DNA of 64,000 bases, from assembly GCA_034231615.1 (NCBI GenBank), contig CM067317.1:51356282-51420281 (forward strand), read 5' to 3'. Both the position numbers and the translations under genes were made by a program. A model generated the notes under the pieces. The model made no database searches. It was given only the letters and a program-made list of their open reading frames with translations, and was not told the DNA's origin. Numbering within the stretch: the stretch's first letter is position 1; every line of letters starts with the position of its first letter. Source of the stretch: Meghimatium bilineatum (taxonomy: Eukaryota > Mollusca > Gastropoda > Stylommatophora > Philomycidae). Below are positions 1 to 64,000 of this stretch, in pieces.

Positions 1-1110
1 CCAATCTATCAACCTGTGTTTGCGACAGTGTCAGTAAACCTAAACCATAGTCCAACACAGATAATACCACTACCTGCATCATCTGAAAAAGGGTTTGTTG
101 CGGCATCTCTGCAGATGCCATGATTTTGACTGCACTGACATGAGGAGGGGCTTTCTGAATGATATTGTCCACATATTTCGAGAAAGATAGACTTCTATCA
201 AACGTGATGCCTAGATATTTAATAGTCTGTTCCCTGTCAATGTTGATGCCCATGCAGGTGGCTGCTGGTAATGTGTCTGTGACTATGTTGTTGTTCAGTG
301 AGAACCAGACAATGTTTGCTTTGGTTGGGTTGATTACTGCCTTCTAGTTAGTGCACTAGAACGACAAAATGTTCTAGATTACTATGGACGCCATCAATCA
401 TGTCTCTTCTGTTTCTTCCGTGCTTGTACAGCAATAGGTCGTCCGGATATGTTAGTATCCTGCCGGAGCTAGCATCCTGAAGTTGCGTTATTTCGTATGT
501 GTAGACGTTAAAGAGTACATGTGATAGTGGCGATCATTTGGCAATTCCGGTGCTATAGTTCTGGACATCAACACCATTTCTTTCCATCGAATTATCCACA
601 AGTTAATGCTGAGTTCGCTTAGCAGATGTATTAGCTGGACAAAGCTGATTCTGTTGTAAGTTTCTTCTAGGACAACCGTGGCGACCACTCTTTCCTCCTC
701 TGTCTGACAGTCCTCGTAGGCGAGGATTGCTGCATTTGTGGTCGTGTCTCTCCCCGGTCTGTATGTACCCAGAGTGTCAGGAAGTAGGCCTTAATTCACC
801 AAATAGAATGTCAGTCTTCTAGTGATTATCCTCTCCAGCATCTTTCTAAGGTGATGATACAATAACTCTTGATGTCAGAGGTGTCTTTGTTTGGCTTTTC
901 TAGGGGGCGAAGGTAGCTTTGTAGCAACTCTTCTGGTATGTGTCCTGTTTTCAGGCTTGTGTTAAAATCATCAACAATTGTTTTAAGCCGGTCGTCTGCA
1001 ATATCTTTCAGGAGGCTGTAACGTTATTCCGTCGGGTCTTGGTGCACCATCTGATGTTTTCTTTTTGGTCTCTCTTACTGTGTCAGGATTAACACAGATA
1101 AGTGCATCAC
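1..1110 (-). pseudogene. LINE (family B) reverse transcriptase remnant, runs off the window edge
   Basis: Minus-strand translation gives, in order, an EN-RT linker, RT fingers (EETYNRISF at about 650), a degraded catalytic box (TYPDDLLLY near 440 instead of YADD), and a well-kept stretch at 345-1 reading NPTKANIVWFSLNNN and then a KYLGITFDRSLSFSKYVDNI thumb region. The same family is seen at 26.1-28.5 kb and 60.8-62.8 kb. Several frameshifts and stops make it non-functional. Its natural role would be target-primed reverse transcription of its own RNA. The 3' part, including RNase H, lies outside the window. Confidence 0.75.
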
Positions 1111-1556
1111 TACACTCTTTCAATCAATCAATAAACCCGTAACCCTTCAGGTCTGGAAAAAAGTGCTCTTAAAGAAATTGCGAAATTGCAGAGTTAGCTC
1201 AAGAATGTACAAATGGGTAAAAGCATACCTGCATAATAGAAGAGCCAGGGTACAATTAGATGGTTGCAAGAGCAAGAAAGTCCGACTGCGTCATGGAGTC
1301 TCCCAGGGAGGATTCCTGTCACCCACACTTTTCTTGATTTACATCAATGACTTAGTTGCTGAACTACCACACGGTATCAAAGTGGCAATGTATGCTGACG
1401 ACCTGGTGATATGGTGCATGCGACAGTGGCCACTAAACAAATACAAAGAGATATCGATGCCCTAACCTTATGGGCAAATAAATGGTGCGTCAGGATTAAC
1501 ACAGATAAGTGCATCACTATACTCTTTCACTTAATAAATAAACCCTTACCCTTCAG
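1082..1556 (+). mobile_element. LINE (family A) RT fragment with a permuted end duplication
   Basis: Positions 1,160-1,465 encode an RT palm segment (RVQLDGCKSKKV, HGVSQGGFLSP, AMYADDLVIWC) nearly identical to 39,530-39,790. A deletion of about 10 bases relative to that copy after the YADD box shifts the frame, and the frame from 1,411 continues as TLWANKWCVRINTDKC. A block of about 68 bp (1,082-1,150) precedes the fragment and recurs at its end (1,489-1,556), so the downstream sequence also lies upstream. It sits between two minus-strand LINE remnants. It is a 5'- and 3'-truncated dead copy. Confidence 0.8.
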
Positions 1557-1600
1557 AGTCGTAGGGGTACCACACTGGACGCTTCAGCACACAGAGTCCT

Positions 1601-3562
1601 CTAGCGAATTCTATCCTCAGCGATGCAGATGAGTGTGGAAAAATCTTGCCCTGTTTTTTCCTTGATGCTGTCTGTCCATGCCTTTATTTGTCCTCCTCTG
1701 CTTCTTCCACCCTCGACAGTTTTTGATAAGGAATCGTGCCTACATACATGCCGGAACCATGCTAGTTTTCGTCGATTCACTATTGAAAACAATAGTTCCT
1801 GAACATCTGCACACATCTCTACTTTATGTTTTACGTACACATTGGTCTTATGTTCCCTATAGGAAATTCGTAGAATTCGTCTGTAGCATTTGTACTCGAA
1901 AGCATGTAATCTTCTCTCCATGTCCGCAGTAGGTGTCCAACTCTCACAACCATACAACACAACAGAAAGCACCAGCGACTTATACAGTTTGATTTTCACT
2001 CCAACACTGATGTTGCTTTTCCAAATCACAGTTAGTCTTGACAAGGACGCTAAAGCCATCTCCAGCCTTACTTTTAGTTCTACTTTACATTCACCGTCGC
2101 TGCATATACTGGATCCGAAGTATTTGAAGGTATTCACCTCCTCAAGCTTATGTCCATTCATCCCGATATTAGTCTGGTTTTCTGTGTCTCTGCTTTTTAC
2201 CAAGATTTTGCTATTATCTGTATTGATTGAATGGAATTCCGTACTTTTTCCAACTTTTTCCAACGTTAATTCTTGCAATGATTGTTCTGACCCAGCTATG
2301 ATCAATATCATCAGCGAAACGCAAGTTGCAAATAGGGCGACCTCCGATCGGTATAGACGTGTTGTAATCATGTAGTGTCTCTTATATGATGTGCTCTAGG
2401 TATATATTGAAAAGTACTGGGGGTATTATGTATCCCTGTCGAACTACCACATTTGTTTTGAAGAAATGTTCCAATTGTATTGTTTGACAAGACAGCAATA
2501 TTTGCATTTTTGAACAGTGCTTCAATAATGTCTATAATTGTGGTGTCAAAATTAAGTTGCCTCAGCATGTGCCACATACCATCATGCCAAACACGGTCAA
2601 AGGCCTTTGTAAAGTCAACGAAGTTGTGGTATAGATCACGTTGGTACTGAATGTGTTTTTCGATTAGTGTTCGGATGATATTTGTTCAACGGTGCTTCTG
2701 TTTGCTCTGAAGCCAGCTTGTTATTCTGCAATTATTTCTTCCGACTTGTGTTTTATTCTGTTAAGTAGTATTTTGAGCATCACTTTATTGGGGTGTGTTA
2801 TAAGGCTAATTGTTCTGTAATTCGTACACACTTTCAAATTTCCTTTCTTGGGAATTGGTATTATTACTGATTGTGTCCAATCAGTCGGCTATTGTTTTGT
2901 GTTCCATATATTTTGGCATATTTTGGTCATAATATTTACCACATTAATGCCGCCGTATTTCAACAATTCTGCTGGAATGTTGTCTACACCAGGTGACTTT
3001 CCTCCTTTCAATGTTCATATAGCCTATTTTATTTCATCTACTAGATTTTCTGCATTTCCCGTTTCTCTGTTGTTTAGTTCAGATTTCTCTAATATCGTGT
3101 AGTCAGGATTACACTTGCAGTTATATATTTCCTTGAAATAATCTGTTAACTTTTTCACTATTACCTGTTGTTTCATTGAGCATCTTTCCGTGTTTGTCTT
3201 GTGTTGTAGGAATCTTTGGTCTTTTGGCTGTGTTATCTTTCTTAGAGTGTCGTATGCTACCTTACTGTTTCCGCGTTTAACACCTTCATTGATGGTTTCA
3301 CATTGTTCCTCTAGTCACATTTCTTGTGCTTGTTTCATTTTCCTTCTGATGTTTTTATTTATTTTGCTTTATTGCCCTCTAATTTCAGGGGCCTCTTTCT
3401 TAATGTTTTTCATTTCCCTCCGTTCGTCGCACAATTTAAGCATGTCATCTGTTACCCAAGGTGTATGTGTTATTCTTCTTGTCCCTAGTATTTCTGTTGC
3501 TGATTCTAATAAAGTTCCTTTCATGGTTTCTGTGAGAGAGTTAACATCTTCATTTACAAGGT
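1601..3562 (-). pseudogene. Non-LTR reverse transcriptase remnant (family C, endonuclease-RT type)
   Basis: Read on the minus strand from about 3,560 down: an EN-RT linker, RT fingers (VIIPIPKKGNLKVC, QAGFRANRSTVEQI), palm (DFTKAFDRVWHDG, VVRQGYIIPPVLFNIYLE), then an open 256-codon stretch (2,371-1,601). That stretch carries the thumb and C-terminus: FKYFGSSICSDG, LYGCESWT, and KLAWFRHVCRHDSLSKTVEGG. These are typical of endonuclease-reverse transcriptase LINEs of marine invertebrates. Many frame breaks are seen upstream of 2,371. The endonuclease domain is absent: the copy is 5'-truncated at a hairpin (3,538-3,603). Confidence 0.8.
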
Positions 3563-3603
3563 TTAGAGCTGCAAATTTTCCTTGTAAATGAAGATGTTAA
3601 CTC
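3538..3603. repeat. Perfect 24-bp snap-back hairpin at a LINE 5' truncation point
   Basis: GAGTTAACATCTTCATTTAC begins the left arm (3,538-3,561). The right arm (3,580-3,603) is its exact reverse complement, with an 18-nt loop. The left arm is the family C LINE linker region. The right arm looks like the same cDNA folded back on itself. Confidence 0.9.
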
Positions 3604-4078
3604 TTGTTGGAGATATCTGCTGAAGAAAGTGCTGCCCTCCTGCTAAATATGTGGTTAGTATAAGCCCCGACCCCTCCTTCAAGGACACGTTTAATTTTGT
3701 GTCAGTTTTTTTATTCGCTGCCTTGTGTAATTTCCAAAAAAATTATAGGGAATTGTCGGCTGCAACATCTTGTGCGAATTCATTTATTCCAGCGTTCTTT
3801 TGCGATTTATTAAATGGCTTCGGTGGTCTTCTTCATAGTATTCTCTGATTCTTTTTTATATCCATGGTGAATTGTTTCTGTCGTCTCTAATGTTGCCACT
3901 CTCTTACACTTTGTATCTTCTTTACCCGTGTAGACTTTATCTCATCAGTCCACCATGTCGTATGGTTGACCTTACTGTATTTCTTTGCCATAACAGTTGT
4001 CGCAACTTGCTCAAGATTGTCTCTTCGTTGCGCCTATATTTAAAAGCAAGTTGTCTCTTGTCATTTCTACAGTTCAGC
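3604..4078 (-). pseudogene. Degraded LINE linker sequence (tentative)
   Basis: Short minus-strand peptide stretches here look like the lysine/arginine-rich linker between endonuclease and RT of a LINE (for example WQRNTVRSTIRHGGL near 3,980 and a tyrosine/lysine-rich stretch near 3,750). No catalytic motif is visible and stops are frequent. It could instead be unrelated AT-rich sequence. No better assignment is possible by eye. Confidence 0.3.
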
Positions 4079-4079
4079 T

Positions 4080-4159
4080 CTTATAAACTAAACAATACTA
4101 CACAAAATAGATGGTTGAATTCCTTCATCTATTGTGTGTACTATTGTTTAGTTTATAAG
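4080..4159. repeat. Second snap-back hairpin, 34-bp arms
   Basis: CTTATAAACTAAACAATA begins the left arm (4,080-4,113). It pairs with 4,126-4,159 with two mismatches across a 12-nt loop. It resembles the hairpin at 3.54 kb in size and loop length, but the sequence is unrelated. Confidence 0.85.
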
Positions 4160-4766
4160 TTAGTCTCTTGAAAAAGTTCTTATTTGGACCGACACATTGA
4201 GAATTGTCCTATTTAGTTTTATTTTTTTTTTTTTTATTTACCTTGTTATATATTTTAATTCCTAGGTACGGTAAGGTTTTCTAGTAACCAGTTTATTGTT
4301 TTTTAGCTTTACCATTTGTTCGTTCGGTTACTGCGGCACCCTCCACTTTTTCGGACACCCTCCGACCATTTGGTTATTTATAGGTGGTCACTACCATGGT
4401 AAGACAGTGCCGCCCACATAGTTTCCATTTCACTATGACACGACACCAGTGAAGGTCAATATTTGAATCTGAGTCTGTCACAATAAATTAGGTACACGCG
4501 AGGGCCATCTCCAGAGAACTCTTCTACGCCTGACGCTGAAAGGTAATAAAGGGTTTAGTGAATAGATAGATAGATAAAAGGTCGTAGTATGTGTATTAAT
4601 TTTATCGCATTTCACGGCACTTTGAAGACACGATTTCAGCTAAGCACCACATCAGCACATCGAGACATAGTAGCTTTAACGATGACTACCACAACGACTT
4701 CAAATTCAAGAAAAACCAAATCACAAATGTCACAAATCCACTTGAATGCGAAACACGACTTATTAA
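4160..4766. other. Intergenic spacer with a SINE-like stretch ending in (GATA)n
   Basis: No coding signal. About 4,437-4,580 is a denser, less AT-rich stretch that ends in GTGAATAGATAGATAGATAAAA. This is the shape of a short retroposon with a simple-repeat tail, but no box A/B promoter was recognised. The last six bases before Element 1 (4,767-4,772) are its left target-site duplication. Confidence 0.35.
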
Positions 4767-4772
4767 GACGCC
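4767..4772 (+). other. Target-site duplication, left of Element 1
   Basis: GACGCC immediately precedes AGTAGTTATAT and recurs immediately after the mirror terminus at 18,828-18,833. A perfect 6-bp duplication at both outer ends marks an integration event. Confidence 0.85.
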
Positions 4773-4869
4773 AGTAGTTATATAGGGATGACTTGATGAA
4801 TATTGCGCAGCAATGCGCAACATTTAGATGGCTCAAAGAAGAAAGTATTGTTGCGCTGCGCAACATTGC

Positions 4870-5390
4870 TCACGAGTGTGCTAATATAGCTCATATAACA
4901 ATATACTCGGTCTGGCGAGGTCGTGCAGGTCGTGCAGAGGTCGTGCAGAGGTCGTGCAGGGCGTGCAAAGGTCGTGCAAAGGTCGTGTCATGTTACTTAT
5001 CTGTACAATATGACGAGGTCGTGCAAAGGTCGTGACGAATGTGCCAGAATGTGCTAATATAGCTCATATAACAATATACTTGATCTGGAGAGGTCGTCCA
5101 AAGGTCGTGTCGAATGTGTCGAGTGTGCTTTATTATAGCCCACATAACATTATACTCGACCTAGAGAGGTGGTGTAAATGGGCGTCATGTTACGCCATGT
5201 TACATAACCAGATACTACTTAACTCATATAACAATATACTGGATACGGAGAGGTCGTGCAAAGGTGGCACCATGCCCCGTGCTGTTACATAACGGGCTTT
5301 AATATAGCCCAAATAACAATAAACGTGTCATACAAAAGTCGGGTAAAGGTCGTCACCTGGTACTTATATGGCTAATATATACCTCATATA
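4870..5390 (+). repeat. Subterminal array of Element 1 (mirror at about 18,210-18,740)
   Basis: Short tandem units of the GGTCGTGCAAA / GGTCGTGCAGA type are interleaved with a longer unit. The longer unit contains GCTCATATAACAATATACT followed by GGTCTGGCGAGGTCGT-like text and is repeated about five times with divergence. It lies 100-600 bp from the element end in both arms. Subterminal repeats near transposon ends are often protein-binding sites. That role is inferred here. Small ORFs in the array are by-products of the repeats. Confidence 0.75.
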
Positions 5391-5394
5391 ATAA

Positions 5395-5545
5395 TGAGAT
5401 GTGAATGTGTCGAGTGTGCGGCTGAATGTACTGAGTGTGCCCGCACATCCCATATGATGGCAGTCGAAACCGGCCGAACCGACCGGCGGTGGGTGTGGTC
5501 CGGAGCGATACCCGGTCGCTGTGGCCGAATCCGGTCAAATTGTGT
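5395..5545 (-). repeat. CG-rich subterminal module, left copy (shared with 60.6 and 63.4 kb)
   Basis: On the minus strand this reads CGGTTTCGACTGCCATCATATGGGATGTGCGGGCACACTCAGTACATTC in overlapping pieces. It is homologous to about 60,660-60,800 and 63,465-63,600, where GCACACTCAGCACATTCGATT is tandemly repeated. It is much richer in CG than the rest of the arm. Confidence 0.7.
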
Positions 5546-5629
5546 ATCTAATGATGCGAATGTGTGGGGTGGGGCTGGTATTTGGTAGTGGAATTGTCCC
5601 TTTATTTGTTTTGCTGATACAAGGAGCTA

Positions 5630-6450
5630 GGCTCGTGATAAAGAAAATTTTCAATGCGACTTCCAGTGAATGAGGTCTATATAACCCCATCTCTCCACCT
5701 TGTGTGGGTGGGGCTGCGTTTGGTGAGTATTAACATGTTATGACCTTATTTGTTTAGTGGGTATTTTGTGGTTTTTCCACTGAAATTTATTTATGGTACT
5801 ATCTTTTTATATAAAACGAACCAATTTTAAACCACATGTGAAAGAGCACGCAAAGTTCAGATCATAAAACTGCCAGATGCAATATAATTACACTCGCGGA
5901 AACTAGCCAGAACAGTGTAATTAACACATGGTCGTGTCTGGGGTATTGCGGAGATGGTAATAAAAATAAGGTATGGATGCTGTAAGAGCGGTTAAAGGCA
6001 CGTGTATGTGAGTGGGTGCATGGTAGTGACATTTTTTCTTTAGCTGTTAGGCTGACACAATGAGCGGGGCTCGTGATAGAGAAAATTTCCACTGCACCTT
6101 CCAGCGAATGAGATCGGCATAACCCTACCTCCCCCCACTTGTGTCTATGGGGTTGAGTTTGCTGCGTATTAACATGTTATAACTGTATCTGATTAGTGGG
6201 TATGTTGTGGTTTTTCTACTGAAATTTATTTATGACACTATCTTTTATATATTACGAACCAATTTTAAACCACATGTGAAAGATCACGCAAAGTTCAGAT
6301 TGTAAAACTGCCAAATGCAATATAATTACAGTCATGATAAAGAACATGTCCACTGCCACTTCCAGTGAATGAGGTTAGCATAACCCCACCTATTTTTGCT
6401 GGGTATTAACATTAACATGACCTTATTTGTTTAGTGGGTATGTTTGGGAT
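5630..6450 (+). repeat. Duplicated block of about 430 bp in Element 1 arm (mirror at about 17,140-17,970)
   Basis: The succession GGCTCGTGATAAAGAAAATTT, CACTTCCAGTGAATGAGG, a C-rich ACCCCACC stretch, TTAGTGGGTATGTTGTGG, AAATTTATTTATGGTACTATC and CACATGTGAAAGAGCACGCA recurs two to three times (5,630, 6,055 and partly at 6,330). It is non-coding. The 76-aa ORF at 5,862-6,092 (minus) lies within this repeat and I do not consider it a gene. Confidence 0.75.
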
Positions 6451-6454
6451 TTCC

Positions 6455-6970
6455 GCTTACATTCAAGTGGTTATCAAATTGTAAAATACTGACCATAACA
6501 ATGTAAACCCCCGAGACATATAGACACCACAAAAACTAATATTCTGCAAACATACTTCTGTGCCTTTGACCAACGGTTCTCATTTTTTCAAACTTATATT
6601 CAAGTGGTTCTCAAATTGTAAAATCTTGACCATGCAATGTAAAACCCCTGACATATAGACACAACAAAAGCTATATTCTCCAAACATTCTTCTGTGCCTT
6701 TGGCCACTGATTATCATTATTTTATGCTTATATTCAAGTGGTTATCACATTGTAAAAACCTGACCATGAGAATGTAAAACTCGTAACATTGACATCACAA
6801 AAGAAAATATTCTGCAAACATTATTCTGTGCCCTTGGCCAATAGTTCTCATTATTTTATGGTTATGTTAAAGTGGTTCTCACATTGGCCAATCCTGACCA
6901 TACAAATGTAAAACCCATGTTATGTATACACCACAAAAGCTAATATTCTCCAAACAGTCTTCTCTCAGGC
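6455..6970 (+). repeat. Minisatellite of about 140 bp, four units (mirror at about 16,620-17,125)
   Basis: Each unit runs TATTCAAGTGGTTCTCAAAT, TGTAAAATCTTGACCATG, GTAAAACCCCTGACATATAGA, CACCACAAAAGCTAATATTC, CAAACATTCTTCTGTGCC and GGCCAATGGTTCTCATTATT. No coding potential is seen. Confidence 0.8.
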
Positions 6971-7209
6971 CACGCTTCAGCCATGGTCGCTTGATGGTCT
7001 CTGTATGCTCTTCAACTATGTTCTACCATATTATCATTATGGTCTCACTAACTTCTAACAGGGTCTACTTTGGTCCAATATATTCTTAGTATATTTTCGC
7101 TAGAGTCTTAAACTAGGTTCTCATGTGCAGCTTCAATTATGTTCTCTCTGTGTTTTGAGTTATTTTTCTCTACTAAAAGGTTTCTTATTAACATATTTCA
7201 TTAACGCAA

Positions 7210-8120
7210 ACGGCGTGTTTATCAGATGTCGAAATTAACAAGTCACACGAAAACACATTTCAGCCCTTTCTCACTAACAACATAGTACATTTGAGAAGTT
7301 TTATTTGTGTAAACTTAACATTTGTTGGTGTTTTTTCACAACTAGATAAGCCACTTATACGGATTTTCGATGTTTTATTAGTTGTCTAAATTGTCATACG
7401 AAAATACATTTCAGTATTTTTGCAGTAACAACATGACAAATTTTATCGTGTTTGTATTTGTGTGCCTGTACCATGTACCATTTTCCACAATTAACCAATC
7501 TGCTTTTAGTGATTTTCATTATGTTTTATCATTTGTCTAAATTATCATACCACACGAAACATATTTCAGTACTTTTACACAAACATTATAACACATTTTT
7601 TTTTATTTGTGTAAGTACATCATTTACAATTTTTTCACAAGTAACCAACCCACTTTTACTATGTTATCATACTAAAAGAACCCATTTTTCAGTACGTTGC
7701 CACTAACAACATAACACATTTTGCCATGTTTTTATTTGTGGGCCTGCGGCATTTATCAATTTTAGTGATGTTCGTTATGTTTTATCAGTAGTTATCTAAA
7801 TTAGATACCATACAAACCCATATTTCAGTACTTTTGCACAAATATCATAACACATTTACCATGTTTTATTTATTCGCTTTCAACAGTTATTACTATTTTT
7901 GCAATTACACAAGCCGAATTGGGTGATTTTCGTTATGTTTTATCAGATGGCTAAGTTATGATACCATACGAAGCTATTTTTCAGTACGTTGCCATTAACA
8001 ACATAACTTTTGACATGTTTTTATCTGTTGGACAATCACTTATCACTTTTTCACAACTAGGCAAGTTGGTGGTAGCTTTCAGTGTGATCAGACAGTATTT
8101 ATCTCTTTTCAATACTTACA
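7210..8120 (+). repeat. Minisatellite of about 160 bp, five to six units (mirror at about 15,470-16,370)
   Basis: The unit contains TTTCAGTACTTTTGCACAAAC, ACATAACACATTTTGCCATG, TTTTTATTTGTGTGCCTG, TTTTCACAACTAACCAA, and GATTTTCGTTATGTTTTATC followed by TGTCTAAATTATCATACCA. Units diverge by small indels. Short ORFs (for example 7,452-7,706) are repeat translations. Confidence 0.8.
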
Positions 8121-8339
8121 GTTGCGCATTTCACGACATTTAGATACAAAACACGGTTCCAATGAACTTATTTTCATATGGTAAACTGCATGTTTTAGCT
8201 GTTTTCAAAATTATTATCCCATACGAAATAACATGCCAACACTTCTCACTAACCTCCTACACCAATTTGACAAACTTATGTATATGAAACAGCATCGTTG
8301 ATCACTACTCATAGACAATACCAACACATTTCACACATA

Positions 8340-8660
8340 GACCCTGTCAATATCCCGTACTGATAGTCCGTGCTTATCCCCCGTGCTTATACCGCGTTCT
8401 GATATCCCGTGCTAATAGCCCGTGCTGATATCACCTGTCAAAATCCGCTGCTGATATCCGCTGTCAAGATCCGCTGCTATCATCTGGCAAGAACCGCTGT
8501 TGATATCTGCTGTCGAAATTCACTACTGATATCCCCTGTCAAAATCCGCTGGTGATATCCGTTGTCAAAATCCGCTGCTGATATCCGCTATCAAGATCCG
8601 CTACTGATAGCTCTAGTCAAGAACTGATGCTAACATCCCGTGTTGACAATCAACGTGTTG
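8340..8660 (+). repeat. 27-28-bp minisatellite, GATATCCGCTGTCAAAATCC type (mirror at about 14,930-15,240)
   Basis: About a dozen units alternate GATATCCGCTGTCAAAATCC and GCTGCTGATATCCG, with a preceding variant run of CCCGTGCTGATA units. It is CG-containing and compositionally distinct from the AT-rich blocks around it. Confidence 0.85.
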
Positions 8661-8664
8661 CATC

Positions 8665-9795
8665 CCTTTTCACAACTAGGCAAACTGCTTATAACACTTT
8701 TTGCTATGATCGAAAGCATTGGGCGCTGATTTTCTAGACATACAAGGTAAATGTTTCTATTTGTATATACCAACGTCTCATATTACATATTTCCATATGA
8801 CAAATTGCCTGTTTAGCCCTTTTAACAGCTAGGCAAGTCGCTTTTAACACATTTACATATGATAAACTGCATGTTTTTCACTTGTCAGCCGCTTTTAACG
8901 CATTACCATTTGACAAACGGTATGTTTTATCAGTTATCACACCATATGAAAACCTATTACAAGGCGTTTACACTAAAAACACAACGCATTTATCACTTTT
9001 CACAGCTAGACATGCTGATTTTCGTAGTTTTCACAATGAGTAAAGTCACTATTTCAACCGTGTCTAGACTTACAATGACAAATTACATTGGTTTTATGTA
9101 CCAACATGTTTAATTTTACATATAGCCAAATGACAGAAGTCATGTTAATCACTTTTCACAACTAGGCAAAGCCCTTTTAACACATTTTGCTATAATCAAA
9201 GACATTTGGTGGGGCCTTTCTAGACTTACAATGCAAATTTCCTTATTTGTATGTACCAACAAGGTTCATATTACGTATTTCCATAGGACAACTTTCATGT
9301 TTTATCACTGTTCACAACTAGGCAAATCGCTTTTAACAATTGTTGGTATTACGAAAAGCTATGTGTGGTGGTTCTCTAGACTTACACTGTAAATTTTCCT
9401 ATTTTTATGCACCAACCGGTTTCATATTGCATATTTCCAAACGACAAAGTTCATGTTTTATCACTTTTCACAGCTAGCCAAAGCGATTTTTAAAATTCTT
9501 TTCATATGACAAACGACATGTTTTATTAGTTTTCTAAATTATCAGGTTATATGAAACCACATTACAATACGTTAACACTAAAAAACATAACGCATTTAAG
9601 CACTTTTCACAGCTAGACACCACCTTTCGAAGTTTTCGCAATGAGCAAAGACATTATTTTGCTCGTTGCTAGACTTACAAAGGCAAATTACCATACTTTT
9701 ATGTACCAACAAGGTTCATATTATATATGTCCATATGACAAGCTTCAGGTTTATTACTTTTCTTAATTAGGCAAACCGCGTTTCGCAAACCCCTA
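8665..9795 (+). repeat. Minisatellite of about 175 bp, six to seven units (mirror at about 13,785-14,905)
   Basis: The unit contains CTTTTCACAACTAGGCAAA, CGCTTTTAACACATTTTGC, TCTAGACTTACAATGCAAAT, TTGTATGTACCAACAAGG, and TTCATATTACATATTTCCAT followed by ATGACAAACTGCATGTTTTA. It occupies most of the region between the gene and the 27-bp array. Confidence 0.8.
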
Positions 9796-10217
9796 GCTAT
9801 AACCCTGGTGATATCACATGACATTAGCCAAGGCCGATAGCCCCTGTTGACACCCATGACAATGACCTAGGACATTACACCCTGTTAATAGCTCATCCGG
9901 ATATCACCCTACTAACAAACCATACTAATATAATATTCGTTATTAACACCAACACGACTATAAAAAAACCCTGATACAGGACTATCTGGCTAGGAACAAC
10001 TGACACATTTCTTACAACTAAATACCGATACAATATAAGAGGCGTTGTTGTTGGTTATGGTTTGCATATATTTCCCAGTTATAAGACAAATATATACACC
10101 AAGCTAAACTCAACAATATATTTTTAAAAAAAAGACAATCACATATAAAAAAAATACTGACAAATACAGAAAAGACATACACAGAACAATTTAACAACGC
10201 AGGTTGCCTCATAATGG

Positions 10218-10223
10218 TTTATT
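10218..10223 (-). terminator. Polyadenylation signal of the left C2H2 gene
   Basis: AATAAA on the minus strand, about 110 bp past the stop codon. It is conserved at 13,351-13,356 in the mirror arm. Confidence 0.55.
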
Positions 10224-10332
10224 GAATCATTTGAACGACATACATAGCGTAGTTAGAAAGGGGCATATGTTGGTGTCAGCATTTACTATCTATAAGAATA
10301 GCTTCAATTGGTTGTGCCGGTTGTCTAAACAC

Positions 10333-11226
10333 TCAACCCAACAGATGGTCGTTTATAAAATATAAGTCGAAAGATGTTCCCACAATGTTCTCCAGCTGAT
10401 ATTTGGTATTTGGCCGCGTATTCTGGACAACATTCATAGGGTCAGATTCGTTAACTTTCTGAACAAAGAGGTCAAAGTCGTGTCTATTATTTATCAGCGC
10501 TGGGTACTCTAAAACAGCCGAGTTGTTAACTGAGCCGTGAAAAAATCTTGGTTCTAATGTCTCTCGATGCCGTAATATCAAATGTTTGGAAAAGTTCACT
10601 TTGAACCTCTTAGTTTGGTCAGTGAACATGGGTCTTGGAACCTCATTCCAGTCTTGTATATGAGGTATCGTTGGGGGATGAAAAAACGTGTAAGTCGCGC
10701 TGGACTTACGAACTGTGATATGTGTATGTATAGTTGACCAATTATCGATATATATTTGCTGTATGTCCAATGGTAAACCAGCTAAAAAATCGAAGTGGGG
10801 TGAGTTAGGTGCCCGTGGTGTTAGTGCTCTTATGGTGCCGTTATTGTCTGGTAGTAGTGGTTGTGGTGATAATGGAGGTACACTGTTTTCAGAGGTAGCA
10901 GACAGCGACAAGGGCGATGTAATTTCCAAAACTGCTGCTAACGAACAGCCAGTCATATGTGGGGGTGAAACTGATAACGTTAGTGGTGTAACTGGCGCGG
11001 ATGCATGACCAACACGCCCGTTCATTTGTTCTTGGTGTTTCTTTACGTGCCGCTGTAAAGACGCAACATCAGAATAGTCACTCTTACAAACAGAACAGTT
11101 ATATCGACGCTTAATGTGCAAATTCTGACAATGTCTACGCAGTGTATATACGCGTTTAAACTCTTTCCCACAAGTTTCACAGGCGTAGGCTTTGCTACCC
11201 GGGGCGACCTGGTGATGATAAAACAC
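10333..11226 (-). CDS. C2H2 zinc-finger protein of Element 1 (intact left copy)
   Basis: A 297-codon ORF, read outward from the palindrome centre. Two C2H2 fingers lie near residues 16-37 (C-x2-C-x12-H-x4-H, CETCGKEF...) and 43-63 (C-x2-C-x12-H-x3-H, CSVCKSDY...). A Ser/Pro/Thr-rich linker spans about 65-145. A conserved-looking globular C-terminal domain spans about 147-297, with NWSTIHTHITVRKSSATYTF, TKRFKVNFSKHLILRH, SVNNSAVLEYP and RPNTKYQLENI. From family knowledge, this C-terminal arrangement resembles the region that precedes the polymerase core in large C2H2-plus-protein-primed-PolB ORFs of invertebrate mobile DNA. Here the protein stops at the point where the polymerase part would follow. 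The true N-terminus is uncertain. A pyrimidine-rich acceptor-like CATCACCAG ends six codons after the ORF's first ATG (VAPGSKAYAC follows), so this may be the last exon of a spliced gene. A Kozak-like ACCACCATG with MPVCHC lies about 160 bp upstream. Confidence 0.7.
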   Translation of the reverse strand: MFYHHQVAPGSKAYACETCGKEFKRVYTLRRHCQNLHIKRRYNCSVCKSDYSDVASLQRHVKKHQEQMNGRVGHASAPVTPLTLSVSPPHMTGCSLAAVLEITSPLSLSATSENSVPPLSPQPLLPDNNGTIRALTPRAPNSPHFDFLAGLPLDIQQIYIDNWSTIHTHITVRKSSATYTFFHPPTIPHIQDWNEVPRPMFTDQTKRFKVNFSKHLILRHRETLEPRFFHGSVNNSAVLEYPALINNRHDFDLFVQKVNESDPMNVVQNTRPNTKYQLENIVGTSFDLYFINDHLLG

Positions 11227-12346
11227 AAAGATGTCAATAGGACAAACACATATATTTTAGTCGATGTAACAACCAAACCATAATAAAAGCAGCGTTTAAT
11301 AACAGAATATACGCAATAATACACACTAATTATAACCACACAGAGCTAATGCAGTGACAAACGGGCATGGTGGTTAGTTCGCTACATACCGACGAGGTAA
11401 GCAGCATAAAAACTAACATACATCATATAACAAAACAAAGGTATTACATACAACCAACGTACCGGTTGAACTGAAACCATAACGGCTAATTAGACAACAA
11501 CAGAGGTTAGCTTTTCGGTTATCTATTATAACTCTGTAACACACTAGAAAACACGTTGGGTGTTGGTAGTTCAAAGAACACGACTTAATGAGACCACTAA
11601 GGACTGTTACGGATATTTATTAGCCCTGGGGAACCAAATTACTATTTTCACTAACCCTAATCGTCATGAAAACTTCTATATGTCTATGTACCAGTGAATT
11701 AGTTTTTTTTAACTAGTCATAAGCGAACTTTTATCACACCAAGCAAATTCAACCACATCCCCTCCTCTTATCACTATAGCCACTAACACATACAAGGTGA
11801 CTAGTAATAAGAGGAGGGTATGTGGTTGAATTTGCTTGGTGTGATAAAAGGTCGCTTATGACTAGTTAAAAAAACTCACTGGTACATAGACATATAGAAG
11901 TTTTCATGACGATTAGGGTTAGTGAAAATAGTAATTTGGTTCCCCAGGGCTAATAAATATCCGTAACAGTCCTTAGTGGTCTCATTAAGTCGTGTTCTTT
12001 GAACTACCAACACCCAACGTGTTTTCTAGTGTGTTACAGAGTTATAATAGATAACCGAAAAGCTAACCTCTGTTGTTGTCTAATTAGCCGTTATGGTTTC
12101 AGTTCAACCGGTACGTTGGTTGTATGTAATACCTTTGTTTTGTTATATGATGTATGTTAGTTTTTATGCTGCTTACCTCGTCGGTATGTAGCGAACTAAC
12201 CACCATGCCCGTTTGTCACTGCATTAGCTCTGTGTGGTTATAATTAGTGTGTATTATTGCGTATATTCTGTTATTAAACGCTGCTTTTATTATGGTTTGG
12301 TTGTTACATCGACTAAAATATATGTGTTTGTCCTATTGACATCTTT
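11227..12346. promoter_or_regulatory. Shared central region between the divergent C2H2 genes
   Basis: About 1.1 kb separates the two divergently read genes, with the palindrome centre at about 11,788. Because the two halves are mirror images, each gene has the same upstream region: an ACCACCATG at 12,202-12,207 (mirror at about 11,366-11,371), a TATAATAG at about 12,042, and a possible intron up to CATCACCAG. The promoter role is inferred from geometry. Confidence 0.35.
11777..11800. other. Palindrome loop of Element 1
   Basis: CCTCCTCTTATCACTA on the left pairs with TAATAAGAGGAGG on the right. The roughly 24 unpaired bases between them (AGCCACTAACACATACAAGG and neighbours) are the only non-repeated part of the element. 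Confidence 0.8.
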
Positions 12347-13241
12347 GTGTTTTATCATCACCAGGTCGCCCCGGGTAGCAAAGCCTACGCCTGTGAAACT
12401 TGTGGGAAAGAGTTTAAACGCGTATATACACTGCGTAGACATTGTCAGAATTTGCACATTAAGCGTCGATATAACTGTTCTGTTTGTAAGAGTGACTATT
12501 CTGATGTTGCGTCTTTACAGCGGCACGTAAAGAAACACCAAGAACAAATGAACGGGCGTGTTGGTCATGCATCCGCGCCAGTTACACCACTAACGTTATC
12601 AGTTTCACCCCCACATATGACTGGCTGTTCGTTAGCAGCAGTTTTGGAAATTACATCGCCCTTGTCGCTGTCTGCTACCTCTGAAAACAGTGTACCTCCA
12701 TTATCACCACAACCACTACTACCAGACAATAACGGCACCATAAGAGCACTAACACCACGGGCACCTAACTCACCCCACTTCGATTTTTTAGCTGGTTTAC
12801 CATTAGACATACAGCAAATATATATCGATAATTGGTCAACTATACATACACATATCACAGTTCGTAAGTCCAGCGCGACTTACACGTTTTTTCATCCCCC
12901 AACGATACCTCATATACAAGACTGGAATGAGGTTCTAAGACCCATGTTCACTGACCAAACTAAGAGGTTCAAAGTGAACTTTTCCAAACATTTGATATTA
13001 CGGCATCGAGAGACATTAGAACCAAGATTTTTTTCACGGCTCAGTTAACAACTCGGCTGTTTTAGAGTACCCAGCGCTGATAAATAATAGACACGACTTT
13101 GACCTCTTTGTTCAGAAAGTTAACGAATCTGACCCTATGAATGTTGTCCAGAATACGCGGCCAAATACCAAATATCAGCTGGAGAACATTGTGGGAACAT
13201 CTTTCGACTTATATTTTATAAACGACCATCTGTTGGGTTGA
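12347..13241 (+). pseudogene. C2H2 zinc-finger gene of Element 1 (right copy, frameshifted)
   Basis: Mirror copy of the intact gene at 10,333-11,226. The frame is open to codon 233 but has seven T's instead of six in the run at about 13,027-13,035 (after CCAAGA). This shifts the frame and ends translation at 13,048. The rest of the homologous reading frame continues without stops to a TGA at 13,239-13,241. At least one substitution is also seen (Pro to Leu in the NEVPRPMF segment). Both zinc fingers remain. A single homopolymer indel could be a sequencing error, so the loss of function should be confirmed. Confidence 0.8.
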
Positions 13242-13350
13242 GTGTTTAGACAACCGGCACAACCAATTGAAGCTATTCTTATAGATAGTAAATGCTGACA
13301 CCAACATATGCCCCTTTCTAACTACGCTATGTATGTCGTTCAAATGATTC

Positions 13351-13356
13351 AATAAA
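13351..13356 (+). terminator. Polyadenylation signal of the right C2H2 copy
   Basis: AATAAA (ATTCAATAAACC), about 110 bp past the homologous stop. Mirror of 10,218-10,223. Confidence 0.55.
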
Positions 13357-16300
13357 CCATTATGAGGCAACCTGCGTTGTTAAATTGTTCTGTGTATGTC
13401 TTTTCTGTATTTGTCAGTATTTTTTAAATATGTGATTGTCTTTTTTTTTAAAATATATTGTCGAGTTTAGCTTGGTGTATATATTTGTCTATAACTGGGA
13501 AATATATGCAAACCATAACCAACAATAACGCCTCTTATATTGTATCGGTATTTAGTTGTAAGAAATGTGTCAGTTGTTCCTAGCCAGATAGTCCTGTATC
13601 AGGGTTTTTTTTTAGTCGTGTTGGTGTTAATAACGAATATTATATTAGTATGGTTTGTTAGTAGGGTGATATCCGGATGAGCTATTAACAGGGTGTAATG
13701 TCCTAGGTCATTGTCATGGGTGTCAACAGGGGCTATCGGCCTTGGCTAATGTCATGTGATATCACCAGGGTTATAGCTAGGGGTTTGCGAAACGCGGTTT
13801 GCCTAATTGTGAAAAGTGATAAACCTGAAGCTTGTCATATGGACATATATAATATGAACCTTGTTGGTACATAAAAGTATGGTAATTTGCCTTTGTAAGT
13901 CTAGCAACGAGCAAAATAATGTCTTTGCTCATTGCGAAAACTTCGAAAGGTGGTGTCTAGCTGTGAAAAGTGCTTAAATGCGTTATGTTTTTTAGTGTTA
14001 ACGTATTGTAATGTGGTTTCATATAACCTGATAATTTAGAAAACTAATAAAACATGTCGTTTGTCATATGAAAAGAATTTTAAAAATCGCTTTGGCTAGC
14101 TGTGAAAAGTGATAAAACATGAACTTTGTCGTTTGGAAATATGCAATATGAAACCGGTTGGTGCATAAAAATAGGAAAATTTACAGTGTAAGTCTAGAGA
14201 ACCACCACACATAGCTTTTCGTAATACCAACAATTGTTAAAAGCGATTTGCCTAGTTGTGAACAGTGATAAAACATGAAAGTTGTCCTATGGAAATACGT
14301 AATATGAACCTTGTTGGTACATACAAATAAGGAAATTTGCATTGTAAGTCTAGAAAGGCCCCACCAAATGTCTTTGATTATAGCAAAATGTGTTAAAAGG
14401 GCTTTGCCTAGTTGTGAAAAGTGATTAACATGACTTCTGTCATTTGGCTATATGTAAAATTAAACATGTTGGTACATAAAACCAATGTGATTTGTCATTG
14501 TAAGTCTAGACACGGTTGAAATAGTGACTTTACTCATTGTGAAAACTACGAAAATCAGCATGTCTAGCTGTGAAAAGTGATAAATGCGTTGTGTTTTTAG
14601 TGTAAACGCCTTGTAATAGGTTTTCATATGGTGTGATAACTGATAAAACATACCGTATGTCAAATGGTAATGCGTTAAAAGCGGCTGACAAGTGAAAAAC
14701 ATGCAGTTTATCATATGTAAATGTGTTAAAAGCGACTTGCCTAGCTGTTAAAATGGCTAAACAGGCAATTTGTCATATGGAAATATGTAATATGAGACGT
14801 TGGTATATACAAATAGAAACATTTACCTTGTATGTCTAGAAAATCAGCGCCCAATGCTTTCGATCATAGCAAAAAGTGTTATAAGCAGTTTGCCTAGTTG
14901 TGAAAAGGGATGCAACACGTTGATTGTCAACACGGGATGTTAGCATCAGTTCTTGACTAGAGCTATCAGTAGCGGATCTTGATAGCGGATATCAGCAGCG
15001 GATTTTGACAACGGATATCACCAGCGGATTTTGACAGGGGATATCAGTAGTGAATGTCGACAGCAGATATCAACAGCGGTTCTTGCCAGATGATAGCAGC
15101 GGATCTTGACAGCGGATATCAGCAGCGGATTTTGACAGGTGATATCAGCACGGGCTATTAGCACGGGATATCAGAACGCGGTATAAGCACGGGGGATAAG
15201 CACGGACTATCAGTACGGGATATTGACAGGGTCTATGTGTGAAATGTGTTGGTATTGTCTATGAGTAGTGATCAACGATGCTGTTTCATATACATAAGTT
15301 TGTCAAAATGGTGTATGAGGTTAGTGAGAAGTGTTGGCATGTTATTTCGTATGGGATAATAATTTTGAAAACAGCTAAAACATGCAGTTTACCATATGAA
15401 AATAAGTTCATTGGAACCGTGTTTTGTATCTAAATGTCGTGAAATGCGCAACTGTAAGTATTGAAAAGAGATAAATACTGTCTGATCACACTGAAAGCTA
15501 CCACCAACTTGCCTAGTTGTGAAAAAGTGATAAGTGATTGTCCAACAGATAAAAACATGTCAAAAGTTGTTATGTTGTTAATGGCAACGTACTGAAAAAT
15601 AGCTTCGTATGGTATCATAACTTAGCCATCTGATAAAACATAACGAAAATCACCCAATTCGGCTTGTGTAATTGCAAAAATAGTAATAACTGTTGAAAGC
15701 GAATAAATAAAACATGGTAAATGTGTTATGATGTTTGTGCAAAAGTACTGAAATATGGGTTTTTATGGTATCTAATTTAGATAACTACTGATAAAACATA
15801 ACGAACATCACTAAAATTGATAAATGCCGCAGGCCCACAAATAAAAACATGGCAAAATGTGTTATGTTGTTAGTGGCAACGTACTGAAAAATGGGTTCTT
15901 TTAGTATGATAACATAGTAAAAGTGGGTTGGTTACTTGTGAAAAAATTGTAAATGATGTACTTACACAAATAAAAAAAAATGTGTTATAATGTTTGTGTA
16001 AAAGTACTGAAATATGTTTCGTGTGGTATGATAATTTAGACAAATGATAAAACATAATGAAAATCACTAAAAGCAGATTGGTTAATTGTGGAAAATGGTA
16101 CATGGTACAGGCACACAAATACAAACACGATAAAATTTGTCATGTTGTTACTGCAAAAATACTGAAATGTATTTTCGTATGACAATTTAGACAACTAATA
16201 AAACATCGAAAATCCGTATAAGTGGCTTATCTAGTTGTGAAAAAACACCAACAAATGTTAAGTTTACACAAATAAAACTTCTCAAATGTACTATGTTGTT

Positions 16301-18054
16301 AGTGAGAAAGGGCTGAAATGTGTTTTCGTGTGACTTGTTAATTTCGACATCTGATAAACACGCCGTTTGAGTTAATGAAATATGTTAATAAGAAACCTTT
16401 TAGTAGAGAAAAATAACTCAAAACACAGAGAGAACATAATTGAAGCTGCACATGAGAACCTAGTTTAAGACTCTAGCGAAAATATACTAAGAATATATTG
16501 GACCAAAGTAGACCCTGTTAGAAGTTAGTGAGACCATAATGATAATATGGTAGAACATAGTTGAAGAGCATACAGAGACCATCAAGCGACCATGGCTGAA
16601 GCGTGGCCTGAGAGAAGACTGTTTGGAGAATATTAGCTTTTGTGGTGTATACATAACATGGGTTTTACATTTGTATGGTCAGGATTGGCCAATGTGAGAA
16701 CCACTTTAACATAACAATAAAATAATGAGAACTATTGACCAAGGGCACAGAATAATGTTTGCAGAATATTTTCTTTTGTTGTGTCAATGTTACGAGTTTT
16801 ACATTCTCATGGTCAGGTTTTTACAATGTGATAACCACTTGAATATAAGCATAAAATAATGATAATCAGTGGCCAAAGGCACAGAAGAATTTTTGGAGAA
16901 TATAGCTTTTGTTGTGTCTATATGTCAGGGGTTTTACATTGCATGGTCAAGATTTTACAATTTGAGAACCACTTGAATATAAGTTTGAAATAATGAGAAC
17001 CGTTGGTCAAAGGCACAGAAGTATGTTTGCAGAATATTAGTTTTTGTGGTGTCTATATGTCTCGGGGGTTTACATTGTTATGGTCAGTATTTTACAATTT
17101 GAGAACCACTTGAATGTAAGCGGAAATCCCAAACATACCCACTAAACAAATAAGGTCATGTTAATGTTAATACCCAGCAAAATCACCCCCACCGGCATAA
17201 GTGGGGGTAGGTGGGGTTATGCTAACCTCATTCACTGGAAGTGGCAGTGGACATGTTCTTTATCATGACTGTAATTATATTGCATTTGGCAGTTTTACAA
17301 TCTGAACTTTGCGTGATCTTTCACATGTGGTTTAAAATTGGTTCGTAATATATAAAAGATAGTGTCATAAATAAATTTCAGTAGAAAAACCACAACATAC
17401 CCACTAATCAGATACAGTTATAACATGTTAATACGCAGCAAACTCAACCCCATAGACACAAGTGGGGGGAGGTAGGGTTATGCCGATCTCATTCGCTGGA
17501 AGGTGCAGTGGAAATTTTCTCTATCACGAGCCCCGCTCATTGTGTCAGCCTAACAGCTAAAGAAAAAATGTCACTACCATGCACCCACTCACATACACGT
17601 GCCTTTAACCGCTCTTACAGCATCCATACCTTATTTTTATTACCATCTCCGCAATACCCCAGACACGACCATGTGTTAATTACACTGTTCTGGCTAGTTT
17701 CCGCGAGTGTAATTATATTGCATCTGGCAGTTTTATGATCTGAACTTTGCGTGCTCTTTAACATGTGGTTTAAAATTGGTTCGTTTTATATAAAAAGATA
17801 GTACCATAAATAAATTTCAGTGGAAAAACCACAAAATACCCACTAAACAAATAAGGTCATAACATGTTAATACTCACCAAACGCAGCCCCACCCACACAA
17901 GGTGGAGAGATGGGGTTATATAGAACTCATTCACTGGAAGTCGCATTGAAAATTTTCTTTATCACGAGCCTAGCTCCTTGTATCAGCAAAACAAATAAAG
18001 GGACAATTCCACTACCAAATACCAGCCCCACCCCACACATTCGCATCATTAGAT

Positions 18055-18206
18055 ACACAATTTGACCGGATTCGGCCACAGCGACCGGGTATCGCTCCGG
18101 ACCACACCCACCGCCGGTCGGTTCGGCCGGTTTCGACTGCCATCATATGGGATGTGCGGGCACACTCAGTACATTCAGCCGCACACTCGACACATTCACA
18201 TCTCAT
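18055..18206 (+). repeat. CG-rich subterminal module, right copy
   Basis: Mirror of 5,395-5,545, in the same orientation as the copies at 60.6 and 63.4 kb. It contains two degenerate GCACACTCRGYACATTC units after a pyrimidine-purine CG-rich stretch (GACCGGGTATCGCTCCGG). Confidence 0.7.
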
Positions 18207-18827
18207 TATTATATGAGGTATATATTAGCCATATAAGTACCAGGTGAAGACCTTTACCCGACTTTTGTATGACACGTTTATTGTTATATGGGCTATATTA
18301 AAGCCCGTTATGTAACAGCACGGGGTATGGTGCCACCTTTGCACGACCTCTCCGTATCCAGTATATTGTTATATGAGTTAAGTAGTATCTGGTTATGTAA
18401 CATGGCGTAACATGACGCCCATTTACACCACCTCTCCAGGTCGAGTATAATGTTATGTGGGCTATAATAAAGCACACTCGACACATTCGACACGACCTTT
18501 GGACGACCTCTCCAGATCAAGTATATTGTTATATGAGCTATATTAGCACATTCTGGCACATTCGTCACGACCTTTGCACGACCTCGTCATATTGTACAGA
18601 TAAGTAACATGGCACGACCTTTGCACGACCTTTGCACGCCCTGCACGACCTCTGCACGACCTCTGCACGACCTGCACGACTTCGCCAGACCGAGTATATT
18701 GTTATATGAGCTATATTAGCACACTCGTGAGCAATGTTGCGCAGCGTAACAATACTTTCTTCTTTGAGCCATATAAATGTTGCGCATTGCTGCGCAATAT
18801 GCATCAAGTCATCCCTATATAACTACT

Positions 18828-18833
18828 GACGCC
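18828..18833 (+). other. Target-site duplication, right of Element 1
   Basis: GACGCC follows ...ATAACTACT and matches the left copy exactly. The reconstructed empty target would read ...TTATTAA-GACGCC-ATCTG. Confidence 0.85.
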
Positions 18834-20115
18834 ATCTGAACCGGAAACCTTTTGTTTCTTATGCCAAAGATGTTTAATTGTAGAATATTACGTGTATACT
18901 TGGTTTTATGACAATTTTATGAATCTCAAAGTCAACAAAAGTCTTGAACGTTTCTAAGAATGGCATTGTGCTGAAAAAGAGTAGAATTACATTTCAGTAT
19001 TTGGATAACGACAACAATAACATTACAATCTTGGCTCTGCTTGGTTCTCCCTCCAAGATTTCCTTGGTTTAATATGTTGGTATCTGTGTGGATGTTGGTA
19101 ATGTTGTCGTGGTGTGTATTGTGAAAATCTGTGTTTGCGTTGCTGGTTTGAATGCATTTTAGTAGTCAATTTCTTGGTCAGTGCAGCCGGATTGCCCATT
19201 GCCTGGCACGCACCTTGATAACTAAGGCAACGTCCGATTGTAAATATTTTTGGTTGTAATGCCATAATAATGCTGGGAAATGTGTGTATTTTCGACCCAC
19301 TCAGGGTCAGAGCCAGAAAATAACTATTACACCACAAGAAAGGTTTGATTTTTCTATATGCACTGTTCAGAGCCACTGTAGCCAAGATAGACACTGTGCT
19401 AATTCATTTCCCGCCACCAATTGCCTCTTGCTTATGCCAAACTTCTCTGCTTCAGGCATGCAACCAAACGTTCAAGACAAAAGAACTGTCACGTCCTGAG
19501 TCACTGTGCCCTAAGATGGGTCTCGACCATTGGTAAACAGTGGAATTAGTTTCTCCCTTCTCAGTGCCGCACATATAATCTCTGTTCCTCTCCCAACCAC
19601 AGAGGGTGCATGCATTTATACTAATAACATGCAGCCTCACTGCACATAGGACATAAGGGCTAACAGCTCGTATTTTCTGGGGTTTTGAAAAAACAATGCA
19701 TAAAAAAAAAGACAAGCATAAAAAGCATAATTGTCTAGATGACATGCTACAAAGCTTTCATAAGAGAGCCTCAATATAATCGCATGTAATCTACTAAGAT
19801 TTCCTGTTGCATGGGTGGTTTGTCTATTGGGCCATTGGTGGGACCCACAGACGCAACAGCACACGTGTTCAAATTGTGCAAGCCCACCGCTATTTGTTGA
19901 AATATATGTTTATGTCTTGGGGCCTTTCTTACCTCTTATGGTAGTGTGTCCTGATATAACCTAACTGAACTCTACAACAGAGAGGCAAACTCATAAACTA
20001 CCTATTTGTTGAAATATGAAAAATGCGTATTTCTTTATCACTGAGATATTATTTTTAGCACGCATTCTCAACTCTTTCAGACAGCCCACTTGTAATCGTT
20101 AGTGCTTCCAAGCAC
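18834..20115. other. Unassigned spacer, possible degraded retroelement
   Basis: No recognised gene. The longest minus-strand ORF (19,394-19,023, 123 codons) ends in a basic, His/Gln/Arg-rich tail (RKHRFSQYTPRQHYQHPHRY). Together with a minus-strand ATG start near 19,460 (MPEAEKFG) it could be a gag remnant of an LTR element. No zinc knuckle or protease motif was found, so I leave it unassigned. 20,116-20,126 is the TSD of the next insertion. Confidence 0.3.
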
Positions 20116-20126
20116 TTCTTAACTCA

Positions 20127-20438
20127 TCATCATCATCATCATCAAGTGCCGTCTCCGCAACGAAGGTTGGCTGCTACGTATCTCCAACATCCCCTGTCTC
20201 TTGTCTTGGTGGTGCACTCTGCTAGACTGTAACCTGTCCATCGTGTAATGTTACTCTCCCACTTGTATCTCTACCTACCTCTTGCTCGCTTCCCTTTGAC
20301 TTTACCCTCAAGTAAGGTCTTCAATATGGTGCCATGTCTTTTAATGTGTCCAAAGTATTTTATTTGCCTGATCTTTATTTCTTTTAGTAGTTCTTTCTTC
20401 ATATTAAGTGTCTTTAGCACCTCTTTATTTAGCACCTC
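20127..20438 (-). mobile_element. 5'-truncated LINE 3' end with (TGA)n tail
   Basis: The minus strand encodes the usual C-terminus of endonuclease-RT LINEs (IRQIKYFGHIKRHG, LEGKVKGKRARGR, then a tryptophan-rich stretch and a stop) and ends in a (TGA)7-like tail at 20,127-20,145. It is flanked by an 11-bp direct repeat, TTCTTAACTCA, at 20,116-20,126 and 20,439-20,449. The insertion is 312 bp and fairly recent, since the TSD is perfect, though the ORF has substitutions. Confidence 0.85.
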
Positions 20439-20610
20439 TTCTTAACTCACATTGCGCCAAAACACGTCCTTATGAGAGCATCAGAGTTCTCGCAAAAACC
20501 ATGTTGAGAAAGTCTGTTCTATTATTGATGTGATGTTCTGTATTCTACTTTTTTGGTAACGCATCTCATTAAATTCAAATTTATGATAACCTTTTTAAAT
20601 TCATTAGAAG

Positions 20611-21343
20611 ACATGGATTTTGCCGATGATCTTGCACTATTGAGTGAAAACCATCAAGATGTACAAACAAAAACTGATAGATTAAAACTCATTGCAGGAC
20701 AAATAGGTCTCTAAATCAATTCAACAAAAACAAAAATTATGGACTTCACCAATTCACCTAACGAAATTACTTTAAATGGAAAACTACTTGAAAAAGTACA
20801 CAAATTATCCTATCTAGGAAGCACATTAACACTCGACGGTGATGTCATGACAGAAATTACAACTCGCATTGCCCTAGCATCACATGCATTTAACAGATGT
20901 CTAATATCTGGAAGTCAAAGTAAATCAGCACACGCACACAAATGCGCTTATTTAATTCCTGCATTATTACGGTGCTATCATACGGATGTGAGAGCTGGAA
21001 AAGCTCTTTATCTTCAGAAAAGAAATTACTGAGTTTAGAGAACAAATGCCTTCGTAGGATAACTAACACCCTTTGGAGTGAATTCAAATCGAATGATAAA
21101 ATCAGAGAAGAGACACTTCAAAATTACATCACAGATGTTATCAGAAAACGCCGTTGGTCCTACATCGTGCATGTCCTACGCGCAGACACCAATAGAATAC
21201 ACCACCAATCTCTTGAATGGATACCTACAGGCAAAAGAGTAAGGGGTAGACCAAAAGAAACACTCAGAAAAACAATACTTAGAGAAAGTAAAACAACCAA
21301 TATTCATACTATTAAAGTACAGAATACTATTAGCACAGAATAG
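20611..21343 (+). pseudogene. RTE-like LINE reverse transcriptase, C-terminal part
   Basis: It opens with the catalytic box MDFADDLALLSEN and continues through INSTKTKIMDF, LSYLGSTLTLDGD, SYGCESWKSS and a C-terminus with KRRWSYIVHVLRADTNRI and PTGKRVRGRPKETLRK. This is the standard end of RTE-type endonuclease-RT proteins. There is a TAA nonsense codon at about 20,712 (before INSTK) and a frameshift at about 20,990-21,010 between the two ORF halves. The fingers and endonuclease are missing. It is a dead, 5'-truncated copy. Confidence 0.8.
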
Positions 21344-21464
21344 CTTCGATCAGACAGAATTGGAGAGATCTGACCTCTGCCCTATGCGCCAAATTCAGCG
21401 CAAATGGAAAATAAGGAATTATTAAAATTAAATATTGCCTACAAGATTACTGCACCCGATATGT

Positions 21465-21565
21465 CCTGGGAAGCATGAGTGCTGCGAAAAACAGATCTGG
21501 TTGAATTCCAGCCAGCTGTAAGAACTATTTTCATTTATCCTCATGCTTCCTACTTGAATTTAGTG
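21465..21565 (+). mobile_element. Possible tRNA-derived SINE fragment
   Basis: It contains CTGGTTGAATTCCAGCC, similar to a Pol III box B (GGTTCRANNCC), followed by TTTCATTTATCCTCATGCTTCC. The same two blocks in the same order occur on the minus strand at about 29,195-29,105 (GGGTTCAATTCCAGTC, TTTCATTTATCCTCATGATT). Two copies with a box-B-like block suggest a SINE. No tail or TSD was identified. Confidence 0.5.
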
Positions 21566-22065
21566 ATAACAAGACCTTTTCAGGACTCCCAAACACTTTC
21601 ATCTACAGGTCTCTCTCCACAGCTTTTCTGCAACTAGAACAGAGGAACGCTCACCACAGGATACGATTGGTACTATGGACAAACTTTAGCAATAATTGCA
21701 TGCATTGTTTTCGAACTCACCCGAACATTAGTCTCACACATAAGCGGGAAATAAACAGCGTAATATTCCCCACCTAACAACATAACATTCTACGGTAATA
21801 ATAGCGCGCACAGGTCTCAATTCCACCAGACCATATGGTCACACTTAGATAAAAGGCATCACGAACATAAAGAACAAAGACAATTTTCAACGTGCCGAAC
21901 CTGTTGGGACCTTTGTCAAGACACAAAAATCAATTAAGTCAACACAACTATACAAATACAACAATGCTCACTTCGACAATGGTTTCCCTACAAAAACCAT
22001 TGCCGAAGTGGCCATTTTGTCATGGCTTTTAGATTAGGTGCAGAATTATTTGTTCAATATTGACA

Positions 22066-22362
22066 GCGATGGTGGTGCGAAGGATCGAGCAGACATTTTG
22101 AACGCCCTACGGGAAAACTCATGAGTAAATGACAATAAGTGACGGTGACTCTTGTTCCATGACTAGAATAAAGGAATTTGGTATGAAAGGTGCTGTCGCT
22201 AGAAAGGAACGGTTTTGTGGGCAAGAAAGAATGATGGTCAATCAACTACGTACTGGGACCGTCAGTCAACGTGTAATGGCGGCTATACTCAAGGAGAGAT
22301 CTGAACACCTATAGCCATGTCCGGAGTACAATGACGATGCAACAACGACTAACTAACTAACT
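22066..22362 (+). mobile_element. LINE family B 3' end, (ACTA)n tail, 10-bp TSD
   Basis: It encodes a C-terminal fragment ending MMVNQLRTGTVSQRVM and ILKERSEHL, matching 28,340-28,430. It then has a short 3' UTR ending in GACTAACTAACTAACT. AATATTGACA is duplicated perfectly at 22,056-22,065 and 22,363-22,372. This 297-bp insertion is heavily 5'-truncated. Confidence 0.85.
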
Positions 22363-22619
22363 AATATTGACAAAGATAAATTGGTATGGGGAAAAAATGA
22401 GATTGAAATGCAAAGTATAAGATGGAAAATGAAGGAAGGGAACACCAATTCACGATGCCAAGAATGGGGGGAGGGTAGGAGTCGGGAAATAAAAGGGAAT
22501 TGATAGAGAAATAAATTAGTACACAAAGGATGGGGGGATTTACAAATAGGTACAGAGAGCACACAAATGTGCAAGGAAGAATAGCATTTGATAGGATGTG
22601 GAATGGATTTACATGAAAA

Positions 22620-22963
22620 TATATATACATGAACATACATATATATATATATACATACACACATATGCAAATATATATACATATGTATATATCTATATAC
22701 ATATACATACACACATACATACACATATATATATATATAAATATATACATGTACATTCCATTTGAATAAACATAAGCACCATAATAAACATGCACTTATA
22801 CATACAAATATCTAAACACACACACACACACACATATATATATTTACATACACACATATATATATATATATACATACAAAGACATATACACACACACATA
22901 TATATATATATACATACACACACCTACATATATATATACATATATATAAACACATACACACAA

Positions 22964-23037
<74 letters not shown>

Positions 23038-23040
23038 TAC
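22620..23040. repeat. Compound (TA)n/(CA)n microsatellite
   Basis: Mixed ATATAC, CACACA and TATATA runs, with a pure (TA)n stretch at about 22,976-23,033. Tyr/Ile-rich ORFs here on either strand are repeat translations. It lies downstream (3' side) of the minus-strand Penelope-like element. Confidence 0.95.
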
Positions 23041-23487
23041 ATATACAAATATACATACAAATACAAGTATACTAGGAACAAGTATATATCTAACAACAAC
23101 TATACGTACACAAACAAGTATACTAGGAACATGCACACAAATATATATCTAACAAGATCAAGACACCCACACAAAATTTACAAGCATGTAAATATATCCG
23201 AACAAAAATATGGGTTCACGCAAGAATAGGTGAACATAATGACACACAATAAGCATCAACATAAATACTTATAGATGTATCCACGTAAACATTTTCCCAC
23301 ATAAATGCATATAATGTAAACATTCGCACACATAGAGATATCTACATGTGTTCCAATACACATTCGTGCACATGAAGATATTCACATGTATTACTATTAC
23401 ACAATAATATGTACACATACAAATGTGTGACCCAAAGTAACTGTATGGATACATAGAACCATATAAAATAATATGCATATACAAATA

Positions 23488-23632
<145 letters not shown>

Positions 23633-23879
23633 GTACCAATCTGTACAACAGTTACGTTATATAAATTGAGGAAAACAATTACACAATAGGGTATAATCAT
23701 AAACAATAATCATATTGGAATACAATATAATCAACAGAAACAACATAATTATATAACAAGTACACTTAAATCTAATAAACATAAAGATAATTTCTGATGA
23801 GCGTGCACATAAAAAACAGTAACAATGATAAATTGAACAACCTCTAGAATGTTAGAGTTATAAAAGAGTGGTGGCTAAA

Positions 23880-26082
23880 TCAAACAAAACGGTGATTAAT
23901 GTTCTTACCGTGTGGTTTTAAGACCACCATAAGACAAATGAATCGATATTCTAAAGACTGACGTTGTCTGTAATCGGAATAGCAACGTAACAGACCAGTT
24001 ACAGAAACATCAGTGCTGCCATGATGTGAAGGAATGTTGAAAGGAATGACCACTGGGGAGTCACGATGATTCGTGTTTTCTCTTAAATGTTCAGCTAATC
24101 TATTAGCCAAACGTCTACCTGTTTCACCAATATACTTCATACCACAACACTTACATATGATAGAGTATATTAAATCACGGGACAAACATGAGAAAGAGTC
24201 TTGGATCTAGAAATTTGACTTAAGGAACTGAAGCATAGGAGTTAGAATAACAAAATGGCAAGTCAAAAATTTCCGGGGACAAGGAACAGTTCCTAATTGG
24301 CCTACAGAGGTGTTAAGGACTAGAATGAACCAAGAGATCACGAAGGTTCTTATCTCGTCGAAAAGCGACAAGGAGAAGAGAGGGAAATGCATGAGTAGAA
24401 ATGGGATCTAATTGGAGGATAGAGAAATGTCGTAATAGGATGCGTAGTGCCGTCATATTATGAGGATGAAAAGTAATAGCCAGTATAGGGCGGTCAGATG
24501 TGTGTTTAGTAGATGTGCATCAGAACGAGAAATTAGTCAAATGGGGCAAAGCTGAAGATAAGATATCTCCAGGATATAAGCAACGGCGAAAATAAATCCA
24601 ACATTTTGTGAGACTGATAGGGGAAATCTGCGTCGCCTTGGCAGAGTCGACGAAGACGGAGTATCTGAGAAAAAGGGAGGGAATGGCGACAAGACCTTGG
24701 GTGAGATGATGTGGAAAGAAGAAAATTATAGGAAGCAGTGGGCTTGTAATGAACAGATGTGGTAAGGGATGTAGATCCAATGGAAACACAGATGTCAAGG
24801 AAGTCAACAGAGGTGGAGTAAATAAGAGAGGTGAATTTAATATATGGATGAAAACCACTCACAAAGTTTATGAAAATGTTAAGGTCTCCAGAGAAATATC
24901 GGTAACTCCAAAACCATCATCTATGTAACGACGGACTATGTTGGGGATAAGGCCTTGAAAAGTAGAAAAGATCAGATGTTCAAGGTGATCCATAAATAAG
25001 CAAGCATAACTGGGTCCCATCTTAGTACCCATTGCTACACCGTTAATTTGATTTTAAAAAGTCTGCATTGAATTCAAAAGAATTCAAGGTAAGGACTAAT
25101 TCAGCCAGTTGAAGAATAATAGTAGTGTCGGATTAATGTTAAGAAAGAACTGCAAGGCCAGATGTCCATCGTTAAAAGGAATAGATGTATAGAGAGAAAC
25201 AGCATCAAGAAGGAATAAGTGATAGGCGTGTAGAGGATCGAGAACAATGGAATAAAAGATGGATAGAGCATGATTAATATCCTTAAGGTAAGATGGAAGA
25301 GATACGACAAGAAGTTGGAAGACACTGTCTAAGAAATCAGAAATTAGTTCCGTAGGCAAGAACAGGCGGAAACAATCGGTCTACCTGGGTTAGGTAGTTT
25401 ATGTATCTTAGGTAAAAGATTCAGAGTAGGGGAGCCAAGATTACTCTTCATAATTCGAAGTTTACGAGATCTACGGGGAAGTTGGTTACTGTGAATAATG
25501 TGTTTGATAGTGATGTCAATTGTATCATTATGCGCCACAATAGGATCCCTGGCACAAGGACGATAGAAAGTCGGGTCCTCTAACTGGCGTGTAGCATCTT
25601 TAATATATAAGTCCTTCTGCCACATAACAGTACCACCCTTGTCAGCTGGTTTGATCACGATGACTTGAAGTGAACAAAGTCTAGAGAGTGCCTGTAACTC
25701 TTATCTCGTGAGGTTAGAGCATCATAGTCGTAGAAGACGTAGTTGCTTTATAGGATGGAGGGTGAAGTCAATGTATGCATCAAGTGTTTTGTTTGAGGAG
25801 AAGAATGGGAGTCCAATCGTGTTTGCGATGATTATAAGATGCGAAAGGATCATCAAGTGATACTGGTGCAGAGGGCGAGGGGTTGTAAAAAAAGTGTTTC
25901 TGCAAGCGTAAAAACGGTGTAAGTGATTTACATCACGCAACAAGGAGTAGCGATCACAGCCGGGGAGTAGTGGGATAAAGGTAAGACAGAGGCTGAGCAG
26001 AGATATTTCATCAGCAGGTAAGGGGAGATCCGGTGGTATGCATCGAACAAGCGGGTGGTGATCCGTGTGTGGATCAAAAGAG
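23880..26082 (-). pseudogene. Penelope-like retroelement, minus-strand copy
   Basis: Minus-strand order: N-terminal region (PADEISLLSL, YIDFTLHPIKQLRLLRL, about 26,050-25,720), IKPADKGGTVM at about 25,650, RT motifs LPKIHKLPNPGRPIVS (25,420) and SDFLDSVFQLL, a catalytic region with several frameshifts (24,900-25,100), a region reading IKFTSLIYSTSVDFLDICV, and a C-terminal GIY-YIG nuclease with YSIICKCCGMKYIGETGRRL (24,160). It parallels the plus-strand copy at 42-44 kb almost end to end, including about 240 bp of 3' sequence. Multiple frame breaks make it inactive. Penelope-like elements use the GIY-YIG domain to nick the target before reverse transcription. Confidence 0.9.
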
Positions 26083-27226
26083 ATGTGATTGTTCAAAGAA
26101 AACCACGTTACGAATGCCTTAGAAGGATTAACCACTGTTCTCATATCTCGACACCAATTTGTCAGTCTGCCCAGCTCCTTCTGTAGTTCCACGACGCACC
26201 CTTCTCGATTTCTGCTCTGTTTATACACCAGGATATCATAGGCATATGACATCGTTATTCTAGCATCTGTGATTTGATTGCGAGCAATGCGTAATTTGTA
26301 TACATTAAAAAGTACAGGAGATAGAGGCGATCCCTGTGGCAGGCCAGGGCTAATAACTGTTGGTGCAGATATCCAGTTACCACACTTGAGAACTACTATC
26401 CTGTGCATCAGGGCGGCACCAACCCACCGCACGACAAAAGGATTTACTGCAAGATTTAACAGCTGGTGCATCAAGCTATCCAATGACACCCTATTGTACG
26501 CATCCTCAAGATCTATTGAGACCGCACATGTCTCTATGCGCGAATCGAACCCCTCAAAATCATCCGGCGCAAATATGGCTAAATTCTGCCATGTATTCTT
26601 TCCTGGGCGATACCCTCCTAACAATTTTGGTAAACACTTATTTCATTCAGGATAACACAACACCTTCCAGGCCACAATTTGTTCCAAAAGTTTGCCTATC
26701 GTATTCTGCATTGTTATTATTCTGTAGCCATGTATCCTGGTGTTTTCCTTCCCAGGTTTGTGTAGTGGAACTAAATAGCTGTGCAACCAGTCTTCTTTTA
26801 CTGTGCCCTTTAGAAGGCTATTATTGAACATGTCCGCCAACTCTCCCAACTCCTCATCCGTTCTCCGACTAATGTAATCGTATCTAATGTCATCTGATCC
26901 TGGTGCTGTGTTTTTTGTACTTTTCAGTGCCTTCCTTATTTCATCAACTGTGATTATTACTGTTTCCCCATGCACAAGTTCTTACTCGTGTATGTAATCG
27001 TTTTCCTGATTACTTGATATGATTCCCCATTTCTCTGACCAATTTGTGCGGTGTAGTGTTCCAGCAACGTCGCACCTTTAGTTTCGTCCGTGTTCTGCCA
27101 GACCGTATCGATACTCTGGAAATCGGCATTAGTCACGCGTCCTATCAGACCATTCATGGATTTGTGTAAACGCCAGAGCAATTTTAGTGACTTTTCGCGT
27201 GACCACGTTATCATAAGAGCAAGCAA
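26083..27226 (-). pseudogene. LINE B linker and RT (inverted segment)
   Basis: Minus-strand ORFs 27,226-26,957, 26,975-26,643 and 26,624 onward give linker (WRLHKSMNGLI), finger motif (STKNTAPGSDDIRYD, KPGKENTRIHGYR), palm A (SIDLEDAYNRVSLDS), LPQGSPLSPVLFNVY, and the catalytic box changed to SYAYDILVY (YADD to YAYD). A frameshift lies near 26,640. The ORF then runs in frame into the N-terminal part of the Penelope-like element at about 26,083, giving a chance chimera of 300 codons. Confidence 0.8.
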
Positions 27227-28495
27227 AGGCTTAGCATCAATGCAGATTATGACTGCTACGCAGTGTGAACAGAGGTTGCTATTTCTTTTGTACCAGGGTT
27301 TGGTTGTGGCTGTGGTGCAATATGCACTGGCAATTCTGACTCTTATCCAAACTCAGATCGAAAGACTGGATAGAATCCAGAATGCAGCAATGTGTATCAT
27401 ACTGAGGATGCATAAGAGACACATCGACAAGAGCTATGCGATACCTACTTGACTGTCTAACAGCTGAGCACAGAATACAGTATTGCCATGCACGGGCGTA
27501 CCTTCAAATACATGCAGATAAGGAACGCCCGTTGCATTCCGAAATACAGAAAGTTAAAGGCAGCAGACTCAAGAGAGGGAGGTCGAGGATGGGACGTGCT
27601 GAGGATGTCATACAAAGCGTGTGCAGATTGCAGGATGTGGCAGTAGGTGAAGAATGGATACGTCTACCCACAGATTTCTAAACTTGTTCGAGAGTAGTAA
27701 TATCACTTAGCAGAGAATGCAGAGAATGGTCTCCCACAGCTGTGGAGAAAGAAGTGCAGGCGAAGAAGTACTGTCGAGAAGTCAGTGAGAATACCAAAGA
27801 GGGGGATGGGATTATATACAAGGATGGTTCTGTGATTAGACATATTCGCAGTGCTTGGGCATTCACAGCTCAGTGTGCAGGTAAATGAATCAGGGAGGAG
27901 AGTGGTGCCTTTGCAGTCACTACGAGTAGTATGACCATGGAGACTATTGTGGTGACCACGGCATGTGAGTGGGTATGCACACAGAAGGTAACGCAGGTCT
28001 GCATCTTGAGTGACTCTATGAGTATAATTAAGAAGGTACAAGTGGGTCTCGTTCGCGAATAGTGGATTGAGTCCTTGAAAAAGTCGATGCTGAATGTGTT
28101 TACATTTATTTTCGTACCGGGACATGTGGGTGTTCGAGGCAATGAAAGAGCGGATCAACTGGCATAATGCGCGATTGTGGCACAGGGCGATGGGGCAATG
28201 AATCGCGTTGGCGTTTTGAACTCCTAAAGAGGTATAGCACGCGAGAGTGAGACTAATGTGGATGATGATTCTTTTTCAATGGCTAGGATTAAAGATCAGG
28301 GATTGAAATACGGTGTTGCTAGAAGTGAACTTTTTTGGAGGGCGCAGAAAAATGATGGTCAACCAACATAGGATCAGTATTGTAAGCAAAAGTGTAATGG
28401 TGAATACACTCAAAGAGAGATGGGACCAACTATGGACGTGTCAAATTTGCAGTGATGATGATCCGACGACTAACAAACTAACAAAGAAGAACACG
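27212..28495 (+). pseudogene. LINE B thumb, RNase H and 3' UTR
   Basis: 27,212-27,680 encodes the RT connection (YQGLVVAVVQYALAILTL, DRIQNAAMCIILRMHKRH). 27,810-28,165 is an RNase H domain: YKDGSV with the first catalytic Asp, an AFTAQCA-like block, CILSDSMSI, and FVPGHVGVRGNERADQLA near the end. In-frame stops lie at about 27,886 and 28,063. 28,255-28,495 is the 3' end shared with 22,066-22,362. RNase H in LINEs removes template RNA during second-strand synthesis. Confidence 0.8.
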
Positions 28496-28499
28496 CTTA

Positions 28500-29690
28500 T
28501 TGATTTATACTAAACATGTACTTAGGATGAATAAAAAAAAGTGTCACTCCAAACATTAAAATGAGTTCCAGATGGCAAGAGAAAGAGAGGGTTTCTAAGA
28601 GAAACTGCAATGCGACCACAGTAGGATTTTTTATGGGTCCCAACAACACACGAAATTAACACAAATCAGCATCTCATCGCTCAAAATAAAGAACACTTGT
28701 TTCTTCCCTATGCATTGTATTTGGCGCTGAAGGAACATTGACATATTGATGGATGGAATGTGTTATGTTTTACAATATCCAGCAGGGAACATATAAAGGT
28801 GGAAGGAGCAAAGGAAAACAAAGAAACGAACACTCAATATCAACGAATCGACCAGTGCCAATTATTCTAGTCTCTTTGCATCGCTGAAGATAGATATATT
28901 TGTAGGACTATGTGTGTTGATATATCCAAGAAATCACCCTGTACGGTTATGTCTTCCATGGTTTGCGGATATGAATGTATCATATATCTGACTACTGGAA
29001 TATACCTTTTAATACTTGATTGTTTATTATCTTGGACACATTTATTGACATTCATTCTGATATATACATGTATTATTAACTCTGTGTACCCACTATTACA
29101 AGTAAATTCAAGTAGGAATCATGAGGATAAATGAAATTACAATCTTACTGATGACTGGAATTGAACCCGGTCCGTTCTAGCAGCTCCGAATCGCAACAAC
29201 AAAAAAATGTGATCTCTCAAGACATTCATCCTGTATACTAAATTCACTGAGAAAGGACCAACTGAAACAAGGACTATTACAACATCAGCGAACAATTATG
29301 TACGTATCCTTAGTCACACACACATAGAACGTTCATATTTGTTCTACAATGACCTAAAGGCTAAAGGTCTTCTTGTGAACATAAATAACAGAGACAGACA
29401 ATTTTGTAAACATAAATGAGACAGAACAATGTTGCTTCAAATAATATCTTATACAAGTAAAGTGTATTGAGTGTATCTCTAATAATTTCCTTGTGCGTTG
29501 AGTTTCAGGTAGTAGAGGGTGTTATGGAGAATGTCTTGTTATATGATTCATACATTTTGTTGCATTAACTAAATGAGCATGCATGTCTCACATGTTCATT
29601 TGAGATATTGATTGATACATGCATAAGTCTACATGTATGAATTCGTAAAGTGCCATAAATTGTTTTGATTCTCTGCTGTCTCCCTACTGC
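28500..29690. other. Spacer, mostly unassigned
   Basis: AT-rich and without a convincing ORF. It contains a possible TATA-like ACATATAAAGG at 28,791 and, on the minus strand at about 29,195-29,105, the second copy of the SINE-like block described at 21.5 kb (box-B-like GGGTTCAATTCC). Nothing else is recognised. Confidence 0.4.
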
Positions 29691-29814
29691 ATTTTAGGAA
29701 AGGCCAAGGGGGTTGAATGAACCAGTGGCTTCAAGTTCAACTCTTTCCTTGATTTTCATGAACGTTTCGTAGTCCAGCTTTAGACCCATCAGTGCAGCCA
29801 AATTTTTTGCTTTT

Positions 29815-29992
29815 TTGTACACTGTCAATAGAAATATCAAGTTTTTTAAAACTATAACGTATGGAACACAGAAAAAAATCAACTTTTGTGATCATATATT
29901 GTAAAATACCAACAGAAATATCACGTTTTGTGACTATAGTGTACAATACAATTTGTAATATATCATTTCAACAATTTTGTACATTGTAAATA
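29815..29992 (+). repeat. Minisatellite, left part (split by the LTR-like insertion)
   Basis: Units contain AATAGAAATATCAAGTTTT, TGTGACTATAGTGTACA and variants, about 50-80 bp apart. The array resumes at 32,123 directly after the insertion. Confidence 0.75.
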
Positions 29993-32122
29993 TGTAACAG
30001 TCACATATAAATTATTGTAATCAAAGACAGACAATCCACTATTACATGACGATAGACGGACCATGAATTTAGGCCCATGGATATAAAAACATACAAAGGT
30101 TAGGTTAACTCCCATTGGATTTATCTTAACGGATAATCTGCCCTTTTGGTCACAAGAAATATTATGGTTGGGCGAGCACAGATCAGACAGAAAAAGGCGT
30201 GTTTGCTTATTTTGAGTATTGAGTAGAGACATGAGACTTAAGTTAAAGGATTTTAAGATAATACTAGATGTACGGAAAATTGTAAACACCGTTCAGCCAA
30301 ATATGAATTTGGATTCATGTAGGGAAGATTCATACTCACAATCATGAGATTTTCTCGTGAATTTCCCTGACGTGAGTTGAGCGCTTGAAGTAACTTAGGA
30401 CAGTTGGAAAGATGAATTAAGAACATTCTCTTCTTCGCTCTCGAAGGGACAGGATAGATAATTGTTAACAAAGAAGTTAGAGCTAATTACCAATGGCTTC
30501 TCTTTAGTTCAACTAAAGAGAATAGCCGGTGCGTTTTTAATATATAGGCAAATCAGACGACAACAAAGAGATGACCACACAGTTATTTTAAATCAAGACT
30601 GACGAATTTAACAACTGATAACGAGAGGACGAACAAGAATTGATATATTGGAAACAAAGAAAGAACTACAACTTTGTCTTAGGACAGGCATCTGTGAATT
30701 TGGACAGAACAGATTAGGGGAAAGATCATGATCACAGAGAATTGATCAATCAGTGAATAGATATGTTTTGTGCTGGAAATTTTCTGACAATCGTGAGTAG
30801 TTGATAAGCTAGTGTGTGGTTAACAATATACGTTTAGATGATGGTACACAGTGAGACCTAACGAATAGTCTGTGAGACCAGAGTAGGAAGGAATTCTTAG
30901 ACAATCTATAAATAGTGTTGTTTACATTCCACAACTGTTTTGCCACAAGGTTGCCATAGAGATAGTAAGGAAACGTCGAATAAACTTAGAATTCTAGAAC
31001 CTGGAAACAGATTGAGACCAGTCAGATAGAGTGACTAGTATTCCAAATTGATGTACAATTTATAAGGTTGTTACTATCCATAGAAGGAGGCACATGATAG
31101 GAATGAAAAGTTTGTAATATGTTGTAAGAAGTTGAAGTGGACTGGCTTGTGTATTCAACAAAACCTTTGACTCTAGTATCAGAACAGAGTGTGTTTTCGA
31201 TTATGGTATTTAACCCACTTTACCCTAAGAAGTTTATACTGACAGATTTAAGTTAGAACTAGACGTATCCATTTTACAGCAATCGTTCTGGAAGAACCAT
31301 GTGATCACCTTTAACTACTACAGGAGGGGAGGGCCTAAAACTCTCACTCAAAGAAGTTTCCTTAATTATCTGTGATACCGACCATAACTGACAGAATCGT
31401 ATTTCGTACACCAAAACTGAAGACCTAGAACGCATCTTGTCTTCATCCTCAACACAACAACTATAAGATTAATGTACAGCCACAAGGTATAACAGACAAT
31501 ATTTTACGTTTGCTTCCTTTAACCTGAACGTGTGAAAGTCCAATCTTTGGACTAGAAACAATGTACTCAAGTGTGTGAGCATATGTAATTATTCAGGGTG
31601 TTCACTAGCTACCCGACTGTCCAAGAGGTTAACAAAGGTAACTGGTATCTGTATAGGTCAGTAGTATATATATTATCATGTTTTGACAAGATTATCATTA
31701 ATGTGTTTATGTATGAACTAAATGCTAATGCCAATATACACATACTGCTGTTGTGAGTTATAGATAATAAACGACAATTTGCCTGAAAGGTCAGGAGCAA
31801 GACTCTGTTCGCTGTGTAACAACTGTGTACTGTTATTGTTGATTCTCTTAGAGTGTCTGATAACACAACCCTTTGTATGAAGTACTGATATAATATTCTT
31901 CTTAGATACGATCACGGGCCATTCAGTTGAGAGGTTTACAGGAGTTATTCTTTCTTCTCTTTCTCATTAACATTGACCTATTTACTTGGACTTCAAGTTT
32001 GTCGTACTTGATCTTGGTTATCCGTATGTTCTCAAATAATCAACTAAACTATCTAAGTAATAACTGTATAATGGATTAACACGGTCGGAATATGGTTAGA
32101 GGATAAAACCTTCACCGTTACA
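29993..32122. mobile_element. Solo LTR candidate, 2,130 bp
   Basis: It begins TGTAACAGTCAC and ends CACCGTTACA, so it has TG...CA termini in a short imperfect inverted repeat. It is flanked by AATA on both sides (29,989-29,992 and 32,123-32,126) and interrupts a minisatellite whose units resume across it. The first twelve bases closely resemble the LTR start at 49,390 (TGTGACAGTCAC). There is no coding potential inside. A TTTTTAATATATAGG at about 30,533 could be a promoter. A large LTR left by recombination fits best. A non-autonomous DNA element with TIRs of about 8 bp is the alternative. Confidence 0.6.
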
Positions 32123-32300
32123 AATAGAAATATCAAGTTTTGTGATCACTGTACACAATAAATAGACATATTGTTTTCTATCATTTGTAAATTGTGAATA
32201 GAGGTCTTGAGATGTATGGGAATTGCACACTATGAATAGAAGTATGACATTTTGTGGCTATTGGCTCTGTGAATAGAAGTAGTAACGTTTTATCTTTATT
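32123..32300 (+). repeat. Minisatellite, right part
   Basis: Resumption of the units seen at 29,815-29,992 (AATAGAAATATCAAGTTTTG, then GAATAGAAGTATGACATTTTG and GAATAGAAGTAGTAACGTTTT). Confidence 0.75.
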
Positions 32301-32399
32301 CAAATGTTCATCCCCATACACACTTATTATTGTTGTTTGAATGGCCACTTCCTACCTGTGTTTTTCTGTCTATTTTTCCCATTGGTGTGTACATGTTGA

Positions 32400-35145
32400 G
32401 ATATCAATGGTATTGTTACCTCTGGAAGATCCTATACCTGTCTACGTAGATGCTTTGCCTGGTGTTACAAAGCTGCTTCTTTTAAACCGTCCTTGTTACA
32501 GATTCTGGAATATTTCCTTTATTGGGAGACTATGGTGAGAAAGGAGCTTTTCTCCATGAATTAGAATTTTAGTATCCCTACGGTCTTTCAATGACTGCAC
32601 CTCTTGGATATTCTGCATTTCTACAATTGTTGTGGATTTCATTGCGCCTGTAGTGATTCTCTTTGCTTAGTTATGTCCTCTATCCAAGTTCTGTAGTGTG
32701 TTGTTTGATGACGAACACCATGCTGTAGAATCATATTCTGTGTTCTAATGGCTTATTGGTATACATTTTTTTAGAATTCTTTCATTAGCTCCCCAAGTTG
32801 TCCCATTCAGTTTTCTTAGAATAGCTATCTTCCTTCCAGCCGTTGCTTCTGCTTTGTTATGATGTTTCCATGTCATTTTGGCATCACATATTACACCATG
32901 ATAGGTGGGTTGGTTATCTACCTTTAAGACAGTTTTATTTACATAGACGCTTCCTGTTCTTTGTTATGGGGAAAGTGTAAAAAGGGTTGTGACTGACCTC
33001 TATATTGATACTTACACACGATTTGTCAGCCCAATTGGTCAAAATGTCCATGACTCTGAAACATTTTGATGGCAACAACAGCGCTCTCAGTGTGCACCAT
33101 AGAACTAAGTCATCTGCATATAGTGCCGTTATATTTCACAGGGTATTTCTTCAATTAGATCATTGATAAATGAAAGGAAAAGAGTGGGTGATATAACTCC
33201 TCCCTGAGGCACTGCATGGCGTTGTAGTACCTTCTTACTGTTTGTGCCATTTACTTGTACTCTCATTTCTATTGTGAAGAAGGCTTTCGTCCATCTATAC
33301 ATAATACCAATTATCTTGTAGTTTCTCATTTTTTTTGAAGCAATCCTTCTTTCCATACATTATCAAAGGCCTTCTGTAAGTCAACCCATGCCGCCAGTAC
33401 TTATTTCTTGTCTTGGAAAGCATCCTCAATTTCCTGTGAGAGGTATATGGTTTGATCCTCCATGGAGTAACATTGCCTGAAACCTGCCTGCTGTGGTGCA
33501 AGGAATTTTCTACTTTCCAAGTGAACTTTTAGTCTTAAGTTTCTGATACACTCCATTGTTTTGCACAGGCACCTTGTAAGACTAATTGGTCTGTAGCTAG
33601 TGGGTATTGTTCCATCTTTTTCAGGTTTAAACAGAAGTATCAAAATTGATTCCCTCCATATTTGTGGGATTTTTCCAGTAGTCCAGCTAATATTTAAGAT
33701 GCACAATAGTTTTCTTGCTGATGTTCCTAGATTCGTAATCATATCATTTGCTATTCATCAATACCTGGGAACTTATTTAGCTTTAGTTTTTTAGAGACTG
33801 TCAATTCTAATTCATTATATGTGAACAATGTATCCATATTTTCGTCGGTATTGTTTTCATCACTGGTTCTAGCATGTTCCATTTTACTGTGTTGGTTGCT
33901 CCGCACTCTATGTTGTTTCTCTTGACTAATTTCAATATTGCAGCCTTGAGAAAATATTCTAGCGAATTTATCTACTGCTTGCTTTACTGTAATAATTTTT
34001 GTATTTTGTACGTGTGTTATATGTTTTTCTGTTCCCTCATCATTTAGCTGTTTGACCAGTTTCCACAGTTTCTTTCCATTCTTTTTAAAATTTAAGGATT
34101 CTGTTTTCTCTTTCCAGCTCTTTCTTCTAGCTTCTAGTTTGACTCATTAGAATTTAGCTTTTGCATGTGGATGTTTGTTGTGATGTTTCTGACTTGGGTT
34201 TTGGTTATTTTCCACTTCCGTTCGTGCTTTTTCGAATTCTCCCGACAGTAGTTCTAGTTGTTCACTCCAGTATGGGTTGTATTGTTTCCGTGCTCCTCTT
34301 GGTATTACTACTTGGCAGCTTGGTGAATACATTTATTGAACTCTTTGACTATGGAGTTTATATCATTTCCTTCCATTTCTAATTCTCCAGCGAAAACACA
34401 ACTTGTCCCCAATTTTCTTTTTTATAATTCTACCTTGGGAGGCTGCATGCATCCCCCTGTGAGTTCGTTTTTAATACTAAGGAATACTGGTCGGTGGTCA
34501 CTACCTCCAAGTTGCTTCCTCACTGTTCTGTTGATTTCCGATGCTAAGTCTGGAGTACAATGTCACGTCTGGTGTGGAAGTGATTTGCCATGCTTTTGAG
34601 TAGCATGTTGGAGGATCTGTTGATTAGTACGCAATAGGAGAGCTTTGTCGTCTTGCCAGCTTTCAAGTACTTCTCTTTTATCCTTGTGATCATAAAACCA
34701 GCTGTGTGAGTGTATTAAAATCTCCACATACTATTAGTTTTCCTCTGTACTGTATTGTGCCCAGGGTAAGGGGCTGGTCATTTGGACAATAGTAATTTAG
34801 TAGGTGGAAGTCTGTGTTTTTGGTCTTTAGCTGAAGGACCTGGTATTCTGCTCTTTCCATGTATAATTCTGTTTGATGTGCGCTTACATTATTTCTGACT
34901 AGAGTAAGTATATCTCTTTTTCTGTTTTTTCTATTCGATCAGCTCTAAAGCACTGATAACCTGTAATTTTAAAGGCTACATCTTTGATGAATTGTGTCTC
35001 TTGTATGCAGCAAATTCTGACCTGTTCCTTAAGAAGGGTGTTCTCTAATTATATTTTCTAGCTAAAGCCACATTTTTTACTATTTCCACCCTTATCATTC
35101 TAATGCATTATTGTAAGTGGTGTCTCATTTCTTGGTAATATTTGT
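32400..35145 (-). pseudogene. LINE family A-like copy, minus strand
   Basis: Read from 35,145 down: endonuclease (QVRICCIQETQFIKD, VEILIHSHSWFYDHKDKRE, GGSDHRPVFLSI at about 34,500), linker with SQKHHNKHPHAKAKF (34,180), RT fingers (KPEKDGTIPTSYRPISLTRC, 33,640), QQAGFRQCYSMEDQT (33,480), palm (HAVPQGGVISPTLFLSFIND, 33,200), and thumb to about 32,450 (RRDTKILIHGEK). It is collinear with the copy at 37.4-41.4 kb but much more diverged, with many stops. RNase H and the 3' end are missing. Confidence 0.85.
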
Positions 35146-35159
35146 TGGTCAGTAATATA

Positions 35160-35700
35160 TATTAAGGCGGAAATAAACGCAAGATGTTATAAGGCCTGTA
35201 AGATCATTGGTAAATTAACACCTTTACTAAGAAACGAAGATTTTACACTAGAAACAAAGAAATCGCGTTTTAACACCATTTTTTTTACCAACATTATGTT
35301 ATAATGTGGACATTAGATTCTAGAACAATTCATAAGATTAACACCACTGAAATTAAATGTGTGGGACGTATGATTGGAGTTATTTTGAGAGACAAATTCA
35401 GGAATGAAGCACTAAGGAAACAATTAGGGATCAAATCCACAATAGAATACATCCAGAAACAACAAGTTAAATGGTAAGGCCACATAACCAGACAGAAAGT
35501 TGCAAAGTATTATCCAAAAAACTTTTAACAAACGATACGAAAACAGGCGACCTAGTGGACGTCATCGTAAAAGGTGAATAGTGTATTAGAGACACCCGCA
35601 AATATAACAGCAGAAGAGGCAAACAGAAGGGCAAAAGACCGCACACTCACTCTCCCCTCAACACCGAAATGTACATAGGGACAGAAAGAAGAAAAAGAAG
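35160..35700 (+). pseudogene. C-terminal remnant of another LINE RT (family D)
   Basis: It carries thumb-type text IKAEINARCYKAC (35,165), then RMIGVILRDKFRNEALRKQL, a STIEYIQKQQVKW block and GHITRQKVAKYYP. One TAA interrupts VKW-GHI. It ends near an A/G-rich AGAAAGAAGAAAAAGAAG. RT core and endonuclease are absent. Confidence 0.6.
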
Positions 35701-36125
35701 TGATATTATTCTTGTTCCTCCTGGTTCTACAAGGCAATCGAAGAGGACCTCCAGTTTCATGGGGTGGACCCTTTCGGGATATAAGGCCCGGTGCAACTCT
35801 TGGCTGTGAGTCGTCACAGGTTTAGCACCATAGCAGGGAATGAAGATATAGACATTCATGTGTGATAATGCATAACATTCTGATTGATGCGGTGCGCCTT
35901 CTGGCCAATGGTCGCTGACTTCAGCACTTTTACTTGTTGACAAGACTGTGGTTCTGACCGAATGTGGAAGGGCCCGGTCACTCGTGGTTTTCACATCTGC
36001 TGGCTGAACGTGTGTTTTTCCCCATCCCCTCGCCAAGAATTGTTTTCGATGATGTTCGTCCGTCGTAATCGACGATGAGTAAAAACTCAACCATAATAAT
36101 AACAATAAAAAATAATAAAATTAAT
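35700..36125 (+). mobile_element. Short retroposon-like unit ending in an A/T-rich (AATAA)n tail
   Basis: A GC-balanced block of about 390 bp (CCTCCTGGTTCTACAAGG ... GTCGTAATCGACGATGAG) ends in ATAATAATAACAATAAAAAATAATAAAATT. It directly follows the LINE D remnant and its purine tail. Compositional contrast and tail suggest a SINE or a LINE 3' UTR. No internal promoter was recognised. The minus-strand ORF through it (36,105-35,647) has no known domain. Confidence 0.4.
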
Positions 36126-36971
36126 CGTGCGTTTTTAAATGACTAACAAGTCCAATGCGCGCACAAAATGTTCTTGTACAGAATTGACAACTGTCTATGG
36201 GACGTTGAGATGTATTTTTTTCTACGTGCCGCTTCTGTCTTGCATTATCTTGCCTGGTCACTTTCGCCGCTAGTGCTCACGTCCTAAGGCTGTATCGCCA
36301 TGCTGTTCTATCCTGAGCGAGACTCTCTCAAGCGCCTACGTCAATCTTAAGATGTTTTAAGATGAAGCAGAATAGAACGTGGGACTGAGGTTGAGGTGAC
36401 TTATGCACTTATACAAAGAGATTTGAGGGACCTTCCAAAATGTGTAAATGACTAAGAATGATATCGTCGTAGAAAAGGGTGTTTATTGATAGATGAGATA
36501 GGTGTGTCCACATGGCGCAAGTTTCAACGTTATTCACTCGGTTGTCACTTGAGGATTAATTAATATCGTATATTTTGTTTAAAAGTGAATGGCTAACAAC
36601 GTAAATATGCAGAAAATGCCTTGGGTATTCTCTGTTGTATAAATTTGAAAATTCCTGGAGGGTATTTGAAGTGTCGACGTCACCATTTCCGTCATGATTT
36701 TGGCTAGTCGCGAACAAGGGTTCGACCGATAGCCACCGAGTTAGGTGGTAGCTCAGCAACTTGGCAGGGCGGGACACCCATTTGTATTGTTAAAGGAATA
36801 CAAAACGTGTTGTTAAATAACGTATTGTTAAAGGTAGCGGTGTTGTTTAACATATTTGTTAAATGTAAATAATGCTACATAACGTATTTTTAAAGGTAGC
36901 GGATATAAATGGATAGCCCCCATAAGGAAAGCAACTGGAAATAACCACATTATTCTTCCAAGAAGAAAGTC
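36126..36971. other. Spacer without recognised features
   Basis: No convincing ORF. A short tandem pattern of AACGTATTTTTAAAGGTAGCGG-like units occurs at about 36,810-36,905. Confidence 0.5.
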
Positions 36972-37402
36972 ATGAGGACAGACAGAAGTAGGACTACAGT
37001 AGTTAGTGTTAATATTACAACGTGGAACTTCAGATCTTTAGCATAAAGTGGTAAATTGGACAAAATCAAACAAATGGAAAGAAGGAACGTAAATATCTTA
37101 GGAATGAGCGAAACGAGATGGACTGGGGCAGGAGAGATATAAAGAGAAAAATTTAAAAGCATGTGCTCATATGGGCAAAAGCACGAGAGTGGTGTAGTCT
37201 TAATATTAGACACAGAAGCCGGAAAAACGGTGAATGGCAACATCAGACCGGGTAATACTAGTGAAACTAACAGGACAACGGTTGGATATTAACATTGTAC
37301 TCGTTTATGTACCAACATTAAGCATTTCATAAGAGGATATCAACAATTTTTATGGAGAATTAGAAACTGCAATGAAACAGTGTAAAAGTCGAAGTAACTA
37401 TA
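36972..37402 (+). pseudogene. RTE-like LINE endonuclease, 5' part (split by an insertion)
   Basis: It begins at an ATG with a short leader and reads NITTWNFRSLA, KQMERRNVNILGMSETRWTG and KHESGVVLILD, the standard start of RTE apurinic-endonuclease domains. In-frame stops are present. It is cut at 37,402 by the LINE A insertion and resumes at 41,451 (VIMGDF region). The target sequence AGTAACTATA (37,393-37,402) is duplicated at 41,441-41,450. Confidence 0.8.
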
Positions 37403-40400
37403 CCCCATCAAGGCCAGCACCGTGCAGTGGTGATGGGGCTTAGTTCAGCCACCAGGGGCTGGAAACTAAGACTGGTCGGGCAGTCCCATTCGAGCAGGAC
37501 CATAGTCCTGCCCAAGTAAGCAGAGTGCTGACGAAGGAGGCATCCAGCCAAAAGGCGCACAGATAATCAGGATGCCACGCACAAAACACAATGGAAACAT
37601 GTCTGTATCTATAAAAAGTTATGGTGCCTGCCCTGTGGCGGACGTTCAGGCAGGGACAGTGCCGGGCCCTATACCTCGAAAGGGCCCAACCTCAGTTACT
37701 GAAAGTCCTTCTCAATTGCCTCGAGGAGCCAGGAGGCAAGGGAATAGAGCTACTGGCCAAACAAACAAACGACCAATAAAAATAATGCACTGGAATGCTG
37801 AGGGTGTCAACAGTAAAAGAGATGGATACAGCAAATAATTGGAACTTGAAAATGTCCTAAGTGAAGAACAAGTTAATATATGCTGTATCAAAGAAACACA
37901 CCTCAGCAGCGACATAGCCTTCAAAATCAGAAGCTACCAGTGCTACCGAAAGGACAAGCGAAAGGTTGGAATTTTGACACTTGTTAAAAACAATATCAGC
38001 GCATGTCAGCTGGAAGTATATATGGAAGGGTCAGAATACCAGATGCTCCACCTAAAAACAGACAGTGCAGAACTCCATCTTCTGAACTACTACTGCCCAA
38101 ATGATAAACTATTGGCACTAGACACAATTCCAGATAAAGAGAGACTTATGGTGTGTGGTGACTTCAACAGCCACTATCAGAGCTGGGGCTACGATCATAT
38201 CGACAAGAGAGGTGAGGAACTTGAGAGCTTGCAGGATGAAAATAATCTCATCCTTATTAACCAGCCAGCAGACTCACCAACCTTCTACTCGAGAGCATGG
38301 CACACCACCTCTACACCAGACCTGGCATTCCACTCAACAGGCTTGGAATGGAACATCACACGTGTTGTTGGAAAGCAGCTTGGAAGTAGTGACCACAGAC
38401 CAGTATATCTGGAAATCCACAATGAATTTACCAAGGACAGCAGCACGCTCACTAGGTGGAACTATAAAATGGCAGACTGGAAAATGTACCAGCATTTAAC
38501 CAGTGTTCTAGCTAAGGACATGAACTTGGACAAAGACATCAATAGAGTAGTGAGTGAATTTAATAGATGTATACTACGTGCTGCTAGTAAAACCATACCC
38601 AGGGGGCACGCAAGAACTACAAAATCTACTGGAATAATGAACTGGAAAAGCTGCAATATGAGATGAAAACATCTAAACAGCAGGCCGAGAACAGACCTAG
38701 CCAAGAACATCACAACAAATATCAGCAAACAAAGGCTAACTTTCAAAGAGCCAAGTTACAAGCCAGACGGAGCAGCTGGAAAGAAAAAACAGAGTCGCTG
38801 AACCTAGAAAGAGATACTAGGAAATTATGGAAACTTGTAAAACAACTAAATGATGAAGGTACAGGGAGAAATACCAGGATCACACTTTATAAAGATAGAG
38901 ACATTTTAACAGGTAAACATGCAGCTGATTACTTTGCAGATTCCTTTGCAGAAGACAATAACATCAAAGTCAGCCCAGACAAACAACAGGAGGTTCGAGA
39001 GAACCAGGAAAACATTGGACAAGGCGAACCTAAACCTGAAGTCATGGAGGCACCAATCACAATGAGAGAACTGGAGCATGCAATATCCAAATGGAAAATG
39101 AAAAAGTCCCCTGGAGCTGATGGAGTGTCCAATGAAATGATTAGAAACCTGGGAATTGCAGCAACAGCAAAGCTACTGCAGATCTTTAACACAAGCTGGT
39201 CCACAGGTAATGTACCACAGGCATGGAGAGAAGCAATAATGATACCACTCCTCAAATCAGGAAAAGAAGACAACAGTCTCCAACTACAGGCCCATCAGCC
39301 TCACAAGCTGTCTATGCAAAACAATGGAACGCATTATCAATCGTAAGATGCAGTGGTACCTTGAAAGTGAAAACCTTCTGGTATCACAGCAAGCAGGTTT
39401 CAGACAGTGCTACTCTACTGAAGATCAGGCAACTTACCTCTCCCAAGAGATTGAGGATACCTTCCAAGATAAGAAACTGGTACTAGCAGCATGGATAGAC
39501 CTCAGAAAAGCATTGGTCTGGAAAGAAGGGTTCCTAAAGAAATTGCGAAATTGCAGGGTTAGCTCAAGAATGTACAAATGGGTAAAAGCATACTTGCATA
39601 ATAGAAGAGCCAGGGTACAATTAGATGGTCGCAAGAGCAAGAAAGTTCTACTGCGTCATGGAGTCCCCCAGGGAGGAGTCCTGTCATCCACCCTTTTCTT
39701 GGTTTACATCAATGACCTGGTTTCTGAACTACCACATGGGATCAAAGTGGCAATGTATGCTGACAACCTGGTGATATGGTGCACGGAAGAACAAGCGACA
39801 GTGGCCACTAAACAAATACAAAGAGATATCCATGCTCTAAACTTATGGGCTAATAGATGGTGCGTCAGCATTAACACAGATAAGTGCAGCACTACACTCT
39901 TTACCCTCTCACCAAAACAAAAAGCCGGTTATATCAAAATAGATGGAGAACTCTAGAAAGAAGACAAACAACCCACATACCTCGGAGTTACTTTTGATGA
40001 TAAACTGATATGGAAGCAGTACATAAACAAAGCAACAACAAAAGCCAGGAGGAAGTTAGCTATCCTGAGAAAACTAAGTTGAACCACATGGGGAGCCAGT
40101 GGGAATATACTCAGTAAAGTGTACCAGCAAGGCATAAGACCACACCTGGAATATGGTTCAGCTGCATGGTGTTCTGCATCAAACACCACATTACAAGATC
40201 TAGATAAAGTGCAAAACCAGGCACTTAGAATAATGTTGGGAGCAATGATATCAACACCCATAGCAGAGATGCAGAAAATGGGAAGAATGCAAACACTTGG
40301 CGAACGCAGAGACACAAAAGTACTAATTCAGGCAGAAACGTTTAAGTGTATGCCAAGTCATCCAATGAAGGAAAGATTCCAAAATCTAGCAATGGGGCGA

Positions 40401-41440
40401 CTGAAAAGAAGCAGCTTTATCCATCAAGCTAAACGACTCCCCAGACAACTTACAGACCTACCTGAAGTTGACAGCCTCTTAAGGCATGTACCAGAACAAA
40501 TCCCGTGGTGTGAAAGGCATGGAATGTCAATATACATTCAGACCCATGTGAAAGGAATACTAAGCGAGGACGAACAGAACAGTGTGCAGCGAAGGACAGT
40601 CACCTTCAGTTTCCTGGATGAGGAATATCCACAAGATATATGGGTCAGAGTATACACAGATGGGTCAGCACAGAATGCCGTGAGGAATGGAGGTGCAGGT
40701 GTATATATAGAATATCCACACAAGCCTAGAGATACCATCAGAACACCAACAGGAAAATTCTGCAATAATTATGATGCTGAAATCCAGGTAATTAGTGTGG
40801 CAGCTAAAAAACTGCTGAATTCCAACTCTGACCTACAGCCTGTGGTATTCCTGACAGATGCAATGTCAGTGCTTTAAGCTCTCCAGTCTGGAAAACTAAC
40901 AGAATTGAAACAACTACTTAGCGAATTGTCTTACCAGTATAGGGTAACCATGCAGTGGATACCCTCTCACTGTGGAATACCAGGAAATGAAAAAGCAGAC
41001 CAACTGGCTAAGGAAGGTGCTGCCGAAGACCAACCAGATATACCAATCACCTACCATGAGAAAAAACAGATGATCAAGTCAATAAGAAAGCCACAAACAC
41101 CAACACAAGATGATTATCATATTATGAACAGACCAGAACAAGTTGTAATTCAATGAATCAGAACAGGACAGAACCGACTCCGCAGTCACATGTATACAAA
41201 GTTCAAGATTGGCAACACGGCCATGTGTACATGTGGACAGGCAGCACAGAGTGCCAAACATATACTTCAAGAGTGTTCTGAGCATGAAACGCTGAGGCAG
41301 ACATATTGGCCAGAGGAAACAACACTGGAATCAAAACTCTATGGGACACTGTATGAACTACAAAAGACAGTGAGTTTTATTAAGGAGACAGAATTACAGA
41401 TATAGACATGTTTCAAGTGAACGAAAGAAGAAGAAGAAGT
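37403..41440 (+). mobile_element. Near full-length LINE family A (4,038 bp), nested in an RTE remnant
   Basis: It is bordered by a perfect 10-bp TSD (AGTAACTATA, 37,393-37,402 and 41,441-41,450) and ends in (GAA)n. It has a 5' region of about 170 bp, then a single reading frame with endonuclease, RT, RNase H and a C-terminal Cys/His motif. The precise 5' end and TSD suggest full-length integration. The reference copy for the fragments at 1.1 kb and 32.4-35.1 kb. Confidence 0.9.
37572..41405 (+). pseudogene. LINE A polyprotein: APE endonuclease, reverse transcriptase, RNase H
   Basis: Endonuclease about 37,780-38,440: MHWNAEGVNSK, CCIKETHL, MVCGDFNSHYQSWG, SSDHRPVYLEI. Linker 38,640-39,080. 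RT 39,090-40,120: KKSPGADGVSNEMI, SQQAGFRQCYSTEDQ, HGVPQGGVLSSTLF, catalytic box MYADNLVIWC (YADD changed to YADN at 39,760). RNase H about 40,630-41,030: RVYTDGSAQN, GKFCNNYDAEIQ, PSHCGIPGNEKADQLA. The C-terminus has a C-x-C-x8-H-x4-C motif (CTCGQAAQSAKHILQEC, 41,230). Breaks seen: TAA at 37,836, frameshift near 38,612, frameshift near 39,275, TAG at 39,954, TGA at 40,080, TAA at 40,875, TGA at 41,154. The element encodes a target-primed reverse transcription machine, here dead. There is no separate ORF1 with a CCHC gag-like region. Confidence 0.9.
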
Positions 41441-41450
41441 AGTAACTATA

Positions 41451-41658
41451 GTGATGGGAGACTTTATTCGCAAATGTAGGTGATACAGAGGTAAAGGATG
41501 TATCTGGAAGATTTAGTGAATGGGTTAAGAACGAAAGAGGCGACTTACTGATAGCGTGGAAGCAAGCACACAATCTAATAATAGGGACTACATGATTGAA
41601 TCAACATCCAAGAGGGCTGTGTACATGGATTAGTCCAGGAGATAGTACAGGAAATCAA
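41451..41658 (+). pseudogene. RTE-like endonuclease, middle part
   Basis: It continues 36,972-37,402 after the LINE A insertion: MGDFIRKC (GDFN-type motif), NERGD-like text, then LNQHPRGLCTWISPGD and GNQIDY, which is diagnostic of RTE endonuclease. It is interrupted at 41,667 by a second insertion. Confidence 0.8.
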
Positions 41659-41667
41659 ATTGATTAC

Positions 41668-41831
41668 TCCGCCGAAGACGGATGTGTCGGGCCATTGGCG
41701 CAAATAAAACGGCGGCACAACGCATTTCCATTCTCTGGACTACATCCTGCTAGAAATCTAGTAGGACAATGTTCTTGCTACAAGGGAGATCCAGCAGGAG
41801 TTTGAGAATGAACGATGAAGAAGAAGAAGAA
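41668..41831 (+). mobile_element. 164-bp retroposon with (GAA)n tail and 9-bp TSD
   Basis: It is inserted inside the RTE codons for QIDY. ATTGATTAC is duplicated at 41,659-41,667 and 41,832-41,840. The insert ends GAATGAACGATGAAGAAGAAGAA, closely resembling the LINE A end (CAAGTGAACGAAAGAAGAAGAA). It begins TCCGCCGAAGACGGATGTGT. It is either an extremely 5'-truncated copy of a LINE A relative or a SINE that borrows its 3' end. Confidence 0.85.
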
Positions 41832-41840
41832 ATTGATTAC

Positions 41841-42035
41841 ATTTTAGTCTCTAAAAGACATAGAAACCGTATTATAACTATGGAATCAAGGGCAGGTGCC
41901 GTCTGCAACAGTAATCATATACTACAGTTGTGGTAAATTTTGTATAAGATTAAAGAAAATCAAAAGATCACAAAGAAATATGAAATTAGATTTAACATTA
42001 TATAAATCAGATGCTGAGATTAAAAAAACACAACA
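41841..42035 (+). pseudogene. RTE-like endonuclease, 3' part
   Basis: It resumes with ILVSKRHRNRIITMES, then RAGAVCNSNHILQLW, the end of the RTE endonuclease domain and start of the linker (KKIKK-like lysine-rich text). It is cut off near 42,035 by the Penelope-like element. The RT half is not found downstream. Confidence 0.75.
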
Positions 42036-42039
42036 TAAT

Positions 42040-44019
42040 TGTACGGTATAGATACAATGCTATTGCAAAGCACTTATACCAAAACACTTGATGCCTACAT
42101 TGACTTTACCCTTCATGCTATACAACAGTTACGTTTTCCTAAACTACGTCACTCTAATCTCACTAGATCAGAGTCACGGGCGCTCTCCAAACTTCGCTCA
42201 CGTGATGACATCGTGATTAAACCGGCTGATAAGGGTGGCACTGTAGTTGTGTGACATAAGGACCTATATATCAAAGAAGCCACGCGCCAGTTAGAGGACT
42301 TGGATTTCTATCGTCCCTGTGCCACGGATCCAATTTTAGCACATAATGATAAAGTGGACAAAAGTCTTAAACAACTTACCGGTATTAACAGCAATCAACT
42401 CCCCATTAGTGCCCTCAAACTTCGGATTATTAAAAGCATTCTGGGCTCTCCTGCTCTGTATTTACTACCTAAAATACATAACCCATCTAACCCAGGTAGA
42501 CCAATTGTTTCCGCCTGTTCTTGTTCAATTGAATTAATGTCTGATTTCTTAGACAGTGTCTTCCAACCTCTTGTCGCATCTCTTCCATCTTACCTAAAGG
42601 ACACTAACCATGCTCTATCCATCTTTTCTTCTATTGCTCTCTATCCTCTTCACACCTATCACATATTCCTTCTAGATATTGTTTCCCTCTATACATGTAT
42701 TCCTCATAATGATGGGCTTCTGGCGTTACAATTCTTTCTTAACATCAATCCGCATAAGTTTATTGCTACTGCCGCTATTCTTCGACTGGCAGAATTAGTT
42801 CTCACCTTGAATTCTTTTGAATTCAATGGGCACTTTTTTGATCAAATTAGCGGTGTAGCGATGGGTACTAAAAAGGGACCCACTTATGCCTGCCTATTTA
42901 TGGGTCACCTTGAACATCTTATCTTTACCACATTTCAGGGCCCTGTCCCTTCCATATTCCATCGCTACATAGACGATGTGTTTGGGGTTACTGATATTTC
43001 TCTTGATAACCTCAACCTTTTCATTGACTTTGTGAGTGGTTTCCATCCAGCTATTAAATTTACCTCTCTTATTTCCTCAACCTCTGTGAACTTCCTTGAC
43101 ATTTGTGTTTACATAGGATCCACATCCCTTACCACTTCTGTACATTATAAGCCTACAGCCTCTCATAGCTTTCTTCTTTATACATCATCTCACCCAAGGT
43201 CTTGTCGTCATGCCCTCCATTTCTCTCAGCTGCTTCGTCTTCGTCGTCTCTGCCAAGACGATGTAGATTATCAGGTTCAATCTCTTAAGATGCTGGATTT
43301 TTTTTGCCGTCGCTTATACCCTGAGGCTATCCTGTCATCAGCTTTACAACGTGTTCTTACTATTTCCCGCTCAGTGGCCCTCGTACCATCTATTAAACAT
43401 ACCACTGATCGCCCAATACTGGCTATCACTTTTCATCTTCATAATAGGATACTACGTATCCCTATTAGGACATTTCTCTATCCTTCAGTTAGATCCCATC
43501 TCCAGTCCTGCATTTCCCTCTCTTCCACTAGTCGCTTTTCGGAGGGACAGAAACTTTCCGGATCTCTTAGTTCATTCTCGTCTGCGCACTTCTGCAGGTC
43601 AACTAGGAACTGTCCCTTGTCATCGAAATTGTTTGACTTGCCCTTTTGTTATTCTCACTCCCATGTTACAGTTTCCTAAATCACACTTTGATATTCAGGA
43701 TTCTTTTTCATGTTTGTCCCGTAATTTAATATACTCTATCATATGTAAGCGTTGTGATATGAAGTATATTGGTGAGACTGGTAGACGTTTGGCAGATAGA
43801 TTCGCCGAACATTTGAGAGATATCACGAATCATCGTGACTCCCCAGTGGCTAATCATTTTAACAGTCCGTCACATAACGGTAGCTCTGATGTCTCTGTAA
43901 CCGGTTTGTTACGTTGTTATACCGGTGACCGGCAACGTCAGTCCTTGGAATATCGTCTCATTTGTCATATGGGAGTCTTGAAACCACACGGAATGAACAT
44001 TAATCACCATTTTGTTTGA
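42040..44019 (+). pseudogene. Penelope-like retroelement, plus-strand copy
   Basis: A long open frame (42,300-43,679) carries RT motifs YLLPKIHNPSNPGRPIVSAC, FLLDIVSLYTCIP, GVAMGTKKGPTYACLFMG and the catalytic box FHRYIDDVFGV (42,960). A 1-nt frameshift near 43,460-43,480 moves to the frame ending at 44,019, with the zinc-binding and GIY-YIG part (LTCPFVILTP, YSIICKRCDMKYIGETGRRL, ADRFAEHLRD). A TGA replaces a Trp codon at 42,252, next to IKPADKGGTVVV. It is otherwise well preserved and better than the mirror-oriented copy at 24-26 kb. The N-terminal part is truncated compared with that copy. Confidence 0.9.
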
Positions 44020-44523
44020 GTTACCCACCTTTTCCTTATACCCTTACTCCCGTATTGCACTGATTCTTGTAATTATTTGTCTTTGTACACTTTCGTGTGT
44101 AATTATTTTTGTGTTTGCCGTACTTCTATATAATTCCTTTATGTCTTCTTTCGTTTGTGTATGTCAATATGTGATTATTTTGTACTCTGCCATGTTGTTA
44201 TTGTTAAATTATTTACATATTTACATTTTGATTTCCTCGGTTTTATTGCAGTTGTCTCTTCCATGGGTGCCCTCACATGTATAGTTATTTGTATATGCAT
44301 TTTGTTTTACATGGTTCTATGTATCCACACAATTAATTTGGGCCACACATTTGTATGTATACATATGCAGTTGTTATAGCATTATCTTTCTGTGAATGAA
44401 CGTTTATATTTACATTAATATATGTATATGTTTCTATGTGTGCGAATGTTCATGCTATTGTTTTTATTTATGTGAGAAAGTGTTTATGTGGATGAATGTT
44501 CATATTTATATATATATATATAT
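44020..44523 (+). other. 3' region of the Penelope-like element with a TA tract
   Basis: It contains TTTACATGGTTCTATGTATCC and GGCCACACATTTGTATG, which also occur, reversed, downstream of the minus-strand copy (about 23,405-23,470). It ends in a short (TA)n at 44,507-44,523 against Element 2. Confidence 0.65.
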
Positions 44524-45249
44524 ATTCCCTTACAAGATTCCCCCGATAACGCCAACTAACAACCCAAGCTGATAAAACACGGTCACCGGATACTCACCCC
44601 AGGCTGTGTTAATTATCTCTCCCGTTTCGAGAACGCTCCAAACGAAAAGCAGCGGGCGTCCCAGTATGTATAATGAACAGGTAAAATCCAGGTTCCTAAA
44701 ATTATTTGGCGTCGTTTTTGTGAAAGGGGCATATGATATAACATACCGTGTGTGTCTTCTTTAATATCATTTACAACCATCCAAGTCTTATCAGAATCCG
44801 ATAATTAGTGTGGGAGATATGGTTTTGTAAAAATTAATTATTTTGTATTGTATTTGTATTTTTTTATATTTGTGTGTGTGTGTTTCCTTTTGTTTTGATT
44901 TTGTTTATTAATATTAATTATTAATATTATGCAATATACACACATGATGCCAGAATATACAATACATATAGTTGACAAACAGCTATTTATTTTAATAATT
45001 TTGAATATGTCTAAATAAATGTATACAAGAGTTCTAACCACACATAGAACGAACGCTGGTAACACTAGCGAACATCTGGCAACCGTTAACTGCCCCTGGT
45101 CACGGAGGGCGTGAGATCACAACGGGAGGCAATTAATCAACCCTTAAGTTAACACCAAGTGAAAACACGGCTCAGAAACATCTATCAGGGAAAATAGTCT
45201 CTAAAAGTAATTACAACCAACTTTAAGTCTGTCTCACTTTCTCTATCTC

Positions 45250-45252
<3 letters not shown>

Positions 45253-45323
<71 letters not shown>

Positions 45324-45362
45324 ACACACACACACGCACGAACACACACACACACACACACA
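45253..45362. repeat. (CA)n microsatellite, expanded in the left arm only
   Basis: About 110 bp of CA. The mirror position (about 59,040-59,060) has only a short GTGTGCGTGTGAGA stretch. Confidence 0.95.
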
Positions 45363-45970
45363 TACATTAGTTTAAAACTAATATTGAATGTTTATGTACT
45401 ATACATGCCGACTTCTACAATAAGTATAAAATTATATCAATGGCTTTTAATTATTTCGTTCAGAATACATTATATTCTATACGTTATGGTCGGTAAATTT
45501 TTTGTTTTTTTAAAATAAATTATTAATATTATGCGATATACACACATGCGGCCGGAATATACAATACATATAGTTGACAAACAGATATTTATTTTAATAA
45601 TTTTGACTGTCTATAATCTTTATAAAGTCCCACAAACGTTCTAACTACCAAATAGACCGAACGCAGGTAAACCAACATCTGGAAACTATTATATGCCCCT
45701 GAGGCTGTGTCAATGATCTCCCCCGTATCAAAATGCACACTAGGGTGTAACCGGCGATGGTCTCGGTATGTACGCTGTATGAAAAGATAATATCCCTGAA
45801 CCAAAAAATAAGTTGGGGATCGATATAAAAAACACCCGTATGATATAACTTAATGTATATTTCTTCTTTTATATCTTTTACAACCATCCTATTCCGATGA
45901 AAATCCGACTACGTGGTCGGGAATTATGGTTGTGTTTTGAAAATAAAAGGCTTAAAACCAATGTTAAGTT

Positions 45971-45994
<24 letters not shown>
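45971..45994. repeat. (TC)12 microsatellite (mirror (GA)n at 58,401-58,427)
   Basis: Pure TC run in the left arm. The mirror copy in the right arm is of similar length. Confidence 0.95.
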
Positions 45995-46001
<7 letters not shown>

Positions 46002-46518
46002 TTTGTTTAACTAATACTATATATAATAATCAATATGTGTTATATACAAAACACACAGACTTCTACAATAAGTATACAATTATTTTTTCCCTATATTACG
46101 TTGACATCGTTATATTTTTGGATTTTGTATTAAGTTATATAGAAACTACATTTCACGATCGTTCGTTGGACCCCACACACTCCTGTTTTATAAATAAACA
46201 CGTACAATGCGTGTTTATTGTGTGGCAGCGATGGTACAAAATCTCACGGTGCTCCAGATTTAACAGCGTCATCCTTTGACACGGCGAGCGAGATTTCACA
46301 TCACCATTTGACGCATTACACCAGATTTCACACCATCCTTCGGCTATTGGATCCAGATTTCATAGCATCCGCGGACACTTGACGCCAGATTTCACAACAT
46401 TATTCTTTGGTAATTTGATCAAGCGTTTAATCCTCGCCGCGTTTATAGACAACATCATTGACAACAGCAGACACATACACACACAACTTACATTCTGATT
46501 TCACCACCATTTTATCAG

Positions 46519-46842
46519 ATGAGTAGCAAGCATATTTGTATCCTAATAGTTTCTATAACAATTCTAGCATTACCAGATTGGACTTATCTTAATCGGCTTG
46601 GGGACAAAATACCATCTGTAGAGGCTTCAGGTGTCATATTTTGCATTTCTGTTATTAATCTTGAGGACAAAATATCATCTGTAGATTCTTCAGGTGTCAT
46701 ATTTTGCATTTCTGTAATTATTCGCTTGTTCGATTATTCCCTTCAATTCAGTTTGCTTTTCAGACCAATAGTATCAGCTAATGTACAGTTTTATTTTGTT
46801 GTTGTCAAGTATATGTTAACCGCATATATTCTTACATTCTGA
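46519..46842 (+). CDS. Small conserved ORF of Element 2, left copy (tentative)
   Basis: 107 codons, also open at 57,553-57,876 (minus) in the mirror arm with about ten substitutions. It starts MSSKHICILIVSIT with a hydrophobic N-terminus. It then has two copies of a motif of about 20 residues (GDKIPSVEASGVIFCISVI / EDKISSVDSSGVIFCISVI) and ends in a second hydrophobic stretch. It reads toward the palindrome centre. An open frame in both arms is suggestive, but the internal repeat and AT-rich composition could keep it open by chance. Confidence 0.3.
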   Translation: MSSKHICILIVSITILALPDWTYLNRLGDKIPSVEASGVIFCISVINLEDKISSVDSSGVIFCISVIIRLFDYSLQFSLLFRPIVSANVQFYFVVVKYMLTAYILTF

Positions 46843-47383
46843 CTGTAGTTACATGAGCATTAATAGTAGTGTCAGCTATTTATGTTGTTGACATTCATGA
46901 TTTCTATTAAATTGTGCATATGCTGTTATTCTATGCCACTTGAGCATTTTCAATTTTCTTTTTGACACCAACATTTTCAGCTAGCGGTACGTTACAGGAG
47001 TAAATACAGTTCCAACGCACAGTACCTTGTGGGCGTAACTGAAGTTTTAACTCACAGCACTTTACTGCATGTTTAACTCCCAGTGCATTACAGAATCAAC
47101 TGTTTTTATCTGAATTTTTTGGTGGTTTTGGAAGGTAATAATTGTAAAAGCGATATTATGCGTAGAGGGGTCAGTGGATTAGGACTTTGTTGTCACCTTT
47201 GTCTACCATTGTTGTAACTCCTTTTTACATTTTATATTTCAATATGTAGCAATTTGAGAGAATTTTTGTAGAGTAAATATTCATAGCATGACAGTTGTGT
47301 TCCGTGTGGGCTGATTGAAAATTGTTTGTGGGTGTTAACTTGTACAGCCTTTGTACTTGTAGCTTGGTGTTAACACATGTACG

Positions 47384-47566
47384 TCATATACATAGGTAGA
47401 AACATAGCCAGGTTGTGAGATACATCTCTAGGGTACCGAAATACCTCCAGGTGGTTGTATACATTTCATGGTTTGTATTAGCTTTTGGCTTATTAGTAAG
47501 GAAGGCCCGACCCGGTCTTCTTATTACTAACAACATAAAACATTCGGGTCTGTGAATAAGAGACAA
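47384..47566 (-). CDS. 60-codon ORF after an acceptor-like site, left copy (tentative)
   Basis: The minus strand has TTATTCACAG followed by a frame with PECFMLLVIRRPGRAFL and ending WLCFYLCI. The mirror (56,804-56,986, plus) is open with two substitutions and TTTTTCACAG. A possible alternative last exon of the neighbouring spliced gene. No homology is recognised. Confidence 0.3.
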   Translation of the reverse strand: MSLIHRPECFMLLVIRRPGRAFLTNKPKANTNHEMYTTTWRYFGTLEMYLTTWLCFYLCI

Positions 47567-47824
47567 AATATTACATACTACAAAGAAAACTCGGTTGGCT
47601 GTCGTGGTGTGACATCATCTGAATCGGGTAAGGAGCAACTGGTGAACATAAGGGAATATACTAATATTGTCATATTAATGCGTATCTTACATAATCAATA
47701 AGTTTTATGTAAACAAACCAAACTAACAAAAAAAAACTGACACATATGATTATACACATAACACAACATTTAGTACAACATAGAGACAAACTATAATTAC
47801 AGCGAAGATAATAAAAAAGCATAT

Positions 47825-49087
47825 TTATTTAAATGGCCATTAGTCTAAAAAATTCGGGGGTGCCGGTGATTGACACGCCCCCACATGAGGGAACAAACAA
47901 CGTCGCACATGACGATTTGTTCGCTCTTGACGTGTCTTCAACCACTCGGTGTGCCATACAGCTCTGCGACGTACTCGATCAAGGTAATATCACCGTATAG
48001 AAGGCTGTATTAACAATATTAATTATTCCAGGGTCACGTCCGTGACGAGAACCGTTCCCAGTTGGTGGTCTATAAGGTCCGCGGGTGGCATTAAACAGGA
48101 GTGCGCCAACTGATTCGGCTGCTCTTCAATGCAACCACGGCAGTGTCGTGTCCAATCCTCAAACAACGACAGCCACAATCCCTAAAGGACTGAGCGGGAT
48201 GATCGGGTCTGTAATAGAAACAATAAAACATGATATAGAAAGCTGAAATATTGAAATCTAGGAATATTTTCTCGATCATGCATGTATAATATACGAGGAT
48301 ATAGTCATGGAATATATCGAATTATCAACGCACACCTGAAATATAGTAACATTAGATATACGCACGAGAGGCTCGTTATATGACTTTTCACAACGATTAA
48401 AACATTAGATAGAAAGTTGCAATTGGGATAGACATATCCCCGCGCGGATAGAATGGGGGAAACGACTCTGTAATAAAAAATAATAAAATAAGTGTTAGCT
48501 AGAAGCCAGCAATAAATTTTATGTTTATTTTTTTATTTAAACAAAAAAAAATTTCAACTGCCGAGTTCTGTTGTCTTGTTGACCTGACCATACACAAATG
48601 ATATATTAAAGTATATTAACACAACAGTCAAAAGACCAAAATACGATGTCGAAACCTAAAGATAAATTTCATGTTTATTTTTTCAATCTCTGTGTTCTTC
48701 TGTCCATCTGACCTGGCCATAAAAAAATTATATATTGATACATATTAATAAATCAACCATTTACATTACATGACAGCAGGCCAAAAATCAACGACCAAAT
48801 CTGAAATATATTTCATTATTATTATTTTTTCAATCTCTGTGTTCTTCTGTCCATCTGACCTGGCCATATAAAATGATTTATTGATACATATTAATAAATC
48901 AACCATTAACATTACATGACAGCAGACCAAAAATCAATGACAAAACCTGAAATATATTTCATTATTTTTTTTTCAATCTGTGTTCTTCTGTCTTGCTGAC
49001 CTGACCATACAAAAATTATATATTGATACATATTAACAACATATTATCACAACAGACAAAAAGACTTACATTTGTGTTGGTGGCCAT
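47825..49087 (-). pseudogene. Two-exon gene of Element 2, left copy (nonsense codons)
   Basis: Mirror of 55,306-56,547. Exon 1 (49,087-49,070) still encodes MATNTN with a GTAAGT donor, and the TATAAAAG lies upstream at about 49,175. The last exon (48,208-47,825) has TAG in place of GAG at 48,182-48,184 (after SVL), TAA in place of GAA near 48,023 (before LILLIL), and an earlier stop at 47,840-47,842. The promoter and splice sites are kept while the reading frame is lost. Confidence 0.65.
48560..49060 (-). repeat. Intronic minisatellite, left arm (mirror 55,330-55,830)
   Basis: Four units of about 125-147 bp, each containing TATGGCCAGGTCAGATGGAC, AGAAGAACACAGAGATTGAAA and AATGAAATATATTTCAGG when read on the minus strand. 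It lies inside the predicted intron. Confidence 0.8.
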
Positions 49088-49384
49088 TGCGTGTAAATGG
49101 GAAATGGCGGTATTGGTTGGTGTACGTTTGGTTAACTTGTATGAATGCTATGGTTTAATGTTATAGGTGTCTTTTATAAGGGTGTGGATAAAGAGGCTAC
49201 TAGCAGTGGAACCCCCACGTTATCGGACATACTTGACCATGATTAATTATAAAACTAAGTGATACGATATATAACTCTTAACGGGACTGGTAATGGTTTA
49301 TGTAGTCGTACTAAGACACCTGATGAAATGGTGAAATAAGACACCACAACTGAAATGGCACTGAACCAGTGGGTGTTGCTGGGT

Positions 49385-49389
49385 AAGTT
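49385..49389 (+). other. Target-site duplication, left of the LTR retrotransposon
   Basis: AAGTT precedes TGTGACAGTC and recurs at 54,010-54,014. The empty site in the other arm contains one copy. Confidence 0.85.
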
Positions 49390-50347
49390 TGTGACAGTCA
49401 CCTGTGTCGGAAATCCCCCCCCCCTCTTGAGTCCTACCGTAATTATAGATCAGCGTCTCATACATTCCTTTGAGGAATAGGAAAGTAGAGGCGGCAAACA
49501 TTAAGACTACTGAGAAAGGTGGACCGTAGCAATTAACGGGAATTGCTACCAGATCACTGTATCTCGATCGGCCGATGGGAAATGTTAATGGCCCATGTAT
49601 TTCAAAGAGGCCAGACGAGATCTTTGAAGTCTTTGAGTTTTTTTAAGTGGGTAGCGGCATAATTAGTGGGATTTGGGAGAGAAGAAGTTTTAGACAATTT
49701 TGGCAGTCAGTTTTTGGGTTTCGAGAGAAGCAGCAGGTCGGCTCGGAACTGGAGGTCCAGAGCGGACTCAGTGTGGTTCTATAAGTTAGAATCCAAGCAT
49801 ATTGGACATAGGTCCTACTGCACTGAAGCGTTGAGTTTATGCTTTGTGTGTATCTTACATACAGGAATATTGGATAGTAACTACTGCACTGAAGCGTTGA
49901 GTTTATGCTTTGTGTGCATCTTACATACAGTAATATTGGATAGTAACTACTGCACTGAAGCGTTGAGTTTATGCTTTGTGTGCATCTTACATACAGGAAT
50001 ATTGGATAGTAACTACTGCACTGAAGCGTTGAGTTTATGCTTTGTGTGCATCTTACATACAGGAATATTGGATAGTAACTACTGCACTGAAGCGTTGAGT
50101 TTATGCTTTGTGTGCATCCTTCATACAGGAATATTGGATAAGTCCTACTGTATGGAAACGTTGAGTTTATGCCTTATGTATCTTTTATATTGGATGATTC
50201 CAATTGTGTAAAATAAAGTTACCACATATGTAAACGTTGGAGTCAAGATATTGTTTCATTATATGATATCACTAAAGTATAAGAGCTAAGGGAGAGAGTG
50301 ATAAGTGATGTACTTCTTGACTGCAGGCAACAACCAATACTGTTACA
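49390..50347 (+). repeat. 5' LTR (958 bp)
   Basis: It begins TGTGACAGTC and ends ACTGTTACA. It contains five full 66-bp tandem units from 49,816 plus one degenerate unit at 50,146, then AAATAAAGTTACC (50,211), a possible polyadenylation signal. It is nearly identical to the 3' LTR apart from repeat number and end indels. Confidence 0.88.
49816..50205 (+). repeat. 66-bp tandem repeat inside the 5' LTR
   Basis: Units start TACTGCACTGAAGCGTTGAG at 49,816, 49,882, 49,948, 50,014 and 50,080, with a diverged one at 50,146 (TACTGTATGGAAACG). Because 66 is divisible by three, one frame stays open and encodes a 22-residue repeat (YCTEALSLCFVCILHTGILD...). This gives a 181-codon ORF from 49,666 that I regard as probably not a gene. 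Confidence 0.9.
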
Positions 50348-50909
50348 CTGTTGCAAGTGACCAAGGATCACCGAGTTCGACAATTCACAACGCGGATTAC
50401 TGGCCATAATACGATCGACGGATAATACAGGATTTTCAGAATATTCGAAGTTGTGTATTAAGTTTTAGAGCATTGTGTTAGTATTATTGGAAAATTCGAA
50501 GGACAAGAAGAGTCACACGAGTGAGTAGGATTACCTTTGACATTTTTACGACACGATTAATGGTGTATTAAGTTTATAAACATTGTGTTGCGAAATAATT
50601 AAGACGGAACAATGTATGATGAAAATTGTGAAGAACTGTGTGACGAGAAATAGTTATTCCGTACAAGATATTTGACCACATGAACAATGGCGTTTTAAAT
50701 TAAAATATCAACATTTATGTATTTTTTGTTTCTTCTCTCGTTCTTCTTATAATTGTGTTTAAGACATACGTGTATCTGTCGCAGAATCAAGTACGTTATT
50801 TAGAATAGTAACCTACTCCATGTTTATAGTCAGTTAAATACACACATGCGTTCACATGCTTGATATAGATTGTATTAAGCATAGGAACCTGATAAAATAA
50901 TATAAATAA

Positions 50910-52346
50910 TTGTTTAAAATGGAACAAAAGATAGAAGATGAGATTGAAAATAGGAAGATGATGATGTATAGAGAAATAAAAATGTCGCCCGTACGGGACA
51001 TAAGTATGTGTATATTGTTAGGCATTACATATATATTCCAAAGGGCAAACGAGATGTTTTGGCTGCACGAATTGAAAGGCAGATTAGGAAAGAAGAAGGA
51101 AGAAAAGTTAGTGATAGGGGTCGAACCTGACGTACAAACGTCAAATCTCGATAATGTCCACACAGAAGGCGCGGTAGAAAGAGTGTACCCGAACAGGGAC
51201 GAACTAAAATTACTGATTCAAGCAGTAGCCTGTTACTTAGGACAAGCCTGGAGGACGTCTCGTTTAAATACGTTACAGCAAACGGAGAAACTAAGTGAAA
51301 GAAGATACGATAATAATGAGGATATCGTTAGGAGAGGAGGTTGGATACAGGAAATAGACCAAACGTCTACCGAAGAAACTGTTAGAGGGCATGATATTCG
51401 GAGTAGAAATACTTACAAATACAAGACAAAGGTTAGGTATAGTGTCTGTTTCAGATGTCGTCAGAAGGGACATTATGCCAGAAATTGTTACCAGCCTCAA
51501 GACAGATTTCAAGAGAGACAGACAGGTTACACCAACGATAAACGTGTGTTCGTAGGAGGGTTAAACCCCAGCGTAACTAGAGACAGAATCAAAGAATATT
51601 TCGAATTCTTCGATCGCGTAACACACATATTTCTAGCACAAGACAAATACGGGTACCGGAGGAACTTTGCGTTCGTAGAGTTTAGTACAAGAGAAGGAAG
51701 GGATAGATGTTTGGGAAATGCTAGACTTATTCGCATGCAGAAAGGAGTTAAAATAGACACAGCAAGAAGGAACACTCGGACTGCATTGCCGAATCCTCTT
51801 CAAATCAAGAAGTGTAGAGGCACGGACACAAACGAGTACAAGAGGGTACCGGTAAGGGACAGAGCACAGAGAAATAGAAATAGAATACACACCATCGAAG
51901 CGAATAGGAGGATCAGACGGGAAGCAGGAACTGACACAGAATATAGAGACGTGGGAACGGGGACGATCCCTAGAGACAATATAGATACCGGTATGGTGAC
52001 GGAGCCACATAGGCCTATAGAGACTAGTGAGGTTGCGGTGATGACAGAAGTCAACGAATTGAGAAGATCTGCAACCTCGAAAAAGGAAGTAGAGGTTTAC
52101 AGGTCAGGAGCACGAGACGAGAAAAGAAGAAGAGTAGCAGCAGAGAAACGAGCAAGGACGCTCCAGTCAGAACGGCAGGCAGCGGTCGCCACAAATAAGG
52201 TATTAGAAAAAGAGTTGCACGACGTGCGAGAAAAACTCCGGACGTCCCAACAGGAAAGCGAAATACTCGCCCAAGCCTTGTTGGAAGGTTCCAGTACAGC
52301 AGAATTAAGTATAAACTTAGATTCGCCTCGACACAAAGTCGCATAA
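50910..52346 (+). CDS. Gag-like protein with CCHC knuckle, RRM and coiled coil (478 aa)
   Basis: The only long ORF of the LTR element, intact. Residues 1-60: acidic/basic N-terminus with a hydrophobic stretch (MCILLGITYIF). About 177-190: a retroviral-type zinc knuckle C-x2-C-x4-H-x4-C (CFRCRQKGHYARNC). About 208-285: an RNA recognition motif with RNP2 RVFVGGL and RNP1 RRNFAFVEF. About 385-460: Arg/Glu/Lys-rich coiled coil (EKRARTLQSERQAAV). By family knowledge a CCHC knuckle binds RNA in Gag. An RRM is usual in LINE ORF1 proteins and host RNA-binding proteins, not in LTR Gag. Likely role: packaging element RNA. It starts at an ATG 560 bp after the 5' LTR. The uninterrupted frame suggests recent activity or selection. 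Alternative: a captured host RRM-knuckle gene. Confidence 0.8.
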   Translation: MFKMEQKIEDEIENRKMMMYREIKMSPVRDISMCILLGITYIFQRANEMFWLHELKGRLGKKKEEKLVIGVEPDVQTSNLDNVHTEGAVERVYPNRDELKLLIQAVACYLGQAWRTSRLNTLQQTEKLSERRYDNNEDIVRRGGWIQEIDQTSTEETVRGHDIRSRNTYKYKTKVRYSVCFRCRQKGHYARNCYQPQDRFQERQTGYTNDKRVFVGGLNPSVTRDRIKEYFEFFDRVTHIFLAQDKYGYRRNFAFVEFSTREGRDRCLGNARLIRMQKGVKIDTARRNTRTALPNPLQIKKCRGTDTNEYKRVPVRDRAQRNRNRIHTIEANRRIRREAGTDTEYRDVGTGTIPRDNIDTGMVTEPHRPIETSEVAVMTEVNELRRSATSKKEVEVYRSGARDEKRRRVAAEKRARTLQSERQAAVATNKVLEKELHDVREKLRTSQQESEILAQALLEGSSTAELSINLDSPRHKVA

Positions 52347-53114
52347 AGTTTTCCTTTGTGACAAGGGGGCGAGGTGATAGTATCTGATTGTTTGCTGTAG
52401 TGTCACCTGTGTCGTATACTATCGTCATGAAAATTTGTTTTTTTGTTCCTTCTCCTTTCTTGCATATAATTGGTTTTATGTAGTTAGGATTGTATAAGAT
52501 TTTTCTTTGTTTAAAAATGTTGGTCCATGATTGATGTGTAGGGTGGACCATGATTGATATGAATGAAGTCACTTGTATAAGATAACTTTCCCTTGTTTAC
52601 AAATGTTGGTCCATGATTGATGTGTAGGGTAGACCATGAATGGATATGAAGGAAGTCACCTTCTCTACCGTAAAATGAGGAGGAGACAGAAGCACAGGAG
52701 AAGGAAGATTTTACCAGATTAAAATCTTGAAGTGGGAAATGGAGGGGACGGCCCCAGGTGTGATCAAAGGAAAGTCCCAGGATATAACCACAAATGATCA
52801 AGGGAATTGTCCGGATATGACCACACCAGGTCCAAACAATCACAGTGAAATTGTCAACCACTGTCCGAAAAGTTAAGGGTTGAGAGGCATGGGTAAATGG
52901 GAATCAGTTGTGGTAACCTTGAGTTACAGGCATGACATGTTGTCGGAAAAATATTTTGAACCTTGATGTACAGGTTGGATAGAATGAATAATATAACTAT
53001 AAGGTTGTATGAGTGTGTATGAAGCAGACGAGATAAGATGTATAAAATGACTAAATATTTGTATGAATGGCGTGAGTAAGTAAGCAAAGAAAATACTACG
53101 TATATTTCTGTCAT
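52347..53114 (+). other. 3' non-coding part of the LTR element
   Basis: No ORF on the plus strand. It contains a duplicated block of about 110 bp with ATGTTGGTCCATGATTGATG (about 52,517 and 52,603). Confidence 0.6.
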
Positions 53115-53128
53115 AAGGAGGAGAAGAG
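53115..53128 (+). other. Polypurine tract
   Basis: AAGGAGGAGAAGAG immediately before the 3' LTR: the expected primer for plus-strand DNA synthesis. Confidence 0.85.
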
Positions 53129-54009
53129 TGTGACAGTCACCTGTGTCGGAAATCCCCCCCCTCTTGAGTCCTACCGTAATTATAGATCAGCGTCTCATAC
53201 ATTCCTTTGAGGAATAGGAAAGTAGAGGCGGCAAACATTAAGACTACTGAGAAAGGCGGACCGTAGCAATTAACGGGAATTGCTACCAGATCACTGTATC
53301 TCGATCGGCCGATGAGAAATGTTAATGGCCCATGTATTTCAAAGAGGCCAGACGAGATCTTTGAAGTCTTTGAGTTTTTTAAGTGGGTAGCGGCATAATT
53401 AGTGGGATTTGGGAGAGAAGAAGTTTTAGACAATTTTGGCAGTCAGTTTTTGGGTTTCGAGAGAAGCAGCAGGTCTGCTCGGAACTGGAGGTCTAGAGCG
53501 GACTCAGTGTGGTTCTATAAGTTAGAATCCAAGAATATTGGACATAGGTCCTACTGCACTGAAGCGTTGAGTTTATGCTTTGTGTGCATCTTACATACAG
53601 GAATATTGGATAGTAACTACTGCACTGAAGCGTTGAGTTTATGCTTTGTGTGCATCTTACATACAGGAATATTGGATAGTAACTACTGCACTGAAGCGTT
53701 GAGTTTATGCTTTGTGTGCATCCTTCATACAGGAATATTGGATAAGTCCCACTGCACTGAAGCGTTGAGTTTATGCTTTGTGTGCATCTTTCATACAGGA
53801 ATATTGGATAAGTCCTACTGTATGGAAACGTTGAGTTTATGCCTTATGTATCTTTTATATTGGATGATTCCAATTGTGTAAAATAAAGTTACCACATATG
53901 TAAACGTTGGAGTCAAGATATTGTTTCATTATATGATATCACTAGAGCTAAGAGAGAGAGAGCGGTAATTGATGTACTGCTTGACCTGCAGGCAACTACA
54001 TACTGTTAA
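53129..54009 (+). repeat. 3' LTR (881 bp)
   Basis: Same start as the 5' LTR. It has four full 66-bp units (53,552, 53,618, 53,684, 53,750) plus the degenerate unit at 53,816, one fewer than the 5' LTR. It ends ACTGTTAA against the TSD AAGTT (54,010-54,014). Confidence 0.88.
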
Positions 54010-54271
54010 AAGTTTACGACCTATAGAAGCTTCCGTTTGCACGTGCATTATAAAGCACTAACGGCCATTACAATACACAATCAGCATTTTAGAGATAAAG
54101 AGGACTAGGATACCGTTATTACGCAGGTATAAAATACACACATGTATTTTATCTGTATTTGTGTATGTGTGACTATATTAATTTTTTTTCAAAAAAAAGG
54201 TTGCTCATCAAATTTAAAAAAAACACCGATTATGGTTCCCAACTAGCACAGGACCCCGTGTTACACGGGCC

Positions 54272-54309
54272 CGTGCAGTAGCGAATCCCATGTAGATACA
54301 AGCTGAAAG
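54272..54309. other. Palindrome loop of Element 2
   Basis: GGTTCCCAACTAGCACAGGA on the left (from 54,233) pairs with its complement ending at 54,346. About 38 bases (CGTGCAGTAGCGAATCCCAT and neighbours) are unpaired. Confidence 0.75.
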
Positions 54310-54439
54310 GCCCTTTGTTACACGGGGTCCTGTGCTAGTTGGGAACCGAATTCGGTTTTTTTAAATGTTTATGAGCAACCTTTTTATAAAAAAAAAATAT
54401 AGTCACACATACACAAACACAGATAAAATACGACAACAT

Positions 54440-54915
54440 GGTTATGGTTTTATTATTTTGTGTTGTTTATTAATGTAATATAAGTATAATATTGGTTTAA
54501 ACAGTCGACAAGTTGTTTTGTAATGGTGAGTTACCGTCTTCGGGTATTTCTTCCACTTATCCCAAATCAAACTTGTGTCCGTTGTTTTACTTTTTGTTCT
54601 TTTAGATACCCCGCCTATTTTGAAGCCGTGGTGTCTTAGGCCTCACTTCGACTTTATCTGAAATTTTCTCAGTGGGTTTTTTCATCTTTCTGTATTGAGG
54701 CCCTTGGTACCGAGAACTGTGTGCTCTAGTCGTGGCGCACTAGATGTTCACCTATAGAAAGGCAATCGTCTCAGAGTGTTTTTTTTCGAAGTTTTCACCA
54801 CTATCCTTAGTACGATCAAATAAATCATTAGCCATGGCTCTATGCGATAGCTGTCGTGGGTTTCCGGTTTACGATATATCTTGGTCATCGCCTAGACGAT
54901 AACACGCAGGTGTTA
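54440..54915. other. Right-arm-only segment of about 480 bp near the centre
   Basis: It is absent from the left arm, where ATACCGTTA (54,107-54,115) runs straight into TTACGCAGGTATAAAATAC. On the minus strand it shows two short open stretches (MANDLFDRTKDSGENFEKK... and MKKPTEKISDKVEVRPK...), each under 45 codons, possibly exons or gene remnants. No homology is recognised. Confidence 0.4.
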
Positions 54916-55214
54916 ACGGTATCCTAGTCCTCTTTATCTATAAAATGCTGGTTGTGTATCGTCATGTCCGTTAGTGCTTTATAATGCACGTGCATACGGA
55001 AGCTTCTATGGGTCGTAAACTTACCCAGCAACACCCACTTGTTCAGTGCCATTTCAATTGTGGTTTACATCAGGTGTCTTAGTACGACTACATAAACCAT
55101 TACCAGTCCCGTTAAGAGTTATATATCGTATCACTTAGTTTTATAATTAATCATGGTCAAGTATGTCCGATAACGTGGGGGTTCCACTGCTCGTAGCCTC
55201 TTTATCCACACCCT

Positions 55215-55222
55215 TATAAAAG
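55215..55222 (+). promoter_or_regulatory. TATA box of the Element 2 gene
   Basis: TATAAAAG in CCCTTATAAAAGACACC, 91 bp before the ATG. It is conserved in the mirror arm (about 49,172-49,180, minus). Confidence 0.6.
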
Positions 55223-55305
55223 ACACCTATAACATTAAACCATAGCATTCATACAACTTAACCAAACGTACACCAACCAATACCGCCATTTCCCATTTAC
55301 ACGCA

Positions 55306-56547
55306 ATGGCCACCAACACAAATGTAAGTCTTTTTGTATGTTGTGATAATATGTTGTTAATATGTATCAATATATAATTTTTGTATGGTCAGGTCAGCAA
55401 GACAGAAGAACACAGAGATTGAAAAAAAAATAATGAAATATATTTCAGGTTTTGTCATTGATTTTTGTCTGCTGTCATGTAATCTTAATGGTTGATTTAT
55501 TAATATGTATCAATAAATCATTTTGTATGGCCAGGTCAGATGGACAGAAGAACACAGAGATTGAAAAAATAATAATAATGAAATATATTTCAGGTTTGGT
55601 CGTTGATTTTTGGCCTGCTGTCATGTAATGTTATTGGTTGATTTATTAATATGTATCAATATATCATTTTGTATGGCCAGGTCAGATGGACAGAAGAACA
55701 CAGAGATTGAAAAAATAAACATAAAATTTATCTTTAGGTTTCGACATCGTATTTTGGTCTTTTGACTGTTGTGTTAATATACTTCAATATATCATTTGTG
55801 TATGGTGAGGCGGTTGAAAATTTTTTTTGTTTAAATAAAAAAATAAACATAAAATTTATTGCTGGCTTCTAGCTAATACTTATTTTATTATTTTTTATTA
55901 CAGAGTCGTTTCCCCCATTCTATCCGCGCGGGGATATGTCTATCCCAATTTCAAATTCCTATCTAATGTTTTAATCGTTGTGAAAAGTCATATAACGAGT
56001 CTCTCGTGCGTATATCTAATGTTACTATATTTCAGGTGTGCGTTGATAATTCGATATATTGCATGACTATATCCTCGTATATTATACATGCATGATCGAG
56101 AAAATATTCCTAGATTTCAATATTTCAGCTTTCTATAACATGTTTTTATTGTTTCTATTACAGACCCGATCATCCCGCTCAGTCCTTGAGGGATTGTGGC
56201 TGTCGTTGTTTGAGGATAGGACACGACACTGCTGTGGTGGCATTGAAGAGCAGCCGAATCAGTTGGCGCACTCCTGTTTAATGCAACCCGAGGACCTTAT
56301 AGACCACCAACTGGGAACGGTTCTCGTCACGGACGTGACCCCGGAAGAATTAATATTGTTAATACTGCCTTCTATACGGCGCTATTTCCTTGATCGAGTG
56401 CGTCGCAGAGCTGTATGGCACATCGAGTGGTTGGAGACACGCCAAGAGCGAACACATCGTCACGTACGACGTTGTTTGTTCCCTCATGTGGGAGCGTGTC
56501 AATCACCGGCACCCCCGAATTTTTTAAACATATGGCCATTTAAATAA
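55306..56547 (+). CDS. Predicted two-exon gene of Element 2, open right copy (133 aa)
   Basis: Exon 1 (55,306-55,323) is ATG plus five codons (MATNTN), followed at once by a consensus donor GTAAGT. The last exon (56,164-56,547) follows TTTCTATTACAG and encodes 127 residues. Both junctions are phase 0. The protein starts TRSSRSVLEGLWLSLFED, has an acidic middle (MQPEDLIDHQ, VTDVTPEELILLIL) and a strongly basic part (RRYFLDRVRRRAVWHIEW, RQERTHRHVRR), ending NIWPFK. I recognise no family. The stop codon overlaps AATAAA (56,543-56,548), with a second AATAAA at 56,598. The intron contains the minisatellite and other acceptor-like sites (55,902), so extra exons are possible. The basic tail could suit DNA or RNA binding, which is inference only. 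Confidence 0.5.
55330..55830 (+). repeat. Intronic minisatellite, right arm
   Basis: Four units of about 125-147 bp with AATATGTATCAATA, TATGGCCAGGTCAGATGGAC and GAAATATATTTCAGG. Each unit contains acceptor-like CAGG sites. In phase 0 the would-be exon after GGCCAG hits TGA after nine codons. Confidence 0.8.
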
Positions 56548-56803
56548 ATATGCTTTTTTATTATCTTCGCTGTAATTATAGTTTGTCTCTGTGTTGTAAT
56601 AAATGTTGTGTTATGTGTATAATCATGTGTGTCATTTTTTGTGTTAGTTGGGTTTGTTAACATAAAACTTATTGATTATGTAAGATACGCATTAATATGA
56701 CAATATTAGTATATTCCCTTATGTTCACCAGTTTCTCCTTACCCGATTCAGATGATGTCACACCACGACAGCCAACCGAGTTTTCTTTGTAGTATGTAAT
56801 ATT

Positions 56804-56986
56804 TTGTCTCTTTTTCACAGACCCGAATGTTTTATGTTGTTAGTAATAAGAAGACCGGGTTGGGCCTTCCTTACTAATAAGCCAAAAGCTAATACAAACC
56901 ATGAAATGTATACAACCACCTGGAGGTATTTCGGTACCCTAGAGATGTATCTCACAACCTGGCTATGTTTCTACCTATGTATATGA
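56804..56986 (+). CDS. 60-codon ORF after an acceptor-like site, right copy (tentative)
   Basis: It follows CTCTTTTTCACAG. Only two residues differ from the left-arm copy (47,566-47,384). Candidate alternative terminal exon or independent small ORF. Confidence 0.3.
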   Translation: MSLFHRPECFMLLVIRRPGWAFLTNKPKANTNHEMYTTTWRYFGTLEMYLTTWLCFYLCI

Positions 56987-57552
56987 CGCACATGTGTTAA
57001 CATCAAGCTACAAGTACAAAGGATGTACAAGTTATCAACACCCACAAACAATTTTCAATCAGCCCACACGGAACACAACTGTCATGCTATGAATATTTAC
57101 TCTACAAAAATTCTCTCAAATTGCTACATATTGAAATATAAAATGTAAAAAGGAGTTACAACAATGGTAGACAAAGGTGACAACAAAGTCCTAATCCACT
57201 GACCCCTCTACGCATAATATCGCTTTTACAATTATTACCTTCCAAAACCACCAAAACATTCAGATAAAAACAGTTGATTCTGTAATGCACTGGGAGTTAA
57301 ACATGCAGTTACACCTGTAAAGTGCTGTGAGTTAAAACTTCAGTTACGCCCACAAGGTACTGTGCGTTGAACTGCAGTTACTCCTGTAACGTACCGCTAG
57401 CTGAAAATGATGGTATCAAAAAGAAAATTTAAAATGCTCAAGTGGCATAGAGTAACAGCAAATGCACAATTTAATAGAAATCTTGAATGTCAACAACAAT
57501 GGTAGACAAAGGTGACAACAAAACACAACTATTAATGCTCATGTAACTGCAG

Positions 57553-57876
57553 TCAGAATGTAAGAATATATGCGGTTAACATATACTTGACATCAACAAA
57601 AGAAAACTGTACATTATCTGATACTATTGGTCTGAAAAGCAAACTGAATTGAAGGGAATAATCGAACAAGCGAATAATTACAGTACTGCAAAATATGACA
57701 CTGGAAGAATCTACAGATGATATTTTGTCCCTAAGAATAATAACAGAAATGCAAAATATGACACCTGAAGCCTCTACAGATGGTATTTTGTCCCCAAGCC
57801 GATTAAGATAAGTCCAATCTGGTAATGCTAGAATTGTTATAGAAACTATTAGGATACAAATATGCTTGCTACTCAT
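57553..57876 (-). CDS. Small conserved ORF of Element 2, right copy (tentative)
   Basis: Mirror of 46,519-46,842, 107 codons, open, with the same duplicated motif and hydrophobic ends. See the left copy for reservations. Confidence 0.3.
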   Translation of the reverse strand: MSSKHICILIVSITILALPDWTYLNRLGDKIPSVEASGVIFCISVIILRDKISSVDSSSVIFCSTVIIRLFDYSLQFSLLFRPIVSDNVQFSFVDVKYMLTAYILTF

Positions 57877-58393
57877 CTGATAAAATGGTGGTGAAATCAG
57901 AATGTAAGTTGTGTGTGTATGTGTCTGCTGTTGTCAATGATGTTGTCTATAAACGCGGCGAGGATTAAACGCTTGATCAAATTGCCAAAGAATAATGTTG
58001 TGAAATCTGGCGTCAAGTGTCCGCGGATGCTATGAAATCTGGATCTAATAGCCGAAGGATGGTGTGAAATCTGGTGTAATGCGTCAAATGGTGATGTGAA
58101 ATCTCGCTCGCCGTGTCAAAGGATGACGCTGTTAAATCTGGAGCACCGTGAGATTTTGTACCATCGCTGCCACACAATAAACACGCATTGTACGTGTTTA
58201 TTTATAAAACAGGAGTGTGTGGGGTCCAACGAACGATCGTGAAATGTAGTTTCTATATAACTTAATACAAAATCCAAAAATATAACGATGTCAACGTAAT
58301 ATAGGGAAAAAATAATTGTATACTTATTGTAGAAGTCTGTGTGTTTTGTATATAACACATATTGATTATTATATATAGTATTAGTTAAACAAA

Positions 58394-58426
<33 letters not shown>

Positions 58427-58439
58427 AACTTAACATTGG

Positions 58440-59820
58440 TTTTAAGCCTTTTATTTTCAAAACACAACCATAATTCCCGACCACGTAGTCGGATTTTCAT
58501 CGGAATAGGATGGTTGTAAAAGATATAAAAGAAGAAATATACATTAAGTTATATCATACGGGTGTTTTTTATATCGATCCCCAACTTATTTTTTGGTTCA
58601 GGGATATTATCTTTTCATACAGCGTACATACCGAGACCATCGCCGGTTACACCCTAGAGTGCATTTTGATACGGGGGAGATCATTGACACAGCCTCATCG
58701 GCATATAGTTGTTTCCAGATGTTGGTTTACCTGCGTTCGGTCTATTTGGTAGTTAGAACGTTTGTGGGACTTTATTAAGATTATAGACAGTCAAAATTAT
58801 TAAAATAAATATCTGTTTGTCAACTATATGTATTGTATATTCCGGCCGCATGTGTGTATATCGCATAATATTAATAATTTATTTTAAAAAAAACAAAAAC
58901 AAAACAAAAAATTTACCGACCATAACGTATAGAATATAATGTATTCTGAACGAAATAATTAAAAGCCATTGATATAATTTTATACGTATTGTAGAAGTCG
59001 GCATGTATAGTACATAAAACATTCAATATTAGTTTTAAACTAGTGTGCGTGTGAGAAAGAGAGACAGACTTAAAGGTGGTTGTAAGTTACTTTAAGAGAC
59101 TATATGCCCTGATAGATGTTTCTGAGCCGTGTTTTCACTTGGTGTTCACATACGTGTTGATTAATTGTCTCCCGTTGTGATCTCACGCCCTCCGTGACCA
59201 GGGGCAGTTAACTGTTGCCAGATGTTCGCTAGTGTTACCAGCGTTCGTTCTATGTGTGGTTAGAACTCTTGTATACATTTATTTAGACATATTCAAAATT
59301 ATTAAAATAAATAGCTGTTTGTCAACTATATGTATTGTATATTCTGGCATCATGTGTGTATATTGAATAATATTAATAATTAATATTAATAAACAAAAAC
59401 AAAACAAACAGAAACACACACACAGACACAAATATAAAAAATACAAATACAAATAGAATACAAAATAATTAATTTTTACAAAACCATATCTCCCACACTA
59501 ATTATAATTATCGGATTCTGATAAGACTTGGATGGTTGTAAATGATATTAAAGAAGACACACACGGTATGTTATATCATATGCCCCTTTCACAAAAACGA
59601 CCCCAAATAATTTTAGGAACCTGGATTTTAACTGTTCATTATACATACCGAGACGCTCGCTGCTTACCGTTTGGAGCGTTCTCGAAACGGGAGAGATAAT
59701 TAACACAACCTGGGGTGAGTATCCGGTGACCGTGTTTTATCAGCTTGGGTTGTTAGTTGGCGTTATCAGGGAAATCTTGCAAGGGAATTTCTTAGTGAAA
59801 ATTATTTTAACGTTTTAGTT
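58440..59820 (+). repeat. Degenerate tandem duplication of about 1 kb in the outer right arm (mirror 44,524-45,920)
   Basis: The block from GGATGGTTGTAAAAGATAT (58,508) through CATACCGAGACCATCGCC, the region encoding TGEIIDTAS, GTTAGAACGTTTGTGGG and TATTCCGGCCGCATGTGTG recurs at 59,130-59,400 and again from 59,530 (ATGGTTGTAAATGATAT, CATACCGAGACGCTCGC, TGEIINTTW). Each copy holds short ORFs (58,510-58,752, 80 codons, and 58,593-58,778 in a second frame). The ORF of 58,510-58,752 is open in the mirror arm too (45,887-45,645). A gene duplicated in tandem and decayed, or a repeat with chance ORFs. Confidence 0.5.
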
Positions 59821-60127
59821 TTTCTGGCTTAAAACAAACATGTCTTAAACATGCTTACTTGGATAGGTGTGTCAATATTTACAGTATTAATTCTAATATC
59901 GAAAACACTCAGAAAAAAACGCGTCTATAGACCACAATCACTAATGCATCATATATATTTTTACGTTTAGCTAAGTGGCTAAATGGTGACTAGGGTGATA
60001 TTTCCGCATTTTGTATCTTTCATCTGGCGATAAGGGTTGTTTATTACGGACAGGGTGTGTGAGTTTTTGTGGGTGCGATTAAGTGAGGTCATGATAACAC
60101 GTGTTTCTGGTCAGGAATGTGAATTTT
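59790..60127. other. Single-copy spacer outside Element 2
   Basis: No ORF, repeat or recognised signal. If the right arm of Element 2 is longer than the left, this is its unpaired continuation. Confidence 0.4.
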
Positions 60128-60832
60128 TTAAACAAGTTTCACACGGAAAAGTACGCGTCTGTAGTATTTCATCAATCAAGTGGCCCACCGCTAAGTAACT
60201 CAGTGGAAAATTACGGTTCAGCTGACCTTCTGTTATATCTCCGACCTAGTTGAGAACGACCGACCTTCAACCGGACAGCAACCCTGGCAGTTTCCGTGCT
60301 CTTCTAAACCAGAACAAAATAGGACAGTGGAAATTTTTAAGTGTTAAGGATCAGTATTTTCTTCAACCGGGTTGAACTAAAGTTAAATAGGGAAGTGCAG
60401 TGTAAAATCCATGCCAGGTAAACAGATAATCCCTTGTTGGCATGTCTGATGAATGGTGGCATCTGACGTGTTATCTGTGTGGGATGTTTGATGAATTGTG
60501 ACACCTTGTGTGTTATCCGTGGCGTGATACTAAGTTTAGCGGGTCTTATCTCGTTTGTCCGACAGACACACCCCTCTCGTATCAGGCGCTCGCCCCGCCT
60601 GCCCCGCCGATATCGGGACCACGCCCCGCTCCGGGCACAAACACACCACGCGGGTTCAGCCATTTTCGTCCGGTTTCGACCGATTTCGATTGCCACCATA
60701 TTGGATGTGCGAGCACACTCAGCACATTCGATTGCACACTCAGCACATACGATTGCACACTCAGCACATTCGGTTGCACACTCGGCACATCCACACCGCG
60801 TTCCATGCACCATACACTATTAACGTGCAGGA
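60128..60832 (+). repeat. Direct repeat, copy 1, with CG-rich module
   Basis: It begins TTAAACAAGTTTCACACGG and matches 62,758-63,625. Parts: a leading unique part of about 300 bp, two units of a 42-bp repeat (ATGTTTGATGAATGGTGACA type, 60,440-60,520), a CG-rich stretch (CGCCCCGCCTGCCCCGCCGA), then four units of the 21-bp GCACACTCAGCACATTCGATT (60,712-60,793). The CG-rich part and 21-bp units match the subterminal module of Element 1. The His/Ala/Ser-rich ORFs are repeat translations. Confidence 0.85.
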
Positions 60833-60835
60833 CTG

Positions 60836-62757
60836 GAAATCTCTATGTGAGATAGTAAAGGAAGAGAATTCATTTTCTGCGGGGATTTTAATGCAAAATG
60901 TAGATCTTGGGGCAATACTGCCTCTAATCAACAGGAAGAGATCTCGAGGAGGCTCTGATTGATATGAATTTAGTATTGAAAAACGACGGGCGCAGGAGAA
61001 GGTTGGCTGCTAGGGATGGCGACGACAACAGTGCAATTGATTTGGGCTTAGTGACAGCTGATATTGCACCCCGATGTAGATGAGATATGCTGGGGCATCA
61101 AGGCACCGACCATTTGCCATGTGTCTTGTTGGTGGAGAAAGGAAAAAAGGAAAAAAGCAGAAATCTAAAGTTAGGTCCTTGCAGTATGATCGCACAGAGT
61201 CGTCCATTATATGCAGAATTAGGAAGGACAAACGTAGGACACACGCCACCAGGGTACGTGTGTTTAATCACCCCCCCCCCTGGTGGAATGAAGAGGCTCA
61301 ATGTGCATGGAAGTGCAACCGAAGCGCAGTTGTAGAGTAGAGAAAAGCAAGGAAGAAAGTGACAGCACAACTAGATCTTGTTCTGCAATTAAAACAGACC
61401 AAAGACGACAGAGTTCAACAGTTTAAAGATATCGCGAAATCTGCTAAAACTGTTCTGGCGCCTGCATAAATCAATGAACGACCCAAGGAATCATATAACA
61501 ATACCCAATTTCCAAAACAAAGACTTGGCATGGCAGAAAACAAATGGGAATAAGGGTGCAGCACTGCTGGCTCATTATAAGGCACACATTTGTCAGAGGA
61601 ACTTATGAAATTACAATGAAATCATGAAAATAGTCACAGACATGTGCAACAAACAAGTTATCTAAAGCGATACTGCAATTACTCGTGAAGACATTACAGC
61701 CGCACTGAAAAGATCAAGAAACACGGCGTCAGGACCTGATGACATTAGGTATGACGATCTAAGAGGCAAGTCAGACAAGGATCTTAAGGAGCTGGAAATG
61801 TTGTTTAACAATAGCCTAGCGACTGGCACAGTAGAAGAAGACTGGTTGCATAGTTATTTAATCCCACTACCCAAGCCTGGCAAGAGTCATGCGATGATAC
61901 AGAGTTTCAGACACATAAACATGCATAATACGATCAGTAAGTTGTTAGAAAAGATTGTTGCATGGAAACTGTCCCTAAATCTAGAGAGGAATAATAGGCT
62001 ACCCTCAACTTTGGGAGGCTATCGTCCACGTAAGGAGACTTGGGACAACGTTGCCATATTCGCGCAAGAAGTGTTCGAAAGTATTGACGAACGAATAGAG
62101 AAATGCGCGGCTGCAATAGACCTAGAAGATGCTTATAACAGAGTTCCCTTGGATTTCTTGATGACCATAATGCTGTAACTCCAAGTTAGTTCTTTCATTG
62201 TCAGATGGATTATCTCGGTACTTTTTCAGAGACAGGTTGTTTTAAGTTTGGGAGTTGGTCTTCGGCACCAACAGCCATAAACCCAGAACTACCACAAGGA
62301 TCAACTGTGTCCTCAGTATGATTTAATGTGTATACAGTTCAAATTACAAGCTGTTAGATTGCAGGACCGGTGAGAACTATGTCCTATGCTGATGACATCT
62401 TGGTATATAGGCAGGGCAGATATAGAAAAACGACCGCAAGAAATATGCAGGAATATCCCCTTGATCGTAAAGGGGATTGGTGCAGTAATTCTAGAGCTTT
62501 TGTTAATCCCTCAAAAGCATCGATAACATAGTTTTCCCTAAATAATCACATAGTTAACACGCCCATGCATTCGGTTACTTTGAGAGGGGATGTCATTGAG
62601 ACAACTAGCACAATGAAGTACTTAGAGGTTATGTTGGACCGCAGTTTGAGTTTCAAAGATCATGTTGACAACATCATAATAAAGGCTTATTAAGGTCTTG
62701 CGGCGATGAAAATTATGACTGCTTTTCAATGCAGAGCAAACTATACAAATCTGCAGT
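60836..62757 (+). pseudogene. LINE family B copy: endonuclease to RT, both ends truncated
   Basis: Endonuclease motif FCGDFNAKCRSWGN at about 60,875, linker (WRLHKS at about 61,463), fingers (SRNTASGPDDIRYD at 61,715, PKPGKSHAM), a 126-codon ORF at 61,798-62,178 with GGYRPRKETW and AAIDLEDAYNRVPLD, an intact catalytic box SYADDILVYRQ at about 62,380, NPSKAS, and thumb (MLDRSLSFKDHVDNI). It has many stops and frameshifts. It stops abruptly at 62,757 where the second direct repeat begins, so no LINE 3' end is present. Confidence 0.8.
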
Positions 62758-63625
62758 TTTTAAACAAGTTTCACACGGAAAAGTACGCGTCTGTAGTATT
62801 TCATCAATCAAGTGGCCCACCGCTAAGTAACTCAGTGGAAAATTACGGTTCAGCTGACCTTTTGTTATATTTCCGACCTAGTTGAGAACGACCGACCTTC
62901 AACCGGACAGCAACCCTGGCAGTTTCCGTGCTCTTCTAAACCAGAACAAAATAAGACTGGAAATTTTTAAGTGAAAAAGATCAGTATTTTCTTCAACCGG
63001 GTTGAAATAAAGTTAAATATGGCAGTGCAGTGGAAAAGCCATGCCAGCTAAACAGATAATCCCTTGTTGGCATGTCTGATGAATGGTGGCATCTGACGTG
63101 TTATCTGTGTGGTATGTTTGATGAATGTTGACACCTGGTCTGTTATCCGTGTGGAATGTCTAATGAATGGTGACATCTAAAGGGTTATCTGTGTGGCATG
63201 TTTGATGAATTTTGACACCTGGTCTGTTATCCGTGTGGAATGTCTAATGAATGGTGACATCTGGCGTGTTATCCGTGTGGGATGTTTGATGAATGGTGAC
63301 ACCTGGTGTGTTATCCGTGGCGTGATACTAAGTTTAGCGGGTCTTATCTGGTTTGACCGACAGACACACCCCTCTCGTATCCGTCGCCCGCCCCGCCCGC
63401 CCCGCCGATATCGGGACCACGCCCCGCTCCGTGCAGACACACAAACCGCGCGGGTTCAGCCAGTTTCTACCGGTTTCTACCGATTTCGATTGCCACAATA
63501 TTGGATGTGCGAGCACTCAGCACATTCGATTGCACACTCAGCACATTCGATTGCACACTCAGCACATTCGGTTGCACACTCGGCACATCCACACCGCGTT
63601 CCATGCACCATACACTACTCACGTT
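62758..63625 (+). repeat. Direct repeat, copy 2, with CG-rich module
   Basis: Homologous to 60,128-60,832. It has six 42-bp units (about 63,070-63,320) against two in copy 1, which accounts for the length difference, and the same CG-rich stretch and 21-bp units (to about 63,590). Confidence 0.85.
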
Positions 63626-63823
63626 CCTACTGGCGTTGCATGCATACACGTTGACGAGCACGAAAGGGTGCTATGCGTTTTGTATCCTGACAGCTTGCAG
63701 CTGAATGTCATCATTATCCCATTCAGACATATCTATCTCGATCACGTCAATGCCATCTCGTACAAGAATTACTTGCCCAAAGTGTCGCCTATTGTAGAAA
63801 CTATGAAAACTACACAGCGATAG
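63616..63823 (+). CDS. Possible C-terminal exon or ORF tail, unknown protein
   Basis: The last 68 codons of a frame open from 63,353 no longer follow the repeat and look like ordinary protein: VACIHVDEHERVLCVLYPD, then VIIIPFRHIYLDHVNAISY and KNYLPKVSPIVETMK. It ends at TAG 63,821-63,823. No family is recognised. The upstream part of the frame is repeat-derived. Confidence 0.3.
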
Positions 63824-64000
63824 TTAGAGAGCAACAACGATCAACAAAAACACGTCACGTATAAATATAGACTACATCTGCAAAAACGTCTGCCCATGGT
63901 TTTGTTTCTATATCTAATAATAGGAACACACTGTACCCGTTACTGCTAGATATTATCATATTACTCCCATGAACAAATATGCCAGTAGATAAGGGATGGG
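63824..64000. other. Window end, nothing recognised
   Basis: A/C-rich sequence with a possible TATAAATAT at about 63,861. No ORF. Confidence 0.4.

Follow-up and report, generated by a model that had tools for sequence, protein, structure and literature searches.

The window analysed here, a stretch of 64,000 nucleotides from the Meghimatium bilineatum genome, harbours a palindromic element of 14,055 bp (positions 4773-18827) that carries the 6-bp sequence GACGCC on each side (Table 1). Its inverted self-match within the window extends over 14 kb (E=0). The two arms were aligned by BLAST over 7,033 columns with 98.92% identity and 42 mismatches, and their MAFFT alignment contained 46 mismatches and 6 gap runs, part of them central. 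These measurements agree with the first-pass annotation, which had described a 14-kb element consisting almost entirely of palindrome (its arms prove 98.9% identical) and bordered by a perfect GACGCC duplication, exact at both places. The loop, given there as 24 nt, measures 25 nt, and the ends, given as 5'-AG, do begin with AG but follow a sharper motif, 5'-AGTAGT. GACGCC occurs 10 times in the window as compared to 7.7 expected and, because the hexamer is common by itself, its reading as a target-site duplication (TSD) rests on its position and on the other copies described below. A Penelope-like protein is also encoded in the window; its named matches are mostly from gastropods, the best being Arion vulgaris (65% over 74%).

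Table 1. Features of the palindromic element, with positions in the window.
Feature	Position	Strand	Basis
Left TSD, GACGCC	4767..4772		position and sequence
Left arm, outer end AGTAGTTATATAGGGATGAC	4773..11776	+	self-alignment
Terminal (AGT)2, Maverick end motif, left end	4773..4778	+	sequence and literature
134-bp minisatellite, left arm	6455..6963	+	mirrored at 16613-17121
156-bp minisatellite, left arm	9063..9484	+	mirrored at 14076-14510
297-aa ORF: two C2H2 zinc fingers and a domain with homology to the N-terminal portion of the partners' PolB-like protein	10333..11226	-	ORF list and comparison
Central spacer (loop), 25 nt; within a centre recurring full length at 26 genome places	11777..11801
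Right arm, reverse complement of the left arm, 98.9% identical	11802..18827	-	self-alignment
Right-arm mirror of the 297-aa ORF, frameshift-shortened, 233 aa	12347..13048	+	ORF list and arm alignment
Terminal (AGT)2, right end	18822..18827	-	sequence and literature
Right TSD, GACGCC	18828..18833		position and sequence

Shared ends and recurring centres across the genome

In the 1.61-Gb genome, the end motif of the element occurs 139+132 times, compared to 5+4 times for a control motif; the 19-base motif was absent from the viral contigs searched. Among the 106 ends listed, 92 can be joined into 46 converging pairs with a median spacing of 13.8 kb, and these pairs represent only part of the family. 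Exact 6-bp TSDs were present in 22 of the 24 element end pairs read (21 when leaving aside e39 at C1:3.68, where one end has an extra AGT unit and thus reads (AGT)3 rather than (AGT)2), although two of them lie within TA repeats of C12 and are uninformative. The two remaining pairs, e46 (C1:111.3) and C23:59.8, have flanks that are one letter apart, and the end pair at C16:41.28 stayed outside the count because the fetched stretch stopped short of its end. With the one (AGT)3 exception, all ends examined are (AGT)2; since most were found with a motif that itself contains (AGT)2, only those at C1:68.3, C8:16.28 and C3:49.0 count as independent. The expectation of the first-pass annotation that further copies would show the same ends and 6-bp flanks is borne out by many copies. 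For the family, a chance palindrome or chance TSD is ruled out, whereas GACGCC alone would be non-significant.

The centres of the palindromes recur as well. The genome has 26 full-length centres of the window type and 28 of a second palindromic type; partial centres (14 window-type, 12 second-type) were counted apart. A palindromic query matches both strands even with only one of its halves, so that a two-strand match proves palindromy only for full-length centres. The 14 partial window-type centres, which have the ORF on both sides in three cases and on one side only in nine, may be decayed palindromes or single-arm relatives; one of the partial centres, at C8:62.57, is flanked by two outer arms. 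Centres also fall midway between the paired ends. The window-class centre lies within 8.5 bp of the midpoint in five of six pairs and 116 bp off in the sixth (three of the six having been placed from ORF pairs), and the class-2 centre lies within 55 bp in eight of nine pairs, the ninth (C22) being matched in one half only. The classes are unlike in their inner segments and even in their centre, but the elements are symmetric wherever seen. The existence of several centre classes implies that palindromes formed more than once.

Copies differ from one another, and the arms are nearly identical inside each copy. Of 11 elements with arm-long identity, 10 had the same count of terminal repeat units in the outer 1.5 kb of their two arms, while that count varied between 1 and 12 from one of these ten to another; of four pairs lacking such identity, one was equal. 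According to these data, the window element is one member of a large family of palindromic 'satellite' Polintons, in which no fewer than three different centres occur.

Polinton ancestry and the PolB-N-like reading frame

Two gene-bearing, non-palindromic elements (C8:56561523-56576742 and C12:28295861-28315483) share their first 20 bp with the window element and have equal 6-bp flanks at both ends, those of the C12 element lying in an uninformative TA repeat. The C8 partner encodes an rve integrase and an adenovirus-like protease, the C12 partner an adenovirus-like packaging ATPase; the integrase of the partners is of the rve type with a chromodomain. The terminal 80-100 bp, at 88-90% identity, are common to the palindromes and to elements encoding rve integrase and adenovirus-like proteins. 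A comparison of 176 open stretches of the left arm with pieces of the two partners yielded matches only for the PolB-N-like ORF and the terminal-repeat stretches, and none for integrase, capsid or protease.

Vertebrate Mavericks are described as ending in an (AGT)2 or (AG)3 motif, to which a role in protein-primed jumping back is ascribed, and the intact ones as having terminal inverted repeats (TIRs) of 46-1,447 bp, with a mean of 402 (PMC8097293). The window element and its relatives have this terminal motif and the 6-bp TSDs (22 of 24 exact) of Polintons. In the comparison with the partner pieces, the left arm of the window element showed no integrase, ATPase, protease or capsid genes; in place of short TIRs around a unique interior, the TIR makes up the whole element. 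Because the Polinton genes are missing from the element but present in partners with the same ends, it is a non-autonomous Polinton (Maverick) derivative, nearly all terminal inverted repeat, and no complete Polinton. The earlier suggestion of a giant foldback derived from Polintons/Mavericks is thus upheld by the (AGT)2 ends, the 6-bp TSDs and the gene-bearing relatives, as is the statement that the TIR is the element, since a TIR of about 7 kb spans everything. Regarding the postulated autonomous partner with the same ends, integrase and PolB, candidates bearing integrase, ATPase and protease genes exist, and their putative polymerase is PolB-like judging by its motifs. Matches to the right end of the gene-bearing C8:56.56 element are seen in the outer arms of e44 and e51. 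A simple origin by duplication of that right end was not adopted, because the ORF orientation and the outer/inner mosaic misfit one simple truncation.

The partners' PolB-like protein, which we take to be a PolB from familiar motifs, gave no PolB match in Pfam, PHROGs or PDB sequence searches, and none of the 19 genome matches to PF03175 (PolB) falls within the 46 listed end pairs. A further 26 places match the window ORF at 40-44%, and in 18 of these the match lies in an open frame of 1,401-1,482 codons. Against the protein database, none of 1,167 candidates reached E <= 0.001, and the AlphaFold model of the ORF alone had a pLDDT of 31. Non-synonymous to synonymous changes amount to 30:17 for those present in both arms and 23:12 for those in one arm; the two ratios do not separate from each other and both lie under the neutral expectation. 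Judged from these codon changes, the ORF appears to be constrained in the mobile lineage, and it may help in initiation.

Concerted arms and a proposed hairpin intermediate

Sites were counted over 1.9 kb of inner arm; of the 26 full-length centres, the 21 closest to the window were used. At 162 biallelic sites, the minor allele was present in both arms of every carrier, compared to 79 sites where it was confined to one arm of one copy, 4 where it occupied one arm of several copies and 13 mixed sites. The sister arm was the nearest sequence in 15 of 22 copies, the remaining 7 being a near-identical burst, and in the tree both arms were sisters in all 15, with starred support in 14. Three linked one-arm states are common to two copies; together with the 13 mixed sites, they indicate that homogenisation is not absolute. 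In a recent burst of six copies, 11 private changes were one-arm and 1 two-arm. Among individual copies, L013 and the window copy are unconverted, with 27 and 12 arm differences, whereas L012 has none alongside 5 private two-arm states and L030 has 1 alongside 7. The arms thus seem to be homogenised mainly around transposition, and a fold-back hairpin as replication intermediate would best account for their concerted evolution. The first-pass annotation had offered a giant foldback or a head-to-head dimer arising by protein-primed or hairpin replication. A one-off dimer is at odds with the same centre and loop in many copies, while the hairpin-replication half of the proposal fits arms that look re-homogenised in the replicating lineage.

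We consider it probable, on the strength of sequence comparison, that these elements form a Polinton-derived palindrome family that replicates via a self-complementary hairpin, the arms being mostly re-homogenised in the cycle behind each new copy. Protein-primed replication of Polintons has itself been deduced from gene content and end motifs (PMC8097293). Polinton polymerase and terminal protein, acting in trans, would initiate at the (AGT)2 end, and the displaced, self-complementary single strand could fold into a one-ended hairpin whose duplex of about 7 kb is closed by one loop. At this stage most arm mismatches would be removed, by mismatch repair or by one arm templating the other; synthesis round the loop would restore the 14-kb duplex, and Polinton integrase would insert it with a 6-bp duplication. 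The three AGT units at one end of e39 are as an imprecise jump-back would give. Such a hairpin would carry a full origin at its one end and would not need distant ends to pair, which would favour palindromes, and the near-unit length (median 13.8 kb) would fit putative packaging into Polinton capsids. Whether this amounts to a distinct replicon class, in which inherited self-complementary satellites replicate as one-ended single-arm hairpins, have arm differences erased nearly every cycle, keep a packaging length set by Polinton capsids and bring their own initiation or terminal protein derived from the N-terminal part of PolB, is a step we take only tentatively.

Palindromes that move whole could alternatively have their arms kept alike by chromosomal arm-arm gene conversion, as in sex-chromosome palindromes, with no need for hairpin replication. 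Such conversion also yields concerted arms, and it gains some credit from the mildly clustered arm mismatches of the window copy (p ~0.003 with bins of 250 and 500 bp, 0.07 with bins of 1 kb) and from the three linked one-arm states. We nevertheless regard it as unlikely, given that the burst keeps its private changes almost entirely in one arm and that a single chromosomal rate poorly fits both the many differences of L013 and the window copy and the near absence of differences in L012 and L030. Somewhat less plausible again is de novo formation of every palindrome, in which a single-arm or complete parent would give rise to an aborted replication product that folds back at a fixed hairpin site, and in which the palindromes themselves do not transpose. 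Arms identical at birth and a common loop would follow, the several centre classes do point to more than one origin, and the partial centres (14 of 40 scored window-type centres, 9 with the ORF on one side) leave room for single-arm relatives. Those partial centres may instead be decayed palindromes (the one at C8:62.57 has two outer arms), and the three linked one-arm states in two copies are most easily derived from a palindromic parent. A foldback element of another superfamily (Galileo/FB or Mutator-like) that converged on long inverted repeats is very improbable in view of the 6-bp TSDs, the (AGT)2 ends, the termini common with rve integrase elements and the ORF's homology to the N-terminal portion of a Polinton protein. 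Although perfect palindromes are a known assembly hazard, an inverted duplication from mis-joined reads is hardly credible and was rejected, as 46 sites differ between the arms, copies lie on many contigs with their own TSDs and different flanks, and centres fall midway between independently found end motifs.

Relation to known systems and implications

Compared to Polintons/Mavericks (polintoviruses), the family shares the (AGT)2//(ACT)2 ends, the 6-bp TSDs and the terminal sequence of gene-bearing Polintons in the same genome, but its TIR of about 7 kb takes up the entire element, and each arm has a single long ORF. Among the literature matches listed, which covered titles and the starts of abstracts and lay apart from subscription papers and preprints, we found no report of palindromic Polintons. 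Self-complementary and snap-back genomes of parvoviruses (AAV), like the palindromic genomes of defective adenoviruses, are known as by-products or engineered vectors. By analogy, they resemble the proposed satellites in being self-complementary, helper-dependent and one-ended as hairpins, whereas here the elements are chromosomal families of tens of copies. Galileo, described as a member of the P superfamily, and FB of Drosophila likewise have very long inverted repeats and internal tandem repeats; in TSD, ends and relatives, the present family is Polinton. MITEs and other non-autonomous derivatives are similarly devoid of their own mobility genes and presumably mobilised in trans, but MITEs are short, whereas these palindromes remain close to unit length, with a median of 13.8 kb, and retain an apparently constrained ORF.

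Under hairpin replication, the palindromes would constitute a natural record of Polinton replication. Because mutations of the mobile phase appear in both arms and those after insertion in one, each copy has its own clock and its own control. The replication intermediate thereby becomes testable by counting, and a route opens to measuring selection in the mobile phase separately from decay. Annotation schemes built on a TIR plus an interior may overlook whole-TIR elements or drop them as artefacts, and the family described here indicates that a TIR can grow to the entire element and still amplify.

Architecture and Polinton identity of the window element

The window element (window 4773-18827) forms a palindrome of 14,055 bp, whose left arm and reverse-complemented right arm were 98.92% identical over 7,033 aligned columns. 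This bears out the first-pass annotation, which had described an almost wholly palindromic 14-kb element bordered by GACGCC on both sides; the central loop it claimed was also present, with a length of 25 nt rather than 24 nt. Minisatellites occupied mirrored positions of both arms.

Features of the palindromic window element
Feature	Window position	Strand	Detail
Central spacer	11777-11801		25 nt
GACGCC flanks	one copy at each side of 4773-18827		
Terminal sequence	both termini		AGTAGTTATATAGGGATGAC, identical reading
Long ORF, one arm	10333-11226	minus	297 aa
Long ORF, other arm	12347-13048	plus	233 aa, shortened by a frameshift

Two gene-bearing elements of the same genome, one of 15.2 kb at C8:56561523-56576742 and one of 19.6 kb at C12:28295861-28315483 (contig and base positions), had the same 20-bp ends but interiors that differed from side to side. 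The C8 partner encoded an adenovirus-type protease (3.6e-05) and an integrase in which rve (8.3e-16) and chromo (1.9e-07) domains were recognised, the C12 partner an Adeno_IVa2-like ATPase (2.5e-05), and both a PolB-like protein, located on the minus strand near the right end and split over several frames. A partner of the kind that had been sought, with integrase, a PolB-like protein and the same ends, is thus represented by the C8 copy. In the protein database, the partner integrase had 3,766 relatives at E ≤ 0.001. The outermost 80-100 bp of the window element were 88-90% identical to the partner ends, and its ORF resembled the N-terminal part of the PolB-like gene in C8 (53% over 133 aa, 27% over 175 aa) and in C12 (45% over 163 aa). 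The ORF further matched 26 genome places at 40-44%, 18 of which lay in open frames of 1,401-1,482 codons. In vertebrate Mavericks, the commonest ends are (AGT)2//(ACT)2 and the TSDs 6 bp, intact copies are 16.9 ± 1.7 kb long with TIRs averaging 402 bp (46-1,447 bp), and a role in jumping-back during protein-primed replication has been proposed for the end repeats (PMC8097293). The window element shares the (AGT)2 ends and 6-bp TSDs, whereas its TIR is the entire element. Given the common ends, the match of its ORF to the PolB-like genes and the published end and TSD traits, we firmly assign it as a Polinton derivative with the TIR as the whole element. Palindromic Polintons were not reported among the matches listed in an aimed literature search outside subscription papers and preprints.

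A gene-bearing Polinton copy contained, at L070 1-2700 (C12:28304001-28306700), a 900-aa open frame with DUF1280, near-identical in the adjacent C12 copy, which we take to be possibly an N-RAG-like mobile gene inserted into the Polinton. The window itself also contained a Penelope-like reverse transcriptase (42255-43679), its best named relative coming from the slug Arion vulgaris, and a second large inverted repeat (44524-59788; arm identity 95.7% across 4.1 kb and 94.3% across 0.7 kb, spacer several kb), at whose borders no (AGT)2 ends were seen.

Family size, centres and target sites

The genome-wide search for the element ends proposed in the first-pass annotation proved productive: across 1.61 Gb in 32 contigs, window included, the 20-bp end motif (at most two mismatches) had 139 forward and 132 reverse matches, versus 5 and 4 for the backward control. 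The 106 end matches listed yielded 46 converging pairs spanning less than 25 kb, with a median length of 13,781 bp (12.7 and 14.8 kb at the quartiles, 4.0-19.6 kb overall), and left 14 ends without a mate. An end pair need not mean a palindrome: among 14 pairs with the exact motif whose two ends were read, 10 had near-identical arms over the 1.4-1.5 kb examined, the others being C1:3.68, C1:111.3, C8:56.56 and C12:28.30 (Mb). Of these ten, C2:92.4, C3:11.22, C7:48.7 and C9:60.3 were judged on their arm ends (1.4-1.5 kb); the centre of C7:48.7 was found through the class-2 search described below. At the midpoint of a further pair, C1:33.2, the ORF occurred in two inverted copies.

The 891-bp centre of the window element had at least 26 full-length matches, each implying both arms since such a match requires both, and at least 14 partial ones (about 400-690 bp), these lower bounds deriving from 40 of 74 candidates scored. 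The partial centres, flanked by the ORF on both sides in three cases, on one side in nine and on neither in two, could be either palindromes that have decayed or relatives with a single arm. For a second centre (class 2, taken from C3:44.72 Mb), we found at least 28 full-length and 12 partial matches, again lower bounds (40 of 419 candidates scored), and a third type was observed at C1:86.96 and C25:94.3. Window-class centres lay close to the midpoint between the end motifs in six pairs (offsets -4, -8.5, 116, -5, -0.5 and 1 bp, three positions being inferred from ORF pairs), as did class-2 centres in eight of nine (14.5, 1, 0, -42, 0, 0, 0.5 and -54.5 bp; in the ninth, on C22, only one half of the centre was matched).

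The palindromic elements are mosaic yet symmetric. The window element and C3:44.72 had the outer arm in common in pieces (84-94%), and also arm positions 4313-5084 (97%); inward of position 5084 no similarity between them was found, and the inner part of C3:44.72 was palindromic all the same (99% over 1,467 bp). C9:14.65 had only 85-107 bp on each side of the loop in common with the window element, the surrounding sequence being different. The class-2 centre ORF (L073 3-449, L099 1715-2050) differed from the window ORF: reading toward the centre, it consisted of zinc fingers, recognized by eye, followed by a stretch related to the C12-partner protein encoded between ATPase and integrase. As class 2 carries a zinc-finger-like ORF joined to a different Polinton protein, each of the two palindrome classes has retained one such ORF near the centre.

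The expectation of 6-bp TSDs at further copies held: flanks were identical in 22 of the 24 pairs whose two ends could be read (21 if C1:3.68 is not read with its third AGT unit; C16:41.28 lies outside the 24) and one letter off in C1:111.3 and C23:59.8, the matching flanks of two C12 elements inside TA repeats being uninformative. Every tabulated terminus had two AGT units, most having been found by a motif that itself contains two, except the left end of C1:3.68 (L039, C1:3676136) with three; the third could be a trace of imprecise jump-back in protein-primed replication. The flank GGAGAG was common to a pair of right ends separated by 266 kb (L040, C1:3684016; L041, C1:3950041), which suggests that an element end was copied in a segmental duplication. 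The palindromes at C20:14356070 and C20:14369130, at a distance of 13.06 kb, shared nearly all arm differences and are probably a tandem duplication of an already inserted palindrome.

Concerted arms and the proposed hairpin replication of palindromes

Of the 26 window-type centres matched in full, we compared 1.9 kb per arm in the 22 closest to the window element. In 15 copies, the sister arm was closer than any of the other arms (43 compared, sister included), the remaining seven forming a near-identical burst; in a maximum-likelihood tree, the arms were sisters in all 15, with starred support in 14 and 97/74 for L011. At biallelic sites of 21 copies (L021, from the tandem pair at C20:14.36-14.37 Mb, being left out), the minor allele occupied both arms of a single copy at 82 sites, both arms of at least two copies at 80, one arm of one copy at 79, and one arm each of at least two copies at 4; a further 13 sites were mixed, one adjoining the loop and differing between arms in most copies. 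Six burst copies carried 11 single-arm singletons versus one two-arm private site, plus three linked sites that two copies shared, in one arm of each, and the site bordering the loop. Pre-insertion changes are therefore nearly always two-arm, and post-insertion changes one-arm. The outer repeat arrays tell the same story: when the ten pairs with arm-long identity were taken together with the window element, 10 of 11 had as many terminal repeat units in one arm as in the other (from 1 to 12 across these ten), the exception being C3:11.22 (15 versus 13). Of the four pairs without arm-long identity, one had equal numbers. The palindromic family with concerted arms is thus firm for the window class and seen in pieces for the others.

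Judging from these patterns, the palindromes likely replicate through a hairpin. The partners' polymerase would start from the (AGT)2 ends, the displaced self-complementary strand would fold back into a one-ended hairpin, arm mismatches would be removed at this stage, and the partners' integrase would insert the resulting element. As one-arm states are common to two copies, homogenisation must fail at times, and such occasional failure is more readily explained by mismatch repair acting on a hairpin than by arm-from-arm copying every time. The main rival is chromosomal gene conversion, keeping arms alike within donor copies. The mild clustering of arm mismatches in the window copy is compatible with it, but the excess of single-arm singletons in the burst weakens it, as does the uneven relation between the arm differences of a copy and its two-arm private states (copy L013 had 27 and 4, L012 0 and 5, L030 1 and 7). 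Alternatively, every palindrome could be newly formed from a single-arm parent, for which the 14 partial window-type centres could include candidates.

The two kinds of change also differed in their distribution over the ORF. Across 21 copies, and counting columns represented by 40 letters or more, two-arm changes affected 47 of 891 ORF columns versus 110 of 974 in the remainder of the compared arm, and one-arm changes 40 versus 35 (Fisher exact p = 0.0008). All three stop changes in the ORF were one-arm. Non-synonymous to synonymous changes numbered 30:17 (two-arm) and 23:12 (one-arm), against an expected 2.5-3.2:1, and this ratio therefore does not tell the two kinds apart. We read the density result, with caution since variable A/T sites fall within the non-ORF part and the sites are interdependent, as an ORF that would have been constrained during the mobile phase.
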